64,000 bases of DNA from Gracilimonas sp. (GTDB lineage: Bacteria > Bacteroidota > Rhodothermia > Balneolales > Balneolaceae). The stretch spans positions 227,326 through 291,325 of the forward strand of contig NZ_JAVJQO010000003.1 of the NCBI RefSeq assembly GCF_040218225.1. The letters run 5' to 3'. The notes below the pieces were generated by a model. That model searched no databases and was not told where the DNA came from. It saw nothing but the letters and a program-made list of their open reading frames with translations. How positions within the stretch are numbered: the stretch's first letter is position 1; each line of letters starts with the position of its first letter. Shown here in pieces: positions 1 through 64,000 of this stretch. Made by a program: the position numbers and the translations under genes.

Positions 1-387
1 CGTTTTGCAGTGCGTAACAGTGGCTGTACGGCTGTTGTAGAAGGAACCGGACTCCACGCCTGCGAATACATGACGAACGGCACTGTAGTCATTCTAGGGG
101 GAACTTCGAATAACATTGGTGCCGGTATGACGGGCGGAGAGCTTTTTCTCTATGAAGATCCCGGCTCAAAAGTGAACAAGGAATATATTGACGCCGTGAA
201 GTTAAGCGAACAAGATGAACATAAGCTCAAATCTATCCTGAAAGACTACCTGAAAGAAACCGGTTCAACAAAAACCGAATACATTCTTTCGGACTGGGAT
301 AATGCCAAAGCTCAGTTCAAAAAATATATCCCGGTATCCATGATTGATCAGGAAACAAAAACTGAAAAAGCTTCTGTAGAAAATTAA
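1..387 (+). CDS. gltB: Glutamate synthase large subunit, C-terminal end (partial)
   Basis: Open from the first base of the window, so the start lies upstream. The 128 visible codons match the end of the GXGXG beta-helix domain of the glutamate synthase alpha subunit: NSGCTAVVEGTG, then ACEYMTNGTVVILG, then NIGAGMTGG. A tail of about 70 residues follows, ending in charged residues. In the full enzyme this domain is structural and joins the amidotransferase and synthase sites that make two glutamates from glutamine and 2-oxoglutarate in the cytoplasm. A GTG at position 10 is in frame but is not a real start, because the reading frame and homology continue upstream of it. The gene is convergent with the regulator that follows. 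The family call is firm; the symbol follows from the family. Confidence 0.9.
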   Translation, partial: RFAVRNSGCTAVVEGTGLHACEYMTNGTVVILGGTSNNIGAGMTGGELFLYEDPGSKVNKEYIDAVKLSEQDEHKLKSILKDYLKETGSTKTEYILSDWDNAKAQFKKYIPVSMIDQETKTEKASVEN

Positions 388-419
388 ACAGAGTTTCACT
401 CACTCATTGCAGTAGCTTT

Positions 420-450
420 CCCGGCTCATCAGATGTGTGCGGGGTTTTTT
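420..450 (+). terminator. Possible weak terminator after gltB
   Basis: A short CCCG...CGGG pairing is followed by a run of six T on the plus strand, between the gltB stop and the end of the convergent regulator gene. The stem is short and interrupted, so this is a weak call resting on position and the T run. Confidence 0.35.
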
Positions 451-454
451 ATGG

Positions 455-1120
455 CTATTCTTCTGCTTCTACCAAATAAACTTCGCTGGCTACTGCCTGC
501 CCAAGCATCTGTTCTACTTTACCTTCAAGTCGGATTTTGACAGGTCCACTGAACGGAGCTTTTTCCATAACTTCTATTTTTGATCCTGGAAGCACACCTA
601 TTTTTTCCAGGTATCGAAGCAATTCAGGATCCTGATCTTTGACCCGGCCAATGATGTAAGCCGTGTTCTCTTTAGCATCAGAAATAGAAAGCTGAGCCAT
701 GGTTGGCATTACGCCATCTTTAGAAGGAATTGGATCACCATGTGGATCATGCGTTGGGTGATTTAATAGTTCTGCGATGCGGTCTTCGAATTGTTCTGAA
801 ATATGATGCTCCAGCTTTTCAGCCTCATCATGTACTTCATCCCAGGAATACCCCATTACCTCTTTAAGGTACAACTCGAGTAACCGATGATGACGTAAAA
901 TTTCCAATGCAATTTTATTGCCTGCCGATGTAAGCTTAGCCCCTTTATATGATTCATATTCCAGTAAATTCATCTTCGCAAGGCGCTTCAGCATATTGGT
1001 AACTGAAGCCGAAGAAACATCCAGTGCATTGGCAATATTTGTAGTTGTGGTAGCTTCACCTTCTGATTGAAGTACGTAAATAGCTTTAAGATAATCTTCC
1101 ACAGACTGGCTCAGGCCCAT
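455..1120 (-). CDS. DtxR/MntR-family metal-dependent transcriptional regulator
   Basis: A cytoplasmic repressor of the DtxR/MntR family, which senses Mn(II) or Fe(II) and controls metal uptake. In order it has an N-terminal winged HTH (SVEDYLKAIYVLQSEGE, then NIANALDVSSASVTNMLKRL), a dimerisation and metal-binding region rich in His and Glu (ILRHHRLLELYL, then EAEKLEHHISEQFEDRI), and a C-terminal FeoA/SH3-like domain (about the last 70 residues, VLPGSKIEVMEKAPFSGPV). I chose the ATG at 1118-1120 (221 aa), because family members start just before the S.EDYL motif. A GTG at 1196-1198 in the same frame would add 26 unrelated residues. A near-perfect palindrome lies 82 bp upstream and may be its own operator. 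Which metal it senses cannot be told from sequence. Confidence 0.85.
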   Translation of the reverse strand: MGLSQSVEDYLKAIYVLQSEGEATTTTNIANALDVSSASVTNMLKRLAKMNLLEYESYKGAKLTSAGNKIALEILRHHRLLELYLKEVMGYSWDEVHDEAEKLEHHISEQFEDRIAELLNHPTHDPHGDPIPSKDGVMPTMAQLSISDAKENTAYIIGRVKDQDPELLRYLEKIGVLPGSKIEVMEKAPFSGPVKIRLEGKVEQMLGQAVASEVYLVEAEE

Positions 1121-1202
1121 GTTATTTTTTAATGATTCTCGCAATGGATATAATTTTTTTGAAGTATTTAACACCGGTTTGTTTAAATAGCGGCGCACAA
1201 TG

Positions 1203-1220
1203 TTTTAGCTCACGCTAAAA
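1203..1220. promoter_or_regulatory. Palindromic operator-like site upstream of the DtxR/MntR gene
   Basis: TTTTAGC-TCAC-GCTAAAA is a perfect inverted repeat with 7-bp arms between the regulator gene and the end of the phosphatase gene. DtxR/MntR operators are AT-flanked palindromes of similar size with a TTAG...CTAA core, so autoregulation is plausible. Function is inferred from sequence and position only. Confidence 0.5.
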
Positions 1221-1228
1221 TACAAAAT

Positions 1229-3838
1229 TTACTGATTTACTGAGGCATCGGCTTTAATTATCAGTAAAGTCATGTCGTCATGCTGCTTTGCAACCCCTTT
1301 GAATTCGTTTACATCATCGACTATAATTTCCATGATTTTTTCAGAAGATGCCTTTCTAACCCCTTTAACCAATCGTTCAAGCCTTTCCTCTCCGTAGAAA
1401 TGATTCCCGGAATTCAACATCTCAGTAATTCCATCGGTATACATGATCACCACATCTCCCTCTTTCAGTTTTAACGTCGCTTCAACCGTATTCTTAATGA
1501 ACATATCTCCCAGAGCAACCCCAATCCCAACACCATTGGGTTTAAGCCATTCGGTGTCCCCGTTTGCACGAACGACCAGCATTGGGTTATGACCGGCTCG
1601 TGCAAAAGTAAACTGTCTTTTATCTGCCTCAAGAATACCATAAATCATAGAGATAAAAGTACCCCGGGTCGCGTTTTCATGGAATAATCTATTTAACTGA
1701 TTAAGCAATTCTACCGGGGATAAAATCAGTGCGCTCAAGCTATGCAGTACTCCTTTTGTGAAAGTCATATAAAAAGCTGCGCGAATTCCTTTCCCACTTA
1801 CATCCCCTATAGCAAGTGCTGTGCGCTGTTCCCCTAAAGAAATCATGTCATAATAATCTCCTCCGGTTTCCTGTGCGGGGATACAAATTCCGGCAATATC
1901 AATACCCGGCAAGCGATGGATTTTAGAAGGCAGGAACGTTTGCTGTACAACACGGGCAATAGAAAGTTCCTGTTTCAGGCGTTGTTCCTTGGCCTGATCC
2001 TCAATGTAAGAGGGCACATACTCTGGCAGTTCGTCGCGGTCGGTTCCCTTGGTAACAAAATAAACTCCACAGCACGTAAATGTGATCAGGACCAAAACAA
2101 ATAAATAGAACATATTTGCATCAGGTGAGCCACTAATTACCCAGCCTTTGGAAGTCGTTAAAAAGTTAACGAAAACGAAGGCTCCAAAAACGATCGTTAA
2201 AAAGTCATATCTGAGATAGAAATAACCCAGCACAAAACCTAAAATCGCCCGCATCGAACGATCGATGATATCAGGCTCAATATTGAACGGCAAAACATCA
2301 ATCAGCGCAAACAAAAGAGCACTTATAACCGGTATCATCCAGCTCCTGCCTGTTAAACCCTTCATTTGATTACCAAGAATCAAATAAATGGGAACCACAA
2401 TCAGTAATACAAAGCAGGTTGTAACCATCAGGTTTGCCAGCGAAGGCAAAAAGTATTCATCCGAAATAAATCCGGTATTTGAAGAGATATATGATGAAGG
2501 AAAGACAGCTAAAAATACTCCAACCAGCCCGATCAAAATTCCGCCAATCGCAAAGGCATTGATGATTCCCCAACCAACCGGTTTGTTTACAAATAAACCA
2601 CGACGAACCAAGTCCCAGGTTTTTAACTTTTCAGGCCAGTATTGCCGGGTAATGGAATCACTGACGGCAGTTATCACAAAGAAACCAATAGCACTTATGG
2701 CTCCCATAATGGCCATTCCCATAAGGTTTTGAAAGATACTAATGCCACCATTCAGGCCATAAGCCAAGCCTAATTCGTCAATAAGCTGCAGAATCCAAAA
2801 TCCGGGAACTAAAAACCCTGCCAATACCGCAATGATAATAGCTGGTTTAGTATCTATTGCCCTCGCTTTGATACGAAGGTAAAACACAAATAAAAGCCAC
2901 AAAGCAAACACAAGAACGATGAATAGAGAAATACCGTCCATAGCTTCATCTGCATTAGATTCGGTGGGCTGGATTCTTGGGGAGAGTTCAAAATTCATTG
3001 CCTTTAAAGAACCAGCGGGCAACAAGTCTAAAGATAAATTTGTTTTCACTCCTGATGCTGAATCTTCAGCACTCAAATATGCACGGGCAAACCTGAAACC
3101 ACCTTCATCCAATAGCTCCACAGAGTCGCGCTGAAGGTCAAGAGATTTCCATGCCGTTCTGTTCAGATAGAAATCAGCCAGATTCCAGATATTATTCATA
3201 GTGTATACATCCTCATCCTGACCTCCTCTCAACTTACGTAAGCGGTCAATAATAACCAGAGCCTGCGAATTTGATTGCGAACTTGTCGTGAGATGTTGAT
3301 AATCAGAAAGTCCCGTAATCAACGAGTCTTCGACTCCCCTTGTATAATTTTCTACCTGGTTCTGAAATATTGTTCTAACCGCATACCGGTTGAATGGACG
3401 TTGCCGGGAAATCAACTCGTTTGAAGCCAAAAAGTTTACAACCTCTCCATCCGTGTTCAGCCCGATTCTTACTTCATAGTCATTGCTCTCCGTCTCGGTA
3501 TTGAATTCACGCACTTCCCAATGCATAAAAGGAAGATTCTTTAAGTACCTGGATTCCTGAATCTGATGTTTGAATTCCCTGACTCCCCATTTTTTTTGAA
3601 GTGAATCAATCACTTCATCTGAAGTATTAAATTCGGAAGAAGGATAAAAGTCGAGCGACTGATATTGCCAGCTTTGAAAGACCGAATCTGCTTTTTCAAT
3701 AATTCGGTCTTTTGGAACATTGACATCAGAAATTGTAAATGGATGATGATTTGGAAATGAATAGAAAAACCATCCTATCCCGGCTACCCCGAATAGAAGA
3801 ATCAAAACATCCCTAAAGAGTTTTTTACTCTGTTGCAT
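1229..3838 (-). CDS. Membrane-anchored SpoIIE/RsbU-type PP2C serine phosphatase
   Basis: An 869-residue protein with one N-terminal membrane segment (about residues 10-26) and a large extracytoplasmic region to about residue 300. A multi-pass membrane block follows (about 300-600), then a C-terminal PP2C/SpoIIE phosphatase domain (about 640-865). Family metal-binding motifs are visible: ETGGDYYDMI near residue 660, IGDVSGKG, then GDVVIMYTDGITE and KQHDDMTLLII. RsbU-like phosphatases dephosphorylate anti-anti-sigma proteins in partner-switching stress pathways; no RsbV/RsbW partner is next to it here. The signal sensed by the outer domain is unknown. The gene lies head-to-head with the NRDE gene, 84 bp apart. 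Confidence 0.85.
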   Translation of the reverse strand: MQQSKKLFRDVLILLFGVAGIGWFFYSFPNHHPFTISDVNVPKDRIIEKADSVFQSWQYQSLDFYPSSEFNTSDEVIDSLQKKWGVREFKHQIQESRYLKNLPFMHWEVREFNTETESNDYEVRIGLNTDGEVVNFLASNELISRQRPFNRYAVRTIFQNQVENYTRGVEDSLITGLSDYQHLTTSSQSNSQALVIIDRLRKLRGGQDEDVYTMNNIWNLADFYLNRTAWKSLDLQRDSVELLDEGGFRFARAYLSAEDSASGVKTNLSLDLLPAGSLKAMNFELSPRIQPTESNADEAMDGISLFIVLVFALWLLFVFYLRIKARAIDTKPAIIIAVLAGFLVPGFWILQLIDELGLAYGLNGGISIFQNLMGMAIMGAISAIGFFVITAVSDSITRQYWPEKLKTWDLVRRGLFVNKPVGWGIINAFAIGGILIGLVGVFLAVFPSSYISSNTGFISDEYFLPSLANLMVTTCFVLLIVVPIYLILGNQMKGLTGRSWMIPVISALLFALIDVLPFNIEPDIIDRSMRAILGFVLGYFYLRYDFLTIVFGAFVFVNFLTTSKGWVISGSPDANMFYLFVLVLITFTCCGVYFVTKGTDRDELPEYVPSYIEDQAKEQRLKQELSIARVVQQTFLPSKIHRLPGIDIAGICIPAQETGGDYYDMISLGEQRTALAIGDVSGKGIRAAFYMTFTKGVLHSLSALILSPVELLNQLNRLFHENATRGTFISMIYGILEADKRQFTFARAGHNPMLVVRANGDTEWLKPNGVGIGVALGDMFIKNTVEATLKLKEGDVVIMYTDGITEMLNSGNHFYGEERLERLVKGVRKASSEKIMEIIVDDVNEFKGVAKQHDDMTLLIIKADASVNQ

Positions 3839-3922
3839 GTATCTCTTTACGAAAAACTTGTATTAGGTTTCGTGAATATGCTTAGATTCAGGCAAATTTC
3901 GAAACACTGTTGGTTATTTTTT

Positions 3923-4687
3923 ATGTGCTTAATTACTTTTGCATACAAATCTCATCCCAGGTACGATCTCATCCTGGCCGGCAACAGGGATGAATTCTAT
4001 GGCCGGCCAACCCGCGAGGCAAAATTTTGGTCTGAGGAAGGTAACCCAAATATTTTAGCCGGCAAAGACCTTGAAGCCGGCGGAACGTGGCTTGGTGTTC
4101 ATAAAAGTGGAAAATGGAGTGCCCTTACCAACTATCGTGACCCTTCAATCAAAAAAGAGGACCCTCCCAGTCGTGGCGAAATAGTGCTTGATTACTTAAA
4201 AGCCAATCAGACTGCTATGGATTATCTTGCTGATCTATCCAAGAAGGCTGAATTATATAATGGATTTAACTTATTGGTATGGGACGAAAAGGATTTTTAC
4301 CACTACTCAAACCAAAATAAAAAAGTAACAAGGATTGAGCCTGGTATTCACGGGCTGAGCAATGCCCTGCTCGACACTCCATGGCCAAAACTAGTAACGG
4401 CAAATCAGGAGCTGCGTAATATCATTTCTGAAGAGGATTTTGATAAAGAAGATATTTTTAAACTCCTCGCTGATGATAGAAAAGCATCAGACCATGAGTT
4501 ACCTGTTACCGGGATTCCCAAAGAATTGGAAAAAGCCGTCTCGTCCATTTTTATCAAGACCGAGAATTATGGGTCTCGATGTTCTACGGTTTTACTGATT
4601 GATAAAGAGGGAAACATCGATTTTACCGAACGTCGGTTTGAGCCAGGTACTACCGAGATTGCAGGCGAACAATATTTCAGGATTTAA
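3923..4687 (+). CDS. NRDE (TANGO2-like) family protein
   Basis: A 254-residue protein with the diagnostic AGNRDEFYGRPT motif about 20 residues from the start, followed by the conserved GGTWLGVHKSGKW and ALTNYRDP blocks. Family members begin Met-Cys-Leu-Ile with the Cys at position 2, so I take the ATG at 3923 (MCLITFAYK). The frame is open further upstream to 3833, but the added 30 residues have no family match. The biochemical role of the family is not settled; eukaryotic TANGO2 is linked to haem and lipid handling. The stop overlaps the end of the convergent lipoprotein gene by four bases. Confidence 0.85.
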   Translation: MCLITFAYKSHPRYDLILAGNRDEFYGRPTREAKFWSEEGNPNILAGKDLEAGGTWLGVHKSGKWSALTNYRDPSIKKEDPPSRGEIVLDYLKANQTAMDYLADLSKKAELYNGFNLLVWDEKDFYHYSNQNKKVTRIEPGIHGLSNALLDTPWPKLVTANQELRNIISEEDFDKEDIFKLLADDRKASDHELPVTGIPKELEKAVSSIFIKTENYGSRCSTVLLIDKEGNIDFTERRFEPGTTEIAGEQYFRI

Positions 4688-5091
4688 TGACTTACTTTTT
4701 TAAAGTAATGGGAGGGCGAATCTGTGCAACCTGCGCTGCTAAGAGTCAATAGGTTCTCAGCACTGTTGTATCTCCCTTTCAGATCGCAACTCTTTTTATC
4801 TTTCCATTTCATGTAGAATGAATTTTCCTGCCATCCTTTCTTTCTCTCTGTTATCCAGAACTCACCCGTAATTTCATCATCTCTGTACCAAGTTGCTTCA
4901 TGTGCATGCAAGGTTAGCTTCATTGTGTAGTCCACCGAGTCAGCATCAGCATAAGGACCCCAACCACCTGCAGAGTGGGTCCACTCCCAATTTCCTATTG
5001 CTGCTACTGGAACCGTTTGCTCGTTTTCAAATACATCACAACCGAGTGGCACAATTAGCACAAGGACAATTAATAGTTTTCTCATAACCAT
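4684..5091 (-). CDS. Small hypothetical lipoprotein
   Basis: A 135-residue protein with a short charged n-region, a hydrophobic stretch and a lipobox-like VPLGC (Cys18), so it is probably a lipoprotein. The mature part has a Trp-rich GNWEWTHSAGGWG segment, alternating beta-like stretches and two late cysteines. I do not recognise a family; the layout resembles small lipocalin-like outer-membrane lipoproteins, but that is a guess. Two ATG codons are possible at the start (5091 and 5085) and the second also leaves a good signal peptide. It lies downstream of the NhaC-type gene, about 50 bp away on the same strand, and could be cotranscribed with it. Confidence 0.6.
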   Translation of the reverse strand: MVMRKLLIVLVLIVPLGCDVFENEQTVPVAAIGNWEWTHSAGGWGPYADADSVDYTMKLTLHAHEATWYRDDEITGEFWITERKKGWQENSFYMKWKDKKSCDLKGRYNSAENLLTLSSAGCTDSPSHYFKKVSH

Positions 5092-5139
5092 TTCTGTTTT
5101 GATTATTGACTAAACCAAAACTCACCTGTTAGGCTAATA

Positions 5140-6855
5140 TTATCCATCCAGGCTTGTTTTTGCGGGTTCTTTTCCTTCCGGAGTATACGTTTCGGGATCC
5201 GGAATCTTGCCAAACTTATATATGATCCCAATGATAATGGCTACGCCTGTCGGGTAAATGATCCAAACGGAAATATTTAAAACAATCGCAGCAATCATAG
5301 CCAAAATGCTTATTGCTCCCACTATCATTGCATAAGGCAACTGAGTATTTACATGCTCTACGTGATCACATTGGGTAGCAATGGAACTCAAAATGGTAGT
5401 ATCTGAAATAGGTGAACAGTGATCCCCCCAAACAGAGCCCGCTAATACGGCACTTACACTGGCGTAAATAATTTCAAGTGTCATTTCCATTGGAACCCCG
5501 GTATTATTACCAATCTCCCATCCAAGCGGTACAACCAAAGGCATCAGAATACCCATGGTTCCCCAACTGGAACCTGTAGCAAAAGCCGTTAAGGCCGAAA
5601 GCACTAATACAATGGCAGGCATCCAATATGGATTCAGCGTTTCACCAAATACTGAAATTAAATAGTCGGCTGTTCCTAACGCAACGGTTACATCACTTAA
5701 TCCCCATGCGAGAACCAGAATTAACACTCCATCAAACATAACGTGCATTCCGCTCATCATGCCTTCCAGTGTTTTTTCGATATCGAGTAGCTTTTGGGCT
5801 ATAGTCATGCCAATAGCCACAACAACTGAAGCCAAAGACCCCCACAAAAGAGCATTATAAGAGTTAGCAGTTTCAACAATAGCCTGAATGCTATTTCCTT
5901 CCCCAGTTACAAAAAGTCCAATGATCGTTCCCAACACAAGGGTCAGAATCGGGATAGCGGCATTCATCCAGTGCGATTCAGCTTTTTTTGCCTCATCTTC
6001 CTCAATCAATTCCTTGTATAAATTGTATTTGTCCAGCTTAGGGTCGTGCTTGGCTTTGTATAAATTGATTCGGGCCTTCAGCATCGTGCCAAAATCACGT
6101 CCAGATGCAGCGATCAGAATCACAAATAAAATGGTAAAGAACGCATAGAAATTATAGGGGAGCGAATTAATGAAAACGGAATAGGCGGCCTCATTAAAAT
6201 TAGCCATTTCTGCTTCGGCGGTAGCTATGAAACCGACCATTGCACCAATCCATGTACTTACCAAAGCAATAGTTGCAATAGGTGCGGCTGTGGCATCCAC
6301 CAGATATGCCAGCTTGGCCCGTGAGATACGAAGCTTATCGGTAAGCGGACGCATCGTATTTCCAACAACCATGGTATTTGCGTAATCATCAAAAAATACC
6401 ACAAATCCCATCAAAGAAGTTACCAACTGCCCCTGTACTTTTGTGCGGACAAAACGGGTTATCGCTTTAATCACGCCACGGGTTCCGCCATTATCAGTTA
6501 TAATACCGACCATGCCCCCGATCAGAATAGAAAAAATGACAATACTCATTCTATCCGGGTCTGAAACTCCGGGAACGATATACTCACTAAGTGAAGAAAA
6601 GAAGCTATTGAATACATTCAGAAAAGAGAGCTCGCCGGCCAGATAGGCCCCCATCCAGATTCCTAAAAACAGAGCAAACAGCACCTGACGAAATATCAAT
6701 GCAATCCCAATGGCTACCAATGGGGGAAGGATACTGAGCCAGCTCCCTGCTATGCTGGAGGAAGCCTCTGCTGTTTGAACATCAGCCCAGGCAAACTGAG
6801 AAGCTAAAATGAATATGGAAACCACCCCAATGAGTGCTGCTATTTTCTTTTTCAT
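5140..6855 (-). CDS. NhaC-family Na+/H+ antiporter
   Basis: A 571-residue polytopic inner-membrane protein. An N-terminal signal-like segment ends near AWA (residue 24) and is followed by at least eleven hydrophobic helices. Family features are FDDYANTMVVGNTMRP near residue 155, then VDATAAPIATIALVSTWIG, then TAFATGSSWGTMGILMPL and WGDHCSPISDTTILSS in the second half. NhaC proteins exchange Na+ for H+, which fits a marine or salt-tolerant host, although some relatives move organic acids, so the substrate is inferred. A charged cytoplasmic loop of about 45 residues separates the halves. It is divergent from the M14 pair. Confidence 0.85.
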   Translation of the reverse strand: MKKKIAALIGVVSIFILASQFAWADVQTAEASSSIAGSWLSILPPLVAIGIALIFRQVLFALFLGIWMGAYLAGELSFLNVFNSFFSSLSEYIVPGVSDPDRMSIVIFSILIGGMVGIITDNGGTRGVIKAITRFVRTKVQGQLVTSLMGFVVFFDDYANTMVVGNTMRPLTDKLRISRAKLAYLVDATAAPIATIALVSTWIGAMVGFIATAEAEMANFNEAAYSVFINSLPYNFYAFFTILFVILIAASGRDFGTMLKARINLYKAKHDPKLDKYNLYKELIEEDEAKKAESHWMNAAIPILTLVLGTIIGLFVTGEGNSIQAIVETANSYNALLWGSLASVVVAIGMTIAQKLLDIEKTLEGMMSGMHVMFDGVLILVLAWGLSDVTVALGTADYLISVFGETLNPYWMPAIVLVLSALTAFATGSSWGTMGILMPLVVPLGWEIGNNTGVPMEMTLEIIYASVSAVLAGSVWGDHCSPISDTTILSSIATQCDHVEHVNTQLPYAMIVGAISILAMIAAIVLNISVWIIYPTGVAIIIGIIYKFGKIPDPETYTPEGKEPAKTSLDG

Positions 6856-7024
6856 GCGTGATTAGTATATCTGAGTTATTAAACCGCTCAGAAAATAACA
6901 TCTATTGGATTAAAACCAAGATTCAAACTTCGCCCCCCTTATTAACTTTTAACAGTTCAATCTTTGAATTGCACCGCTCAGTGAGTTACTATTTCGCATA
7001 CCAAAAAATCAATTAACCGTATTT

Positions 7025-8671
7025 ATGAAACTCAAATTACCGCGCCCGTTGCTTTTTCTGCTGGGCCTGATGTTTTGCTTGCCGGGTATAGCTAACGCAC
7101 AAAACTCGTACAGCAATTTCAACACTCTCACTGATAGGCTGAATCAACTGGAAGATGACTACGGAAACCTGACCGCCTTAACATCTCTGGCCAAAACAAA
7201 AGAGAACCGGGATATCTGGTTACTCACTATTGGAAACGGTGATGTAAAAAATCATCCGGCTGTGGCGATAGTAGGCGGTGCAAAAGGGTCTCATATTCTG
7301 GGAAGTGAACTGGCTGTGTCTTTTGCAGAGAAGTTACTTGCCAATTCCTCTTCTGAAGAAATCCGCAGTCTTCTTGAGACCACCACATTTTATATACTTC
7401 CGAGAGTAAATCCCGATGCAACCGAGCAGTACTTTGCTTCGCTAAAGTATGAGCGGGATGTCAACACAACTTCCACCAACGAAGACCGCGACGATGCTTT
7501 TGATGAAGACCCATTCAACGACCTGAACAATGACAATCTCATCACCATGATGCGGGTGCATGATGAGACCGGCAAATGGATGATTCATCCCGATGATGAA
7601 CGGTTGATGAAAATGGCCGATATCACTAAAGGTGAAAAAGGTTCTTATAAATTATTTACGGAGGGAATCGATGATGATAATGACGGTGCATTCAACGAAG
7701 ACAACGAAGGTGGCGTCAACATCAATAAAAACTTCACCTACGATTATCCTTACTTCGAACCGGGTGCCGGTGAGAACATGGCTTCCCAAATTGAGACAAG
7801 AGCCATTATGGACTTTCTATTTGAGGAAGCTTCGAATGTGTTTTCAGTCGTTTCATTCGGACCAGCTAACAACCTGAGCACTCCTGTTAAATTTAATCGC
7901 GGAGCGATAAGTCAGCGTGTAATTAAAGGCTGGTATGAAGAAGACGTTGCCATCAATAAACTGGTTTCTGACAAATATAACGAAGTAACCGGGCTCGAAA
8001 ACGCCCCGGAAATGAATGGCCAGCCCGGGGATTTCTTCCAGTGGGCTTATTTCCATTATGGAAGATTCAGTTTCAGCACTCCCGGTTGGTGGACGCCAGA
8101 AGTTATGGATGAAGAAGGAAAGGCTAAGAAATTCGATAATGAGGAAGCAAAGTTCCTTGCATGGGCCGAGCAAAATAGTCTGGATGTCTTTGCAGAATGG
8201 GAAGAAGTAAATCACCCCGACTTCCCTAACAAGACCGTAGAAGTGGGTGGAATCAAACCCTATACGAGCTTAAACCCTCCTTATGCGATGGTCGACTCAC
8301 TTGCTCAGAAACATACCGATTTTATTATTGAGCTGGCATCCATGAAGCCGTCTGTAAAGCTGGTAAATTTTGAAGCTGAAGAAGCCGGACGAAATCTTAC
8401 CCGAATTACCGTTGATGTGCACAACAATGGCATCCTCCCCACTGCCTCACGATTAGGACAACGAACCAACTGGGTGAAAGAAGTAATTGTCGAAATCAAG
8501 CTTTCAAATGGGCTTGAATTGGTTAGTGGTGAACGCCTGGATACCATAGAAGCCATTGAAGGCGATGGAAGCATTCAGAAAACATGGCTGGTTCGCGGAA
8601 ACGGAACGTTCAGCCTTTCAGCCGGAGCACCCAATACCGGAATTTCAACCCTAGAACACTCTATCCGATAG
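7025..8671 (+). CDS. Secreted M14 carboxypeptidase-like protein lacking active-site residues (pseudoenzyme)
   Basis: A 548-residue protein with a clear signal peptide ending IANAQ (residue 26). Its fold and layout parallel the next gene: RDIWLLTIGN, NPDATEQ, DDNDGAFNEDNEGG, VNINKNF, HPDFPNKTVEVGG. Aligned to that neighbour, the zinc-binding HxxE (H112, E115) becomes Lys87 and His90, the third ligand (H307) becomes Gly279 and the catalytic Glu380 becomes Pro353. All four M14 catalytic positions are therefore changed while the rest of the domain is intact. I infer a non-catalytic partner, chaperone or binding protein for peptides or cell wall. It is not a decaying pseudogene: the frame is open and full length. 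Eight bases separate it from the next gene. Confidence 0.85.
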   Translation: MKLKLPRPLLFLLGLMFCLPGIANAQNSYSNFNTLTDRLNQLEDDYGNLTALTSLAKTKENRDIWLLTIGNGDVKNHPAVAIVGGAKGSHILGSELAVSFAEKLLANSSSEEIRSLLETTTFYILPRVNPDATEQYFASLKYERDVNTTSTNEDRDDAFDEDPFNDLNNDNLITMMRVHDETGKWMIHPDDERLMKMADITKGEKGSYKLFTEGIDDDNDGAFNEDNEGGVNINKNFTYDYPYFEPGAGENMASQIETRAIMDFLFEEASNVFSVVSFGPANNLSTPVKFNRGAISQRVIKGWYEEDVAINKLVSDKYNEVTGLENAPEMNGQPGDFFQWAYFHYGRFSFSTPGWWTPEVMDEEGKAKKFDNEEAKFLAWAEQNSLDVFAEWEEVNHPDFPNKTVEVGGIKPYTSLNPPYAMVDSLAQKHTDFIIELASMKPSVKLVNFEAEEAGRNLTRITVDVHNNGILPTASRLGQRTNWVKEVIVEIKLSNGLELVSGERLDTIEAIEGDGSIQKTWLVRGNGTFSLSAGAPNTGISTLEHSIR

Positions 8672-8679
8672 AAATAGCC

Positions 8680-10425
8680 ATGAAGAATTTTACACTTACA
8701 TCACTGATTATTGCACTTATTGGACTTGGATTGGCATTACCCTTATCGGTGCATGCCCAAATAGAAGATGGTGTTTTCCCTGCGGCCGGTTCTCCCGAAA
8801 ACCCTAAGGTTCAGGTAAGCTGGAACCAATATTATGCCTATGAAGGCGTCACCGACCTGACCAGAAAACTGGCCGATGCACACCCAAACCTGATCAAGCG
8901 CGAATCGATTGGAAAGTCTTATCAAGGCAGAGATATCTGGTTGTTGACAGTCTCCAATTTCAATGAAGGAAATCCTGACCGAAAACCCGCTATGTATATT
9001 GATGGGAACATTCACTCTAATGAAATCCAGGGAACAGAGGTATCTTTGTACACGGCCTGGTACCTGGCTGAGATGTATGGGAAGAACGAGTTTATTACAC
9101 AGCTTCTGGATGAAAAAACATTCTATATCGCCCCTACCATCAATCCTGACGGACGGGAAAATTTCTTTGAAGCTCCCAACACTCCAAGTTCACCCCGGTC
9201 AGGCATGAAGCCTATCGATAATGATCTGGATGGAAAGGTGAACGAAGATAAATATGACGACCTGAATAATGATGGCAGCATTACCATGATGCGTCGTAAG
9301 AATCCGCGCGGTGATTTTCGCCCGCATCCCAAGTATCCTGAGTTCATGCAGCGCGTTGCTGATGATGAATTCGGAGAGTATGAACTGCTTGGCTATGAAG
9401 GATTGGATAACGATAATGACGGCAGAATTAACGAGGACGCGGAAGGTTATTATGATCCCAACCGGGACTGGGGCTGGAACTGGCAACCGGATTATATTCA
9501 GGGCGGTGCACATAAATATCCTTTCTCCCTTCCTGAAAACCGGGCAGTAATGGAGTTCGTGATGGATCACCCAAATATTGCCGCCGGACAAAGTTACCAT
9601 AATGCAGGTGGTATGATTTTAAGAGGTCCGGGTGCCGAGGAAGACCGTGATACCTATAACCGCTCCGATGTTCAGGTCTACAATGCCCTGGGTGAAATGG
9701 GCGAACGATTGATGCCTGGCTACGATTACCTGGTGGTATACGATGATTTATACTCGGTGTTTGGAGGAGAATTGGATTGGTTTTATGGAAGCCGTGGTGC
9801 ATTTACCTTTACCAACGAGCTTTGGACCCCTTTTGAAATGTTTAATGAAGAAGGTGGAGGCCGGTATGGCGTGGAAGTCCACGAATTCAATCGTTACCTG
9901 TTATTCAACGATGCCTTGGTTGAATGGGAACCATATAATCACCCGCAATATGGAGAGATTGAAATAGGTGGGATCAAGAAAAACCTGGGGCGTGCTCATC
10001 CCGGATTCCTGCTAGAGCAAATGGCGCACCGAAATATGGCTTTCACCATTTTCCACGCTTATCACACTCCACAACTGGTAATTGACGAAATTAGCGAGCG
10101 GGATTTAGGCGGCGGACTCAAAGAAGTAACAGCTGTTATTACCAACACCCGCATGATTCCAACCCATGCCAGTCAGGATTTAAAGTACAAGATCACTCCA
10201 CCGAATTACATCAGTATTGACGGAGCTCGTGTTGAAGCTGGTATGGTTGTCACAAACCGGGCATTAAATCAAACCGTAGAGCAAAAGTATAACCCCCAGA
10301 AAATAGCTGTGGATAATATTCCGGGCATGGAGTCTGTCACCGTTCGGTGGATTATCAGCCGTGGTAATAATTACACCATCACGGTTGATAGCAAGAAAGG
10401 CGGTCTGGTTTCCAAATCGAAGTAA
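8680..10425 (+). CDS. Secreted M14-family zinc carboxypeptidase
   Basis: A 581-residue protein with a signal peptide ending VHAQ (residue 27). The M14 zinc site is present: H112 and E115 in DGNIHSNEIQGTE, and H307 in GQSYHNAGG. The general base Glu380 sits in FTFTNELWTP. Two acidic Ca-loop-like stretches (DNDLDGKVNED and DNDNDGRINED) lie between, and about 100 C-terminal residues form a beta-rich extension. It is expected to cut C-terminal residues from peptides outside the cytoplasm. I chose the ATG at 8680 because the signal peptide starts there and it follows the upstream stop by eight bases; the frame is open upstream inside the previous gene. It is probably cotranscribed with its inactive paralogue. 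Confidence 0.9.
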   Translation: MKNFTLTSLIIALIGLGLALPLSVHAQIEDGVFPAAGSPENPKVQVSWNQYYAYEGVTDLTRKLADAHPNLIKRESIGKSYQGRDIWLLTVSNFNEGNPDRKPAMYIDGNIHSNEIQGTEVSLYTAWYLAEMYGKNEFITQLLDEKTFYIAPTINPDGRENFFEAPNTPSSPRSGMKPIDNDLDGKVNEDKYDDLNNDGSITMMRRKNPRGDFRPHPKYPEFMQRVADDEFGEYELLGYEGLDNDNDGRINEDAEGYYDPNRDWGWNWQPDYIQGGAHKYPFSLPENRAVMEFVMDHPNIAAGQSYHNAGGMILRGPGAEEDRDTYNRSDVQVYNALGEMGERLMPGYDYLVVYDDLYSVFGGELDWFYGSRGAFTFTNELWTPFEMFNEEGGGRYGVEVHEFNRYLLFNDALVEWEPYNHPQYGEIEIGGIKKNLGRAHPGFLLEQMAHRNMAFTIFHAYHTPQLVIDEISERDLGGGLKEVTAVITNTRMIPTHASQDLKYKITPPNYISIDGARVEAGMVVTNRALNQTVEQKYNPQKIAVDNIPGMESVTVRWIISRGNNYTITVDSKKGGLVSKSK

Positions 10426-10447
10426 TCCAACCAGCATTTAGTAACAA

Positions 10448-10475
10448 AAAAAGGAGCTCAATGAGCTCCTTTTTT
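10448..10475 (+). terminator. Rho-independent terminator, probably bidirectional
   Basis: GGAGCTC-AAT-GAGCTCC is a perfect 7-bp stem with a 3-base loop, flanked by a run of A on the left and of T on the right, 20 bp after the M14 gene. The symmetric A and T runs would let it serve either strand. Confidence 0.85.
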
Positions 10476-10503
10476 GTTTTTTTTATGTGTCTTAATAAAA
10501 TAT

Positions 10504-10642
10504 GTCATTGCGAGGAATTCAGCGACCACAGGAAGCAAATTCCTTGGCAATCTCTTTGATATAGACGCTTGCTTGAATTTGAGAGATCGCTTCGTCGTTA
10601 GAGGAAATTATCTCAACTTAAATCTGGGCTCCTCGCGATGGC
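10504..10642. repeat. Palindromic intergenic repeat (GTCATTGCGAGGA type)
   Basis: A 139-bp element with inverted ends, GTCATTGCGAGGA at 10504 and TCCTCGCGATGGC ending at 10642, and an inner inverted pair around GGCAATCTC and GAGAGATCGCTTCG. It lies between two convergent genes. REP or MITE-like elements with GTCATTGCGAGGA termini are common in Bacteroidota and related genomes. No coding content is seen. Confidence 0.65.
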
Positions 10643-10656
10643 TTCATTTCCTTAGA

Positions 10657-12135
10657 TCAAAGCTTCTCAATAGCTGTATCAATTCGCTTAAGCACTTCTT
10701 CTTTACCAATCAGTTCAAGAGCAGGTGTTAAGTCCGGACCAAATCCCTGGCCGCTTACAGCCACACGAAGCGGCATCATCAACTTACCAAAGCCCACATC
10801 ATGCTCTTCGATGGTTTCTTTAATTTTGTCTTTTAACGTCACAGCTTCGAACTCCTCTTCCGAAAGCTGTTCGATTTTATCGCGATAAGCTTTGAGGATA
10901 ACCGGACTGTCATCTTTCCATTTTTTGAGAGCACCTTCATCATACTCTGTAGGGGCTTCGAAGAAGAAGGCTCCCATGCTCACAAATTCTTCGATGGTAG
11001 AAACGCGCTCGTGGAGCAGCTCAATAACATGAGTCAGAAATTCATCGTCTGGGATTTCAAATTTAGACTCTTCAAACAAGGCCTTCACTCTTGGTTTCAA
11101 CTCTTCCACTGAATGCTCCCGGATGTAGTTTTCATTGTACCACATCAGCTTTTTGTAATTGAAAACCGCACCGCCTTTACTTACCCGATCGAGCGTAAAT
11201 AATTCGCACAGCTCTTTCATGTCGTGGATTTCGGAATCATCACCGGGGCTCCATCCCAGATAGGCCAGAAAGTTCACCAGTGCATCCGGCTCATAATTTC
11301 CTTTAATATAGTCTTTAGTGTTCACCGGAATTCCTTCACTCTCTGCTTTACGCTTGGAAAGCTTACCTCCGCTTGGACTCATAATCAAAGGCAGGTGAGC
11401 CATTTTGGGCGGTTCCCATCCAAAGGCGTTATAAAGAAGTATATGCTTCGGCGTACTGCTCAGCCATTCTTCACCCCGGATTACATGCGTAATTTCCATG
11501 GTATGGTCATCCACCACATTTGCCAGATGATACGTCGGCATTCCATCTGATTTCAACAATACCTGATCATCCAGTCCTTCCGTATCGAAAGAAACGTGCC
11601 CGCGAATTTCATCTTCAAAGCGGATGTTTTCTTTCCGTGGAACCTTCAAGCGAACCACATATTCATCGCCATTATCCAGCCGCTTTTGGACTTCATCCTG
11701 GGAAAGAGTCAGGCTGTTTTTCATAGACTGACGCGTAATAGAATCATATTTCGGGGAAGGATTACCCGATTTCTCCAGTCGCTCCCGCATTTCGTCAATT
11801 TCCTCAACGGTATCGAAGGCGTAGTACGCATGGCCGGACTCAATCAGCTGCTCAGCGTATTTGTGATAGATGTCTTTTCGCTCACTTTGTCGGTACGGAC
11901 CAAAATCGCCTCCCTTTCCGGGGCCCTCATCAATTTCCATTCCGGCCCATTCCAGAGAATCAATAATATCCTGTTCCGCTCCCTCCACATATCGGGATTG
12001 ATCGGTATCCTCAATTCTCAACACAAAAGTGCCCTCGTTGTGCCGGGCAAAAAGGTAGTTATATAATGCGGTTCTCAGTCCGCCAATGTGTAAAAATCCG
12101 GTGGGTGATGGCGCAAATCGTACGCGAACGCTCAT
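10657..12135 (-). CDS. gltX: Glutamyl-tRNA synthetase
   Basis: A 492-residue class I aminoacyl-tRNA synthetase that charges tRNA(Glu) in the cytoplasm. The N-terminal Rossmann fold carries the HIGH-type motif HIGG (residues 16-19) within RFAPSPTGFLHIGGLRTAL. The KMSKS-type loop is KLSKRK (258-263). The C-terminal half is the helical anticodon-binding cage (about 330-490). Length is normal for the family and there is a single copy in the window, so it is probably essential. The start MSVRVRFAPSPTG is the usual one. A TATCTTTG element about 50 bp upstream is a plausible promoter. Only glutamyl versus mixed Glu/Gln specificity cannot be read directly. Confidence 0.95.
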   Translation of the reverse strand: MSVRVRFAPSPTGFLHIGGLRTALYNYLFARHNEGTFVLRIEDTDQSRYVEGAEQDIIDSLEWAGMEIDEGPGKGGDFGPYRQSERKDIYHKYAEQLIESGHAYYAFDTVEEIDEMRERLEKSGNPSPKYDSITRQSMKNSLTLSQDEVQKRLDNGDEYVVRLKVPRKENIRFEDEIRGHVSFDTEGLDDQVLLKSDGMPTYHLANVVDDHTMEITHVIRGEEWLSSTPKHILLYNAFGWEPPKMAHLPLIMSPSGGKLSKRKAESEGIPVNTKDYIKGNYEPDALVNFLAYLGWSPGDDSEIHDMKELCELFTLDRVSKGGAVFNYKKLMWYNENYIREHSVEELKPRVKALFEESKFEIPDDEFLTHVIELLHERVSTIEEFVSMGAFFFEAPTEYDEGALKKWKDDSPVILKAYRDKIEQLSEEEFEAVTLKDKIKETIEEHDVGFGKLMMPLRVAVSGQGFGPDLTPALELIGKEEVLKRIDTAIEKL

Positions 12136-12182
12136 TTAGTATCTCGTTTTTTAGATTTCGAAATTTCAAATTTAACAGAAGT

Positions 12183-12190
12183 CAAAGATA
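12183..12190 (-). promoter_or_regulatory. Candidate -7 element for gltX
   Basis: Read on the minus strand this is TATCTTTG, an exact match to the TAnnTTTG -7 consensus of Bacteroidota-type housekeeping promoters, 48 bp upstream of the gltX start. No clear TTG -33 box at the usual distance was found, so confidence is moderate. Confidence 0.4.
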
Positions 12191-12266
12191 ACAAATTTTA
12201 AATGCTAAATTTTGAATCTTGAATTGGCTAAGTTTCAATTCAACTTTCAAAATTCATAATTCAATC

Positions 12267-12935
12267 TTGCGTCTCGCCCTCCTACAACCCCAGTTTGCTC
12301 CCAACCTGTATGACCTTGCTGCAATGCTGAAAGCCGACCGGATTATCTGGAATGATCTGGAGCAGTGGTCGCGAAAGGGGCGTACCCATCGCACCGTTAT
12401 AAAAGGGGAACAGGGGAAGCAGTGGATTAACATCCCCATCAAAACAGAAGACAAGAAAAAGGCGATTGGCGATGTACGCATTGAGCACGATGAAGACTGG
12501 ACAGAGCCCTTCTGGAATGCCATTTATCACTCCTACTCCGAGGCCACCTGGTTTGATTTTTTTGTGGATGAGCTGCAGTATGATGTTGAAAAAGCAACAG
12601 AGTTTGAGAAGCTCATCGATTTCAATATCTATTTTTTTGGAAGAATGATGACCTATCTTGAGCTGGATATGGAGTATGAACTTGCCAGCCAGATTCCTGA
12701 TTTCGACCCTAATCCCGACCTCTTTCTCCAACACACCGGGGCCGATATTCTCTACCAGGAATATGACGCTAAAAACTACCAATGGCTAAGTGCCAAGGCG
12801 AAACCGTCTTTAGAAAAACACCCGGACTATGCTCAGTTGGGCAATACTTTCCTTCCTGAATGCTCCATCATTGACCTTTTGATGAACTGCGGAAAAGAGA
12901 GTTTTAAGGTTTTTGATGAAATCACACAAACTTAG
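12267..12935 (+). CDS. WbqC-like family protein
   Basis: About 222 residues with the family opening LRLALLQPQFAPNLYDLAAM and the following ADRIIWNDLEQWSRKGRTHRT, typical of WbqC-like proteins (PF08889). These are often found near surface polysaccharide or glycolipid genes, though their reaction is not established; some are thought to act in amino-sugar transfer. The start is uncertain. The family homology begins right at a TTG at 12267; another TTG at 12219 would add 16 residues encoded by AT-rich spacer-like sequence, and no ATG is available. The gene stands alone between gltX (divergent) and the repeats that precede the peptide-export cassette. Confidence 0.75.
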   Translation: MRLALLQPQFAPNLYDLAAMLKADRIIWNDLEQWSRKGRTHRTVIKGEQGKQWINIPIKTEDKKKAIGDVRIEHDEDWTEPFWNAIYHSYSEATWFDFFVDELQYDVEKATEFEKLIDFNIYFFGRMMTYLELDMEYELASQIPDFDPNPDLFLQHTGADILYQEYDAKNYQWLSAKAKPSLEKHPDYAQLGNTFLPECSIIDLLMNCGKESFKVFDEITQT

Positions 12936-13024
12936 TCATTCCTGGTAAGGCAGGAATCCTAATACTGCTATAAAAACATCGCTTTACAAAGCATACAGAT
13001 CTCGGGCATTCGCCGCGAGATGAC
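12935..13024. repeat. 90-bp dispersed palindromic repeat, copy 1
   Basis: It begins GTCATTCCTG and ends GAGATGAC, so the outermost five bases (GTCAT/ATGAC) are inverted. An inner right part reads AGATCTCGGGCATTCGCCGC. A second element of exactly the same length with matching left and right blocks lies at 56717-56806. It starts within the last base of the WbqC-like stop codon and fills a convergent intergenic gap. Confidence 0.75.
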
Positions 13025-13059
13025 AAGATTGAGTTCAACGTTCTGTGTTCCTTGCCTCC

Positions 13060-13078
13060 CCTGCCTACCGCAGGCAGG
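13060..13078. repeat. Short GC-rich perfect inverted repeat
   Basis: CCTGCCT-ACCGC-AGGCAGG has 7-bp perfect arms in an otherwise AT-rich spacer between the 90-bp repeat and the exporter gene. Its composition differs sharply from the flanks, suggesting a mobile or selfish short repeat, but it could also act as a hairpin at the end of the minus-strand cassette. Confidence 0.5.
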
Positions 13079-13143
13079 CTACCGGCAAAGACAGGTTCAA
13101 CCTTCACCCGGGCTTTCAAAAGAAAAACACATAAGATATATAC

Positions 13144-15339
13144 TTAGGCTTTTATACCGTTCTTCTTAAGAAGTTTGTTTAAGTCTATCGGTAATTGCTT
13201 ATTCCACATGCCATAATAGGCTCCTTTTTTTGAAAAAAGGCTTTCATGATTCCCTTCTTCAATTAGCTTACCTTTTTCCAAAACGCAAATTTTGTCCGCT
13301 CCAAGTACAGTGCTAAGTCTGTGTGCAATCAGAATAATGGTCTTCCCTTCCTTTCTAAGTTCTTCTACGGTTCTTTGGATATAATTCTCTGCTGATGAGT
13401 CTAGCGAAGAAGTCGCTTCATCAAGAATTAAAATTTCAGGGTCTTTGTATAAAGCTCTTGCGATGGCAATTTTTTGCTTTTGTCCTCCAGACAATGAAGC
13501 CCCATTTTCTCCTAAATAGGTATTAAAACTATTGGGAAGTTCTTCAATAAAATCAAGAATGTTTAATTTCTTACAAATGCCAATAATCTTTTCCACATCT
13601 GGTTCCAATTCACCAATGGCAATATTTGAAGTAACATTACCATCAAAAAGATCAATGTCTTGAGGAACTACACTTATATTTTTTCTCAAGCTTTTGTTGC
13701 TTATATAATCAAGGTTTATATCTCCAACTAAAACCTGGCCACTTTTAATAGGATATAATTTTAACAGAATATTGATTAGCGTTGTTTTTCCAGAACCGCT
13801 TTCACCTACAAAAGCCGTAATTTTTCCTTTAGGTATCGCAATACTAAAATTTTCGAATACGGTTACACGTGACCCATATCTAAATTCGATGTTTTTAAAT
13901 TCTATGGCTCCAATATTTTCTGGATTTATATCTATTTCCTGACCTTCTTTTTCTTTTTCAAGGTCCATGATTTCAAATAAACGATCACCTGCAATCAGGG
14001 CATCTTGTATCTGTACATTCATCCCAACTAATTGACTTACCGGCCCTGTGAAATAACCTATGAGGGCATAAAATGACAACAGTTCTCCAGGGGTGATAGA
14101 CTGTTGTAAAACATAATATCCCCCTACCCATAGCAGTATGATTGTAAATATCCGGGATGAAAATTGGGTTGAGTTTCCAGAGAAGATGGAATTTAGCCCC
14201 GAGCGATAAATATGCTGTAGCAATCCCACGAAACGGGTTTCCGTTTTCATGTTAGCAAATCCTTCTAAGCCAAATTGCTTAATAGTAGAGGCAGAGTTTA
14301 TAGACTCTACTAAATGAGATTCTAAATCCGCTGCGCTTTCCATGACCTTGCGTTGCGTTTTCTTGTTTATGTGATTTGTAATCAAATAAATGATACCATA
14401 AACGGGAACAATCAGGAGCATCACCAGACCCAGTTTCCAGTAATACGTAAACATCAAGCCAAATGAGAAAACTACTGTTAACACACTTACGGCAAGATTA
14501 ATAGAAACATCATTAATAAAAGCGCGAATTTTTACGGCGTCCCCAATCCTTGAAATAATTTCACCGGTCCGCATAGTGTCAAAAAATCGCTGGGGAAGAC
14601 GTATCAAATGTTTGTAGTAGCCCAATATTAATCGTGCATCCATCAGCTGCCCGGTTTTAAGTACAAACAAACTTCTGATCACACCAATGAAAATTTGAAA
14701 TATGAGAAGGGTGATCATCCCCACGCTTAGTAGATTCAATAAATTCATATTCCCGCCTGTGAGCACATGATCAATAATCAACTGCACGTAAATAGCTGTT
14801 GACAATCCAATAATGGTATAAATCAACGCTCCAAAAAAAGCCTGAATTAATACCCATTTATGCGGTTTCATCAGAAACCATAACCGGCTCATGATGGAGA
14901 CTTTTTCATCAGCAGGAGTAAACTCTTCTGAAGGCAAGAGTAAAATAAGTACACCCGTCCATTTCTGTTCAAAATCTGATCGTTCAATCTTATGCTTTCC
15001 CCCATCCATTGGATCCATTACCACTACATGCTTTTTTGTCACTTGATAAATCACCAAAAAATGATGGAGTACATCTTTCACAACAACATGGGCGATAGCA
15101 GGTAACGGAATTTGGGTAAGACTGTCCATTTCACCTTTTACGCCCTTGGCTTCGAAGCCTAATTTTTCAGCGGCTTCAATCATTCCTAAAACATTAGTGC
15201 CTTTTTTATCTGTTGAAGCATACTGCCGTATTCTAGCAATAGGAACTTTTAATTCATAATGTGCCGCCACGGAAGCTAGACAAGCCGCACCGCAATCGGT
15301 TATATCATGCTGTTTGACCCCAACTCTATTAATATTCAT
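13144..15339 (-). CDS. C39-peptidase-containing ABC exporter (PCAT)
   Basis: A 731-residue inner-membrane exporter that cuts double-glycine leaders and pumps out the mature peptide. The N-terminal C39 cysteine peptidase (1-130) has the catalytic Cys16 in QHDITDCGAAC, His93 in LHHFLVIY and Asp109 in VVMDPMDGG. Six transmembrane helices follow (about 160-430). The ATPase domain has Walker A GESGSGKTT, signature LSGGQKQK, Walker B ILILDEATSSLD and the H-loop IAHRLS. All catalytic elements are intact, so it should be active. It is the last gene of the minus-strand cassette, 12 bp after the adaptor gene. Its likely substrates are the two short precursor peptides encoded at 16541-16926. Confidence 0.92.
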   Translation of the reverse strand: MNINRVGVKQHDITDCGAACLASVAAHYELKVPIARIRQYASTDKKGTNVLGMIEAAEKLGFEAKGVKGEMDSLTQIPLPAIAHVVVKDVLHHFLVIYQVTKKHVVVMDPMDGGKHKIERSDFEQKWTGVLILLLPSEEFTPADEKVSIMSRLWFLMKPHKWVLIQAFFGALIYTIIGLSTAIYVQLIIDHVLTGGNMNLLNLLSVGMITLLIFQIFIGVIRSLFVLKTGQLMDARLILGYYKHLIRLPQRFFDTMRTGEIISRIGDAVKIRAFINDVSINLAVSVLTVVFSFGLMFTYYWKLGLVMLLIVPVYGIIYLITNHINKKTQRKVMESAADLESHLVESINSASTIKQFGLEGFANMKTETRFVGLLQHIYRSGLNSIFSGNSTQFSSRIFTIILLWVGGYYVLQQSITPGELLSFYALIGYFTGPVSQLVGMNVQIQDALIAGDRLFEIMDLEKEKEGQEIDINPENIGAIEFKNIEFRYGSRVTVFENFSIAIPKGKITAFVGESGSGKTTLINILLKLYPIKSGQVLVGDINLDYISNKSLRKNISVVPQDIDLFDGNVTSNIAIGELEPDVEKIIGICKKLNILDFIEELPNSFNTYLGENGASLSGGQKQKIAIARALYKDPEILILDEATSSLDSSAENYIQRTVEELRKEGKTIILIAHRLSTVLGADKICVLEKGKLIEEGNHESLFSKKGAYYGMWNKQLPIDLNKLLKKNGIKA

Positions 15340-15351
15340 TTCTACTCTCTT

Positions 15352-16491
15352 TTATGCCGGGTTCAGCCAATCATCTACATTATCATATAACAGTTGGAAA
15401 AGGCTCCTTTCAGTTACAATAAACCTTCCCTGGAGTACCATTCCTTTTTTTAGATTGCCCTTATAACCATTAGGCAGCTCCAGAAAATCCTGATTCAACT
15501 TGCATCGCACCAAGAAAACAGGTTGGTCTTGTATAACGGTTACATCATCTGATATCTCAGAAATAGAACCATACAAACTCCCCCATTGATTATGATCGAA
15601 TGCATTAATCTGGAATCGGGCCTGCATTCCTTCTTTCAGTAAACCTATATCTCGGGTAGAAACATACAGCTCTGCAATTAAAGCCGTATTCGGTGAAATT
15701 TCAGCAATTTTTTCATTTACATAGATCATGCTTTTTTCAGAAATGCCTGCTACATTTTGAATGACTCCATCTACCGGGGCGTATAGAGAGTGCCGTTCTT
15801 TTTCCTTTTTTAATTGAGTAAGATCAGCCTGTAGCCCTTTTAATTCTTGTTCAAAATTGTCTAATTCTTGCTGCCAGCTATTTAATTTTGATCTTTGCAG
15901 TAATTCTAATCTTCTTTTTTCAGATTCAAGTTGAAATGTTTGTTGCTCTAATTCGGCTTGACTGATTAGCTGTTTATCGAAAAGTTGCTTTTGGCGATTA
16001 TATTCAGACTCAATATTGTGAACACTTGCCTCCAAGTCAGTTTTTTCCTGTTCAAAAGCCAACCATTCTGAACGATATAGGGGAGTGCTTAAAGAAATTT
16101 GTGATTCGCCTTTTAATTTTCTTTTAATGGATTTCAAATCCCAAATATACTTCCTAAGTACTGACTGGCGCTGCCGGTTGTATTCCATACTTTGTTCTAT
16201 CTCTTCGGAGTCAATGGCTGCAAGTAGTTCCCCTTTTTGAACAGGATAATTTTCCTCGATTTTAAATTCCGAAATTACTCCCGTAACCGGAGCTTTAAGA
16301 ACCTGCCGTTCGGTGGCAGCTCGTATCACGCCGTTACTTTTCACACTTACATCAGCTTGAATGAAGGGAAGAGCTGCAAATAAACCTATCACAAAACACA
16401 GGGTAGAGCTGTACAAAATTTGTGAGCTTACAGTATGCCGAACCGAAAGGCTTTGTGTGGTTTGTTCAAGGATTTCTTTTGGGAAAAGCAT
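15352..16491 (-). CDS. HlyD-family membrane fusion (adaptor) protein of the peptide exporter
   Basis: A 379-residue periplasmic adaptor. It has one N-terminal membrane helix (about 25-45) and a biotinyl-lipoyl-like hairpin half (VLKAPVTGVISEFKIEENY). A long coiled coil rich in Glu, Gln and Lys follows (about 95-235), then the second lipoyl half (SLYAPVDGVIQNVAG) and a C-terminal beta-barrel. It would join the ABC exporter to an outer-membrane TolC-type channel, which is not encoded nearby. The ATG at 16491 lies just after a hairpin with a T run, so its expression probably depends on read-through from the peptide genes. No strong ribosome-binding site is visible. Confidence 0.88.
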   Translation of the reverse strand: MLFPKEILEQTTQSLSVRHTVSSQILYSSTLCFVIGLFAALPFIQADVSVKSNGVIRAATERQVLKAPVTGVISEFKIEENYPVQKGELLAAIDSEEIEQSMEYNRQRQSVLRKYIWDLKSIKRKLKGESQISLSTPLYRSEWLAFEQEKTDLEASVHNIESEYNRQKQLFDKQLISQAELEQQTFQLESEKRRLELLQRSKLNSWQQELDNFEQELKGLQADLTQLKKEKERHSLYAPVDGVIQNVAGISEKSMIYVNEKIAEISPNTALIAELYVSTRDIGLLKEGMQARFQINAFDHNQWGSLYGSISEISDDVTVIQDQPVFLVRCKLNQDFLELPNGYKGNLKKGMVLQGRFIVTERSLFQLLYDNVDDWLNPA

Positions 16492-16494
16492 ATC

Positions 16495-16532
16495 CAGAAA
16501 AAGGTGAATGAGTGGTTATCTCATTCACCTAA
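16495..16532 (-). terminator. Intergenic terminator/attenuator between peptide and exporter genes
   Basis: AGGTGAATGAG (16502-16512), a 7-base loop and CTCATTCACCT (16520-16530) form a perfect 11-bp stem. On the minus strand it is followed at once by TTTTT. It lies between the stop of peptide 2 and the start of the adaptor gene, where partial termination would give more precursor peptide than exporter. Confidence 0.8.
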
Positions 16533-16540
16533 TTATTGAT

Positions 16541-16708
16541 TTATAGTAACTCATCCCAAAAGCAATTCCATGCTTCTGTTGCTTCTTCAACAGCTATATT
16601 TTCTAATACTTTTTTCCCAATCTTAGCCCAAGGTACACCAAAGCCAGCACTTAAAGATTGCATTTCAATATTAGTAAGTTCTATTAAGTTATTTTTTTCT
16701 GTTTTCAT
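16541..16708 (-). CDS. Short double-glycine-type precursor peptide 2 (bacteriocin-like)
   Basis: A 55-codon gene starting MKTEKNNLIELTN and stopping at TAA 16541-16543. Residues 11-22, LTNIEMQSLSAG, match the double-glycine leader pattern LSxxELxxIxGG, with Leu at -12, Glu at -8, Met at -7, Leu at -4 and AG at -2/-1. Cleavage by the C39 exporter would release a 33-residue core beginning FGVPWAKIGKKVLENIA and ending in an acidic, aromatic tail with one Cys (Cys49). A purine-rich AGGGAT lies just upstream. It starts 11 bp after the peptide 1 stop and is followed by a strong hairpin. I infer a class II bacteriocin-like or signalling peptide; I recognise no named family. Confidence 0.75.
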   Translation of the reverse strand: MKTEKNNLIELTNIEMQSLSAGFGVPWAKIGKKVLENIAVEEATEAWNCFWDELL

Positions 16709-16719
16709 AGTTTTATCCC

Positions 16720-16926
16720 TTAGTTTTCACATTGATTATTTGCAGCTATCCAGTAACTACCTGATGAATTTACAGCCGCACCTCCTGGACTACTTCCTAT
16801 GCCCGTTTTAACAACACGTGCAAGAAATTTTCCAATAGCACAACCTATCCCTCCTCCGTTTATCTTCTTTTGTTTATCTTTACTTATTAAGTAATAATTG
16901 GTTTTTAGAATATTATTTCTATTCAT
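16720..16926 (-). CDS. Short double-glycine precursor peptide 1 (bacteriocin-like)
   Basis: A 68-residue peptide. The leader runs to GG (residues 24-25) with ISKDKQKKINGG (14-25) fitting the double-glycine leader pattern. The predicted 43-residue core starts GIGCAIGKFLARVV. It is rich in Gly, Ala and Ser with GxxxG-like spacing, and has cysteines at 29 and 66 that could form a disulfide. A small, cationic then glycine-rich core with a helix-prone start is typical of pore-forming class II bacteriocins. Together with peptide 2 it may be a two-peptide system, which is inference. It is the first short peptide of the cassette and lies 35 bp after a symmetrical inverted repeat. Confidence 0.8.
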   Translation of the reverse strand: MNRNNILKTNYYLISKDKQKKINGGGIGCAIGKFLARVVKTGIGSSPGGAAVNSSGSYWIAANNQCEN

Positions 16927-16950
16927 AATTAATACCTTTTATTTAATTAA

Positions 16951-16985
16951 AATTATAATCAAGCCTGATCGGCTTACCTATAATT
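16951..16985. promoter_or_regulatory. Symmetrical inverted repeat upstream of peptide 1
   Basis: AATTATA, 3 bases, AAGCC, 5 bases, GGCTT, 3 bases, TATAATT forms a 35-bp structure with two nested perfect arms, 25 bp upstream of the peptide 1 start and 17 bp after the small HTH gene. It could be an operator for one of the two cassette regulators, or a hairpin limiting read-through from the HTH gene. There is no clean T run, which favours an operator. Confidence 0.5.
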
Positions 16986-17001
16986 GTAATTAATACTGCA
17001 G

Positions 17002-17310
17002 TTATACAGCAGTGGACAAAAATTTATTGTATGAAAGAGAACTTGTATATCCAGCTCCTAAGCTTCTTTGCTCGTCTTTACTCATAAACTCTATTACAAG
17101 ACTACCTTTGCAAGTATAAACATAACTCCTTCTCCTCCTTGAATACTTGATAGGGCAATCAAAATCATGCTTCAATTCGTTTAGTATTTCATAGAGCCAT
17201 CGTTCCGAAATGCCTAATTTTTCAGCCAGTTCTTTGGGAGTACCTGTGCATTTCCTTCTTATCAAATAATCTAAATACTCTACCCGATCTAGTGATTTTT
17301 TTAAACCCAT
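17002..17310 (-). CDS. Small HTH regulator with a C-terminal double-glycine-leader-like motif
   Basis: A 102-residue protein. Residues 5-70 are an HTH_11/YafY-type winged helix (DRVEYLDYLIRRKCTGTPKE, ELAEKLGISERWLYEILNEL, then an Arg-rich KYSRRRRSYVY wing). Residues 76-87, MSKDEQRSLGAG, align with the leader of peptide 1 (ISKDKQKKINGG), sharing S, K, D, Q and the final G, and with peptide 2 (LTNIEMQSLSAG). Fifteen residues follow, YTSSLSYNKFLSTAV. So a DNA-binding protein carries what looks like a C39 cleavage site and a releasable tail. It probably regulates the cassette. The leader-like part may be coincidence, but the match to its neighbours argues against that. The start ATG at 17310 is the only good one. 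Confidence 0.75.
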   Translation of the reverse strand: MGLKKSLDRVEYLDYLIRRKCTGTPKELAEKLGISERWLYEILNELKHDFDCPIKYSRRRRSYVYTCKGSLVIEFMSKDEQRSLGAGYTSSLSYNKFLSTAV

Positions 17311-17401
17311 ACGAAAATTAATTTCCCGACCTTTTTAATTTCTAATAACTAAATAGGTAATTCTATTATTTTCAAGATATATCGCCCCCCAATTTGTGCT
17401 T

Positions 17402-17749
17402 TTACTCGTAACCCATTGCCAGTTCTTGTTTTAAGGCTGTTAAATTTTTATCAAAATTAGCTGATAAAAATTTATGAAGTGACTTTTCGTTAGCCAATCC
17501 TGCATTTACAGCAATTCTAAAACCGATTGCTGTAGGAGTCTTGCGAATTTCTTTTTTTATAAGGCTAAGTCGAAAACTTTTTAGTTGATCTTTGGGACAT
17601 ATTCCAAATTCTTTTTTAAAAATTCGGCAATAATGAGACCTCGAATATCCCATTTTTTCTGCCCACTCACTTACTGTTAGAATTTCTAGATAATTCTTTT
17701 CGAGTATTTCTATGGCCATAGAAATACCGAGCCTTTTGTCTTTCCCCAT
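17402..17749 (-). CDS. AraC-type HTH domain protein
   Basis: A 115-residue protein made almost only of an AraC/XylS double-HTH domain: ILEKNYLEILTVSEWAEKMG, then YSRSHYCRIFKKEFGICPKD, then IGFRIAVNAGLANEKSLHKF. No N-terminal sensing domain is present, so it is a short, stand-alone activator or repressor. It is the first gene of the minus-strand cassette, 91 bp upstream of the small HTH gene. Low GC, like its neighbours, sets this block apart from the flanking metabolic genes and suggests acquisition as a unit. Its target is probably the cassette promoter; this is inferred from position. Confidence 0.7.
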   Translation of the reverse strand: MGKDKRLGISMAIEILEKNYLEILTVSEWAEKMGYSRSHYCRIFKKEFGICPKDQLKSFRLSLIKKEIRKTPTAIGFRIAVNAGLANEKSLHKFLSANFDKNLTALKQELAMGYE

Positions 17750-17812
17750 AAGACAACCCCTCTATTTTTATTGTTATATATTAGATAGAGAGAATAGATT
17801 TCAAAATGTTAC

Positions 17813-17846
17813 AAAAAAGCCTGAATTTACCACTGAACTTAGGCTT
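17813..17846 (-). terminator. Terminator after the acyl-CoA ligase operon
   Basis: Read on the minus strand, AAGCCT and AGGCTT pair around an AT-rich part with further A-T and G-T pairs, followed by TTTT. It lies 145 bp downstream of the ligase stop and upstream of the AraC-type gene, so it would separate the two minus-strand units. Confidence 0.55.
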
Positions 17847-17990
17847 ATCTATTAAGATTGGAGAGTCGTTTATTAGATGAGCGTCATTATCTACTCGTCA
17901 CATAGATCCTCCTTCGTGATGCCCTTCCGGAAGCTCCTTCATTCCTGACTGCGTTGCCACGCTCTGGCTTAGCAACAAGTGTTAAAAATA

Positions 17991-19637
17991 TCACTTCCTA
18001 AACTGCACTTCTTTCCACTTCTCAAACAGATGCGCAACCTTTAGACGCTGGTATTTTCCGGTGGAAGTCACTGGCAACTCTTCGCCAAATACCACTACTT
18101 TTGGGGCTTTGGAGAATGGCAGATGTTGTTGGCAGTAATCTAAAATGACTTGCTCGTCTTGCTCAGCTCCCTCTTTCAGTTGCACATACGCTCCAACTTC
18201 TTCTCCGTACCAGTCGTTTTCAAATCCCACAGCTATTCCGGCTTTCACACCCGGAGCCTTGTTGACCACTTCATCAATTTCCAGCGGAGCCAGGTTAATG
18301 CCCCCTCGGATAATCAGCTCTTTTAACCGGCCGGTAATGAAAAAGTAGGAATTCCCCTCTTCGTCTTTTTTGATAAAACCTTCATCACCGCTTCGAAACC
18401 AGCCGTTTTTAAAGGCCGACTCATTCGCTTCCCGGTTATTGAAATATCCTTTCATCACATTCACCCCTCGAATGACGATCTCGCCACGTTCGCCTTCCGG
18501 CATGGAGTTACCTTGTTCATCCTGAATGTCCATGTTGTTGGCCGGAACCGGAATGCCAATACTTGGGTAGCCAAAATCCCGCATCCATTTGTTGTGTTCA
18601 TCTTTGGGTTGTTCCGCAGGTATGAAACAGGAATAGCAGGTGGTTTCGGAAAGTCCATACCCGTGGATAATGGGAATCCCGAATTTCTCCTCAAAGTTTT
18701 GGGCTACTTTCACCGTCAGCGGTCCGGCCCCGCAAATGATATGGCGAAACTGTTCTGACTCCGGGGCTTCTTTTCCTTCATAATAATTTGTGAGATACTG
18801 AAGCAACGTTGGCACCACACTCACGACATGAACCTGCTCTTCTTCAATGGCTTTAAAAAAATGCCCCGCACTGAACTTCTGATTCAACACCGTAGATCCG
18901 CCCACAAAAAACGGGGTTATCATAGTCACAACCGTACCATTTACATGATGAATAGGTAATACGCACATCATTTTTGTTTGACCATCAATGTTGTGCCACT
19001 GACTGATAGTTCGGGCATCTTCCAGCAGGTTACACTGAGTTAAAACAACGCCTTTTGGGTTTCCCGTAGTGCCCGAGGTAAATACAATGAGAGCTTCAGA
19101 TTCAATGCTAACCTTAGCCTCCCGAAGCTCGCCTTCCTCGGCAGAAAAAGAATCAACGGAATCATTACAAACAACTACTTCTATATCCCCCAGCTGACTT
19201 ATTTCATCAATAACCGTCTGAATACGTTCTGCATATTCATCCCTGACCAGGGCCAGCTTCACTTCGGCATTTTCCAGAATGTAGGCGATGCGGTTGTCAT
19301 CTTCCCCAAGATTTACCGGCACTACTACCAGTCCGCAGAACCAGGCCGCAAAATACTGAATCACCGTATGCCAGTGATTGTGGGAAATGGTGGCAATTTT
19401 ATCCCCGGGCTGAAGTCCCTTAGATTGATAGAAACGGGCGGTGTTTACTACATGCTCATAGAATTCCCGGTAAGAAATCTCTGTACGATTCTGACCAGCG
19501 TCCCTGTAGGTAAGATATGTTTTGTCGCTCCCAATGCCTCTTTTCAGCAGACTAAAGAAATCATCCTGCAAATCCTCCGGTGAATTTTCCAGAGTCCGGG
19601 CATGTGCAATCTTTTCTTCTAAGGTATTGAATTTCAT
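17991..19637 (-). CDS. Class I AMP-forming acyl-CoA synthetase/ligase
   Basis: A 548-residue adenylate-forming enzyme. The P-loop is VFTSGTTGNPKG (about 190), followed by HGYGLSETT, GWFRSGDEG, the hinge GRLKELIIRGG and the C-terminal catalytic lysine in TSTGKYQR. It would activate a carboxylic acid with ATP and load it on CoA or a carrier protein. It is not phenylacetate-CoA ligase (PaaK), which belongs to a different clade with a different length and motif set. The acid substrate cannot be told; the family includes long-chain fatty-acid, aryl-acid and crotonobetaine ligases. It follows the GNAT and M24 genes on the same strand with a 58-bp gap, so cotranscription is likely. Confidence 0.85.
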   Translation of the reverse strand: MKFNTLEEKIAHARTLENSPEDLQDDFFSLLKRGIGSDKTYLTYRDAGQNRTEISYREFYEHVVNTARFYQSKGLQPGDKIATISHNHWHTVIQYFAAWFCGLVVVPVNLGEDDNRIAYILENAEVKLALVRDEYAERIQTVIDEISQLGDIEVVVCNDSVDSFSAEEGELREAKVSIESEALIVFTSGTTGNPKGVVLTQCNLLEDARTISQWHNIDGQTKMMCVLPIHHVNGTVVTMITPFFVGGSTVLNQKFSAGHFFKAIEEEQVHVVSVVPTLLQYLTNYYEGKEAPESEQFRHIICGAGPLTVKVAQNFEEKFGIPIIHGYGLSETTCYSCFIPAEQPKDEHNKWMRDFGYPSIGIPVPANNMDIQDEQGNSMPEGERGEIVIRGVNVMKGYFNNREANESAFKNGWFRSGDEGFIKKDEEGNSYFFITGRLKELIIRGGINLAPLEIDEVVNKAPGVKAGIAVGFENDWYGEEVGAYVQLKEGAEQDEQVILDYCQQHLPFSKAPKVVVFGEELPVTSTGKYQRLKVAHLFEKWKEVQFRK

Positions 19638-19695
19638 GGTACTCCAACTTTTTTGAGATGGTAGCGGATGAAAGCTAAAAAGGCAAGAAATGGCT

Positions 19696-20157
19696 TTACA
19701 ACAGCTTCTTCATCTTATAATTCGCAATCTCAATCCCCTTTCTGTTCACCATTTGTTTTTTAATGACCTTGAAACCATGCTTTTCGAAGAACGGCCTGGC
19801 TGTAATACTCCCGTCCGTTATTATTTCTTTGAGCTGATTTTCCTTCGCATAATCTATCAAAGCGGTAATCAGGGTTTTGGCGATGCCTTTTCTTTGATGG
19901 TTTTTGTGAACAAACATCGTATCGAGATAGCCTTCGTTTGTGATGGAGGCAAATCCTGTGATACAGTCCTCTTCTTCAGTCACCAAAAAATACTGCTCTC
20001 GAATTTTAAGCAACCACCGGTCTGTATCTTTAGAGCTTGAACTCCATGCTTTAATTTGCGATGGTGAATAATCCCGATTGTTTACTTCAGAAATCGTATC
20101 TGTAAACAGGTTCAGAATTTCATCCAGATCATTTTGATTCGCTTTACGAATCTTCAT
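19696..20157 (-). CDS. GNAT-family N-acetyltransferase
   Basis: A 153-residue single-domain GNAT enzyme. The acetyl-CoA pyrophosphate loop is VHKNHQRKGIAKTL (motif A, about residues 83-96), preceded by the beta strand YLDTMFV and followed by ARPFFEKHGFKVI (motif B). It acetylates an amine on a small molecule or protein in the cytoplasm; the substrate is unknown. It starts four bases after the stop of the M24 peptidase gene, so the two are translated from one message. Its position between a peptidase and an acyl-CoA ligase gives no clear pathway. Confidence 0.82.
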   Translation of the reverse strand: MKIRKANQNDLDEILNLFTDTISEVNNRDYSPSQIKAWSSSSKDTDRWLLKIREQYFLVTEEEDCITGFASITNEGYLDTMFVHKNHQRKGIAKTLITALIDYAKENQLKEIITDGSITARPFFEKHGFKVIKKQMVNRKGIEIANYKMKKLL

Positions 20158-20161
20158 TCCT

Positions 20162-21508
20162 TTATTGTTTTGCCGGTATGCGTGGAATCGTCATAATTTC
20201 TCGCTGGCGTCCATCTATGTACCAAACTCCGGATTCATCAAAGAACGCATCTTCTTCCAGCATAATCCGGATTTCCTTGCCCCACTCTTCAATATAGGTA
20301 GCTGCATTCAGCTCTATAGAATAAGCGGTATTCAGGTGAAGCGGGTAATCGCCATCCCCTGGCACGCCACCCTGAGCATCCCACATTCCAAGCGTAGTTC
20401 CGGCTGCATGACCGTGATAACCAATGGGGTGGGTGTAGATGCTGGGCTTAAGCCCTTCTTCTATAGCTTGCTCCCGCGACATTTTTAGCACTTCATTCCC
20501 TGTACGGCCTTCTTTGAAATTATTGGTGAAGATATCCTGCAGGCGATTTCCATTTTCGAAGGCCTTCACTAAATAACCAGGCACCTCGGTTTCTTCCGGG
20601 CGAAGCACATACGCATGCTGCTGGGTATCGGTGTTAAGTCTGAGGTAGGTGATTCCGAAATCCACGTGGAGTAAATCCCCGGGCATAATCACGTTTTCGC
20701 CGGGACGACTGTCAAAGGTCCTGAGGTGGTCAAAAGATTCCGGATCAGCCCGCTGAATGGATACACTTGGATGAAACCAGGTATTCAGCTTTAATTCCCT
20801 GATTTTCTCCCGATACCACCAAACCACATCTTCGGTAGTAGTGATTCCCGGCTGAATGGCAGCATCTGAAAATCCTTCAGCGATAATCTCATGGGCAATT
20901 CTGACGATTTGGGGATACACCTGCATTTCTTTTTTCGTACGGGTTTCCAGCCATCGTACAGCCAGCTTCTCGGCTGAAACCAGACGATCCGAGTATTTTT
21001 TTCCGATGGCTTCTTTCATTTCTTCGTAATCAGTGACCACCATGCCATCTGCATGTCCCCAAATTTCAGAAATATTAATTCCGATTTTTTCCGGATTCCG
21101 TTCTTCAATGATTTCCTTTAGCCGCTTCCATTGATTGGGTTCTCTTTCCTTATCCCACGCCTTTTTGAATGTTTCTCCCACATCATACCGGGCAACCGCC
21201 AGCGTTTCCACTCCTTTCCCCGCTCCTAAATCATGCATTACCAAAATAGTTCGGCGCCGGGCAGCAAGCCAGGTAGCCGGAAGCATGGTTTCAATAACGG
21301 GATCTTCATTGTATTCCCTGGAAACCACAATCCACATATCGATATCAGTTTCCCTCATCAATTCCGGCAGGTAGTTCTGAACCTTATCTTTTAGCATATC
21401 ATCGATTACAGCTGCCCGTTCCTTCATAGGCAGAATATGCGGATAGTTTTGAGCTATAAGAGGAGTGGCGAAGATGAATATCAGGCTGAGCGTTAGGAGT
21501 TTTTTCAT
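20162..21508 (-). CDS. Exported M24-family metallopeptidase (Xaa-Pro dipeptidase-like)
   Basis: A 448-residue protein with a signal peptide (MKKLLTLSLIFIFATPLIAQ). The N-terminal creatinase-like domain runs to about 180 and the pita-bread catalytic domain follows. The metal-binding set is visible: Asp in LLHVDFG, Asp in RLNTDTQQ, His in PIGYHGHAAG, Glu in YSIELNA and Glu in IMLEEDAFF. It should be a periplasmic or secreted dimetal aminopeptidase or dipeptidase acting on peptides with proline in second position, although M24 members in this group are poorly characterised. It heads a minus-strand operon with GNAT and acyl-CoA ligase. Confidence 0.82.
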   Translation of the reverse strand: MKKLLTLSLIFIFATPLIAQNYPHILPMKERAAVIDDMLKDKVQNYLPELMRETDIDMWIVVSREYNEDPVIETMLPATWLAARRRTILVMHDLGAGKGVETLAVARYDVGETFKKAWDKEREPNQWKRLKEIIEERNPEKIGINISEIWGHADGMVVTDYEEMKEAIGKKYSDRLVSAEKLAVRWLETRTKKEMQVYPQIVRIAHEIIAEGFSDAAIQPGITTTEDVVWWYREKIRELKLNTWFHPSVSIQRADPESFDHLRTFDSRPGENVIMPGDLLHVDFGITYLRLNTDTQQHAYVLRPEETEVPGYLVKAFENGNRLQDIFTNNFKEGRTGNEVLKMSREQAIEEGLKPSIYTHPIGYHGHAAGTTLGMWDAQGGVPGDGDYPLHLNTAYSIELNAATYIEEWGKEIRIMLEEDAFFDESGVWYIDGRQREIMTIPRIPAKQ

Positions 21509-21655
21509 GGCGGTTTTTAATTTAAAAATTTGCAGAATATGGGAATGGACAGGCAGAGGTGCAACTGTGGTTTCTTTAGTTGGGATAAAACAAAATTTCG
21601 GACATACGCTGCAAAATGACCTACGTAAGAGTATTATTTAAATTCTAATAAACAA

Positions 21656-21689
21656 AAACCCCGGATCAGTTTTCACCAACCCGGGGTTT
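21656..21689 (-). terminator. Strong terminator after the LVIVD lipoprotein gene
   Basis: AAACCCCGG and CCGGGGTTT form a perfect 9-bp stem with a 15-base loop. On the minus strand it is followed by TTTTTGTTT. It lies 25 bp beyond the stop of the lipoprotein gene. Confidence 0.88.
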
Positions 21690-21713
21690 AAATTTTCTAT
21701 CTGCTGTTCAGAT

Positions 21714-23702
21714 TTACATTGATGCTAAATCGCGTAATGTTTGAGCCAGCTTGCCTGCTTTTGCAGAACCAGAGGTATCAATTCCACCAGCCAATTCAGT
21801 TAGCAATGCTGATTTATCTGAACCAGAGGACTTCTCTGCTTTCGCAATTCCAGATCTGAGTGCAGAGATTTCGGATGCTCCCATCTCTTTGTCGCGTGCA
21901 AGCTGATCTACATAGGCTTTAGCTAAAGCGTAGGTAGTAGGCCATTCAAACATAGGCTGACCCTGAGCATTCAGGTAATCGAGCTTCACTGTATTAGCCG
22001 CATCAATTTCATTTTGAGTAAGCAATGGATTTGCTTCCAGCTCAAAAATATCCATACCACGAGCGATTTCTGAATTGATGATCATACCATTGTACCAGTA
22101 TACCGACCAGCTACCACCCATTTGCATACGAGTTGAATCAACAGGGCCTCGGTCGTGAAATGCGATCTCAACCGGATTGGCGGGGTCAGTCCAGTCAAAC
22201 ACGGAAATTCCACCCTGATACCACGACTGCACCATAATTTCACGTCCCGGAACCGGAATAAGCGAACCATTATGGGCTACACAATTCTCTTGTGGTGTTT
22301 GAGCAGCCGGGAGTTTGTAATAGCTCTGGAATTCCATCTTGTTGTTCTCATTAATGGTAAACAAAGCATTTGCTCCCCACTCATAAGGATCCGTTTCACG
22401 GCATTTTGGCTGTCCGCCACCGCCCCACTCATCTGTGAACAACACTTTACTTCCGTCATTGCTGAAGGTAGCAGAGTGCCAGTAAGAGAAGTTAGAATCA
22501 GCAACTGCGTCTACTCTTACAGGGTTTGCCGGGTCAGAAATATCAAGCAGTAAACCATAGCCTTCACAAGCGCCACCGGCTAATCCAATTTCAGGATATA
22601 ATGTGATGTCATGGCACTGGTTAGGACCACGTTCGTCTTCCTCATCATCTCCACCCACACCAAATTGCTGGTCAACCATCATCTGGATATTTTCACGCAC
22701 GTAAGCACTGTCAGCTGCTGTAGGCTCTGCACCTTCGCCAGCTCTCTGCTGTGCTACATTCGATAAAATCATTCTTACATACTGACCTGGAATCACACGT
22801 TCCTGACCAAAAATAACCGCAGTAAAAGCACCTTCTTCCTTGGCTTTTTCCAACGCAGCTTTGTCGGCCGGAGCCATACCGTGTGTAGGAGCTGCTTCCA
22901 GGTTTTCGAAAATTCGTGGAGAGTTTACGATTGCCGCTTCTTCCGGATTGTCCAGCGGGACTTGTATCACTTCTATCCTGAACAAGGCTGAGTTCGGATC
23001 CTCATCCGGCATTGCAGATGAACATCCTGGCAATTCTTCATTTGGACGAACCGGAGCAGAACCAGAAACATAGATATATACGTTTTCGTCGTCTTCAGGG
23101 TCTTTCAATACAGAGTGCGTATGTGAACCGCGACAAGTTTGAACGTTTGATACATATTTTGGCTCTTTAATATCTGTGATATCAAAAATCCGGATTCCGC
23201 GAAGCCGTTCTTCACTTACTGTTTCCTGTACACCTTCGGTACCACAATCGAGCCGGCCTCCCAATCCTTCACCGGATACAAAAAGCAGGTTTCCATATAC
23301 AGATACATCACTTTGCGATGCCGGACATAAGTAGTCAACAACCAGTTCAGGTGACCGCGGATTTGAAACATCCCATACAACCACACCATTATAGTTCCCC
23401 TGAATAGCGTAATTACCTTTAAAAGCTAAATCTGAGTTTGTAACCCCTACAAAATCTTCCGGGGGTGGAGTTTGAGATAGCATATTGAGGTTCCAGGAAG
23501 CTTCACCAGCATCAAATAAACCGGCTTTCAGGCCAACCCGTGGGTCTGGACTTGGAGGGTTAGCTTCCGTTACCGGTTTTGGTTCAATAGATGGCATCAT
23601 GCTTGCTGAGCTTGAGTCGTCCATCATCGAAGAAGACGAACAACCATAAGCTCCAATCAGCACCGTCACCATCAAAGTGAGAAATAGGTTCGATTTTTTC
23701 AT
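21714..23702 (-). CDS. LVIVD-repeat lipoprotein
   Basis: A 662-residue lipoprotein with a signal peptide ending GAYGC (Cys21) and then a Ser/Met-rich spacer. The body is a beta-propeller of LVIVD-type repeats: GVVVWDVSNPRSPELV, IRIFDITDIKEPKYV, GLLLDISDPANPVRV and ISVFDWTDPANPVEI. The propeller contains several Cys and His (RGSHTHS, QCHDITL, WHSATF, CVAHNG) that might bind a metal. An acidic, low-complexity insert lies near residue 360 and a helical Ala/Ser-rich tail at the end. Function is not established for the family. It follows the DUF305 lipoprotein gene by 38 bp on the same strand, so they are probably a pair. Confidence 0.78.
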   Translation of the reverse strand: MKKSNLFLTLMVTVLIGAYGCSSSSMMDDSSSASMMPSIEPKPVTEANPPSPDPRVGLKAGLFDAGEASWNLNMLSQTPPPEDFVGVTNSDLAFKGNYAIQGNYNGVVVWDVSNPRSPELVVDYLCPASQSDVSVYGNLLFVSGEGLGGRLDCGTEGVQETVSEERLRGIRIFDITDIKEPKYVSNVQTCRGSHTHSVLKDPEDDENVYIYVSGSAPVRPNEELPGCSSAMPDEDPNSALFRIEVIQVPLDNPEEAAIVNSPRIFENLEAAPTHGMAPADKAALEKAKEEGAFTAVIFGQERVIPGQYVRMILSNVAQQRAGEGAEPTAADSAYVRENIQMMVDQQFGVGGDDEEDERGPNQCHDITLYPEIGLAGGACEGYGLLLDISDPANPVRVDAVADSNFSYWHSATFSNDGSKVLFTDEWGGGGQPKCRETDPYEWGANALFTINENNKMEFQSYYKLPAAQTPQENCVAHNGSLIPVPGREIMVQSWYQGGISVFDWTDPANPVEIAFHDRGPVDSTRMQMGGSWSVYWYNGMIINSEIARGMDIFELEANPLLTQNEIDAANTVKLDYLNAQGQPMFEWPTTYALAKAYVDQLARDKEMGASEISALRSGIAKAEKSSGSDKSALLTELAGGIDTSGSAKAGKLAQTLRDLASM

Positions 23703-23740
23703 AGTTAAATTACTGAGTTTTTGTTGACTTGATTTTCTTT

Positions 23741-24472
23741 CTACTGTTGATTTGCAGCTGTAATTCGATCCAGCATCAGTTGCATTCGGTCAATTTCCGT
23801 ACGCTGATCTACCTGTATGTCTGAAGCCAATTTGAAGGCTGCATCATCCTGGGCTGCTCCGTCCGTATCGAATAACCTGGTAACCATAGTTACTGCTCCT
23901 TTATGATGATCGATCATATACTTTAGAAACAGCCGGTCAAATTCATCGCCCCTGGCTTCGCTGAGTTCTTTTAGCTGAGCCGGTGAAAGCATCCCTGCCA
24001 TGTTGGTGTGATCCATTTTCATATGATCTTCCCCAAGCCCGTGAATCATCAGGTTCAACCCTTTTATATGTACTTCAGGCACCGGTTGATCACGATCTCT
24101 AAGCCAGGTTTGCATCGACTGAATTTCATCTTTCTGGGCATTGATGATTCTTGCTGCGAGTGTTTGAATTTGCTGGCTGGCATTATTCTCCGGAGCCAAT
24201 CGCGACATAATTAAGGCCTGAGCATGATGGGCAATCATGCCGGTCATAAACTTTACATCAGCTTGAGTAAAATTCATTTTTGCACTGTCCCGACGGGCCC
24301 AGTATAAAGCTTCCATCTCGGCCTTAGTCATTTCAGTGCCATTTTCAGTGGCCTTTTCAGAAACTGTTGAGCTATCTGAATCAGAATTATTACTTACCGA
24401 TTCTGAGTTTTTACATGCTGATAATCCAATCACCAACACAAACAAAAGAATTGATTTGGCTAGTTTTGCCAT
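23741..24472 (-). CDS. DUF305 lipoprotein
   Basis: About 243 residues with a lipoprotein signal (MAKLAKSILLFVLVIGLSAC) and an acidic Ser-rich linker. Two ferritin-like four-helix repeats of DUF305 follow, each with an HH motif: FMTGMIAHHAQALIM and YMIDHHKGAVTMV. Met- and His-rich stretches (DHMKMDHTNMAGM) suggest copper or another soft metal as ligand; DUF305 proteins are often next to copper-handling genes, but no such gene is beside this one. I chose the ATG at 24472 because it gives a standard 20-residue lipoprotein signal; in-frame ATGs at 24487 and 24502 are possible. Probably cotranscribed with the LVIVD lipoprotein. Confidence 0.8.
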   Translation of the reverse strand: MAKLAKSILLFVLVIGLSACKNSESVSNNSDSDSSTVSEKATENGTEMTKAEMEALYWARRDSAKMNFTQADVKFMTGMIAHHAQALIMSRLAPENNASQQIQTLAARIINAQKDEIQSMQTWLRDRDQPVPEVHIKGLNLMIHGLGEDHMKMDHTNMAGMLSPAQLKELSEARGDEFDRLFLKYMIDHHKGAVTMVTRLFDTDGAAQDDAAFKLASDIQVDQRTEIDRMQLMLDRITAANQQ

Positions 24473-24593
24473 AAAACTGTTGTTCATATACACAATATCC
24501 ATAACACGTTAACCTTGTAGAATCTCTCTTTTTTTAGAGACGGCTTATTATAAGGGCATTAAACCTGAAAAACCATCTGCAATTAAATCATGC

Positions 24594-26384
24594 TTAATTT
24601 TTTAGCCAGGCATTTCTTTTTTCTTTAGCCTTTCTGTTCGCTTTTGAATTCAACTCTGTTTTAAGAGTCGAATCTTCAGCTAAAGTTACATTAACAGATT
24701 TTTCTTGCCCCCACCGGGTGAACCTAACCTCAATTTCATCCCCGGGTTTGTACCCGCTAAGAATATCATCCACCGATTCCACTTCACTCAAGGCAGTTCC
24801 GGCAATAGACGAAATTTCATCATCTGTATTAATTCCCGCTTTATATATGGGTGAACCGATGATCGCATTCGATTCCAGCTTACCGATTCCGTCTTCAATT
24901 TCGATATCGGTTCCAAGAACCGCCTTGCCGGGATTGGCTTTAACAAGCGTGATCCCGAAATCAGCTAGTAAACTTTGGTAATCTGGCAGCTGACTGTCAA
25001 AGATATAGTTCTCAAAAAACGCCTCCGCAAAATCAGCTCCTGCATATTCAGCTAACGTAGCCTGAATGTCTCTGTTGGTGTAGGGAACCTCCTTCTTTCC
25101 AAACTTCCTCCACATTAATTTCATGAAGTCATCCAGATTTTTGTTGCCGTCCATTTTTCTGAGTGAAAGGTCCAGCCCGAGTCCCAAAACGCTTCCATAG
25201 GTGTAATAAGAAATGAAGGTGTTTGTTTTATTCTGAGGATCTACTGACGTGGCTGCATCCACAAAGGGAGCCTGATAGCTCATTTCAACCGGAGAGAAAA
25301 ACTCTCGCCCGGGACGATTAATAACATAGTTCAATCCGCCATCCAGGGCCGCCGCATATTCCTCGGCCGTATTTATCCCCGCACGATGAAGAATCAAGTC
25401 ATCGTAATAGCTGGTGAAACCTTCAGCAAACCAGAGCTCTCCACTCATGTTGGCTTCCTCAAAATCAAAAGGCTCCAGACTAGCCGGACGAATACGCTCT
25501 ACATTCCAGACATGAATAAACTCATGCGAAACCGTTCCCAAACTGGTATTTCCAAGCGGGCGATCCAAAGGCTTGGAATTGGTAACAATAGTAGAGTTCC
25601 GATGCTCCATCCCGTCACCACTTGCGTTAGGCATATAGCAGCTCAGAAATACATATTCCCCGTAATCAAATTCAGGAAGCTCACCGAAAAGATTCACCTG
25701 CGCGTTCACAATGGCCATCACCTTTCCAAAGTATTCATCTGCTTCTTCATCCGTTGCCGGTGTATGCAAAGCCATCTTAATCAACTGTCCGTCAATGGCT
25801 TCCTGTCGCTCGTGGAAATCAGCGATCTCTACCGGACTGTCGAGGAAGTAATACAAATCAGGTGCATAAAAGGTTGCTCCTTCAAGTGGTTTTAGCTGAG
25901 TTGCTACTTTCCAGTTCAGATCTTCCCGGACGTCAAAAGTGATTTCAATCGGGCGGTGCTCGTAATCTCTTGCCCAGGCAAAAGTGGCCGGCATATTGAG
26001 ATGCGCATGGGTTTCATCTACCTGTGAATAAGTCCCGTCTCCCCGATTGGCAAAAAGAGTGTACTCAAACTTCACGGTTCCGTCATGTCCGCTTATATTC
26101 CATTGATGCGGATTGGGTCGTGTGATTTCCAGCTCATTCCCCTTGCTGTCAGTTGCCTTCACTCCATATACATTCTTGGCAAACTCATGAAGTGCATATC
26201 GTCCGGGAGAAGTCCGGCTCATCCGTACTTCCAGTATCTTATCCTCCAGGTTGGTATACGTCACTGAAATTTCAGCCTCGTGATGAACGGCGTTTTCGAA
26301 AGAGATTTCGTATTGGGTGGTAGTTTGGGCGAGGAGTGATAAGGTGAGAAGTGAAAAAGCGAGCGTAAACAGAACTTTTCTCAT
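24594..26384 (-). CDS. M61-family metallopeptidase (glycyl aminopeptidase-like) with PDZ domain
   Basis: A 596-residue exported protease with signal peptide MRKVLFTLAFSLLTLSLLAQ. The N-terminal beta domain spans about 21-180. The gluzincin catalytic domain has HEFIH at 287-291, and the third zinc ligand is the Glu of WFAEGFTSYY. A C-terminal PDZ domain (about 480-570) carries IGSPIYKAGINTDDEISSIAG. M61 enzymes remove N-terminal residues, preferring Gly or Ala in known cases, outside the cytoplasm. The motif is intact, so it should be active. It stands alone, with spacers and repeats on both sides. Confidence 0.88.
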   Translation of the reverse strand: MRKVLFTLAFSLLTLSLLAQTTTQYEISFENAVHHEAEISVTYTNLEDKILEVRMSRTSPGRYALHEFAKNVYGVKATDSKGNELEITRPNPHQWNISGHDGTVKFEYTLFANRGDGTYSQVDETHAHLNMPATFAWARDYEHRPIEITFDVREDLNWKVATQLKPLEGATFYAPDLYYFLDSPVEIADFHERQEAIDGQLIKMALHTPATDEEADEYFGKVMAIVNAQVNLFGELPEFDYGEYVFLSCYMPNASGDGMEHRNSTIVTNSKPLDRPLGNTSLGTVSHEFIHVWNVERIRPASLEPFDFEEANMSGELWFAEGFTSYYDDLILHRAGINTAEEYAAALDGGLNYVINRPGREFFSPVEMSYQAPFVDAATSVDPQNKTNTFISYYTYGSVLGLGLDLSLRKMDGNKNLDDFMKLMWRKFGKKEVPYTNRDIQATLAEYAGADFAEAFFENYIFDSQLPDYQSLLADFGITLVKANPGKAVLGTDIEIEDGIGKLESNAIIGSPIYKAGINTDDEISSIAGTALSEVESVDDILSGYKPGDEIEVRFTRWGQEKSVNVTLAEDSTLKTELNSKANRKAKEKRNAWLKN

Positions 26385-26507
26385 GACAGAATTTTGAGAT
26401 TCTAAATTGATGGATGGATGGAATATGAAGAGGATAGGTGTTAGTTACAAGGTATTAGGTTTTAGTAGTTCGAGTCTGAGTTTAGTAATCTTGCTAATCC
26501 TTTAATC

Positions 26508-26578
26508 ATTGAAATCAAGGTTCAGAAGCTAATTTTGAACCATGATTTGTGGGATTTATGGATTCCCTTGATTTCAAT
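26508..26578. repeat. Inverted repeat in the M61-hmgA spacer, element 1
   Basis: ATTGAAATCAAGG (26508-26520) and CCTTGATTTCAAT (26566-26578) are perfect 13-bp inverted arms. Between them a nested GTTCA...TGAAC pair surrounds AGAAGCTAATTT. The 306-bp spacer from 26385 to 26690 holds this and the next element and no gene. Confidence 0.7.
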
Positions 26579-26588
26579 TGTACTCGCT

Positions 26589-26637
26589 ACGATCGCTCTG
26601 CGTCGTAGTGAATTTGGTGACGACTCAGAGCGATCGT
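26589..26637. repeat. Inverted repeat in the M61-hmgA spacer, element 2
   Basis: ACGATCGCTCTG and CAGAGCGATCGT are perfect 12-bp arms around a 25-base centre, 10 bp after element 1. Its composition is more GC-rich than the surrounding spacer. It resembles a palindromic unit and not a terminator, since no T run follows. Confidence 0.65.
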
Positions 26638-26690
26638 CACCAGGTATTATCACTTCAATGTTAAATGTTCGTTATTCCTTGTTCGATGTT

Positions 26691-27848
26691 CTACTCATCC
26701 TCGAGCCAGGAATACGGATAGCTTGGATCATCCAGGCGCATGGCTTCTTCGGTTACATACATCGGGTGGAAAGTGTCAATCATGACCGCGTACTCATCGG
26801 TTTCTTCCGCTCCAATACTTGCTTCCGCTTTACCGGGCTGAGGTCCGTGCGGAATACCACCGGGATGTAAAGTGATATCGGCATAACCAATTCCTTTCCT
26901 GCTCATGAAATCCCCTTCCACATAATAGATCATCTCATCGGAATCGACGTTGGAGTGGTTGTAAGGTGCCGGAATAGACTCGGGATGATAATCGAATTTA
27001 CGCGGACAGAAACTGCATACTACATAATTATGTCCCCGGAAGGTCTGATGAACGGGTGGTGGCTGGTGAATGCGTCCGGTTATCGGTTCAAAATCTTTAA
27101 TATTGAAAATCCATGGGTACAGATATCCATCCCAACCGACTACATCGCAAGGATGATGATCGAAGGTATAATGATGAAACCGACCGCCTTTTTTAATTCT
27201 TACTTCGAACTCCCCTTCTTCAGGGTGGAAAAGCTGTTCAGAAGGCAGGCGGAAATCCCGCTCACAAAATGGAGAGTTTTCCATAAACTGCCCCATTTCT
27301 GAGAGATAGCGCTTTGGGAATTCGATTGGACCGGTGGATTCCGTAAATAAAAACCGGTTTTCATCCGTCTCAAAATTCATTTGATAGGTTGTGCCTCTTG
27401 GCAGGAAGATGTAATCGCCATAACCAAAATCGAGGCGACCAAATACAGACTGAATATGTCCTTCACCTTCGTGGATAAACAACAGTTCATCATGTTCCCC
27501 ATTGCGGTAGAAATAATCCATTTTTCCGGTCGGGCGGGCTGTTCCAATTTGAATATCGTTGTTGAACATCAGCACTTTTCGCCCGGTAATGGGATCGCCA
27601 CCCGCAGGAATATCTTTGGTTTTCAACAGCCGGTGCCGGAGCGTTTTTTCATCCGCTTTCTTGACGGATATTTCTGCTCCTTCCTCAATTTTAACCACAC
27701 GTGTTGGCATATGGTGATGGTAAAGCAGCGAACTGTTCCCATGGAATCCCTCTGCTCCAAAAAGCTCTTCGGTATATAATTCCCCATCCGGTCGACGGAA
27801 AATCGTGTGTCTTTTATGTGGGATCTTCCCTAATGCGTGGTAATACAT
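26691..27848 (-). CDS. hmgA: Homogentisate 1,2-dioxygenase
   Basis: A 385-residue cytoplasmic non-haem iron ring-cleaving dioxygenase that turns homogentisate into maleylacetoacetate in tyrosine/phenylalanine breakdown. Conserved parts are HKRHTIFRRPDGELYTEELF at the start, a cupin core with LLFIHEGEGHIQSVFG, GDYIFLPRGTTYQ and the C-terminal metal region DSDEMIYYVEGDF with HPGGIPHGPQPG. It is shorter than human HGD (about 445) but normal for bacterial members of this subgroup. It follows hppD by 85 bp on the same strand, giving two consecutive steps in one probable operon. The later genes, isomerase and fumarylacetoacetase, are not in the window. Confidence 0.92.
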   Translation of the reverse strand: MYYHALGKIPHKRHTIFRRPDGELYTEELFGAEGFHGNSSLLYHHHMPTRVVKIEEGAEISVKKADEKTLRHRLLKTKDIPAGGDPITGRKVLMFNNDIQIGTARPTGKMDYFYRNGEHDELLFIHEGEGHIQSVFGRLDFGYGDYIFLPRGTTYQMNFETDENRFLFTESTGPIEFPKRYLSEMGQFMENSPFCERDFRLPSEQLFHPEEGEFEVRIKKGGRFHHYTFDHHPCDVVGWDGYLYPWIFNIKDFEPITGRIHQPPPVHQTFRGHNYVVCSFCPRKFDYHPESIPAPYNHSNVDSDEMIYYVEGDFMSRKGIGYADITLHPGGIPHGPQPGKAEASIGAEETDEYAVMIDTFHPMYVTEEAMRLDDPSYPYSWLEDE

Positions 27849-27933
27849 GGCTTCTGAATTAAAAATGAAAAAGTTAAAAATTTAAAATTGGCTCTTTCCA
27901 ATTCTTAATTTTTAATCTAGAATTTTAAATTGA

Positions 27934-29076
27934 TTAAAGGTTGCCTCTGGCGTCCTGTTCGCGTTCAATGGCTTCAAATAACGCTTTGAAATTTCCTTTT
28001 CCGAATCCTCGTGCACCTTTACGCTGAATGATTTCAAAGAATAACGTAGGCCGGTCAACAACTGGTTTTGTGAAAATCTGAAGCAAATAACCTTCGTCAT
28101 CACGATCTACCAAAATCCCAAGGTCTTCCAGCTTCTCAATAGGCTCATCAATTTTACCGACCCGGTCTTCCAGTTCTTCATAATAAGTAGTCGGAACTTT
28201 CAGGAATTCCACGCCGCGGTCCCTGAGTTTGGTAACCGTGCCAATAATATCTCCGGTCAGCAATGCAATATGTTGCACTCCCGGACCCTCAAAGAAATCC
28301 AGGTATTCTTCAATCTGGGATTTTTTCTTACCATCGGCGGGCTCATTGATTGGAAACTTAATCATTCCCCTTCCCCCCGCCATTACACGGCTCATTAATG
28401 CCGAGTATTCGGTAGAGATATCCTTGTCATCAAAGCTTATGTATTGAGTGAATCCAAGTACATCGCGGTAGAAATCAACCCAATCTTCCATTCGGCCTAA
28501 CTCTACATTCCCTACGCAATGATCCACAAACTCAACGCCAACCGGCTCCGATTTAACCAGACTCTCCTTGGCTTCAAATCCCGGCATAAACAATCCATTG
28601 TACTCAGAGCGATCGATAAAGGAATGAATGACATCTCCATAGGTTTTAATGGCTGCTTTCCGGATGGTCCCATGTTTATCTTTCATATCATGAGGTTCCA
28701 GTACAGGTTCTGCCCCGCGCTTCACCGATTCATTAAAAGCCCGGTCTACATCTTCTACATGCATGGCTATATCTCTGACACCATCTCCATGCTTTTGAAC
28801 AAACTTGGCAATGGGTGAATCACTGTTGAGAGGAGCCGAAAGCACAAACCGGATATTTCCCTGCTCCAGATAATAGGAAGCCCGATCACGAATACCTGTT
28901 TCCAGGCCTGAATACCCTTTTAATTGAAAGCCAAAGGTAGTGATGTAGAAATGTGCAGCCTGTTTGGCATTGTTTACATAGTGTTCCACATAATCTACAT
29001 CCTGCAGCCCAAGATGATCATCAAATTTTTCTTCCAGAGGTCGCTTCAGGGTATCTGATTGGTTAGCCATATTCAC
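27934..29076 (-). CDS. hppD: 4-hydroxyphenylpyruvate dioxygenase
   Basis: A 380-residue enzyme with two VOC domains that makes homogentisate from 4-hydroxyphenylpyruvate, using Fe(II) and oxygen. The iron ligands are visible: His186 in EFVDHCVGN, His269 in [11 protein letters not shown] and Glu348 in [11 protein letters not shown]. Length and the C-terminal gating helix ([17 protein letters not shown]) are typical. The start is the ATG at 29076; a second ATG two codons later is also possible. It heads the minus-strand hppD-hmgA pair. A 13-base motif 41 bp upstream is shared with the paaA promoter region, hinting at joint control of aromatic catabolism. Confidence 0.94.
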
Positions 29077-29116
29077 GCTTTTATTTAATCTTTATTCACT
29101 GAGAAAATACAAAATA

Positions 29117-29129
29117 AAAAGCGCTTCCA
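29117..29129. promoter_or_regulatory. AAAAGCGCTTCCA motif upstream of hppD
   Basis: A 13-base motif with the palindromic core AAGCGCTT, 41-53 bp upstream of the hppD start. The identical 13 bases lie at 33747-33759, 21 bp upstream of paaA. A common operator for aromatic catabolic genes is inferred; two matches are weak proof. Confidence 0.35.
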
Positions 29130-29236
29130 TAAGAGTAAAAATTTGTGGCTCTTGGATTTGTTTGGGCTGCCTGGCTATTGCCGTTTTAGTTAGAGGCGGG
29201 GCATCTTGATGAGAATAAATCTCTTTGCTGCTCACT

Positions 29237-29252
29237 CGGACCGGGTGGTCCG
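29237..29252. repeat. Short GC-rich palindrome near the chaperone gene end
   Basis: CGGACC-GGGT-GGTCCG is a perfect 6-bp stem in the 212-bp spacer between hppD and the SecB-like gene. No T run follows, so a terminator is unlikely. It marks one side of the toxin-antitoxin block. Confidence 0.4.
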
Positions 29253-29288
29253 GCGGGACGTTGGAGATGAGATTAACTACTTCACTCA

Positions 29289-29732
29289 CTAATCAACACT
29301 CAACTCAATTTCGATATCCTCAGTAATGATTTTAGTAAGATTGATTGGAGGAATAATGAAATCGCTAAAATCTGTTTCGCTAGTCTTTTCATGAAGTACA
29401 CCTCTGGCAGTACCAACTGTTAATACTGCCATGTGAGAAGCAAAACCTTCCGGTATTATTATTTTATTATTGTCTACGTCAATCAATGATTCCCAGGCTT
29501 CTTCTTCCATTTCAAAGCCACAGGTCACAGAAATGATTAAGAAAGGCTTGTCATTTTGTTCAAACTGAAATTTAACAGTAGTCCCTAAAATGTGTTTTTC
29601 TTTATCTACCCGAAAGTTGAAAGAAGATTCAAGACTAACTTTCCCTTCTTCCTCAAAACTATCCTCAATTATGGCAAACTCATCGGTTTTAATGCTTACC
29701 AAGCGAAAACTAAGTGCTAATTCTTTGCTCAT
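29289..29732 (-). CDS. SecB-like chaperone of a toxin-antitoxin-chaperone module (probable)
   Basis: A 147-residue cytoplasmic protein. The layout follows SecB: an opening beta strand (ALSFRLVSIKTDEF), strands VSLESSFNFRV and GTTVKFQFEQ, the middle strand FLIISVTCGFEM, then helix EGFASHMAVLTVGTARGVLH, and the loop FIIPPINLTKI, which parallels the SecB APVNFDALF segment. Identity looks low, so this is a structural-pattern call. Its ATG overlaps the antitoxin stop by four bases (ATGA), showing translational coupling. SecB-like chaperones in this position (Mycobacterium HigBA-SecB, Escherichia CmdTAC) protect and fold the antitoxin. No signal peptide. Confidence 0.6.
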   Translation of the reverse strand: MSKELALSFRLVSIKTDEFAIIEDSFEEEGKVSLESSFNFRVDKEKHILGTTVKFQFEQNDKPFLIISVTCGFEMEEEAWESLIDVDNNKIIIPEGFASHMAVLTVGTARGVLHEKTSETDFSDFIIPPINLTKIITEDIEIELSVD

Positions 29733-30172
29733 GCCGCTTCTCTATAATTATAATCCGAATCTAATGGTTGTGTAAAAACATCTCCAAAATCTACCTGAGC
29801 ACCAACACTTGGTTTTTTCCGCTTTCCAAGATTTGTTTTAACCTCTTTTTTATCCACATCTAACTTGGTTCGATATTTAGGTACACCAACCAATTCAACT
29901 CCAAGCACCTGCTCCAATTTGGAGATTGTTTCGAGAGTCAAATTTTGTTTCCCTTTTACAATCTTACTGATTTGCTGAGGAGAAACATCCAGTGCTTCCG
30001 CCAATTCTTTTTGCTGCATACCTTTCTCATCAAGAACATCTAAAATACGGAGGGCGATATCCTGAGATTTTCGTAACCACTTTCTATTGGCACGACGATA
30101 CTTTGCATCCTCTTTCCAGCCACTGGTATCATCAATGGCAATTTCTTCTATTTTTTTTCTAATATCTGTCAT
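29729..30172 (-). CDS. HigA-like XRE antitoxin with C-terminal tail
   Basis: A 147-residue protein. Residues about 53-92 are an XRE helix-turn-helix: MQQKELAEALDVSPQQISKI, then VKGKQNLTLETISKLEQVLG. The first 50 residues are a helical arm rich in Lys and Arg. About 55 residues after the HTH (from PKYRTKLDVDKKEV to the end YNYREAA) are not part of the fold; in chaperone-dependent antitoxins an equivalent tail makes the antitoxin rely on SecB. The gene starts three bases after the toxin stop and overlaps the chaperone start. It probably represses its own operon at the palindrome upstream of the toxin. Confidence 0.75.
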   Translation of the reverse strand: MTDIRKKIEEIAIDDTSGWKEDAKYRRANRKWLRKSQDIALRILDVLDEKGMQQKELAEALDVSPQQISKIVKGKQNLTLETISKLEQVLGVELVGVPKYRTKLDVDKKEVKTNLGKRKKPSVGAQVDFGDVFTQPLDSDYNYREAA

Positions 30173-30175
30173 ATC

Positions 30176-30751
30176 TCAAATCCCTAATTCAAGCTTTTCA
30201 AATTCTTCTTCATTGATCAAACCTTTATTCTTCAAATATCTAACGGCCTGATCCATCTTTTTCAATTCAAGTTTGGTATGGTCTCGGTTATTCATATCCT
30301 CAGTGAGCTTTATGGCTCCTCCGGTAATCACATACAAATGTTTATCAATTCGAATAGCATATAATCTAAGCCAGGTTTCTTCATCTAAAGTAGCTTTGCT
30401 TTCTTGTAAAGGATAACGCTGGTCTTTTTCTTTGTTGTGTAGTGGTTTAAAAAGAGTTTCAAGGATTTCCTCTTTGTCATTTATCCCGTTTTCAGCTTTT
30501 TCTATTAAAACTTCTTCTAAGTTTTCAATGTCATTGATAGTTTTTCTTACGGCATCATTGATACTATACAAAACTCCATGGAACTCACAATAGGCCTTTA
30601 AATCTTTTTCATGTGTTTTAAAAAATTCTCTTAGATACTCCGGGTCAATCCATAAATCTATATTTCTATAAAGTTCATGAATTTCCTCTCCCGTGTACTG
30701 CACAGCATACAATACTGGTTGAGGAGCGTCTATTATACGTACAATCTTCAT
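30176..30751 (-). CDS. Probable toxin of a toxin-antitoxin-chaperone module
   Basis: A 191-residue protein from the ATG at 30751 (MKIVRIIDAPQPVLYAVQY). An in-frame start at 30778 is possible, but it would place a perfect palindromic operator inside the coding region, so I reject it. The C-terminal part (LRLYAIRIDKHLYVITGGAI, then KKMDQAVRYLKNKGL) resembles RelE/HigB-related toxin folds with the typical strand order near the end, and the N-terminal half is a helical domain larger than in classical HigB. Function is inferred mainly from being the first gene of a toxin-then-antitoxin operon. The target, mRNA or other, is unknown. Confidence 0.6.
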   Translation of the reverse strand: MKIVRIIDAPQPVLYAVQYTGEEIHELYRNIDLWIDPEYLREFFKTHEKDLKAYCEFHGVLYSINDAVRKTINDIENLEEVLIEKAENGINDKEEILETLFKPLHNKEKDQRYPLQESKATLDEETWLRLYAIRIDKHLYVITGGAIKLTEDMNNRDHTKLELKKMDQAVRYLKNKGLINEEEFEKLELGI

Positions 30752-30753
30752 AT

Positions 30754-30775
30754 CAATCAACCTGTGAGTTGATTG
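30754..30775. promoter_or_regulatory. Palindromic operator of the toxin operon
   Basis: CAATCAAC-CTGTGA-GTTGATTG has perfect 8-bp arms and a 6-base centre, directly upstream of the toxin ATG at 30751. This is the usual place for an antitoxin-bound operator. Confidence 0.7.
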
Positions 30776-30891
30776 CAAAGTTCCTTGCTTCGATCATTAA
30801 TGTTGTACATTGAGTCATTTTGTTATCTATTAAAGGCTTCTTGGAAAAATTTTCTAATTATATCTTCCTATAAGCTCATCTGTGAATATGA

Positions 30892-31572
30892 TTAATTTCC
30901 TAACAACTTAACCACGTGTTCCATTAGAGCCGGAGCATATTCCGAAACATGTATTAATGCAGAGATATGAGATAAAAACTCAAAAAACTTTACAGCAATC
31001 TTTTCGTCCTTTTGCATTACTTCGATTTGCATAAAGTAACTGCCAAATGCACTTTCAACTTCTTTCTGAATTAAGGCAGTGCCTTTCAGTTCGTAATCAA
31101 ATATTGCTCTTTCAATATCATTGACTTTATCAAAAATGAGGCTACTCAATTGATGATCTATTTCATATCCAGAGAGATCATTTTTAAACTCTTGAACTTT
31201 TTTTCTTAGTACTTCTAAATCATCTTCTTCAAGTACTTTTTCATTAGAATATTTTGAAAGCATATCTGAACAATGCTCGATAGATAAAACAGTCGCTTCA
31301 TCTAATTGCTTCTTTATTCCCTGCCAACTTGAGTTAAAATTGATATTACTAAGAGCTCTTTCTACAACACCCAATTTTTTCAGATGCAATTGATGATTCT
31401 CATCTTCATGGCTAATGACATCCTCTCTTATTGTGGCCGGAAGTTTGTTTACTTCCCCTAATTTTCTAAGTATCTCAGCGGTATTCTTTGAATCTAAATC
31501 AAAAATTTCTGCCCATGCTTCTTTAACCTTTTTCCGGTCATCAATTTTTTGAGCTTTTTGGAATAATGGCAT
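30892..31572 (-). CDS. Hypothetical helical protein beside the toxin module
   Basis: A 226-residue protein that I do not recognise. It is almost all predicted helix, rich in Lys and Glu, with heptad-like stretches (VLEEDDLEVLRKKVQEFKN and FDKVNDIERAIFDYELKG). There is no signal peptide and no membrane segment. It lies 141 bp upstream of the toxin gene on the same strand and shares its low GC, so it may be a further part of the same acquired block or an unrelated cargo gene. No catalytic motif is visible. It is bounded on the far side by a gene-poor, palindrome-rich spacer. Confidence 0.6.
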   Translation of the reverse strand: MPLFQKAQKIDDRKKVKEAWAEIFDLDSKNTAEILRKLGEVNKLPATIREDVISHEDENHQLHLKKLGVVERALSNINFNSSWQGIKKQLDEATVLSIEHCSDMLSKYSNEKVLEEDDLEVLRKKVQEFKNDLSGYEIDHQLSSLIFDKVNDIERAIFDYELKGTALIQKEVESAFGSYFMQIEVMQKDEKIAVKFFEFLSHISALIHVSEYAPALMEHVVKLLGN

Positions 31573-32001
31573 GTTTCCCCGAGTCCAGCCATTGGTCGGA
31601 CGAGCTTGGAGTCGTCAGACCAAGAGCTTTGGTTTAAATCAATTTAATATCAACGGATTATAGCGAAAGCGAGAGTAAATTGGAAAGAAGGTTTCGAACA
31701 AGTTTCGAACATGGCAGTTCGTCCAGATTGTACTACCTGCCAAAACTCCCACCAAAGCGTCCTCTTGCCCTGAGGCGGTCGCAAAAGGTTAGAATTTTAT
31801 TCAGGCGTGCCGGAGGGAAAGAGACAGAGATAGGGTCCTGTTAGACTTGGCAATTTTGTTTTCACCGGAAACAGAGTTCCCAAGTATGCATTACGAAGCA
31901 AAAACTTCGTAACGAAAACTACTTCATTATTGAATGTTCAATGTTCCTTATTCAATATTCCATCGGGCTTAGAAAAACGAGCGTTAAGAAGAAGCCGTAA
32001 T
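31573..32001. other. Gene-poor spacer rich in palindromes
   Basis: A 429-bp stretch without a credible gene. It contains an inverted repeat TTGGTCGGACGA/TCGTCAGACCAA at 31592-31623, a hairpin-prone ACTTGG...CCAAGT element around 31845-31886 and perfect 8-bp arms TTACGAAG/CTTCGTAA at 31891-31912. Parts look like degenerate mobile or palindromic repeat material. No tRNA fold was found. Confidence 0.55.
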
Positions 32002-33279
32002 TTAAAGCGCACTACTCGGGCCTTTTGCATCCCTTTTCTGAAACCTGAGTTCAAATGATGTTTTTTTATCCTGTTCTGTAGCAGATAACGTTCCGTTTAG
32101 CTGAGCGGTTAGTGTTTTAACAAGAAGCATCCCCAGGCTTTCCGGTTTTTCCAGGTTATAGTCGGCACTGCTTTTTTCGCCATTATCAGAAATAGTTAAA
32201 ATAACCTGCTCTCCTTCCTGTTCAATTCCTACTTCAATAATGGGTTCAGTAATATCGTCAAATGAGTTCAGATAGGCGTTAAGCAGCAACTCATTACACA
32301 ATAATCCAGCGGGTACCGCCTGATTGATATTGAGGTTTAAATCGGGGAGGTCTGCTTTAAGTTTGATCTTATTCTTACCCTGTTCTTTTTTAAATGTGTC
32401 ATATACAAACTCTACTAACTGATTCAGATAATCTCCAAAATTTATATGAGAGGTTTTCTCTGCATCAGCATATGACTCATGTACCAATGCAAGACATTTG
32501 AGCCGCATTTTACTGTCGTGCAGGATAGCATGAACATTTTCGTTTTTGGTGCACATGGCCTGCAGGTCAAATAATGCAGATATTAACGCCAGATTATTTC
32601 GCACCCGGTGGTGTATCTCGGCAAGTAATGTTTCTTTGGCTTTCAGAGATTTTTTTAAGGCTTTTTCTGCCTCTTTCTGTTCTGTTATATCTTCAAGCAT
32701 AACCACCAGATATGCCGGTTTTTCTTCACCATTAAACACAGCAGATTTTGATACAAGGCCCGGGAAATAGGTTCCGTCTTTTCTCCGGTATCGTTTCTGA
32801 ATTTTAAAAAATGGATGTTTTTGGTCAGCCAGTTCCTGATCTAAAGTCCTTCCTTTAGTTAAGTCTTTTGGGTGAATAAAATCTTCAAAATTAAGTGTTA
32901 GCAATTCCTCTCTTGTATATCCAAGCATGTCACAGAGCGTTTGATTTACCTGAATCCAATTCTCGTTGGGCTTGTGGTGGGCTATGCCTACTGGGGCGTA
33001 TTCAAAAGTAGCTTTAAACTCGTCCCTGCTTTTGCTTAGCTTATCGAAAGCTTCGCTGAGTAACGAATTATTTTTCCACACCAATGCATATACCATGACC
33101 CCGCTCACTAATACAAAAAACCATCCTTTAAGTGACTGAACCCATGTAATCATTTTCGGATCATCGAAATAGGCGAGAACAGATTGATCAGAATACTGTA
33201 TCCAAACGGCACCAATCAGGATGTAAACGAGAGCAATTATAAACGGACTATTTTTCAGAATAGTTTTTATGCGATCCAT
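32002..33279 (-). CDS. Membrane PAS sensor histidine kinase, HisKA_2 type
   Basis: A 425-residue kinase. Two membrane helices lie at about 12-30 and 45-65, so the sensing loop outside is very short. A PAS domain with PAC follows (about 85-205; FKATFEYAPVGIAHHKPN). The HisKA_2 phosphoacceptor region has EIHHRVRNNLALISALFDLQ near residue 221. A HATPase_c domain follows with NELLLNAYLNSF and LTISDNGEK. HisKA_2 kinases often signal to response regulators encoded elsewhere, and none is adjacent. It is divergent from the paa operon, 500 bp away, and might sense aromatic compounds, but that is only a positional guess. Confidence 0.85.
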   Translation of the reverse strand: MDRIKTILKNSPFIIALVYILIGAVWIQYSDQSVLAYFDDPKMITWVQSLKGWFFVLVSGVMVYALVWKNNSLLSEAFDKLSKSRDEFKATFEYAPVGIAHHKPNENWIQVNQTLCDMLGYTREELLTLNFEDFIHPKDLTKGRTLDQELADQKHPFFKIQKRYRRKDGTYFPGLVSKSAVFNGEEKPAYLVVMLEDITEQKEAEKALKKSLKAKETLLAEIHHRVRNNLALISALFDLQAMCTKNENVHAILHDSKMRLKCLALVHESYADAEKTSHINFGDYLNQLVEFVYDTFKKEQGKNKIKLKADLPDLNLNINQAVPAGLLCNELLLNAYLNSFDDITEPIIEVGIEQEGEQVILTISDNGEKSSADYNLEKPESLGMLLVKTLTAQLNGTLSATEQDKKTSFELRFQKRDAKGPSSAL

Positions 33280-33779
33280 GCAGTACTCCTTTTCTCAGTA
33301 AAACGATCAGCCATAACCAACGTATTTTGTTATAAGTAATCGTGCCTGTTCTTCTTGAATTATTTGTCGTGAATAGGATATACAGCTATAGGAACCCTGG
33401 TACCTGTAACTAAAAGCCTAACAGTTATTTGATATCCAAACCTATCGCTGATATTCTGCTACAAAGAGTAGGCTGGGAGTAAATTGTTACACTTTTATTT
33501 TCCAGCTGTTTTTTAATGGTTTAGGGGTGCCTTGAAGTACTGAAAAAGATTTAGGTTGATTTAAAACCCCGGAAATGAGTACGAACTTTTATCTCGAAAA
33601 GAGTATCAAGCTTTTTTGATCTTCTAGAAAGTTTTAAGAAAACGTCTGCATAAAAATATTCTTTCCATGAAATGAAAATTTTGAATTATCTAGACAGAAA
33701 TTTCAATTCCCGAACTTCTCTTTTTAAATTCCTGTTAAAGAGACTGAAAAGCGCTTCCAAAAAATCGTATATTTACCTC
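33280..33779. promoter_or_regulatory. Divergent promoter region between the PAS kinase and the paa operon
   Basis: A 500-bp AT-rich spacer with no credible gene. It must hold the kinase promoter and the paa promoter. The only motif I can name is AAAAGCGCTTCCA at 33747-33759, shared with the hppD upstream region. No Rho-independent terminator or riboswitch fold was recognised. Confidence 0.6.
33747..33759. promoter_or_regulatory. AAAAGCGCTTCCA motif upstream of paaA
   Basis: Identical in 13 bases to the motif upstream of hppD and centred on the palindrome AAGCGCTT. It ends 21 bp before the paaA start, a position suited to a repressor. Confidence 0.35.
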
Positions 33780-34724
33780 ATGGAAAACCAAGAAAAGTTA
33801 GACGAATTTCAAGCCCGTATTGACGCGGGAGAAAAAATAGAACCCAAAGATTGGATGCCGGAACGGTATCGCCAGCAGTTAATCAGGATGATGAGCCAGC
33901 ACGCTCACTCCGAAATTGTGGGCATGTTGCCGGAAGGAAACTGGATCGAAAGAGCTCCTTCTTTAAAGAGGAAACTTGTGCTCCTGGCCAAGGTTCAGGA
34001 TGAAGCCGGTCACGGACTTTATCTATATAGTGCTACCGAAACGCTGGGTATTGATCGCAGCGAACTGGTTGACCAGTACTTATACGGCAGTGCCAAGTAC
34101 TCCAGCATATTCAATTACCCTACCATGACTTATGCTGATATTTGTGCTATTGGCTGGTTGGTGGACGGAGCGGCTATTGTAAACCAAACCATGCTGGCCC
34201 GTTCTTCCTACGGTCCTTATTCCCGCGCTAATGTTCGTATTTGTAAGGAAGAAAGCTTCCACAAAAAGCAGGGATATGAAATGCTCGCCAAGATGGCGGA
34301 CGGAACTCCTGAGCAGCAAAAAATGGCTCAGGATTCAGTGAACCGCTGGTGGTGGCCAAGCCTTATGATGTTTGGACCGCACGATTCAGATTCTCCAAAT
34401 AGTGCAGAACTCATTAAATGGCAGGTGAAGCTTAAAACCAATGACGAACTTCGCCAGCATTTTGTTGACCGCATGGTGATGGAAGCCGAAGCCATTGGTG
34501 TTAGCCTTCCCGATCCGGATTTGGAATACAATGAAGAAACAGGACACTGGGATTTTGGTGACATCCCCTGGGATGAATTCTGGAACGTAGTGAAAGGCAA
34601 TGGCGTCATGAACCGGGAGCGTATGAAAGCCCGCCGCAATGCTCATGAAAATGGCGAATGGGTTCGGGAGGCGGCGACTGAATATGCCCGCAAGCAGAAA
34701 CTGAGCCAGGAAAAGGCATCGTAA
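33780..34724 (+). CDS. paaA: Phenylacetyl-CoA epoxidase catalytic subunit PaaA
   Basis: 314 residues from the ATG at 33780 ([20 protein letters not shown]). The frame is open 36 codons further upstream, but that part has no family match. PaaA is the diiron monooxygenase subunit that epoxidises the ring of phenylacetyl-CoA. Ferritin-like diiron motifs are visible as [14 protein letters not shown] and [12 protein letters not shown]. It heads the plus-strand paa operon. A REP-like element separates it from paaB, so it may be regulated or processed apart from the rest. Length is normal for the family. Confidence 0.94.
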
Positions 34725-34733
34725 TCTAATAAA

Positions 34734-34815
34734 GTCATTCAGAGCGAAAGCGAAGAATCTTCACAATTTATATACGCTCATTATGAAGATCCTTCGGCAG
34801 CAGCCTCAGGATGAC
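34734..34815. repeat. REP-like palindrome between paaA and paaB
   Basis: An 82-bp element with inverted ends GTCATTCAGAGCGA...GGATGAC and an inner GAAGAATCTTC/GAAGATCCTTC pair. The GTCATTC...GAATGAC type of repeat is frequent in Bacteroidota-like genomes. Placed inside an operon, its RNA hairpin could affect relative levels of paaA and paaB. Confidence 0.65.
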
Positions 34816-34845
34816 ATTTCTTTTGAATGATAATCAACAAATTTA

Positions 34846-35148
34846 ATGTCCGAAGAAAAGAACAAAGACAATTGGCCTCTCTGGGAGGTTTTCACACAGC
34901 CCAAATCAGGTAAACCACATGAACATGCCGGCAGCCTTCATGCCCCGGATAAAGAAATGGCTCTCCAAAATGCGAGAGACACTTACGCCCGCAGAAATGA
35001 GGGTGTCAGCATTTGGGTGGTTGAATCGAAATATATAACCGCATCCACACCGGAAGATATGGGGCCTTTTTTCGACCCGGCAAATGACAAGCCATACCGA
35101 CATCCACAATTTTACAGTGTACCACGAGCCGTTAAGAAAAGATCATGA
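34846..35148 (+). CDS. paaB: Phenylacetyl-CoA epoxidase subunit PaaB
   Basis: A 100-residue subunit with the family opening NWPLWEVFTQPKSGKPHEHA and the typical LHAPDKEMALQNARDTYARR. PaaB is small and has no catalytic site; it bridges PaaAC heterodimers in the epoxidase complex. Its stop overlaps the paaC start by four bases, giving translational coupling. Length is close to the usual 95 residues. Confidence 0.93.
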   Translation: MSEEKNKDNWPLWEVFTQPKSGKPHEHAGSLHAPDKEMALQNARDTYARRNEGVSIWVVESKYITASTPEDMGPFFDPANDKPYRHPQFYSVPRAVKKRS

Positions 35149-35930
35149 GTACAGCTACAAAAGAATTGATAAAAAAAGACGCGTTTTTGACCTATCTGCT
35201 GAGATTGGCAGATGACCGCCTCATTCTGGGACAGCGTAATGCTGAATGGTGCGGACATGGCCCTCAGCTGGAAGAGGATTTAGCACTCGCTAATATCTCT
35301 TTAGATCTTATTGGACATGCTACTGCTTTATACGAATACGCAGCGAAAATTGAGGACGAAGGTCATGATGAAGATTACTTTGCCTTCTTCAGGGATGACC
35401 GTGATTTCACCAACCTCCAGCTTTGCGAACTTCCAAAAGGTGATTTTGGCTTCACCATAGCCCGGCAATTTTTATTCAGCGCCTTCAGTTATTTCCAATA
35501 CGAACGACTGAAAGAAGCTAAAGACGAGCAATTCGCAGGTATGATCAACAAGCACCTGAAAGAAATTAAATACCACCTCCGCCACAGCCGGGAATGGGTT
35601 TTACGCTTGGGAGATGGAACCGAGGAAAGTCACAATCGCATTCAGGAATCCTTTGATGAACTCTGGATGTACATCGACGAGCTCTTTTATATGGATGAAA
35701 TTGATGAGTTTTTGATCGATAAAGGCATCGCAATTGATTCCTCTGAATTCAAAGATGAATGGAAGAAATTGGTTGAAGAAACGTTAACTGAAGCGACACT
35801 CACGGTTCCCGATTGGGATCAATTTATGATGACCGGCAGCCGTAAAGGTATTCATACCGAGCATTTAGGTCATATGTTGGCTCAAATGCAATTTTTACGG
35901 CGTTCGCATCCCGATGCAGAGTGGAAATAG
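35145..35930 (+). CDS. paaC: Phenylacetyl-CoA epoxidase structural subunit PaaC
   Basis: 261 residues with a ferritin-like fold but a degenerate metal site, as in known PaaC. Blocks are LRLADDRLILGQRNAEWCGH, then GPQLEEDLALANISLDLIGH, EIKYHLRHSREWVLRLGDG and a C-terminal HTEHLGHMLAQMQFL. It forms the stable core dimer with PaaA. The ATG overlaps the paaB stop. An inverted repeat GTATTGAG/CTCAATAC (35944-35951 and 35972-35979) lies in the 83-bp gap before paaD. Confidence 0.93.
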   Translation: MSTATKELIKKDAFLTYLLRLADDRLILGQRNAEWCGHGPQLEEDLALANISLDLIGHATALYEYAAKIEDEGHDEDYFAFFRDDRDFTNLQLCELPKGDFGFTIARQFLFSAFSYFQYERLKEAKDEQFAGMINKHLKEIKYHLRHSREWVLRLGDGTEESHNRIQESFDELWMYIDELFYMDEIDEFLIDKGIAIDSSEFKDEWKKLVEETLTEATLTVPDWDQFMMTGSRKGIHTEHLGHMLAQMQFLRRSHPDAEWK

Positions 35931-36013
35931 TTTACGGTATTTAGTATTGAGATTTTCCATCCTCAAAATCACTCAATACCAATTACCCAAAATTCCCTGC
36001 TAAATACTTACAA

Positions 36014-36523
36014 ATGTCAACAATACAGCTACATACCGAAGAGCAGATTTGGGATTACCTCAAAGAGGTAACAGATCCCGAAATACCGGTATTAAACATC
36101 GTAGAGATGGGAATTGCCCGTAAAGTTGAGGTTGGTGAAAATGGTAATATTCTGGTAAAAATTACCCCAACCTATTCTGGTTGTCCGGCTATGAATGCCA
36201 TCGAAAAGCTGGTAAATGAAAAGCTGGAAGAACGGGGTGTTGAAGATTTTTCGGTTAAGCTCGACTTTGCAGAAACCTGGACCACCGACTGGATGACAGA
36301 GGAAGCCAAAGCCAAGCTTAAGGATTACGGCATTGCACCTCCTGAAAAGTCGGAAGAGGAAGATGACTTCCTCAAAAACCTGTCGAGCACAAAGATTGTA
36401 CCCTGCCCTTTTTGTGATTCATTTGAAACCAAATTAGTGAGTCAATTTGGCTCTACTGCATGTAAGTCACAATATTTTTGCAATAATTGTGACCAACCTT
36501 TCGAGCATTTTAAATGTATATAA
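36014..36523 (+). CDS. paaD: PaaD, Fe-S assembly factor of the epoxidase
   Basis: 169 residues. The N-terminal MIP18/DUF59 domain (about 8-100) contains TDPEIPVLNIVEMGIARKV and TPTYSGCPAM with the conserved Cys. The C-terminal zinc ribbon has four Cys in two pairs (CPFC and CNNC), plus further Cys at CK and KC near the end. PaaD is thought to help put the Fe-S or diiron centre into the epoxidase system. In Escherichia coli paaD is followed by paaE, the reductase; here it is followed by paaG. Confidence 0.9.
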   Translation: MSTIQLHTEEQIWDYLKEVTDPEIPVLNIVEMGIARKVEVGENGNILVKITPTYSGCPAMNAIEKLVNEKLEERGVEDFSVKLDFAETWTTDWMTEEAKAKLKDYGIAPPEKSEEEDDFLKNLSSTKIVPCPFCDSFETKLVSQFGSTACKSQYFCNNCDQPFEHFKCI

Positions 36524-36603
36524 GATCACAGACTTTTGTGATTGCCTTCCTTTCTCTACATTTACTTAGTTCATAATCCTTCAAACTTTTAATTTTCAAG
36601 CCT

Positions 36604-37383
36604 GTGATCACAACTAACCTAACTGATGGCGTTTTCACTATCACCCTAAACCGTCCTGACAAACTTAATAGCTTTATCTTTGAAATGGCCAGTGAGTTGA
36701 AAGAAGCTCTCCACCGGGCCGAGTCAGACGATAATGTGCGTTGTGTTCTGCTAACGGGAGAAGGTCGTGCTTTCTGTGCCGGGCAGGATCTGGCAGAGGC
36801 TACCGAAGTTTCTGACGATCCGGAAAGAGACCTCAGCGAAATTGTCCATCACACCTACATTCCTATTATCAAGGGAATTCGAAAGCTTGAAAAGCCGGTC
36901 GTTTGCGCTGTAAACGGAACAGCCGCCGGAGCCGGAGCCAATATTGCTCTTGCCTGTGATATTGTAATTGCCAGTGAAGAAGCCAAATTCATACAGTCCT
37001 TTTCTCAAATTGGGTTGATACCGGATAGCGGAGGCACCTACATCTTGCCCCGGTTAATCGGTCTGGCCCGAGCTACGGCCCTCACTTTTTTGGGAGAAAA
37101 AGTATCAGCTAAAGAAGCCGTTGAAATGGGGATGATCTGGAAAGCATTTCCAGCCAACCAGTTTATGGACGAAGCAAAAGCTATTACCTCCAAATTGGCG
37201 AAAATGCCAACTAAAGGATTTGGGCTAACTAAACGCGGATTTAACGCCGGATTCGCTAACGACCTTGAAATCCAGATGAAGCTGGAAGCCAACCTGCAGG
37301 CTGAAGCTGGTGAAACTTACGATTACAGTGAGGGAGTCAAAGCCTTTATGGAAAAACGTAAACCGGAGTTCAAGGGCAAATAG
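36604..37383 (+). CDS. paaG: Ring-opening isomerase PaaG (enoyl-CoA hydratase/isomerase family)
   Basis: A 259-residue crotonase-fold protein starting at a GTG. The oxyanion-hole parts are AFCAGQDLAEA and NGTAAGAGANIALACDI. The usual hydratase glutamates are replaced and the PaaG-type catalytic Asp is present in LIPDSGGTYILPRLIG. It isomerises the epoxide product to the oxepin-CoA. The order paaD-paaG and the DSGGT signature support PaaG over PaaF. Confidence 0.88.
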   Translation: MITTNLTDGVFTITLNRPDKLNSFIFEMASELKEALHRAESDDNVRCVLLTGEGRAFCAGQDLAEATEVSDDPERDLSEIVHHTYIPIIKGIRKLEKPVVCAVNGTAAGAGANIALACDIVIASEEAKFIQSFSQIGLIPDSGGTYILPRLIGLARATALTFLGEKVSAKEAVEMGMIWKAFPANQFMDEAKAITSKLAKMPTKGFGLTKRGFNAGFANDLEIQMKLEANLQAEAGETYDYSEGVKAFMEKRKPEFKGK

Positions 37384-37390
37384 TCTAAAC

Positions 37391-38347
37391 ATGAAAAGCT
37401 TTTTAAAGACCCTCTCTATTAATGCTGTTTTACTTGTAATATTATTCGGAATTATAGAGCTCTCTGTTCGAATATTTATCCCTCAGATTCAACCTCCCAC
37501 CACTGATGATAAACTGATCAAAGAAAATGTCTATGGCTCAACCTTTGGCTTGAAACCAAATGTAAAAGCCAGAAGCATGGGTCACTATTTCGAAACCGAT
37601 AGCCTGGGTTTTTGGAAGTACCCTCGTAACAATGAGAGCTCTGCGGGCTGGTTGCTTCTTGGAGATTCGGTTACAATGGGTATGGGAGTTGATCAAGACT
37701 CAACTTATGCAGGACAACTAGCTTTTGCCTTTGACAGCCTACATATCATTAATCCATCACTACTTGGATATGCTTCAGACGACTATGCCAATATTTTTTC
37801 GCGGCTGTCTGGAAATGAAAGTCTCAACATAAACAGAGTTACGCTTTTCTGGTGCCTGAATGATATTTATTCCAAGAATATAGCGGTGGAAGGGCCAAAG
37901 GGCCTTAGGGGAATGGGACAGTTTCTTTCCAACTTTATTTACAATCACATTTATACTTATCAATGGTTGAAAAAAATAATATTCGACCGTCCGAAAACAT
38001 ATTTCTTATACGATAAACAGTTTTACTCATCCGAGAATGAGCAATTTGAAAACGCTATTCGTAATCTAATTGAAATCAAAAACACTGCAGATTCCCTTGA
38101 TATTCGATTTGATGTAATAATCATGCCATACGAATATCAGTTTAGAAGTAATGACACTTCCCCACAAAATCACCTAATGGAAGCTTTAAGTGAAAAAAAT
38201 ATTCGGTTTCTAAGTCTTTTCGAAATCCTGAATACGAATTCCAACTCATCAGAAAACCTGTATTTATATGGAGATGGAATTCATTACTCAAAGTTGGGCC
38301 ACCGGATGGTTTTTGAACAATTAAAATCATATTACAATGAAAATTGA
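37391..38347 (+). CDS. SGNH/GDSL-type hydrolase, signal-anchored passenger in the paa operon
   Basis: 318 residues from the ATG at 37391, seven bases after paaG; an upstream open frame inside paaG is ignored. One N-terminal hydrophobic segment (about 8-27) acts as anchor or signal. Block I is LLLGDSVTMGMG with Ser93, block III includes CLNDIY, and block V is YGDGIHYSKLGH with Asp295 and His298, so the catalytic triad is complete. It is an esterase or acyl/acetyl hydrolase outside the cytoplasm; the substrate is unknown. It has no known part in phenylacetate breakdown. It overlaps the next gene by 11 bases. Confidence 0.8.
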   Translation: MKSFLKTLSINAVLLVILFGIIELSVRIFIPQIQPPTTDDKLIKENVYGSTFGLKPNVKARSMGHYFETDSLGFWKYPRNNESSAGWLLLGDSVTMGMGVDQDSTYAGQLAFAFDSLHIINPSLLGYASDDYANIFSRLSGNESLNINRVTLFWCLNDIYSKNIAVEGPKGLRGMGQFLSNFIYNHIYTYQWLKKIIFDRPKTYFLYDKQFYSSENEQFENAIRNLIEIKNTADSLDIRFDVIIMPYEYQFRSNDTSPQNHLMEALSEKNIRFLSLFEILNTNSNSSENLYLYGDGIHYSKLGHRMVFEQLKSYYNEN

Positions 38348-38726
38348 ACTCAATTTTAACCTTAGAATATTACTCATCCTCGAAGAAATTTTACTATTCA
38401 CAGGTTCAGTAATTCTTTTTGGCTTGATTACCGGGTATACCTGGTGGATGTACGCCTTATTATTTTTTCTGCCTGACGTTTCCTTTGCCGCTTATCTCAT
38501 TAACACTAAAACCGGAGCCTTTTTCTACAATCTGCTTCATCACAAAGGAGTAATGATTAGCTTAATTCTGCTTGGCTATTTTGCACAGCTTCCCATGCTG
38601 GTAGCGATTGGCATTGTATTTCTGGGACACTCAGCTTTTGATCGCATCTTCGGGTATGGATTAAAATTCGGAGACGACTTCAAACACACGCACCTTGGGT
38701 ACCTGAATCAGGATAAAAACACATAA
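38337..38726 (+). CDS. DUF4260-family membrane protein
   Basis: A 129-residue protein with three to four membrane helices (about 8-30, 34-52, 70-90 and 92-110). The family ends FDRIFGYGLKFGDDFKHTHLG, which is diagnostic for DUF4260. No function is known. The start codon lies within the last codons of the SGNH gene, with an 11-base overlap in another frame, so the two are translated together. It is a passenger in the catabolic operon, possibly reflecting insertion of a two-gene unit. Confidence 0.8.
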   Translation: MKIELNFNLRILLILEEILLFTGSVILFGLITGYTWWMYALLFFLPDVSFAAYLINTKTGAFFYNLLHHKGVMISLILLGYFAQLPMLVAIGIVFLGHSAFDRIFGYGLKFGDDFKHTHLGYLNQDKNT

Positions 38727-38814
38727 CGTTAAAGTGTGAAATTTGAACTGTATTCCGCCTCAGATTCCTTATCTTGGAAGCGATTTTTCAGACGATTAAA
38801 CACGATATTTACTT

Positions 38815-39990
38815 ATGATTAAAAACGATGCAAAGATCGGCGTAGTTGGCGCCGGAACTATGGGAACGGGAATTGCTCAGGTTGCAGCTACTCAGGGTCA
38901 TCAGGTGTATTTGTATGATGCGTATCCCGAACAGCTTGAAAAATCAAAAGCCGGCCTCGAAAGCATCCTCGCCCGGCAGGTCGAAAAAGAACGCATGACT
39001 CAGGATGAAATAGACGGGATACTTAACCGCATCGAGTTTGTAGATAATATCACCAAGTTTGGGGAATGCGGTTTCGTGATAGAAGCAATTCTTGAAGACC
39101 TTGATGTCAAGAAAGATACTTTTTCCCGAATTGAAGGCATTGTATCCAAGGATTGTGTGCTGGCATCCAACACTTCTTCTCTCTCCATTGCAGCTATTTC
39201 ATCAGCCCTGAAAAAACCGGAACGGTTTTTAGGAGTTCATTTTTTCAATCCGGCTCCGCTCATGAAATTGGTTGAGATTATACCTGGCATTGCTACCGAT
39301 GATGAGGTTTTTAAATCAACCAAGAATTTTATCAAAAGCTGGGATAAAATTACGGTCTCTGGCAAGGATACTCCCGGTTTTATTGTGAACCGGGTTGCCC
39401 GCCCATTCTACGGAGAAGCTCTCAGAATCTATGAAGAAGGAATTGCTGATGCTGCAACAATCGACTGGGCTATGAAAGAAATTGGCGGCTTTCGAATGGG
39501 GCCATTTGAGTTAATGGACTTAATCGGACATGATGTAAATTATGAAGTCACCTGCTCGGTATTTGAGGCCTTCTACTACGATCCACGCTTCAAACCATCC
39601 TTTGCACAAAAAAGAATGGTGGAAGCTGGCTGGCTGGGAAGAAAATCAGGCCGGGGCTTTTACAATTATCGCGACGGAGCCAAAAACCCGGAGCCAAAAA
39701 AAGACAGAGAGCTCGGGGAAACTATTTTTGATCGTATTCTAACCATGCTGATTAATGAAGCCTGCGATGCCGTGTTTATGAATATTGCCTCCGTGGAGGA
39801 TGTTGACCTAGCTATGCAAAACGGGGTTAATTATCCAAAAGGGTTGCTAAAGTGGGCCGATGAAATCGGATTAAAAAATGTACTGGACAGGATGACGGCG
39901 CTCCAGGTTGAATACCGGGAAGATCGCTATCGCCCAAATCCGCTGTTGAAGAAAAAAGTAGCCGATCAGGAAAGTTTTTATAAGGAATAG
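38815..39990 (+). CDS. paaH: 3-hydroxyacyl-CoA dehydrogenase PaaH
   Basis: 391 residues. The NAD-binding Rossmann motif is GVVGAGTMGTGIAQVAATQG near the start. It is followed by the catalytic His region ERFLGVHFFNPAPLMKLVEI and two C-terminal dimerisation domains, the second with GVNYPKGLLKWADE. It oxidises 3-hydroxyadipyl-CoA to 3-oxoadipyl-CoA in the cytoplasm, in the beta-oxidation part of the pathway. It is shorter than Escherichia coli PaaH (about 475), but both C-terminal repeats appear present. It is separated from paaI by nine bases. Confidence 0.88.
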   Translation: MIKNDAKIGVVGAGTMGTGIAQVAATQGHQVYLYDAYPEQLEKSKAGLESILARQVEKERMTQDEIDGILNRIEFVDNITKFGECGFVIEAILEDLDVKKDTFSRIEGIVSKDCVLASNTSSLSIAAISSALKKPERFLGVHFFNPAPLMKLVEIIPGIATDDEVFKSTKNFIKSWDKITVSGKDTPGFIVNRVARPFYGEALRIYEEGIADAATIDWAMKEIGGFRMGPFELMDLIGHDVNYEVTCSVFEAFYYDPRFKPSFAQKRMVEAGWLGRKSGRGFYNYRDGAKNPEPKKDRELGETIFDRILTMLINEACDAVFMNIASVEDVDLAMQNGVNYPKGLLKWADEIGLKNVLDRMTALQVEYREDRYRPNPLLKKKVADQESFYKE

Positions 39991-39999
39991 CTGACAGCT

Positions 40000-40416
40000 A
40001 TGAGTAAAGAAATCAATCCCGTAATAGAAAAAATGCTTTCTAACGACCCATTCTCGCAATGGATGGGCGTGGAAGTATTGGAATCTGACCCCGGATATTG
40101 CAGAATCTCGATAAAAATCCGTGAGGAGATGACCAATGGGTTCGGAGTTTGTCACGGCGGAATCACTTTTTCCCTGGCCGACAGTGCCCTCGCCTTTGCT
40201 TCCAATTCACACAGCTCGATTTCATTAGCTCTTGAGAACAATATAAACTTTACGAAAAAAGTATCGGTTGGTGATGTACTGGTTGCTGAAACTGAAGAAC
40301 TCCAGAATGGACGAACCATTGGCGTTTATAAAGTAAAAGTGACTAATCAAAACGAAGAGCTAGTTGCTGAATTTCGTGGCACTGTTTACCGAACAGGAAA
40401 GCAGCATAGTACTTAG
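40000..40416 (+). CDS. paaI: Hotdog-fold thioesterase PaaI
   Basis: A 138-residue hotdog thioesterase with the PaaI signature NGFGVCHGGITFSLADSALAFASN and the strand pair AETEELQNGRTIGVYKVKV. The catalytic Asp of the LADSA helix and the HGG loop are intact. It hydrolyses ring-hydroxylated or stalled phenylacetyl-CoA derivatives, freeing CoA as a rescue step. It is nine bases after paaH. Confidence 0.88.
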   Translation: MSKEINPVIEKMLSNDPFSQWMGVEVLESDPGYCRISIKIREEMTNGFGVCHGGITFSLADSALAFASNSHSSISLALENNINFTKKVSVGDVLVAETEELQNGRTIGVYKVKVTNQNEELVAEFRGTVYRTGKQHST

Positions 40417-40448
40417 TATTGAGACAATAGTATTTAGTATTTTTATAT

Positions 40449-40799
40449 ATGCATCAATTCAAAGAATTATCAGTTTGGAATAAAGCAGTAGATCTTGCCA
40501 CTGATGTCTACTCATATACAAAGAACTTTCCTTCAGAGGAAAAATATGGGCTTACTTCACAAATCAGAAGAAGTGTAGTTTCAATAAGTTCGAACATTGC
40601 AGAAGGTGCCGGAAGGAAATCTAAAAAAGAATTCAAACACTTCCTGAATATTGCTTATGGTTCGGGATCTGAATTAGAAACTCAGCTTTTGATAGCAAGA
40701 AACTTAGGATTTATAAATAACGAAAATTATGAGGCTCTATCTGAAATGATTACCGAAATACAGAAGATGATTTATTCGCTATCTAATTCATTAAAGTAG
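40449..40799 (+). CDS. Four-helix-bundle protein (IVP/S23-like), copy 1
   Basis: A 116-residue all-helical protein of the family first seen as 23S rRNA intervening-sequence proteins (PF05635). Family marks are ELSVWNKAVDLATDVYSYTK, FPSEEKYGLTSQIRRSVVSI and SSNIAEGAGRKSKKEFKHFL. Function is unknown; relatives include Avd accessory proteins of diversity-generating retroelements, but no reverse transcriptase or template repeat is in the window. It sits between paaI and paaJ, flanked by TTAGTATTG-rich spacers that look like inserted material. Confidence 0.85.
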   Translation: MHQFKELSVWNKAVDLATDVYSYTKNFPSEEKYGLTSQIRRSVVSISSNIAEGAGRKSKKEFKHFLNIAYGSGSELETQLLIARNLGFINNENYEALSEMITEIQKMIYSLSNSLK

Positions 40800-40832
40800 A
40801 GACTTAATACTAATTACTATTATCTAAGTACT

Positions 40833-42038
40833 ATGGATGCATACATTATTGACGGAATCCGAACACCTATAGGAAAACTTAAAGGATCTCTCTCCTCAAT
40901 CCGGGCAGACGATCTCGCGGCAATCCCAATCAAAGAACTCATAAAACGTAATCCGGAAGTTGACCTGAAAGCAATTGAGGATGTGATTCTGGGATGTGCT
41001 AACCAGGCCGGTGAAGACAACCGGAATGTGGCCCGAATGGCTTCTCTGTTAGCTGGAATACCAGTCTCGGTACCCGGTGAAACGGTAAACCGGTTATGTG
41101 CTTCAGGAATGAGCGCGACTGTGAAAGCCTACCATGCCATCAAAGCCGGCGAGGGAGATGTATTCATCACTGGTGGCGTGGAGCACATGACCCGCGGCCC
41201 CATTGTGCTTGGAAAGGGATCATCCCCCTACTCAGGAACTACCGAAATGCACGATTCTACTTTTGGCTGGCGCTTCATCAACCCAAAAATGGAAGAAATG
41301 TATGGGACGGACGGCATGGGAACGACAGCTGAAAATGTAGTAGAAATGCATAAGATCAGCAGAGAAGACCAGGATAAGTTTGCATCCTGGAGTCAGCAGA
41401 AAGCTGGAGCGGCCCGGGATTCCGGCCGACTGGCTAAAGAAATCGTACCCGTTGAAATTCCCCGCCGAAAAAGAGATCCTATCCTTTTCGAACACGATGA
41501 ATTCATGCGTCCTGATACCACTCCTGAAGTGTTGTCAAAATTGTCACCAGCATTCAAAAAGAATGGCTCCGTAACTGCAGGAAATGCCTCTGGATTAAAT
41601 GATGGGGCCGGAGCTTTGTTAGTAGCATCTGATAAAGCCATAAAAGATTTCAGCCTAAAACCCAAAGCTCGCATTGTAGCTCATGCAGTTTCCGGAATTG
41701 AACCCCGAATTATGGGATTAGGTCCGGTTGAAGCAGCTCAAAAGGTTTTAAAACGGGCTGGTATGAAACTGGATGACATGCACATCATTGAACTGAATGA
41801 AGCTTTTGCGGGGCAATCTTTGGGTGTAACCCGAATGCTGGAAATGGATGATAACGATCCACGACTAAACCCAAACGGCGGAGCGATTGCTTTGGGACAT
41901 CCACTGGGAATGACCGGTCAACGATTATTGCAAACAGCCACTGTTGAGCTTCACGAGAAAGACTCTAACAAATATGCACTTTGTATGTTGTGCGTGGGAG
42001 TTGGACAAGGAATGGCTGTCATCCTGGAGAAAACATAG
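40833..42038 (+). CDS. paaJ: 3-oxoadipyl-CoA / 3-oxo-5,6-dehydrosuberyl-CoA thiolase
   Basis: A 401-residue thiolase. The nucleophile Cys89 sits in RLCASGMSATVKA, His356 in GGAIALGHPLGMTG and the acid/base Cys387 in CMLCVGVGQG. It cleaves 3-oxoacyl-CoA with CoA to release acetyl-CoA and succinyl-CoA, ending phenylacetate degradation. pcaF-type enzymes share these features; context favours PaaJ. Confidence 0.9.
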   Translation: MDAYIIDGIRTPIGKLKGSLSSIRADDLAAIPIKELIKRNPEVDLKAIEDVILGCANQAGEDNRNVARMASLLAGIPVSVPGETVNRLCASGMSATVKAYHAIKAGEGDVFITGGVEHMTRGPIVLGKGSSPYSGTTEMHDSTFGWRFINPKMEEMYGTDGMGTTAENVVEMHKISREDQDKFASWSQQKAGAARDSGRLAKEIVPVEIPRRKRDPILFEHDEFMRPDTTPEVLSKLSPAFKKNGSVTAGNASGLNDGAGALLVASDKAIKDFSLKPKARIVAHAVSGIEPRIMGLGPVEAAQKVLKRAGMKLDDMHIIELNEAFAGQSLGVTRMLEMDDNDPRLNPNGGAIALGHPLGMTGQRLLQTATVELHEKDSNKYALCMLCVGVGQGMAVILEKT

Positions 42039-42043
42039 TAATT

Positions 42044-42116
42044 AACCGCAAAATCCGCGGAGATCTCGCAAAGAACGCTAAGTATTTTCTTTGTGACCTT
42101 AGCGCTCTCTGCGGTT
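42044..42116. repeat. Palindromic element between paaJ and paaY
   Basis: A 73-bp inverted repeat with outer arms AACCGCA and TGCGGTT and inner arms CGCTAAG and CTTAGCG. It fills most of the 94-bp gap. A REP-like class different from the GTCAT-ended elements. Confidence 0.65.
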
Positions 42117-42132
42117 CACTAAATACTCAATT

Positions 42133-42735
42133 ATGGCAATTTACCAGTTTAACGGATATAGGCCTGTCGTACACAAGTCGGCTTTTGTACACCCTCAGGC
42201 AGCGGTTACCGGAAATGTGATTATAGGGAAAGATGTTTATATAGGTCCGGGAGCAGCTATTCGGGGCGACTGGGGAAAAGTTGTGATCAAAGACGGATGC
42301 AATGTTCAGGAAAACTGTACGATTCATATGTTTCCGGGAGTTACAGTGACGCTGGAGAAGAGTGCTCATGTGGGTCATGGTGCTATTATTCACGGAGCAC
42401 ATCTTGGCAAGAACTGCCTGATTGGAATGAATGCCGTAATTATGGATAATGTGAAAGTCGGGAAAGAATCTATTATTGGCGCTCTTTCCTTTGTTCCTGA
42501 AGGGATGGAAATTCCTGATCGTAAAGTTGTAGTTGGAAATCCGGCCAAAATCGTCAAAGATGTGACGGATGAAATGGCGGCCTGGAAATCAAAAGGGACA
42601 GAATTGTATCAACAACTTCCCGGCGAACTTCATGAAACCCTGAAGGAATGCAATCCGCTGAGGGAGATTCCTGAAGATAGAGAAGATCAAAAAATGGGCT
42701 ATGAAAACTGGGGGAACTCGAAACTGGATTTTTGA
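42133..42735 (+). CDS. paaY: PaaY-like hexapeptide-repeat protein (gamma-carbonic-anhydrase family)
   Basis: A 200-residue left-handed beta-helix protein. Hexapeptide repeats run from about residue 18 to 145 ([20 protein letters not shown], then [41 protein letters not shown]). His residues in IHMFP, HVGHG and IHGAH match the metal-binding positions of gamma-carbonic anhydrases. In paa clusters this gene, PaaY, has been linked to a thioesterase-like rescue activity. The C-terminal region is helical. It lies 94 bp after paaJ. Confidence 0.85.
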
Positions 42736-42778
42736 AGCTGGCTTCTTGTTCTCCTTCTATAGAACTAACACCTTTGAC

Positions 42779-43144
42779 ATGAGTTATAGAAATCAGGAAA
42801 TATGGAAGCTGGCCAAAGAACAGTCTAATAAAATTCATAAAATGACTTTTTCTTTACCAAAATTTGAACAGTTTGAAACTGCCAGCCAAATTCGACGATC
42901 TTCAAAATCAGTCAGGTCAAATATTGTAGAAGGATACGGAAGAAGAAGATATACTCAAGAATATATTCGGTTTCTTATTTTTGCCTTAGCTTCAAATGAT
43001 GAAACACAGGATTACCTTGATTCTCTATTCGAAACTGAATCTTTAAATAACGAAGCCTCATACAAAGGGCTTATTGAGCTTAATGACAAGCTTGGCAGAA
43101 AACTGAATCTATTTATTCAATCTGTTGAAAGATCTCAAAAGTAA
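42779..43144 (+). CDS. Four-helix-bundle protein (IVP/S23-like), copy 2
   Basis: 121 residues from the ATG at 42779, since the upstream open frame is out of family. Family marks are [40 protein letters not shown] and a C-terminal helix. It is a diverged relative of the copy at 40449-40799 (SQIRRS and NI.EG shared), so the two were probably not duplicated recently. It lies between paaY and paaZ, nine bases before paaZ. Function unknown; a second passenger of the same type in one operon. Confidence 0.85.
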
Positions 43145-43153
43145 ATTACAGGA

Positions 43154-45220
43154 ATGAAAGAACAAGAAACAAGAAACCAGATACGAGTTACCAGCTACAT
43201 ACAAGGCAAATGGTTAACCAATGGCACAGAAACAGACCTCATCAGTGCAGTAACCAATGAGCCAGTCGCTCAGATGGTTGAAGCAAATATTGATTATAAA
43301 TCTGCACTGGAATATGCCCGAAAAACGGGCGGGCCAAAGCTTCGTGAGATGACCATACACGAACGGGCGTTTGCAATCAAGTTCCTCGGCAAATACCTGA
43401 TGGAGCGTAAGGAGAAGTATTATAAAATCTCCACTCACACCGGGGCTACCCGCAAAGATTCATGGATTGATATCGAAGGAGGGTTAATCACTGCTTTTGG
43501 AATTTCGAGTAAATCACGGCGCGAGCTATCAGATCTTCCATGGCATGTAGAGGGCAACACAGAACGACTTTCCCGAAAAGGCTCGTTCATGGGGCAGCAT
43601 ATTTGTGTACCTCGTCATGGAGTGGCTGTTCATATCAATGCTTTTAACTTCCCGATTTGGGGAATGCTGGAGAAACTTGCGCCATCCATAATTGCAGGAA
43701 TGCCCGTTATTGTAAAACCATCTCCAATTGGATCTTATCTTTCCTGGGAAGTTTTCAAAGACATGATTGAATCTGAAATACTGCCTGAAGGAAGTATTCA
43801 GTATATCGCTGCCGATAAACCTGGTGATTTACTGAATCATCTGATCAGCCAGGATATGGTCGCTTTCACTGGCTCAGCTGACACGGGAAAGAAACTGAAA
43901 GCACATCCCAATATAATAGCCAACAGTGTTCCTTTTAATCTGGAAGCTGATTCTCTGAACTGTTCTATTTTGGGTGAGGACGTCACTCCGGATATGGAAG
44001 AGTTCGATCTTTTTATCAAAGAAGTAGCACAGGAAATGACGGTAAAAACCGGGCAAAAATGTACGGCTATCAGACGGACTATCGTCCCTGAAAATTTAGA
44101 AGATGAAGTCATCAACGCTTTAAAGTCCCGTTTAGAGAAAACTACAATCGGTCATCCCGCTGAGAAAGAAACACGAATGGGTCCTTTAGCCAGTTCTCTT
44201 CAGGTTGAACGATTTGAGGAGCAGCTTCAGAAATTGTCCGAGATTACAGAAACAGTTTATACGGCAAATGGATCTCAAAAGGGGGCGTTCACAAATCCGC
44301 GTGTGCTCGTTTGTCACCAGCCTATGCAAGTGGATGAAATTCACCGGCTGGAGGCCTTTGGTCCTATGACCACCATCATGCCATATAAATCTACTGAAGA
44401 AGCTATAGAGCTCGCTAATAAAGCAAACGGTTCTTTGGTGGGATCTCTATTTACTGCTGATGATAAAATAGCGCATAAAATAACAATGGGATGCGCTCCC
44501 TATCATGGCCGGTTTATGGTGATTAACCGCAATTCTGCTGAAGAATCAACCGGACATGGTTCTCCAATTGCCTCATTGGTTCACGGAGGACCGGGACATG
44601 CCGGGGGAGGCGAGGAACTTGGAGGAGCCCGGGCAGTACTTCATAATATGCAACGGGTTGCTTTGCAGGGATCACCGACTACACTTAGAAACATTGTAAA
44701 ACAGCATATTTCAGGAGCTGAAACGGAAGAGTCGGACAAGCATCCTTTCCAGAAGTACTTTGAAGAGCTAAAAGTTGGCGAAGCTTTAACCACTGAAAAG
44801 CGAACAGTCACTGAAAAAGATGTTGAGGAATTTGCAGAGTTAAGCGGTGATCATTTTTATGCACATACTGACCCGGACGCTGCTGCCCGCTCTTTGTTTG
44901 GTAAGATAGTAGCTCATGGCTATTTCGTGCTTTCAGCAACAGCCGGACTTTTTGTTCATCCGGATGAAGGCCCCATGATGTTGAACTATGGACTGGAAAA
45001 CCTTCGGTTCGTTGCTCCCGTTGCCCCCGGCGATACCATTCAGGCTAAATTAATCCTGAAACGGAAGAATGTCCGCCAGCAAAAGAAAGACGACCCATTT
45101 CCTTTTGGTGTAGTTTACTGGGATGTGGAAGTAACTAATCAAGAGGATGCTGTTGTTGCTGAATACACCATCCTCACTTTAATGAAACGGAAAAACAAAT
45201 TGGATATCGATGAGTTATAA
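43154..45220 (+). CDS. paaZ: Bifunctional PaaZ: aldehyde dehydrogenase and oxepin-CoA hydrolase
   Basis: 688 residues. The N-terminal aldehyde dehydrogenase domain (about 1-525) has the Glu of FNLEADSLNCSIL and the catalytic Cys in KTGQKCTAIRR. The C-terminal MaoC-like R-specific hydratase domain (about 545-688) has the hydratase motif ELSGDHFYAHTDPDAA and the following GKIVAHGYF. It opens the oxepin ring and oxidises the aldehyde. Both active sites are intact. Length is the family norm. The last codons overlap the next gene by 11 bases in a different frame. Confidence 0.93.
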   Translation: MKEQETRNQIRVTSYIQGKWLTNGTETDLISAVTNEPVAQMVEANIDYKSALEYARKTGGPKLREMTIHERAFAIKFLGKYLMERKEKYYKISTHTGATRKDSWIDIEGGLITAFGISSKSRRELSDLPWHVEGNTERLSRKGSFMGQHICVPRHGVAVHINAFNFPIWGMLEKLAPSIIAGMPVIVKPSPIGSYLSWEVFKDMIESEILPEGSIQYIAADKPGDLLNHLISQDMVAFTGSADTGKKLKAHPNIIANSVPFNLEADSLNCSILGEDVTPDMEEFDLFIKEVAQEMTVKTGQKCTAIRRTIVPENLEDEVINALKSRLEKTTIGHPAEKETRMGPLASSLQVERFEEQLQKLSEITETVYTANGSQKGAFTNPRVLVCHQPMQVDEIHRLEAFGPMTTIMPYKSTEEAIELANKANGSLVGSLFTADDKIAHKITMGCAPYHGRFMVINRNSAEESTGHGSPIASLVHGGPGHAGGGEELGGARAVLHNMQRVALQGSPTTLRNIVKQHISGAETEESDKHPFQKYFEELKVGEALTTEKRTVTEKDVEEFAELSGDHFYAHTDPDAAARSLFGKIVAHGYFVLSATAGLFVHPDEGPMMLNYGLENLRFVAPVAPGDTIQAKLILKRKNVRQQKKDDPFPFGVVYWDVEVTNQEDAVVAEYTILTLMKRKNKLDIDEL

Positions 45221-46559
45221 GTCCCCGTTCCTTCTGCTATTATTGATTATTTTTATTTCTTGTAATAAAGAAAATGATCCAACTTTATTTTCTCTTTCAG
45301 TAACTGTTGTTCCTGAGAACTCTGGGTTCATTCAAAATTTCTCAGATACGCTACTTAAAAAAAATACTACTGTAGAATTACAAGCGGTTTCCAATGAAGG
45401 ATATGCATTTATAGATTGGGAAGGGAGTGTCTCCTCTGATGACAATCCTTTAGAGTTTACGATAACTGAGAATACTGATTTAGTAGCTAATTTTGAAAAA
45501 AAGTCCTATCCATTAAATGTAACCACCCTTGGGGAGGGTGATGTCACTGAAACCATTATTAAAACAAAGACAGATTACGAATATGGTACCATAGTTCAAT
45601 TAGAAGCTATTCCAGATTCAACTTGGGTCTTTGAAGGATGGGAAGGGAGTGTGAATGGAGAAGAAAATCCCGTTCAATTAACAATCACTTCTGAAATGAA
45701 TGTAACAGCTGTTTTTGAAGAAGGAACAATCAACTACTGTGTTCCCATTAAATTAGATGGTTATGCTCATAAAAGTAGCGGAGACTCTGTTCACTTTATG
45801 GACTACGATTTTCAATACAGTGATCAGTATTTATCCACTTATACAAAGTACTATAATTATACAAAAGCTCATTTAGATAATGTAGATGCCTTCATTGAAG
45901 CAAATTATACCTATCAAAATAATCTTATTCATCAGATTGTTGAAAACACAAAAACTAAATCTGGAGATATCTGGGCTAGTTATAAATATACTCTTGGTTG
46001 GAATGGTGAACAGCTAGCAACACTTGATTATGAATATTTTGTTGGTAATCAAACGGGTGATATAAAGAGTACAAGAATTGAATATGAAGAACCATGCGGA
46101 TTACGGTATTTTGAAGCCGAAGGCATGGATGCTGGTATTCGAATTGGATTCTCAACAGAATTCATTTATTCAAATAATTGCCTCACCTATGAATTAACTA
46201 CAACAGATGATGGAATTAGAACTTACAAAAATCAAAACTCAATTTTTATAGATGTCTTAGGATTAAATGGATTTATTGGCAACAGATACGAACATATGTT
46301 TTCTTTTTTTCAACCAATTCCACTTTATAACAAAGAAAATCAAAGGCTTTATAAAACAACGTCTCAATATATCAATCCTGATGAGCCATATATAGGTACC
46401 TCGGTAAACTATGAAACAATTACAGAGAATTATTTTTACGAATCATTTATTCAGGATCAAGATTACCCGAGATATTTTTCAAGAATTATCACAGATACTA
46501 AAGACGATTCGGAAAACAAAGACACTTTTACAGTGAGTTATGCTTGTCAATATAAATGA
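45210..46559 (+). CDS. AT-rich lipoprotein with two bacterial-repeat (InlB/Flg_new-like) domains
   Basis: A 449-residue lipoprotein with signal MSYKSPFLLLLLIIFISC (lipobox Cys18). Two repeats of about 70 residues follow, each with an EGYAFIDWEGSV or STWVFEGWEGSVNG centre, typical of Listeria-Bacteroides repeat domains. A C-terminal Tyr/Asn-rich part of about 270 residues shows YD-like strands. Base composition is clearly more AT-rich than paaZ and the next gene, suggesting later insertion. Its ATG lies inside paaZ, so it is translated from the operon. It is expected on the outer surface, with no link to phenylacetate metabolism. Function unknown. Confidence 0.78.
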   Translation: MSYKSPFLLLLLIIFISCNKENDPTLFSLSVTVVPENSGFIQNFSDTLLKKNTTVELQAVSNEGYAFIDWEGSVSSDDNPLEFTITENTDLVANFEKKSYPLNVTTLGEGDVTETIIKTKTDYEYGTIVQLEAIPDSTWVFEGWEGSVNGEENPVQLTITSEMNVTAVFEEGTINYCVPIKLDGYAHKSSGDSVHFMDYDFQYSDQYLSTYTKYYNYTKAHLDNVDAFIEANYTYQNNLIHQIVENTKTKSGDIWASYKYTLGWNGEQLATLDYEYFVGNQTGDIKSTRIEYEEPCGLRYFEAEGMDAGIRIGFSTEFIYSNNCLTYELTTTDDGIRTYKNQNSIFIDVLGLNGFIGNRYEHMFSFFQPIPLYNKENQRLYKTTSQYINPDEPYIGTSVNYETITENYFYESFIQDQDYPRYFSRIITDTKDDSENKDTFTVSYACQYK

Positions 46560-46598
46560 GGCAAAAGAACTTTTGAATTTTAAATTTTGAATTAAATA

Positions 46599-47363
46599 AT
46601 GAGCGAACAAAACGGAGCAGTCAACCTATCCACCAAAAACAACATCGGAACTATTGAATTCTATCACCCTAAAGGGAATTCTCTTCCCGGTTCCATCCTC
46701 AGAAAATTGGCTCAGACCATAAGAGATGCCGGTAAGAATGATGATATCCGGGTTCTTGTAATCCAGAGCCGTGGTGATGGCGCTTTTTGTGCCGGAGCTT
46801 CTTTTGATGAACTCATCGCCATAGATGATTACGAAACAGGAAAAGAATTCTTTATGGGGTTTGCCCTGGTTCTAAACGCCATGCGCACCTGCCCAAAACT
46901 GATCATAGTTCGGGTGCATGGAAAAACAGTAGGTGGCGGAGTTGGCATCGCAGCTGCCGGAGATTATACCTTTGCTGAAGAAAAAGCAGACGTCAAACTG
47001 AGCGAACTGGCATTGGGTATCGGGCCATTTGTTGTAGGTCCGGCCGTAGAACGCAAAGTGGGTAAAAGTGCTTTCTCTGCTCTATCAATTGATGCTACTA
47101 ACTGGTACGATGCCGACTGGGCGTTAGAAAATGGTTTGTTCAACAAAATTTTTGATTCTACATACGACCTGGATCAGGCTGTAAGAGAATTAGCTTCTGA
47201 ATTAGCAAAAAGCAGTCCTGAGGCTATGAAAAACCTTAAAGCAGTATTGTGGAAAGGTACCGATGACTGGGACCTATTACTGGAACAGCGGGCTGAAATA
47301 AGCGGCCGTTTAGTTCTTTCTGATTTCACTAAAAACTTCATAAAGAAATTTAAATCAAAATAA
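46599..47363 (+). CDS. Enoyl-CoA hydratase/isomerase family protein, PaaF-like
   Basis: A 254-residue crotonase. The oxyanion-hole parts are AFCAGASFDEL and VHGKTVGGGVGIAAAGD. Only one of the two hydratase glutamates is present: Glu136 in KLSELALGIGPF. The first Glu position (GGGVGIAAAGD) holds a small residue, so it could be a hydratase of altered mechanism or an isomerase. It probably does the PaaF step (2,3-dehydroadipyl-CoA hydration), as no other candidate is in the operon. It is the last gene of the operon and is followed after 26 bp by a terminator. Confidence 0.75.
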   Translation: MSEQNGAVNLSTKNNIGTIEFYHPKGNSLPGSILRKLAQTIRDAGKNDDIRVLVIQSRGDGAFCAGASFDELIAIDDYETGKEFFMGFALVLNAMRTCPKLIIVRVHGKTVGGGVGIAAAGDYTFAEEKADVKLSELALGIGPFVVGPAVERKVGKSAFSALSIDATNWYDADWALENGLFNKIFDSTYDLDQAVRELASELAKSSPEAMKNLKAVLWKGTDDWDLLLEQRAEISGRLVLSDFTKNFIKKFKSK

Positions 47364-47381
47364 GGCAAAGTAAGTAAGAGC

Positions 47382-50300
47382 TTATTTAGGGATCACTATG
47401 CGGATAGTGGTCCCTTTTTCATTTTTATACTGAATAGTTCCTTTTATTTGGGAAACCAATGAATTGATGAGCGTAAGACCAAGCGTGGTCAATTTCGAGT
47501 TGGTGATATTTTCAGGAATACCAACTCCATTGTCCTTCACAACCAAGGTATATTCATTTTCATTAATTGATTTAAAGACGACTTCAATATTACCTTTATC
47601 TGTTTCCTTAAAAGCATGTTCATAGCAATTGCACAATGCTTCATTCAGAATGAGACCACAGGGAATAGCAGAATTCACGCTAATATTCCCCTCTTCAATA
47701 TCAAGATCAACCTTTACATCCTTGTTATCCCCTTTAAGTGAGCTTGCAACTTTATGTACTAAATCTTCTGCAAATAACTTAAAATTAATTTTTGAAAGGT
47801 CCTTATTCTGATACAGCTTTTCATGGATAGAAGACATGGTTTGAATGCGAAGCTTGCTGTTTTCCAATGCTAATTTAGCCTGTCCATCCTGCATTTTCCA
47901 GCTTTGTAAATCCAGCAATCCTGAAACTACAGCCATATTATTCTTGACTCTATGGTGAATCTCTTTAATGAGCACTTCCTTTTCGGAAAGAGCAGACTGT
48001 AAATGAGCTGTCTGTTCGTCAACCAATTCCTTTAATTTCTTTTTCTCGATAATGCTCACATACATTTGCACATAAAAGAAGATTACAGCCCCTAAAGAGG
48101 CAAGACTTAGCAGAATAAACCAACCAGAAAGCCAGAAAGGTTTGTCGATATTTATTGTAATAGAAGAAGCAATACCACTCCATTCTGAGGTAGTTGATTT
48201 CGACATTACCTCAAAGGTGTATTCGCCCGGATTTAGATTTGTATAAACAGCCTCTCTTTTATCATAGCCGGTGTTCCAATTCTCTTCAAAGCCATTCAAT
48301 CGGTATCTATAGAAAATGCGGGCAGGATCCTTATAGTTTACAGCACCATACTCAATTTCAATATTCTTTTGATGGTAATCGAGTTCAATTTTCTCAACGT
48401 CATTTATAGCTGCATTTTGATCATAAACTTTTTGCCCATTTACAAAAACTCTTCTTATAAAAGTTAAAGGAGCTCTGTCATGAATTGAAGTTGGAGGTAC
48501 GTTAGAATCATACTGAAGCAATCCTTCGGAAGCAGTACCAAACCATAGCTTACCATCATCATCCGCTATGGCTGCCGCTCCATTAAACTCTAACCCTTTG
48601 CCATAATCACGGAGTGCAAAATGCACTTTATTCATTTCTCCACTTTTGTACCAGTGCTCCACATCATAATAATTAAGTCCGCCATTAGTTCCCTGCCAAA
48701 GCCCGCCTTCTTTATCAAAAAGCAAGGATATGGTTTCTGGCAAAAAGATCTCATCAGACTCAAAAACTTCAAACTTTTCTGACCTCTCCCCTTCGTCAAA
48801 TTTCTTTAAAACAGACAGCCCCTTATTAGTACCTATCCAGATGTTTCCTCTGGAATCTTCTCTGATCTCATAAATACTGGGGCCCTTAAGACCTTCGCTT
48901 TCTGTGTAAAACACAAAGTCTTTCCCATTGAATTTTGCGACTCCCCCTTCTGTTCCCATCCAAATATTGCCTTTACTGTCTTTATAGATCAGGTTCACAT
49001 ACGATTGCCAGTATTCAGAACTTGGTTCTAAAATCTCCAGATCTCCGCCGTTATACTTTATCATAGACTGCCCGGTTCCTATCCATATTTCTCCATTATC
49101 ATCAACCAGAATATCATTGATGTAATAGTCCATTAATGGCTCATTTATGGACGAACGGAAAAACTTTTCTCCATCAAACTCAATAATCCAGTAACTGTAG
49201 GTTAGCAACAGAAGATTGCCATTGGGCAGTTGTTCAATATCCCAGATTTCATCTTCATCAAATATCTCTTTAGGGATGTCATAAGACTTAAATTCCCCAT
49301 CTTGATAACTTCCCAAACCCCCTTCCTTTCCGAACCAAATCACCCCTTCATCATCTTTAAAAAGACTGTAGATAGAATTTGAATTAACACCAGAGTCCTT
49401 ATCATAAAACCTGAACTGTTTGTCCTTAAAAATGCTGACGCCATTCCCATCTGTTGCTACCCAAATGGTTCCGTCATTGGCTTTAATGAGACGATATATA
49501 TAATTGCTGCTCAGTCCATTTTTTTTGGTGATATGCGTAAAATCTTCTCCATCAAACCAGTACAACCCTTTCCGCTCGGTTCCAATCCAGATCAAGTCAT
49601 CATTATCTTGAGCAATGTTATAAACGTAACCTAATTTCTGTCCGTTAATTTCGGTGATATTAGTTAGCTCATCTTCTTCGCTTATAAGTGTTATACCTGA
49701 GCTTGTAGGAATCCAGATTGTTTTATCGGAGGCTTGAAAAGCCTGATAGGCAGTTCCTCCACTCAAGCCATCTTCTTTTTTCCATGTTTTAAAAACGCCT
49801 TTCTCATCTTCAAATACAGCCACTCCATCCATGGTAGCAATCCAGGCTTCGTTATCTCTGTAGAATTGAATATCCCAAATCTGGTCACTGGGAAGTCCCT
49901 TTTCTGTAGAAAGGTTTTTAAAGGAATCTCCGTCCCAAATCATCACCCCGTGTGCATTAGTTCCAAACCACATTTCACCATCTTCCGATTCGATGATATA
50001 ATTTATGAGCATGCTGTCTAAAGCAGAGAAGGCCGGATCATATCTCACAGAATCCCCTTCTAAAAAGCCCACACCTCCTGTCTCGGTAGAAACCCAGAAT
50101 CGCTTCTTAGAGTCTTCAAAGATGTCAAAAATGAGTTCATCTCTCAGTCCATTGCCTTCACCATAAGTCTCAAAATCAAACCCATCAAACTTCACTAAGC
50201 CGTAGGCCGTGGCAAACCATACCAAGCCATCATCATCTAAATGCACATCATAAACCTGGCTGGAGGGAAGGCCATCATTTACTGAGTAGGTTTTTATATT

Positions 50301-50384
50301 ATATTTTTGTGCCTTAGCCACACAAAAAACCAGTGCAAAAAACCCTGTTAAGATTATTTTTCTCAAAATCACTTTTTTACCCAA
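47382..50384 (-). CDS. Two-component propeller sensor histidine kinase, HisKA_2 type
   Basis: A 1000-residue kinase with a signal peptide (about 1-25) and two periplasmic seven-blade-type propellers (about 28-650) made of Reg_prop repeats such as SRGNIWIGTNKGLSV and NDEAWIATMDGVAVF. A Y_Y_Y domain follows (about 690-760), then one membrane helix near 770, a HisKA_2 domain with the phosphoacceptor region EIHHRVKNNMAVVSGL (His near 810), and HATPase_c with LILNEALCN and VVKDNGVGIP. This layout resembles Bacteroidota polysaccharide-sensing systems, but the DNA-binding part is absent, so it must pass the signal to another regulator. No polysaccharide locus is adjacent. Confidence 0.88.
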   Translation of the reverse strand: MGKKVILRKIILTGFFALVFCVAKAQKYNIKTYSVNDGLPSSQVYDVHLDDDGLVWFATAYGLVKFDGFDFETYGEGNGLRDELIFDIFEDSKKRFWVSTETGGVGFLEGDSVRYDPAFSALDSMLINYIIESEDGEMWFGTNAHGVMIWDGDSFKNLSTEKGLPSDQIWDIQFYRDNEAWIATMDGVAVFEDEKGVFKTWKKEDGLSGGTAYQAFQASDKTIWIPTSSGITLISEEDELTNITEINGQKLGYVYNIAQDNDDLIWIGTERKGLYWFDGEDFTHITKKNGLSSNYIYRLIKANDGTIWVATDGNGVSIFKDKQFRFYDKDSGVNSNSIYSLFKDDEGVIWFGKEGGLGSYQDGEFKSYDIPKEIFDEDEIWDIEQLPNGNLLLLTYSYWIIEFDGEKFFRSSINEPLMDYYINDILVDDNGEIWIGTGQSMIKYNGGDLEILEPSSEYWQSYVNLIYKDSKGNIWMGTEGGVAKFNGKDFVFYTESEGLKGPSIYEIREDSRGNIWIGTNKGLSVLKKFDEGERSEKFEVFESDEIFLPETISLLFDKEGGLWQGTNGGLNYYDVEHWYKSGEMNKVHFALRDYGKGLEFNGAAAIADDDGKLWFGTASEGLLQYDSNVPPTSIHDRAPLTFIRRVFVNGQKVYDQNAAINDVEKIELDYHQKNIEIEYGAVNYKDPARIFYRYRLNGFEENWNTGYDKREAVYTNLNPGEYTFEVMSKSTTSEWSGIASSITINIDKPFWLSGWFILLSLASLGAVIFFYVQMYVSIIEKKKLKELVDEQTAHLQSALSEKEVLIKEIHHRVKNNMAVVSGLLDLQSWKMQDGQAKLALENSKLRIQTMSSIHEKLYQNKDLSKINFKLFAEDLVHKVASSLKGDNKDVKVDLDIEEGNISVNSAIPCGLILNEALCNCYEHAFKETDKGNIEVVFKSINENEYTLVVKDNGVGIPENITNSKLTTLGLTLINSLVSQIKGTIQYKNEKGTTIRIVIPK
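47389..47419 (+). terminator. Terminator of the paa operon inside the convergent kinase gene
   Basis: GGGATCACTAT (47389-47399) pairs with ATAGTGGTCCC (47404-47414), with one mismatch, and is followed by TTTTT on the plus strand. It lies within the last 12 codons of the minus-strand kinase gene, so both functions share the same bases. Confidence 0.75.
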
Positions 50385-50533
50385 TCTAAAACCTAAACTT
50401 GGCCAATATGAGAAATTTATCTGTATAACTACATTAATAATCTGTAAGAATACAAAGCTAATCCTCAGTCAGTTTTCCAATTTTATCTCATTATTTGGTA
50501 TTATCGGCACAATCAATCTTTTCTCAAATACTT

Positions 50534-53500
50534 ATGAAATACTTAGCCTCTTTATTTTTTGCCTGCATATTATTTTCAACAACACATGCCCAGGACAATT
50601 GGGATGTCACAAATCCCCCTCTTGGAGATTCTACCCATGTTTCTTTTACCACTGACGAGGGAACCTGGATGAATTTAGATGTAAGCCCGGATGGACAGGA
50701 AATCGTCTTCGACTTACTGGGTGATATATATACCATGCCTATTAATGGAGGGAAAGCTACGCTTCTTAGAGGCGGACATGCATATGAGATACATCCACGG
50801 TTTAGCCCGGATGGAATGCAGATTTCTTTTACCAGTGATGCTGGCGGAGGTGACAATATCTGGGTGATGGACCTTGATGGTGAAAATGCCCGACAGGTAA
50901 CCAATGAAAGTTTCCGATTGCTCAATAATGCTGTTTGGACACCCGATGGCGAGTATATCATCGCCAAAAAACATTTTTCTTCCACTCGTTCTCTGGGAGC
51001 CGGTGAAATCTGGATGTATCATAAATCTGGTGGAAGCGGGATTCAGCTTGTAGAAAAAGCGAATGCACAACAGGATATCGGCGAGCCATGGGTTTCTCCG
51101 GATGGCCGATATGTATACTACAGTCAGGCTGTATATCCCGGCGGATATTTTCAATATAACAAAGACCCAAACAGCCAGATTTATCAAATTCGCCGCTACG
51201 ACCGTGAGAAAGGCGATATTGAAACCGTAACCGGAGGTAATGGCGGAGCGATCAGGCCTCAGATCTCACCGGATGGTAAAAAAATGGCGTTTGTACGCAG
51301 AGTTCGCACAAAATCAGTCCTGTATTTAAGGGATCTGGATACCGGAAGAGAGTACCCGGTCTATGAAAATCTGAGTAAAGACATGCAGGAAGCCTGGGCA
51401 ATTTTTGGCCCCAATGCTAACTTCAACTGGATGCCTGACAACCGGCATATCATCATTTGGGCAAATGGTAAAATCAATAAAATTGATACCCAAACAGGGG
51501 AATCCGAAGTCATACCTTTTGAGGTTGAATCCACTCACAACATTGTAAAAGCCGTACGGTTTAAGCAAGATATTGCTGCTCCTGATGAATTCAGAGTAAA
51601 AGCCGTACGCCAGCTGGTTACCTCTCCGGATGGGCGCACACTGGTTTGGAGTGCTGCTGGTTATCTTTGGACAAAATTACTCCCGGATGGCTCTCCAAGA
51701 CGTGTTACCAACTCAACTGACTTTGAGTTTGAACCTGCATTCTCTCCTGATGGCAAATCAATAGCCTATGTTTCCTGGAGTGATGAGAATATGGGAGCTG
51801 TAAATGTAGTTCAGCTAAATTCTGGCCAGCGGGCTTCTACACCCCGTAAAGTAACATCAGAAAAAGGAATATACAGAGAACCCCGTTTTTCACCTGATGG
51901 AAATACCATCGTTTTCCGTAAGGAAAGCGGGAACGGGCAGCAGGGCTTTGTTCACACACTGAATCCCGGTGTCTATACTATACCGACACGGGGCGGTACT
52001 GAAACGATGATCACTGATGAAGGTGCCAAGCCACGGTTCAACTCTGCCGGAGATCGTATCTATTATCAAACCGGTGGATATATTTTTGGTGCTATCGATA
52101 AATCGTACAAAAGTGTGAACCTCCGCGGCGAAGACGAACAAACACACTTTACTTCCAGTTATGGACATGAGTTTGTTCCAAGCCCTGATGGAGAATGGAT
52201 GGCTTTCTCTAACCTGCATAAAGTATATATCGCCCCCATTCCTAAAACAGGAAAAACCATTGAACTGGCACCTAATACTAAATCAGTTCCTGTGAAACAG
52301 GTCTCTTCCGAAGCAGGCTACCATATGCACTGGTCGGCAAACAGCGACAAGCTTCACTGGACACTAGGTGAGGAATATTTCTCTGTTGACCTCAAAGATA
52401 CGTTTTCATTTGTAGAAGGGGCCCCAGATGCACTTCCGGAACCACCTGGAAGCGGTCAAAAACTAGAACTTGATCTCGAAACATATGTACCCGAAGGCTC
52501 CATTGCCTTTACCAATGCCCGCATTATTACCATGCAGGGAGATACCGTATTAGAAAATGCCTCTATTCTTGTAGAAGGAAATCGAATCAAAGCTATGGGG
52601 ACTGATATTCAGATACCTTCCTCCGCAAAAGTCATTGATGCAACCGGAAAGACCATCATGCCTGGTATAGTGGATGTTCATGCACATATTGGGAATTTCC
52701 GATTGGGCGTAAGCCCACAGCAACAGTGGGAATACTATGCAAACCTCGCTTATGGAGTTACTACTGCTCATGACCCTTCTTCCAATTCTGAAATGATTTT
52801 CTCCCACGCCGAGGCTATCAAAGCCGGGCATATGGTTGGTCCCCGCGTGTTTTCAACCGGGGTGATTCTGTATGGTGCCGATGGTTCCATCAAAGCGGAA
52901 ATCAACAGTTATGAAGATGCCCTTTTTGCTTTAGAAAGAACCAAAGCCTGGGGAGCTTTTTCCGTGAAGAGCTATAACCAGCCTCGCAGAAATCAGCGAC
53001 AGCAGGTTATTAAAGCGGCTCAGGAACTGGAAATGATGGTAATGCCAGAAGGTGGATCAACCTTCACTCACAACATGAGTATGATTCTTGACGGACATAC
53101 CGGAATTGAGCACAACATTCCGGTAGCGCCTCTTTACAATGATGTGATTCAGCTTTGGGCAGCCAGCGAAACAGGTTATACGCCAACACATGTTGTGAAT
53201 TACGGAAGTATGAGCGGTGAGTACTATTTCTATCAGAAGAACAACGTTTGGGAGAATGAGAAACTCCTGACATTCACTCCCCGCAGCGTAATTGATCCTC
53301 GCTCCCGTCACAGAACCATGATTCCTGATGAAGAATATGAAAACGGACATATTCTAACTGCAGAGTCAGATAAAAAACTGGCAGATGCTGGCGTTAAAGT
53401 AAACCTCGGTGCTCATGGTCAGCTACAGGGACTTGGTGCTCACTGGGAGCTCTGGATGTTTGAGCAGGGGGGCATGACCAACATGGAAGCGTTACGTGTC

Positions 53501-53809
53501 GCTACACTGAATGGTGCTCACTACCTGGGAATGGATCATGAAATCGGCTCCCTCAAAGAAGGAAAACTAGCCGATCTGATTGTGCTGGATGAAAACCCAT
53601 TAGAAGATATCCGAAACACAAACTCCGTTACTTACACTATGGTGAACGGTCGTTTGTTTGACACTGCTACTATGAATGAAGTAGGCAATCAGCCCAAAGA
53701 ACGACTACCGTTTTGGTGGGAGCGCAATGGCTACAGTGATGAATTCGACTGGCATGCCATTACACTTGAAGCAGCTGGTTTACAATGTACCTGCTTCGGA
53801 AGTCACTAA
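50534..53809 (+). CDS. Secreted PD40-propeller amidohydrolase fusion
   Basis: 1091 residues from the ATG at 50534 (signal peptide MKYLASLFFACILFSTTHAQ). The N-terminal two-thirds (about 20-640) is TolB/PD40 propeller repeats with SPDG motifs (NLDVSPDGQEIVFDLLGDIY and many RFSPDG blocks). The C-terminal third is an amidohydrolase with the metal HxH in IMPGIVDVHAHIG, a GHTGIEHNIP segment and a final LKEGKLADLIVLDENP. It is a periplasmic or outer hydrolase of unknown substrate; relatives are often annotated as amidohydrolase or prolidase. The frame upstream to 50495 adds 13 codons before the signal peptide and is not used. Confidence 0.88.
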   Translation: MKYLASLFFACILFSTTHAQDNWDVTNPPLGDSTHVSFTTDEGTWMNLDVSPDGQEIVFDLLGDIYTMPINGGKATLLRGGHAYEIHPRFSPDGMQISFTSDAGGGDNIWVMDLDGENARQVTNESFRLLNNAVWTPDGEYIIAKKHFSSTRSLGAGEIWMYHKSGGSGIQLVEKANAQQDIGEPWVSPDGRYVYYSQAVYPGGYFQYNKDPNSQIYQIRRYDREKGDIETVTGGNGGAIRPQISPDGKKMAFVRRVRTKSVLYLRDLDTGREYPVYENLSKDMQEAWAIFGPNANFNWMPDNRHIIIWANGKINKIDTQTGESEVIPFEVESTHNIVKAVRFKQDIAAPDEFRVKAVRQLVTSPDGRTLVWSAAGYLWTKLLPDGSPRRVTNSTDFEFEPAFSPDGKSIAYVSWSDENMGAVNVVQLNSGQRASTPRKVTSEKGIYREPRFSPDGNTIVFRKESGNGQQGFVHTLNPGVYTIPTRGGTETMITDEGAKPRFNSAGDRIYYQTGGYIFGAIDKSYKSVNLRGEDEQTHFTSSYGHEFVPSPDGEWMAFSNLHKVYIAPIPKTGKTIELAPNTKSVPVKQVSSEAGYHMHWSANSDKLHWTLGEEYFSVDLKDTFSFVEGAPDALPEPPGSGQKLELDLETYVPEGSIAFTNARIITMQGDTVLENASILVEGNRIKAMGTDIQIPSSAKVIDATGKTIMPGIVDVHAHIGNFRLGVSPQQQWEYYANLAYGVTTAHDPSSNSEMIFSHAEAIKAGHMVGPRVFSTGVILYGADGSIKAEINSYEDALFALERTKAWGAFSVKSYNQPRRNQRQQVIKAAQELEMMVMPEGGSTFTHNMSMILDGHTGIEHNIPVAPLYNDVIQLWAASETGYTPTHVVNYGSMSGEYYFYQKNNVWENEKLLTFTPRSVIDPRSRHRTMIPDEEYENGHILTAESDKKLADAGVKVNLGAHGQLQGLGAHWELWMFEQGGMTNMEALRVATLNGAHYLGMDHEIGSLKEGKLADLIVLDENPLEDIRNTNSVTYTMVNGRLFDTATMNEVGNQPKERLPFWWERNGYSDEFDWHAITLEAAGLQCTCFGSH

Positions 53810-53832
53810 TGTCTTTTTAATTCATTAATATC

Positions 53833-53864
53833 ATGCTCCGGCACATTGTGTTGGGGCATTTTTT
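53833..53864 (+). terminator. Terminator after the amidohydrolase gene
   Basis: ATGCTCCGGCACA and TGTTGGGGCAT pair through a stem with G-T pairs, followed by TTTTTTA. It lies 24 bp after the stop and before the DUF3667 gene. Confidence 0.65.
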
Positions 53865-53878
53865 ATTTAGGGGAATAA

Positions 53879-54622
53879 ATGATGACATCATGCAATAACT
53901 GTGGCACAAAGTATGAAGGGAATTTCTGCCCTAATTGTGGGCAGAAACCTAATTCTGGCCGGATTGTATTTCGGGAATCGGTAAGGGATATATTGGAACA
54001 CTACTTTGACTTTGACGCCCCACTTTTCAGAACCATAAAAGGTATGATCACAAAACCCGGAAAGATTATCCGGGAATATATTCATGGGAAACGGAAGTCA
54101 TATGCTCATCCATTCCGATTTTATGTTCTCATTCTTGCTATGTATATCATTGTCCAACAACTCATAAGCTTCGATCCTATTTCAACGTTTTCCGAAATAC
54201 TTGGGGCCCGTGAAGCTCCAAACCCGGATACTGCAGCTACAAAAGGCTCTTACTTTTATGCAAGGCATATTAATATTTTCATGCTGATTTATGCATTTAC
54301 ACTGAGCCTGTTTTCAAGACTTTTTTTCAGAAAATCGGGCTTTCATTACGCAGAATATCTTGCCCTCGCTTTCTTTGTGATTGCTGAGTACGTATTTATA
54401 AATACATTCATCATGTTGGGCACCCTGATCTCCCCCTACTTTTTTGTTCTGAATTATCTGCTCGTACTTATTTACCCAATTTATGTTTTGCTTAGTTTTC
54501 ACCAGCAATACAACTTTCGTAATATTCTCAAAGCAATAGCAACTTCCATCTTTGCCTGGGTTCTATACGTTTTAAGTGGACAAGCACTAGCTATTTTAAT
54601 TATTAAGCTATTCAATCTATGA
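53879..54622 (+). CDS. DUF3667-family zinc-ribbon membrane protein
   Basis: A 247-residue protein. The N-terminal zinc ribbon has four Cys, CNNCGTKYEGNFCPNCG. The family block TIKGMITKPGKIIREYIHGK, then PFRFYVLILAMY, is diagnostic. Four to five membrane helices follow (about 82-100, 135-155, 163-185, 190-210 and 222-242). No function is assigned to the family. It overlaps the AlkD-like gene by four bases (ATGA). The second ATG (53882) is also a possible start. Confidence 0.82.
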   Translation: MMTSCNNCGTKYEGNFCPNCGQKPNSGRIVFRESVRDILEHYFDFDAPLFRTIKGMITKPGKIIREYIHGKRKSYAHPFRFYVLILAMYIIVQQLISFDPISTFSEILGAREAPNPDTAATKGSYFYARHINIFMLIYAFTLSLFSRLFFRKSGFHYAEYLALAFFVIAEYVFINTFIMLGTLISPYFFVLNYLLVLIYPIYVLLSFHQQYNFRNILKAIATSIFAWVLYVLSGQALAILIIKLFNL

Positions 54623-55323
54623 AACACTCAGACGTTCTCGGTGAACTAAAAAAATACGCTAATCCTGAAAAGGCAAAACACTCCACTCGTTTTTTTAAAG
54701 CTGGCCCTGGAGAATACGGCGAAGGGGATAAATTCCTTGGCATCAAAGTTCCGGATCAGCGCAAAGTTGCCAAAAAATACCGGAATCTCTCTGCTACTGA
54801 AATAAAACCTTTGCTGGACAATGAATATCACGAAGTGCGACTTACAGCAGCGCTAATTATGGTATATAAGGTGGAAAAAGGTGGACAGGAAGAGCTGGAA
54901 AATATGACACGTTTATATCTCAACAATCTATCCGGATTTAATAACTGGGATATCATTGACAGTTCCTGCCATAAGATTTTAGGGCCTTTTTTGGAAAATA
55001 AAGAACGGGATCTTTTATATGATTTCGCCCGGTCTGATGATCTCTGGAAAAAGCGTATTTCTGTAATAACCTGCTATCATTTTATCCGGAATAATGATTA
55101 TGAAGATGCATTGGCTATTTCAGAGATATTGGTTCATGATGCCCATGACCTCATCCATAAAGCGGTAGGCTGGATGCTTAGGGAAATCGGGAATCGTGAC
55201 CTTGAAACAGAAGAAACGTTTTTAAAGAAATATTACCAAAATATGCCCAGAACTATGCTTCGTTATGCTATTGAGAAGTTTGATGAGCCGCTGCGTTTAA
55301 AGTATCTCAATGGCAAGATTTAA
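54619..55323 (+). CDS. AlkD-like DNA alkylation repair protein
   Basis: A 234-residue HEAT-repeat-like DNA glycosylase (DNA alkylation repair family). Markers are RFFKAGPGEYGEGDKFLGIK and VPDQRKVAKKYRNL near the start, NNWDIIDSSCHKILGPFL with the Trp-Asp pair in the middle and DLWKKRISVITCYHFI. AlkD removes 3- and 7-methylpurines without flipping the base. The catalytic Asp within the NWDIID region appears intact. It is coupled to the membrane DUF3667 gene by overlap and convergent with the NtrB-like kinase. Confidence 0.88.
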   Translation: MKHSDVLGELKKYANPEKAKHSTRFFKAGPGEYGEGDKFLGIKVPDQRKVAKKYRNLSATEIKPLLDNEYHEVRLTAALIMVYKVEKGGQEELENMTRLYLNNLSGFNNWDIIDSSCHKILGPFLENKERDLLYDFARSDDLWKKRISVITCYHFIRNNDYEDALAISEILVHDAHDLIHKAVGWMLREIGNRDLETEETFLKKYYQNMPRTMLRYAIEKFDEPLRLKYLNGKI

Positions 55324-55336
55324 GGATGTTTTAAAT

Positions 55337-56701
55337 TTAAAACCGCATGGTAAAGGTCGAACCTTTTCCGGTTTCTGAATTCAAAATCAAGCTCCCCCCG
55401 TGCAACCTCATTATCTGCCGGGAAAGACTCAGCCCAATCCCCGAACCTTTACTTTTTCCGTTACTTCCTACGGTATAAAAAGGGATGAAAATCTTCTCTT
55501 TCATGGCTTTCTTCACTCCCGGACCGTTATCCTGAATCTGTATAATCACCTTCCCGGACTCCTCAATCCCGCCTTTCATCCAGATTTTTCCTCCTTCCTG
55601 ATCTGATAAAACGCGAATAGCATTCTTCACCAGATTAATCAAAATTTGTTCTATCAAATGAGGGTCTGCCGTCAGCTCAAGGGTTTGCGGATCTACTTCC
55701 ACAATAATTTCAATATCCTCTTTAGCAGCCTCGGTTTTCATCAGGCTGGCTGTTCGTTCCAAAGCTTCTTTCACTTTAAATAACTCATAGCTTGGTTCAG
55801 GAATCTGGGTAAAATCACGATAGGAATTAACAAACCGCATCAATCCCTGACTGCGGTTACTAATTGTGGTTAATGCGTCCGTTACATCTTCGATGGTCTC
55901 TTTATTCAGTTCGACATGATTCTCCTGAGGTACCATATTTTCTTCAAGCAACATCTTTACCGTACTGGAAAGTGAAGAAATCGGAGTGATGGAATTCATT
56001 ATTTCATGAGCCAGTACCTGCGTTAAATTCTGCCAGGCTTCCATCTCCTTCTCTTCCAGCTCTGTGTGAATATTCTGAAAAGACACCAACTTATAGGCTT
56101 CATCTCTCATCCGGAACTCGGTAGCATACATAGCGAGCTGAAGAGTCTCATTTTGAATGGTAACCCGAATCAGGCTTCTGTTGCCACCTTTTTGCTGTTT
56201 CACAGTTTTATACAACGACCCCGAGATATTCTTTAAGGAATCCAGCGTGCGTAAGGTAGCCACTTTGAACAACCGCTTGGCAGCAGTATTGAGCAATACC
56301 ACTTCCCCTTTCCCATTAAAACAAACCAGACCAATGCCAATATGCTGAACCACCGTTTCCAGGTAACGAATGCTTTCCTCTTTTTTACCTCGCTCTTCTT
56401 TGAACTTATCGATGACATCACTAAAGGCTGCATTTAAGTCATCAAAATTACTCCCAAGCCCATGATTTCGAAATGCGCCAGTGAAATCAGAATATCGGAT
56501 AGCTTCTAAGAAGCGCGTCAATAAAATATTAGTATGCTCCAGATACTTAATGAGTGCAAAAATTTGCCCCACGATGATGGCTCCCAAAATCACCATACTT
56601 ACATAGTACTGTGTTTCCAACACCAGATAGGTAACCAGCAACAACGTTGCAGCCAGCATAAGGATGCGCAGTATAATTCCAAATCGGAAGCTCTTTATCA
56701 T
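55337..56701 (-). CDS. NtrB/NtrY-like sensor histidine kinase
   Basis: A 454-residue inner-membrane kinase. Two membrane helices lie at about 10-28 and 34-52 with almost no external loop. A PAS domain follows (about 108-210), with a GIGLVCFNGKGEVVLLN start. HisKA has the phosphoacceptor His232 in VLAHEIMNSITPISSL, and HATPase_c has NLVKNAIRVL, IQDNGPGV and GSGIGLSLS. Downstream of its partner response regulator on the minus strand, with a 128-bp gap containing a 90-bp repeat. It probably phosphorylates that partner to switch on the divergent efflux operon. Confidence 0.88.
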   Translation of the reverse strand: MIKSFRFGIILRILMLAATLLLVTYLVLETQYYVSMVILGAIIVGQIFALIKYLEHTNILLTRFLEAIRYSDFTGAFRNHGLGSNFDDLNAAFSDVIDKFKEERGKKEESIRYLETVVQHIGIGLVCFNGKGEVVLLNTAAKRLFKVATLRTLDSLKNISGSLYKTVKQQKGGNRSLIRVTIQNETLQLAMYATEFRMRDEAYKLVSFQNIHTELEEKEMEAWQNLTQVLAHEIMNSITPISSLSSTVKMLLEENMVPQENHVELNKETIEDVTDALTTISNRSQGLMRFVNSYRDFTQIPEPSYELFKVKEALERTASLMKTEAAKEDIEIIVEVDPQTLELTADPHLIEQILINLVKNAIRVLSDQEGGKIWMKGGIEESGKVIIQIQDNGPGVKKAMKEKIFIPFYTVGSNGKSKGSGIGLSLSRQIMRLHGGSLILNSETGKGSTFTMRF

Positions 56702-56716
56702 ATCCTTTCTAAAAAA

Positions 56717-56806
56717 GTCATGCCTGCGAAAGCAGGAATCTTATACTTTAATTCAATTTATTCCTTTTAAAAACATTTAGATCTCGGATATTCACCCCGA
56801 GATGAC
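56717..56806. repeat. 90-bp dispersed palindromic repeat, copy 2
   Basis: It begins GTCATGCCTGCGAAAGCAGG and ends with CCCCGAGATGAC, matching the copy at 12935-13024 in length, terminal GTCAT/ATGAC and the blocks GCAGGAATC and AGATCTCGG. It lies between two same-strand genes that should be cotranscribed. Confidence 0.75.
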
Positions 56807-56829
56807 ATCTGGAACTGAAAACCAAGAAT

Positions 56830-58203
56830 CTACAATCCATATTTCTCCAGCCTTCGATACAGAGAGGCCCTTGTCAAACCAAGTTCCTCGGCAGCGTGTG
56901 AGATATTCCCGCTATGCTTCTCCATTGCTTTTCGGATAACGGTTTTTTCGACTTCTTCCAGATTCAACCCGGAAACCGGCAGTTTATGATCATTGCCGGA
57001 AATTGAAGTCAGCAGGAAATCCCCCTTCTGAAGCTGCTTCTCATCCGTCATGATAACAGCACGTTCAACCGCATGTTCGAGCTCCCTTATATTCCCAGGC
57101 CAATGATATTCTTTGAGATGATTCAATGCTTGTTCAGTAACCCCGGCAATTTCTTTCTTGTATTTGGTTCTGTATTGCTTCAGAAAATGCTCAGCCAACA
57201 GCGGAATATCTTCAGCACGTTCTCTGAGAGGCGGCAGTTTAATTTCAATGGTGTTTATGCGATACAGCAGATCCTGCCGGAATTCTTGTTTTTCTACTTT
57301 TTCTCCCAAGCTTTCGTTAGTTGCGCAAATCAGCCGTATATCAATTTTTGTTGTTTTGTTTGAACCGATTCTGCGAATCTCATGTGTTTGTAAAGCAGAC
57401 AATAGTTTAGGCTGAAGCTGAAGTGGAATGTTCCCAACCTCATCCAAAAAAAGCGTTCCCCCATGGGCTATCTCAAATCGACCTGCACGAGATTCCTTGG
57501 CATCAGTAAACGCCCCTTTTTCATGGCCAAATAACTCACTCTCAAACAGACTCTCCGGCAAAGCGCCCATATCAACCGTGATAAAGGCATTTTCACTTCG
57601 GTTGGAGCGCCTGTGCAAAGCCCGGGCCACCAATTCCTTTCCGGTACCATTCTCACCTGTAATCAACACATTGGCCGCCGTTTTAGCAACTTTCTCTATG
57701 GTTTGAAACACCTGCTCCATGGCCCGGCTTTTCCCAATTATGTTCTGATATGGCTGCTCCATATCTGCTTTGAGCGCCGCATTTTGGGTGCGAAGTTTTT
57801 GAGTATCTCTTTTAGACTGACTCAGGTTCATAGCCGAAGTTACAGTAGCCAGCAGCTTTTCATTTTGCCAGGGCTTGAGTACGAAATCAGACGCTCCGGT
57901 TTTAACCGCTTGCACCGCTTTTTCAACATCACCATAAGCCGTTATAAGAACCACCGCCATAGCCGGATCTATTTCCAGGATTTTTTCCAGCCAGTAGAAC
58001 CCCTCTTCCCCGCTGCTCACATCTTCATGGAAATTCATATCCAAAAGAATGGCATCATAATCATACTCTTTCATCAAAGCAGGGATCAGCTTGGGATTGC
58101 TTTCCACATCTACTTTTTCAACATGTTGCTTCAGATATAACCGCGCTGCATTCAGCACATCGGTATCATCATCAACTACAAGTATTCGTCCGGTTTTTTT
58201 CAT
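56830..58203 (-). CDS. NtrC-like sigma-54-dependent response regulator
   Basis: A 457-residue activator. The receiver domain has the phosphorylation site Asp55 in AILLDMNFHED. The AAA+ domain (about 150-380) has Walker A GENGTGKE, the sigma-54 contact loop GAFTDAKES and Walker B GGTLFLDEVGN. The C-terminal Fis-type HTH is NISHAAEELGLTRASLYRRL. All parts for sigma-54 activation are intact. It lies divergent to the efflux operon, whose upstream region has a -24/-12-like promoter and two palindromes at enhancer distance, so that operon is the likely target. Confidence 0.92.
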   Translation of the reverse strand: MKKTGRILVVDDDTDVLNAARLYLKQHVEKVDVESNPKLIPALMKEYDYDAILLDMNFHEDVSSGEEGFYWLEKILEIDPAMAVVLITAYGDVEKAVQAVKTGASDFVLKPWQNEKLLATVTSAMNLSQSKRDTQKLRTQNAALKADMEQPYQNIIGKSRAMEQVFQTIEKVAKTAANVLITGENGTGKELVARALHRRSNRSENAFITVDMGALPESLFESELFGHEKGAFTDAKESRAGRFEIAHGGTLFLDEVGNIPLQLQPKLLSALQTHEIRRIGSNKTTKIDIRLICATNESLGEKVEKQEFRQDLLYRINTIEIKLPPLRERAEDIPLLAEHFLKQYRTKYKKEIAGVTEQALNHLKEYHWPGNIRELEHAVERAVIMTDEKQLQKGDFLLTSISGNDHKLPVSGLNLEEVEKTVIRKAMEKHSGNISHAAEELGLTRASLYRRLEKYGL

Positions 58204-58355
58204 TATAACTAAAGTGTTAAAGTCTTAAGATGTTTGCGTGTTACTACAGTAATTTTTGAACACGTAAACACTTCGACTCTTTATTAGCGAATTTCATACC
58301 ACTTGTAACATTTGCTTCCTTAAACAGTCTAACACACGGGATTAAGGAATCGGGG

Positions 58356-58371
58356 TGTTCGATATCGAACA
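58356..58371. promoter_or_regulatory. Upstream activating site 1 (perfect 16-bp palindrome)
   Basis: TGTTCGATATCGAACA is fully palindromic. It lies about 90 bp upstream of the sigma-54-like promoter and shares the TGTT...AACA frame with site 2. A binding site of the adjacent NtrC-like activator is inferred. Confidence 0.6.
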
Positions 58372-58376
58372 TTTGA

Positions 58377-58392
58377 TGTTGGAATGTGAACA
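58377..58392. promoter_or_regulatory. Upstream activating site 2 (imperfect palindrome)
   Basis: TGTTGGAATGTGAACA has the same length and outer bases as site 1. The centre-to-centre distance is 21 bp, two helical turns, so both sites face the same side of the helix. Confidence 0.5.
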
Positions 58393-58444
58393 TTAATCAG
58401 GAAAGAATCATCCTTAATTCACTTTTAGGAGACATTCATTTAAT

Positions 58445-58460
58445 TTGGCACGCATCTTGA
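58445..58460 (+). promoter_or_regulatory. Sigma-54-like promoter of the efflux operon
   Basis: TTGGCACGCATCTTGA matches the -24/-12 consensus TGGCACG-N4-TTGC except that the final GC is GA. GG-to-GA spacing is the required ten bases. It lies about 50 bp before the adaptor start and 50-90 bp after the two palindromes. Confidence 0.6.
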
Positions 58461-58510
58461 ATATTTAGATGAAAAATTAATTACGAATAAAATAAGCAGG
58501 ACATTTACGG

Positions 58511-59767
58511 ATGGGAATGGATCGAAAAATTGAAAAGAAAACCTGGACGCTAAAGCGCATCTTAACGATTGCAGGTATTATCGCTTTTGTTGGTTTAAGT
58601 GTATATGCGTTCTGGTTTATGGATGTACGATCAACTTTAAATGTGGAAAAAGAGAAACTAACCATATCAACCGTACAGGAAGATACATTCCAGGAATTTA
58701 TACAGGTAACCGGAACCGTTCAGCCTATACAAACTATCTACCTTGATGCTATCGAAGGTGGAGTTGTACAGGAAGTTTTTCTTGAATCCGGTACCATGGT
58801 TGAACAAGGAGATACCATTCTTACCCTTACCAATTCGAGCCTACAGCTACAGGTGATGCAGCAAACATCGGGACTTTATGATCAGATTAACAATGTCCGT
58901 AATTCCAGACTGAATTTAGAACAGAATACCCTTCAGCTTCAGGATCAGCTGGCCAGTGCCAAATCTCAAATGGAGATTCTTAAATCTCAATATGATCGTC
59001 AGAGAAAACTGGTTGACCGGGACTTAATTTCTGAACAGGAATTTCAGACCACAAAAGAAAACTACGAATATCAAAAAAGGCGGTATGAACTTACTTATGA
59101 ATCTTATAAAAAGGATTCGGTTCAGACTATTTCTCAGCTACGCCAGCTTAACAACTCTGAACAACGTATGTTTCAAAACCTGGAAGCTGTACAGCAGATT
59201 TTAGACAACCTTTCTGTAACTGCTCCTATTTCCGGACAGTTGAGTACCATTGAATTGAATCAGGGGCAATCCATTTCTTCTGGTGAACGAATTGGCCAGG
59301 TGGATATCATGGATGGATATAAGGTGAGGGTAGCTATTGATGAGTATCACCTTTCCAGAATTACTCAGGGGTTGAGAGGGTCTTTCCCTTTTGATGGACA
59401 ATCTCATGAACTCGTAATTACAAAGATTTATCCAGTCATCAACAACGGGCAGTTTGAGGTAGACATGGAGTTTGTAAACAGAGCACCGGAAGGTCTGCGG
59501 CGGGGACAAACTGTAAGAATTCGCCTTGAGCTTGGTGAATCGGCAAGTGCCATTCAGATTTCCAGGGGTGGGTTTTATCAAACCACGGGAGGCAACTGGG
59601 TGTTTGTAGTGAATGAAAATGACGGAAAAGCATACCGCAGAGACATCAGGTTAGGCAGACAGAATCCTGAGTATTTTGAAGTTCTGACCGGGCTGTCACC
59701 GGGAGAAAAAGTGATTACTTCCAGTTATGATACCTTTGGAAATAATGAGGTTCTGGTACTTGAGTAG
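58511..59767 (+). CDS. MacA-like periplasmic adaptor (HlyD/RND-ABC type)
   Basis: A 418-residue membrane fusion protein. One N-terminal helix (about 18-38) is followed by a lipoyl half (TGTVQPIQTIYLDAIEGGVV), a coiled coil (about 110-220, EQNTLQLQDQLASAKSQMEI) and the second lipoyl half (VTAPISGQLSTIELNQGQSI). A beta-barrel and a membrane-proximal domain form the last third (RAPEGLRRGQTVRIRLELGE). It would couple the ABC exporter encoded at 60244-63417 to an outer-membrane channel. Preceded by a sigma-54-like promoter; see the adjacent NtrBC-like pair. The TolC partner is not in the window. Confidence 0.88.
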   Translation: MGMDRKIEKKTWTLKRILTIAGIIAFVGLSVYAFWFMDVRSTLNVEKEKLTISTVQEDTFQEFIQVTGTVQPIQTIYLDAIEGGVVQEVFLESGTMVEQGDTILTLTNSSLQLQVMQQTSGLYDQINNVRNSRLNLEQNTLQLQDQLASAKSQMEILKSQYDRQRKLVDRDLISEQEFQTTKENYEYQKRRYELTYESYKKDSVQTISQLRQLNNSEQRMFQNLEAVQQILDNLSVTAPISGQLSTIELNQGQSISSGERIGQVDIMDGYKVRVAIDEYHLSRITQGLRGSFPFDGQSHELVITKIYPVINNGQFEVDMEFVNRAPEGLRRGQTVRIRLELGESASAIQISRGGFYQTTGGNWVFVVNENDGKAYRRDIRLGRQNPEYFEVLTGLSPGEKVITSSYDTFGNNEVLVLE

Positions 59768-59770
59768 CTT

Positions 59771-60130
59771 TCAGCTATCTGCAAGCACCTTTTGATGCAG
59801 TGACGTGAGCATGTTTTTAATCTCAGTCACTTTATTCGATTGTTCTTTGAAAATTTGGTCGGTTACAAAACCTAAATCTTTGGCAAGAATCAGCTGATAT
59901 TCCAGCTCTGACGCCGAGCCCATCGCCATATTTGCAAAATGGGCAAATTCTGATTGGGAATTTCTTCCGCAACCTTCAGCTAAATTGGTGGGTATTGATG
60001 AAACAGACCTCCGCATCTGACTTATCAGGCCATGTAATTCCTCTTTGGGAAAAGACGCTGTTGAGTTATAAATCGACAAAGCCAATAAATGACTTTTTTG
60101 CCAAACGGATAATGTTCTAAAATCTCTCAT
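59771..60130 (-). CDS. Four-helix-bundle protein (IVP/S23-like), copy 3, antisense in the efflux operon
   Basis: A 119-residue protein of the same family as the two passengers of the paa operon: RDFRTLSVWQKSHLLALSIY, FPKEELHGLISQMRRSVSSI, PTNLAEGCGRNSQSEFAHFA. It is on the opposite strand to the surrounding efflux genes, separating the adaptor from the ATPase gene, with its stop three bases from the adaptor stop. It is closer to copy 1 than to copy 2 (LSVWxK, GL.SQ.RRSV.SI, N.AEG.GR). The position suggests insertion into a formerly continuous operon. Function unknown. Confidence 0.85.
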   Translation of the reverse strand: MRDFRTLSVWQKSHLLALSIYNSTASFPKEELHGLISQMRRSVSSIPTNLAEGCGRNSQSEFAHFANMAMGSASELEYQLILAKDLGFVTDQIFKEQSNKVTEIKNMLTSLHQKVLADS

Positions 60131-60243
60131 AAGATTTTAACCTTTAATTTTGAACCGACTGATAGCTTTAACAGTAAGAGCAATTAAAAACGAATTCCTT
60201 ACAAAAAATTTTTAAAAAGACCATCAACCAAAACAAATACACC

Positions 60244-60933
60244 ATGATTCAAACTAAAAACCTTAAAAAAGTATATACCACTGAAGAAGTGGAAACTACT
60301 GCATTGAGTAACGTAAACCTTGAAATTAATGAGGGTGAATTTGTAGCCATCATGGGACCATCGGGATGTGGCAAATCTACCCTTTTGAATATTATGGGGC
60401 TGCTGGATAATCCTTCCGATGGAGAATACCATTTCCTGGGACATGAAATTTCTACCCATTCAGAACGAGAACGCGCTCAGCTTCGCAAAGGCAACATTGG
60501 ATTCATCTTCCAGAGCTTTAACCTGATCGATGAACTAACAGTATTCGAAAATGTTGAATTACCATTGCTTTACCTGGGTGTTGATTCTGCCGAGCGAAAA
60601 GAAAAAGTAGAAACGGCACTAGACCGAATGGGCATGATGCACCGTCGTAATCACTTTCCACAACAGCTATCCGGTGGACAGCAGCAGCGTGTGGCCATCG
60701 CCCGTGCCGTTGTAGCCAATGCAAAGCTGATCCTTGCCGATGAGCCGACAGGTAACCTGGATTCCGATCATGGTGATGAAGTAATGAAGCTGTTAGCTGA
60801 GCTCAATGAAGCCGGAACTACCATTGTGATGGTAACTCACTCTCCCCACGATGCCGATTACGCCCGACGGGTTATTCATCTGTTCGACGGACACGTGGTA
60901 ACTGAGAATATGCAGGAAGGTTTTCATGTATAA
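60244..60933 (+). CDS. MacB/LolD-type ABC transporter ATP-binding protein
   Basis: A 229-residue ATPase. Walker A is [13 protein letters not shown], the signature is [15 protein letters not shown], Walker B is [13 protein letters not shown] and the H-loop is VTHSPHD. The short length and the EPTGNLDS motif are typical of the MacB/LolD group. It forms an exporter with the permease that follows after 99 bp. The substrate is unknown; the group exports peptides, lipoproteins or antibiotics. Spacing to the upstream adaptor is 476 bp because of the antisense insertion. Confidence 0.92.
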
Positions 60934-61032
60934 GAGCTTTTAGCTTTCAGTTTTGACCGGATGGAATAAACCGAAAGCTTAAGCATGAAAGCTTTAGAAT
61001 CACTCTTACCGAACAATCAAAATTAAATTGCT

Positions 61033-63417
61033 ATGCTGAAAAACTATTTCAAAATTGCCCTTAGAAATATATCGAAGCATAAGGGATATTCGTTTATTAA
61101 TATCTCCGGACTGGCAATTGGTATCGCCTGTTGCCTGTTAATTTTGGTGTACGTACAGCATGAACTAAGCTATGATGAGTATCATCAGAACGCAGACCGA
61201 ATTGTACGGGTAAGTATGGATGTCGGGGAGGAAAACCCTATTGCAGTCACTCCTTCCATGGTGGCCCCTACATTAAAACAAATAGTACCGGAAATAGAAC
61301 AATGGGTTCGTATTTATGAACCAACACGATATAGCCCGGCTATCATAACTGCCAATGAGAATAAATTTCAGGAAGAGAGTTTCTTCTACGCAGATTCCAG
61401 CTTCTTTCAGATATTCACTTTTGATTTTATTGCCGGTAATCCCAACACTGCTCTCGATAATCCAAGGTCGTTAGTTCTTCCCAAATCTACAGCACTGAAA
61501 TTGTTCGGATCCACTGATGTTCTTGGAGAAACGGTTAATACACGAATATTCAACACCAACTATGATTTCGAAGTAACCGGGGTTATTGAAGACGTCCCCA
61601 CCAATTCTCATTTCACATTTGATTACCTTGGCTCGCTTCATACCATGAGTAGTTGGTCTCAATTGGATGACTCTCAGATCAGATCTGCAAACTTTTTTAC
61701 CTACCTGCTGCTTAATAACAGTAATTCAACCGGGCCGTTGGAACAAAAGGCCAATTCTTTTATCACTGAGAACCTTGTTCAAGACCGAATTGATAAATTG
61801 GTTTTTACTCCCGTTTCAGAACTGTATCTGAATTCAAATTTCGAATTTGAAATTGCTCCTATGGGCAGCATGCAAAACGTAATTGGGTTCATTTTTCTCG
61901 CACTAATGGTATTGATTATTGCCACTATAAATTATGTGAACCTGGCTACAGCACGCTCTTCAAGAAGAGGAGCTGAAGTAGGTATCCGTAAAGCACTGGG
62001 CGCGGTAAAATCACAACTGGTGAAACAGTTTTATGGAGAATCGATACTTCTCACTCTTTTCTCAGTTTTATTAGCACTGATCCTTGTAGAATTCTTTAAG
62101 GAACCTTTTTTCGACCTGATGGGTAAAGAAGTCAGCTTTAATCTGTTTACTGATCCTTCTGCCTGGATACTTCTGGGCGGCATAACTGTTATTACCGCCG
62201 CACTTGCAGGAAGTTATCCTGCGTTTCTTCTTTCTTCATATCAGCCAGTCAGAGTTTTAAAAGGATTACTCGGCACCACAGGATCAGACCGCACACTCCG
62301 AAAGGGGTTGGTTATATCTCAGTTTGCTATTTCCACATTCCTGATTTTGTGCACGGTCATCATCTATCAGCAAACAAATTTCATTCTCACAGCAGACCTC
62401 GGTTTTGATGATGAGGAAGTGATTGTTCTTCCCGCCAGAGATAATGAACTTGCGGCAAAGCAGGATCTGTTAAAGAGTGAAGTTCTCCGCCAGCCGGGAG
62501 TTAAAGCAGCCACGTACATGTCAAATATTCCGGGTAAAGTATTCGGCGGCTATGGGTCGGTTCATAATACAACCATGGAGCCTATTGGAACTGCGGCAGG
62601 TGCAGCAGATGCTGATTTGGCACAAACCTTGGGAATCGAGTTAGTTGCCGGAAACGGGTTTCCTGATAACCCATCCTACACCCGTGAGCAGGGATATGTG
62701 TATCTCATAAACGAGCAATTGGCACAAGCACATGGCTGGTCGCCTCAAGAAGCTGTTGGAAAGCCATTCAACGTGTTGGGAGGAAGAGAAGGTGAAGTTG
62801 TCGGTGTGATGCAAGACTTCAACTACCAATCTCTAAGAGAAAATGTAGAACCGCTGGCATTATTTATTCATGAGCAAATGTATAACTATCTGTTGGTGAA
62901 AGTTGAACCGGGTAATCTTCAGGGCACGATAGCAGCTCTTGACAATATCTGGCAGGATATAGCCCCACACCGCCCTTTTGAATTTGAATTTATGGATCAG
63001 CAATTGAATGCCCTTTATCAGTCTGAACTGCAGACCCGAAATCTGCTGCTGGCATTTTCCGGGCTGGCGATATTCATTGCTTGTCTTGGTCTTGTTGGAC
63101 TTTCTTCCTTCTTAATTGAGCGCCGGGCCAAAGAAATTGGTATCCGCAAAGTGCTGGGGGCTTCAGTCGTAAAAATAGTATCGTTGCTTTCAGCTGACTT
63201 TCTCAAATTAGTGGCCATCGGTTTTGTGGTGGGTACACCCATTGCCTGGTATGTGATGGACCAATGGCTCACCAACTTCGCTTATCGCATTGATATAGGT
63301 ATTGCTGTATTTCTGACCGTGGGGCTAATCGCAATGATTGTAGCTGTTTTAACCGTTAGCTGGCAATCCATCAAAGCAGCTGTGGCTAATCCTGTGGATA
63401 GTTTAAGGAGTGAATGA
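61033..63417 (+). CDS. MacB-like ABC permease with two MacB periplasmic core domains
   Basis: A 794-residue permease of the FtsX/MacB_PCD type with four membrane helices per half. The first is at about 20-42, followed by a large periplasmic domain (about 50-280), then helices near 285-305, 335-360 and 380-400. A second helix and core-domain set follows (about 425-680). The last three helices carry RRAKEIGIRKVLGAS, the family signature; SRRGAEVGIRKALGAV is the first-half equivalent. Bacteroidota members are often double-length like this. It works with the ATPase encoded just upstream. Confidence 0.9.
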   Translation: MLKNYFKIALRNISKHKGYSFINISGLAIGIACCLLILVYVQHELSYDEYHQNADRIVRVSMDVGEENPIAVTPSMVAPTLKQIVPEIEQWVRIYEPTRYSPAIITANENKFQEESFFYADSSFFQIFTFDFIAGNPNTALDNPRSLVLPKSTALKLFGSTDVLGETVNTRIFNTNYDFEVTGVIEDVPTNSHFTFDYLGSLHTMSSWSQLDDSQIRSANFFTYLLLNNSNSTGPLEQKANSFITENLVQDRIDKLVFTPVSELYLNSNFEFEIAPMGSMQNVIGFIFLALMVLIIATINYVNLATARSSRRGAEVGIRKALGAVKSQLVKQFYGESILLTLFSVLLALILVEFFKEPFFDLMGKEVSFNLFTDPSAWILLGGITVITAALAGSYPAFLLSSYQPVRVLKGLLGTTGSDRTLRKGLVISQFAISTFLILCTVIIYQQTNFILTADLGFDDEEVIVLPARDNELAAKQDLLKSEVLRQPGVKAATYMSNIPGKVFGGYGSVHNTTMEPIGTAAGAADADLAQTLGIELVAGNGFPDNPSYTREQGYVYLINEQLAQAHGWSPQEAVGKPFNVLGGREGEVVGVMQDFNYQSLRENVEPLALFIHEQMYNYLLVKVEPGNLQGTIAALDNIWQDIAPHRPFEFEFMDQQLNALYQSELQTRNLLLAFSGLAIFIACLGLVGLSSFLIERRAKEIGIRKVLGASVVKIVSLLSADFLKLVAIGFVVGTPIAWYVMDQWLTNFAYRIDIGIAVFLTVGLIAMIVAVLTVSWQSIKAAVANPVDSLRSE

Positions 63418-63496
63418 TTTGAGAAGAATATGAAAGTGAATCTTCTTAGGTTCATTTCCGTCTTTCTCTTCCATTACTCCGAACAATTTTGCATTG

Positions 63497-64000
63497 ATGA
63501 AAAAAATGTTATCAGCAGGTTTACTATTAGTAACTCTCGGAACCGGTCTGGCAGAAGCCCAATCACAAAAGAACTCACCTGAACTTTATTTAGGACAAAA
63601 CCCGCCCGGGTCGGAACCTCTGGTTTTTGCTCCTGACTTAATTTCCAAAGCCGATGAATATGAGTTCGGCTCTGTATTCTCAAAAGACGCTAGCGAATTC
63701 TTTTATGGCGTGGATATAGACGGCAAAACGGAGATTAGAACAACCCATTGGGATGGCGATAAGTGGACAGAACCCGAAGTTCTCATTTCCCATTCTGCCT
63801 TTAGTTTCAATGATCCCTTTTTATCACCGGATGAGTCGAAGCTTTATTTCATTTCTAACAAATCTGAAAATCAACAAAGTGATCCAAAGGATTACGATAT
63901 ATGGTATATAAACCGGGAGGAAGCAGGCTGGTCTGATCCGGTTAATGCAGGAACCCCCATTAATACCGAATCTCACGAATATTACATTTCTTTTACTTCT
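63497..64000 (+). CDS. Secreted PD40/TolB-like propeller protein, partial at window end
   Basis: A new frame from the ATG at 63497 with 168 codons visible, open to the last base. The signal peptide ends LAEAQ. The mature part has propeller motifs (YEFGSVFSKDASEFFYGVDI and FNDPFLSPDESKLYFISN, then DYDIWYINREEAGWSDPV), typical of PD40 repeats found in exported Bacteroidota proteins. The rest is beyond the window. It follows the permease by 79 bp and may belong to the efflux operon or stand alone. Confidence 0.75.
   Translation, partial: MKKMLSAGLLLVTLGTGLAEAQSQKNSPELYLGQNPPGSEPLVFAPDLISKADEYEFGSVFSKDASEFFYGVDIDGKTEIRTTHWDGDKWTEPEVLISHSAFSFNDPFLSPDESKLYFISNKSENQQSDPKDYDIWYINREEAGWSDPVNAGTPINTESHEYYISFTS

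Follow-up and report, generated by a model that had tools for sequence, protein, structure and literature searches.

Systems related to the cassette

The closest described relatives of the locus considered here are the PCAT systems (TIGR01193, PCAT1, ComA), in which, as in the window (the whole 64,000-nucleotide stretch of Gracilimonas sp. DNA that was analysed), precursors with double-glycine (GG) type leaders lie beside an exporter of the same family. Unlike the PCAT systems, the window has a regulator that itself bears a leader-like segment and site, and it encodes a HlyD adaptor, as do Gram-negative systems. Class IIb bacteriocins of the lactobin A/cerein 7B type (TIGR03949) likewise have two small adjacent GG precursors and, typically, a dedicated immunity gene beside them; the window differs in that its peptides, putative bacteriocins, give no TIGR03949 match and that it has no recognisable immunity gene.

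Three further systems share part of this arrangement. Firstly, the bacteroidetocins of Bacteroidetes are GG peptides with a double-glycine-peptidase ABC transporter and no obvious immunity gene; the available text of their description presents a single peptide with a leader of 15-16 aa, four Cys in the two examples studied, and genes for a five-TM protein and a thiol oxidoreductase (PMC6671954). The window, by comparison, has two peptides, leaders of 22-25 aa, HlyD and HTH genes, and neither a five-TM protein gene nor a thiol oxidoreductase gene was found in the cassette or among its neighbours. Secondly, the pneumococcal rtg locus, as far as its available description goes, has the pheromone RtgS and combines a regulator (the Rgg protein RtgR), an exporter and several GG peptides (PMC7018657). 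It shares this gene content with the window, as well as peptide-linked control, but there the regulator and the pheromone have a gene each, and a different transporter exports the pheromone (PMC7018657). Thirdly, HetC of Nostoc is a C39 exporter that affects transcription, and the available account proposes that it cleaves a substrate whose N-terminal part stays behind and acts on a regulator; unlike the window, HetC has no GG-bearing regulator described in that account (PMC10986499).

Organization of the cassette

The original prediction placed a six-gene, minus-strand peptide-export unit at 13144-17749, and the open reading frames and domain matches agree: all six genes are present, encoding an AraC-type HTH protein, a small HTH protein, two double-glycine precursors (pA and pB), a HlyD adaptor and a C39-ABC exporter (Table 1).

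Table 1. Features of the peptide-export cassette, with positions in the window
Feature	Position	Strand	Basis or description
C39-peptidase ABC exporter, 731 aa	13144..15339	-	Pfam, TIGR01193, PCAT1 alignment
HlyD-type adaptor, 379 aa	15352..16491	-	PF13437 (HlyD_3) and PF16576 (HlyD_D23) above cut-off
Terminator-like hairpin between peptide and exporter genes	16502..16530	-	11-pair stem, then T-rich tail
Precursor B (pB), 55 aa	16541..16708	-	22-aa leader with SAG at its end; 33-aa core
Precursor A (pA), 68 aa	16720..16926	-	25-aa leader with NGG at its end; 43-aa core, two Cys
Inverted repeat, small HTH/pA spacer	16943..16993	.	23-nt arms, 83% complementary
Operator-like dyad CACTGC...GCAGTA over HTH stop codon	16994..17014	.	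related elements in Balneolaceae
Small winged-HTH regulator (predicted), 102 aa, with C-terminal double-glycine-type site	17002..17310	-	AlphaFold; recurs beside exporters
Predicted released tail YTSSLSYNKFLSTAV, HTH residues 88-102, 15 residues	17005..17049	-	low-confidence, disordered in model
Leader-like segment, HTH residues 72-87, ending GAG (EQRSLGAG)	17050..17097	-	aligned site in relatives
Accessory AraC-type protein, 115 aa, a DNA-binding domain on its own	17402..17749	-	PF00165 above cut-off

The exporter carries Peptidase_C39, ABC_membrane and ABC_tran domains (Pfam) and belongs to the PCAT exporters by the curated TIGR01193 cut-off (533.8 vs 523.85 bits). Its residues 6-714 can be aligned with PCAT1 structures, 4ry2 among them, and Cys16, His93 and Asp109, which we take to be the catalytic residues, fall inside aligned PCAT1 motifs. 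For the C39 part, the exporter is the sole covering match in its own genome. An HlyD match accompanies the exporter in 79 of 80 loci of relatives.

Leaders were scored over positions -16 to -3 with glycines excluded, using a matrix derived from relatives' precursors (137 windows), against a background of 1737 [GA]G sites. The pB leader (13.5) scores higher than every background site and the pA leader (1.5) falls within the top 0.8%; each combines GG or, in pB, the variant SAG with hydrophobic recognition positions. The ORFs and these scores uphold both precursors at the predicted precursor and core lengths, and the peptides do lack a named family, matching nothing in Pfam or NCBIfam at E<=1 or in PHROGs at E<=0.1. 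No homologue of either was found at E<=1e-3 in the 91 other genomes of the family. Among plasmids, pB has no homologue and pA a single weak match (E 0.01) lying beneath an annotated aldolase/dehydrogenase gene. The end of the pB core resembles a GG precursor of a relative's locus, L207, with a score of 52 where 38 is the 95% level of the maxima from shuffles.

Exchange of cargo between sister cassettes

Two sister cassettes, with exporters 95% and 91% identical to that of the window, each carry a pair of GG ORFs together with a small membrane ORF at the place of the cargo genes. Because the peptide pairs found there differ widely although the exporters are so similar, the cassette belongs to a widespread kind of Bacteroidota export system whose cargo is exchanged. 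The window shows the class IIb arrangement, in which a pair of neighbouring GG precursors shares an operon with the exporter, and of nine precursors from relatives that were tested, one (L010:9783-9992) lies above the lactobin/cerein class IIb cut-off (22.4 vs 21.5 bits). Cargo exchange between sisters fits toxins, and the two exported cores would most likely form a two-peptide bacteriocin exchanged between sister species.

The original prediction also reported no recognisable immunity gene, and within the window this holds: there is no further same-strand ORF between pA, pB and HlyD. That absence would suit exported peptides that act as signals or developmental factors instead, and cyanobacterial biofilm development, in the available text of one report, involves small GG-secreted proteins (PMC4997328). 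We nevertheless judge such a role unlikely, if worth keeping in view: cargo is wholly replaced between sister cassettes, both sisters carry the small membrane ORF, and the relative's precursor above the bacteriocin cut-off argues in the same direction.

Two regulators, one of them recurrent

Both HTH genes named in the original prediction are present, but they differ in standing. The AraC gene is common to the closest sister, G027 (70% identity); a search of the 80 other exporter loci gave no match to it at E<=1e-2, and a single genome may contain as many as six of its relatives. It was therefore rejected as part of the recurrent unit. The recurrent regulator of these exporter loci is the small HTH protein, with no family member seen in 40 of the 82 loci, some of which are truncated by contig ends.

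Against Pfam, the small HTH protein gives sub-threshold HTH matches only. It is nonetheless predicted to be a winged HTH of three helices and a wing, because of the secondary structure of its AlphaFold model, weak fold matches and a Pfam match for one relative. In the model (mean pLDDT 68) the fold spans residues 3-65, with helices at 3-19, 25-32 and 36-49 and strands at 54-57 and 62-65. A fold search with the model returned weak matches, BrxR among them and none at E<=0.001, while a PDB profile search with the family returned antibody chains and a weak match to Aca7. The protein can be likened to WYL/HTH_11-type regulators through the PF08279 match of a relative, L043, which barely passes (25.2 vs 25), through weak core-profile matches in frames of WYL length, and through the BrxR match. 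Unlike those regulators, it is only about 100 aa long, leaves no room for a sensor domain, and continues past the wing into a leader-like segment and a tail.

A leader-like site in the regulator

The small HTH protein appears to resemble exporter cargo in carrying, by its sequence, a C-terminal C39-type leader and site. In the window this site is AG rather than GG, with a leader score of -0.9 (top 1.3% of background). It occupies one alignment column among HTH relatives; Gly87 is invariant in a 26-row alignment (A2) whose rows were chosen mostly for carrying the site, so that this invariance is no test. Of 47 HTH ORFs that lie no more than 1 kb from exporter genes, 41 have [GA]G after residue 72, as GG in 36, and each of the loci of the remaining six has a second HTH bearing the site. 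The site lies 14-34 residues past the wing in 55 of 70 non-redundant HTHs from exporter loci, at 25-27 residues in 48 of the 55 (shuffled tails: mean 9.8, maximum 17), and is missing from the other 15.

Hydrophobic residues precede the site at -4 (85%), -7 (47%), -12 (93%) and -15 (75%), with Glu at -8 in 33 of 55. This pattern agrees with the PCAT substrate recognition positions given in the available text of an earlier report (PMC7018657) and holds for the HTH family, the window's own copy being weaker. Scored without glycines, HTH sites separate from background with an AUC of 0.976; for this value each HTH was represented by its best site and the background by single sites, and the 9 HTHs of 50 that have no site were excluded. 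Positions -17 and -19 are likewise hydrophobic (82% and 71%), which means that the wing strand may account for some of the pattern. Searches of an open-access library turned up no regulator carrying such a processing site.

Association of the site with the exporter

The site with a tail is found in 23 of 31 HTHs beside C39 and HlyD, compared with 7 of 45 without an ABC match (p=3e-7), a table whose C39+HlyD restriction, [GA]G window and 8-residue limit were chosen after the tails had been inspected; independent pairs favour the link by 7:1, with 4 ties. By score, 21 of the 31 are leader-like against 9 of the 45, and of these nine, four have 0-5 residues past the site and five have 15-30. Beside C39 without an HlyD match, 15 of 16 HTHs lack the site by score. 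Strict GG against any C39 neighbour gives a weaker association (24/47 vs 9/48, p=0.0012). The survey behind these counts dropped 4 of 135 matches (<65 aa) and kept 115 HTHs after near-duplicate removal, 20 of which, without C39 and with flanks under 4 kb, were left untabulated. Where enough sequence follows a site-bearing HTH gene (37 genes), a GG precursor lies within 450 nt downstream in 28.

These data bear on whether the locus is an ordinary bacteriocin cassette in which the HTH site is never cut, its glycines and hydrophobic pattern serving fold or docking only. The reach of hydrophobic positions into the wing and the exporter-adjacent HTHs without a site would suit this account, and we infer cleavage of the regulator from sequence features. 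We regard the account as distinctly improbable: exporter-less relatives lose the site or its tail, even in the close pairs L146/L149 and L148/L183, the score is leader-like beyond the glycines, and the AlphaFold model is disordered around the site.

It is less probable still that the HTH part is no longer regulatory and has become merely the oversized leader of a third exported peptide. The leader-like site and tail would allow it, and there is precedent in the large domain-like leaders of the NHLP and Nif11 peptide families. Against this very unlikely outcome, the HTH domain is strongly constrained (pN/pS 0.13 vs 0.54 for the tail, pooled over five groups), the helix-turn-helix and wing are kept in relatives, and operator-like repeats adjoin the HTH gene and also occur upstream of other precursor genes.

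Repeats beside the HTH gene

Given their place, the repeats may be the operator to which the HTH protein binds. In 10 Balneolaceae loci an element related to the dyad lies close to the 3' end of the HTH gene or at that end itself, though the motif control is weak, and palindromes adjoin or precede GG precursor genes in relatives; a significant palindrome (p<=0.05) occurs in 9 of 43 spacers. For the HTH protein of a relative, L036, which has an SGG site and a 12-residue tail, CACTCTCAAAATTTGAGAGTG is a candidate DNA target. One operator common to all families was rejected: the element of Flavobacteriaceae is unlike that of Balneolaceae, and the majority of spacers have no significant palindrome. 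The longer inverted repeat of Table 1 was not seen in the corresponding spacer of the two sisters.

Possible fate of the tail

Every one of the 55 non-redundant site-bearing HTHs continues for 10 or more residues beyond the site (10-44 in relatives), the tail is less conserved than the HTH domain in 229 of 240 pairs, and the tails of an Allomuricauda group keep a constant length of 12 and a shared pattern. These features would suit an exported pheromone, the HTH domain being both leader and regulator left behind in a one-gene peptide signal. We hold this to be unlikely, if the more serious of the alternatives for the regulator: tails diverge widely between genera, and in Balneolaceae the tail end coincides with the DNA element, some loci reading straight through it. 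A tail end that is encoded by a DNA element fits a signal peptide poorly.

Proposed coupling of export to transcription

Taken together, the best explanation of the whole is that the regulator is a third exporter substrate, coupling export to transcription, and that the cargo is a bacteriocin; we put this somewhat above even odds (roughly 0.55). The C39 domain would cut the two precursors after their GG and AG sites, and the exporter and HlyD adaptor would release both cores. The small winged HTH would regulate the peptide genes from the operator-like repeat at its own gene's 3' end, and the segment past its wing would serve as a leader for the same C39 domain, which is predicted to bind it and, by cutting after GAG, to free the 15-residue tail. 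Docking or cutting would then alter the regulator such that peptide transcription tracks exporter activity, a direction of effect that we infer.

More tentatively, and at slightly less than even odds, Balneolaceae and other Bacteroidota may possess a kind of export-coupled winged-HTH factor that ends in a C39 leader, is cut by its own exporter and thereby reads the exporter's activity, and controls exchangeable cargo from a palindromic operator beside its own gene; the tail may be a signal. Gram-positive peptide systems use a separate pheromone, kinase and response regulator. Should an exporter cut the regulator of its own operon, secretion would have built-in feedback in one protein, without those three components. 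It would also provide a concrete case of what the available account of HetC proposes, a peptidase-exporter altering transcription through substrate cutting (PMC10986499). The palindrome and the HTH-GG protein could further serve as markers for genes of unnamed Bacteroidota peptides.

Setting of the cassette

The region holds 5 terminator-like sites compared with 3.3 in shuffles; a promoter scan gave 9 sites against 17.1 in shuffles and was set aside. Recent transfer of the exporter between genera was rejected: identity to G091 exceeds that of GltX (91% vs 84%), which is suggestive only, whereas the exporters of G027 (95% vs 98%) and G010 (72% vs 75%) fall below GltX. The GC content of the cassette is 36.3%, compared with 45.2% and 45.0% in the flanking 5 kb stretches.

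The export unit and its peptides

The predicted six-gene minus-strand export unit is borne out by open reading frames (ORFs) and family matches (table), and lies on contig C3 of a 3.54 Mb genome. Its exporter is ordinary, scoring over the TIGR01193 cut-off and aligning nearly end to end with the peptidase-containing ABC transporter (PCAT) PCAT1; the sole genome match covering its C39 peptidase part is in the cassette. Within the window's family, the Balneolaceae, the exporter was found at E<=1e-150 in 20 of 92 genomes (own genome counted). A scan of named genomes for exporter relatives retained the best 80 of 322 loci (59-91% identity), 79 of which have an HlyD match, the remaining locus beginning inside the exporter gene. 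By score, 68 of these best 80 hold at least one double-glycine (GG) precursor anywhere in the locus, and 29 exactly two. The cassette belongs to the PCAT/GG-peptide kind; a bacteroidetocin locus was ruled out by gene content, compared with the portion of the published description consulted (PMC6671954).

Neither precursor A nor precursor B fits a named family, and no homologue of either was found in the 91 other genomes of the family. Leaders were scored at positions -16 to -3 only, with a matrix of 137 precursor windows from the same best 80 of 322 loci: precursor B reaches 13.5, more than any of the 1737 background [GA]G sites; precursor A, at 1.5, falls in the top 0.8% of that background. 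The end of precursor B (AWNCFW) resembles a GG precursor of a relative (L207; score 52, against a 95% limit of 38 for the maxima of 60 shuffles), while the top match of precursor A, 43, equals its shuffle limit. Most likely the two cores form a bacteriocin pair, presumably toxic.

A double-glycine-type site in the small HTH protein

The core profile of the small winged-HTH regulator has a single genome match at E<=1e-5, in the cassette. This protein carries the site GAG (EQRSLGAG), followed by the tail YTSSLSYNKFLSTAV; the site region of a sister's protein reads DLNAG. Most small HTHs near exporters likewise close with a double-glycine site that occupies a single column of the alignment and is followed by a short tail. 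Members of the family occur in 42 of 82 exporter loci (the best 80 of 322, the window, and its congener G027) and are missing from 40, with contig ends accounting for some. Within 1 kb of exporter genes lie 47 HTH ORFs, and 41 of them carry [GA]G beyond residue 72 (GG in 36). Two of the 41 are atypical: in L078 the pair is out of register, and in L020 it sits at the extreme end. Each locus of the other six has a second HTH bearing the site. None of three HTH ORFs beyond 1 kb has one. The sequence extends far enough for 37 site-bearing HTH genes, and a GG precursor follows within 450 nt in 28 of these. In a paired form of the regulator, a second, site-less small HTH adjoins the exporter and directly precedes the site-bearing one (table).

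Among 70 non-redundant exporter-locus HTHs, [GA]G lies 14-34 residues past the wing in 55 and is absent in 15, as compared with a mean of 9.8 and a maximum of 17 for shuffled tails. The distance is 25-27 residues in 48 of the 55, and the pair is GG in 44. At the PCAT recognition positions given in the part of PMC7018657 consulted, hydrophobic residues make up 85% (-4), 47% (-7), 93% (-12) and 75% (-15) in these 55. Position -8 is Glu in 33 of them; -17 (82%) and -19 (71%), likewise hydrophobic, are part of the wing. Scored without glycines, 41 HTH sites are leader-like (AUC 0.976, p=9e-26, for rows that are not phylogenetically independent); on the same score the window's own site has -0.9 (top 1.3%) and the sister's 4.8.

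An HTH core profile, cut before the site yet made from exporter-locus HTHs, gave 46 + 89 matches in 299 + 292 genomes, and all 135 were examined with their surroundings. Leader-like tails were found in 21 of 31 HTHs beside C39 and HlyD, 1 of 16 beside C39 without an HlyD match, 2 of 3 beside another ABC protein, and 9 of 45 without any ABC match; these nine extend 0-5 residues past the site in four cases and 15-30 in five. A site trailed by 8 or more residues occurs in 23 of 31 versus 7 of 45 (C39 and HlyD versus no ABC match; p=3e-7), and 12 phylogenetically independent pairs divide into seven for the exporter side, one opposite and four ties (p=0.035). AlphaFold predicts a winged HTH; a helix modelled at 78-84 has low confidence, and the chain is disordered from residue 85 on (mean pLDDT 68, pTM 0.50).

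Operator-like repeats and a proposed mechanism

Outside Balneolaceae, a palindrome first spotted in L036-like loci, mostly (C/G)TCTCA-N3-6-TGAGA(G/C), has 22 occurrences in 2.73 Mb of relatives' sequence (partly overlapping) versus 0, 1 and 4 in Markov controls; some of the 22 stem from near-identical species or from one and the same genome (L050 and L155). An HTH stop codon precedes ten of them by 16-22 nt, in one case (L038) that of an HTH without the site. A GG precursor, in some cases away from any HTH, is found within 400 nt downstream of 19 of the 22, a count uncontrolled for precursor density. In Balneolaceae, a CACTG...CAGTG dyad stands at or near the HTH gene 3' end in 10 loci; because its motif control is weak (17 sites versus 0-13 for shuffled motifs, and 23 sites in 914 kb of other loci), position carries the argument. 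The window's second repeat has no counterpart in the two sister cassettes.

As the likeliest mechanism, we propose that the small HTH protein would control the peptide genes via these repeats, and that the C39 domain would recognize its leader-like end and cut it as precursors are cut. The cut form would behave differently, such that cargo transcription tracks exporter capacity. The tail may in addition serve as a signal: in favour, it is present beside exporters and is variable (pooled pN/pS over five groups 0.54, versus 0.13 for the HTH domain; dN 0.45-0.59 and dS 0.41-0.55 in three sister genes); against, in Balneolaceae the dyad element fixes its end. The element also accounts for the TAV end common to the three sister tails. 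For an export-coupled regulator, the nearest published idea, as far as the consulted part of PMC10986499 describes it, is the model of HetC, a peptidase-exporter of Nostoc. Searches confined to open-access literature turned up no account of a DNA-binding regulator bearing a C39 site, which does not establish that none has been published.

Cargo exchange and candidate immunity genes

In G027 the cassette adjoins GltX and WbqC, as in the window, and identity is 95% for the exporter, 89% for HlyD, 83% for the small HTH and 70% for the AraC-type protein. DNA similarity ends at window position 17066 and returns at 16491, where HlyD starts. Between these points G027 encodes two GG precursors other than the window's (59 and 60 aa), together with a membrane ORF of 45 aa. 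A third cargo set, GG precursors of 72 and 66 aa with a 63-aa membrane ORF, is found in G091, of another genus, whose exporter is 91% identical to the window's; we infer that its HTH (end of contig C9) is linked to its exporter (end of contig C7).

A hairpin, identified by eye, lies just before each sister's membrane ORF. By end resemblance, 11 of 56 candidate membrane ORFs fall in their own locus's top 5% (binomial p=9e-5, for rows that are not independent); such an ORF might possibly confer immunity in those relatives by mimicking the end of the toxin at the membrane, to which it would be anchored. The window has no membrane ORF of that resembling type, and that of G091 shows no resemblance to the G091 precursors. 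GC content is 36.3% across the cassette segment versus 45% on either flank; two more AT-rich stretches of the window, 29001-34000 and 45001-50000 (GC 34-40%), are cassette-like in composition.

Features of the window's cassette and of relatives' loci (L-numbers; L140 and L273 are the sister cassettes)
Feature	Position	Strand	Remark
Six same-direction ORFs	13144-17749	minus	AraC-type HTH, small HTH, precursor A (68 aa), precursor B (55 aa), HlyD adaptor, C39-ABC exporter
Dyad element	16994-17014		At HTH gene 3' end
Second repeat	16943-16993
Terminator-like hairpin	16502-16530		Between peptide genes and exporter genes
Candidate immunity genes	L140:6786-6923 (45 aa), L273:7613-7804 (63 aa)		Membrane ORFs ending the sisters' cargo slot
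Small membrane ORFs without GG leader	L033:9795-9935, L053:10003-10116, L037:10437-10577, L048:9972-10103		C-terminus like the end of a same-locus GG precursor
Further such membrane ORFs	L043:6714-6848, L030:10301-10429, L029:11834-11971		No GG leader
Site-less second small HTHs	L029:9260-9592, L032:9209-9541, L042:9259-9591, L045:9259-9591
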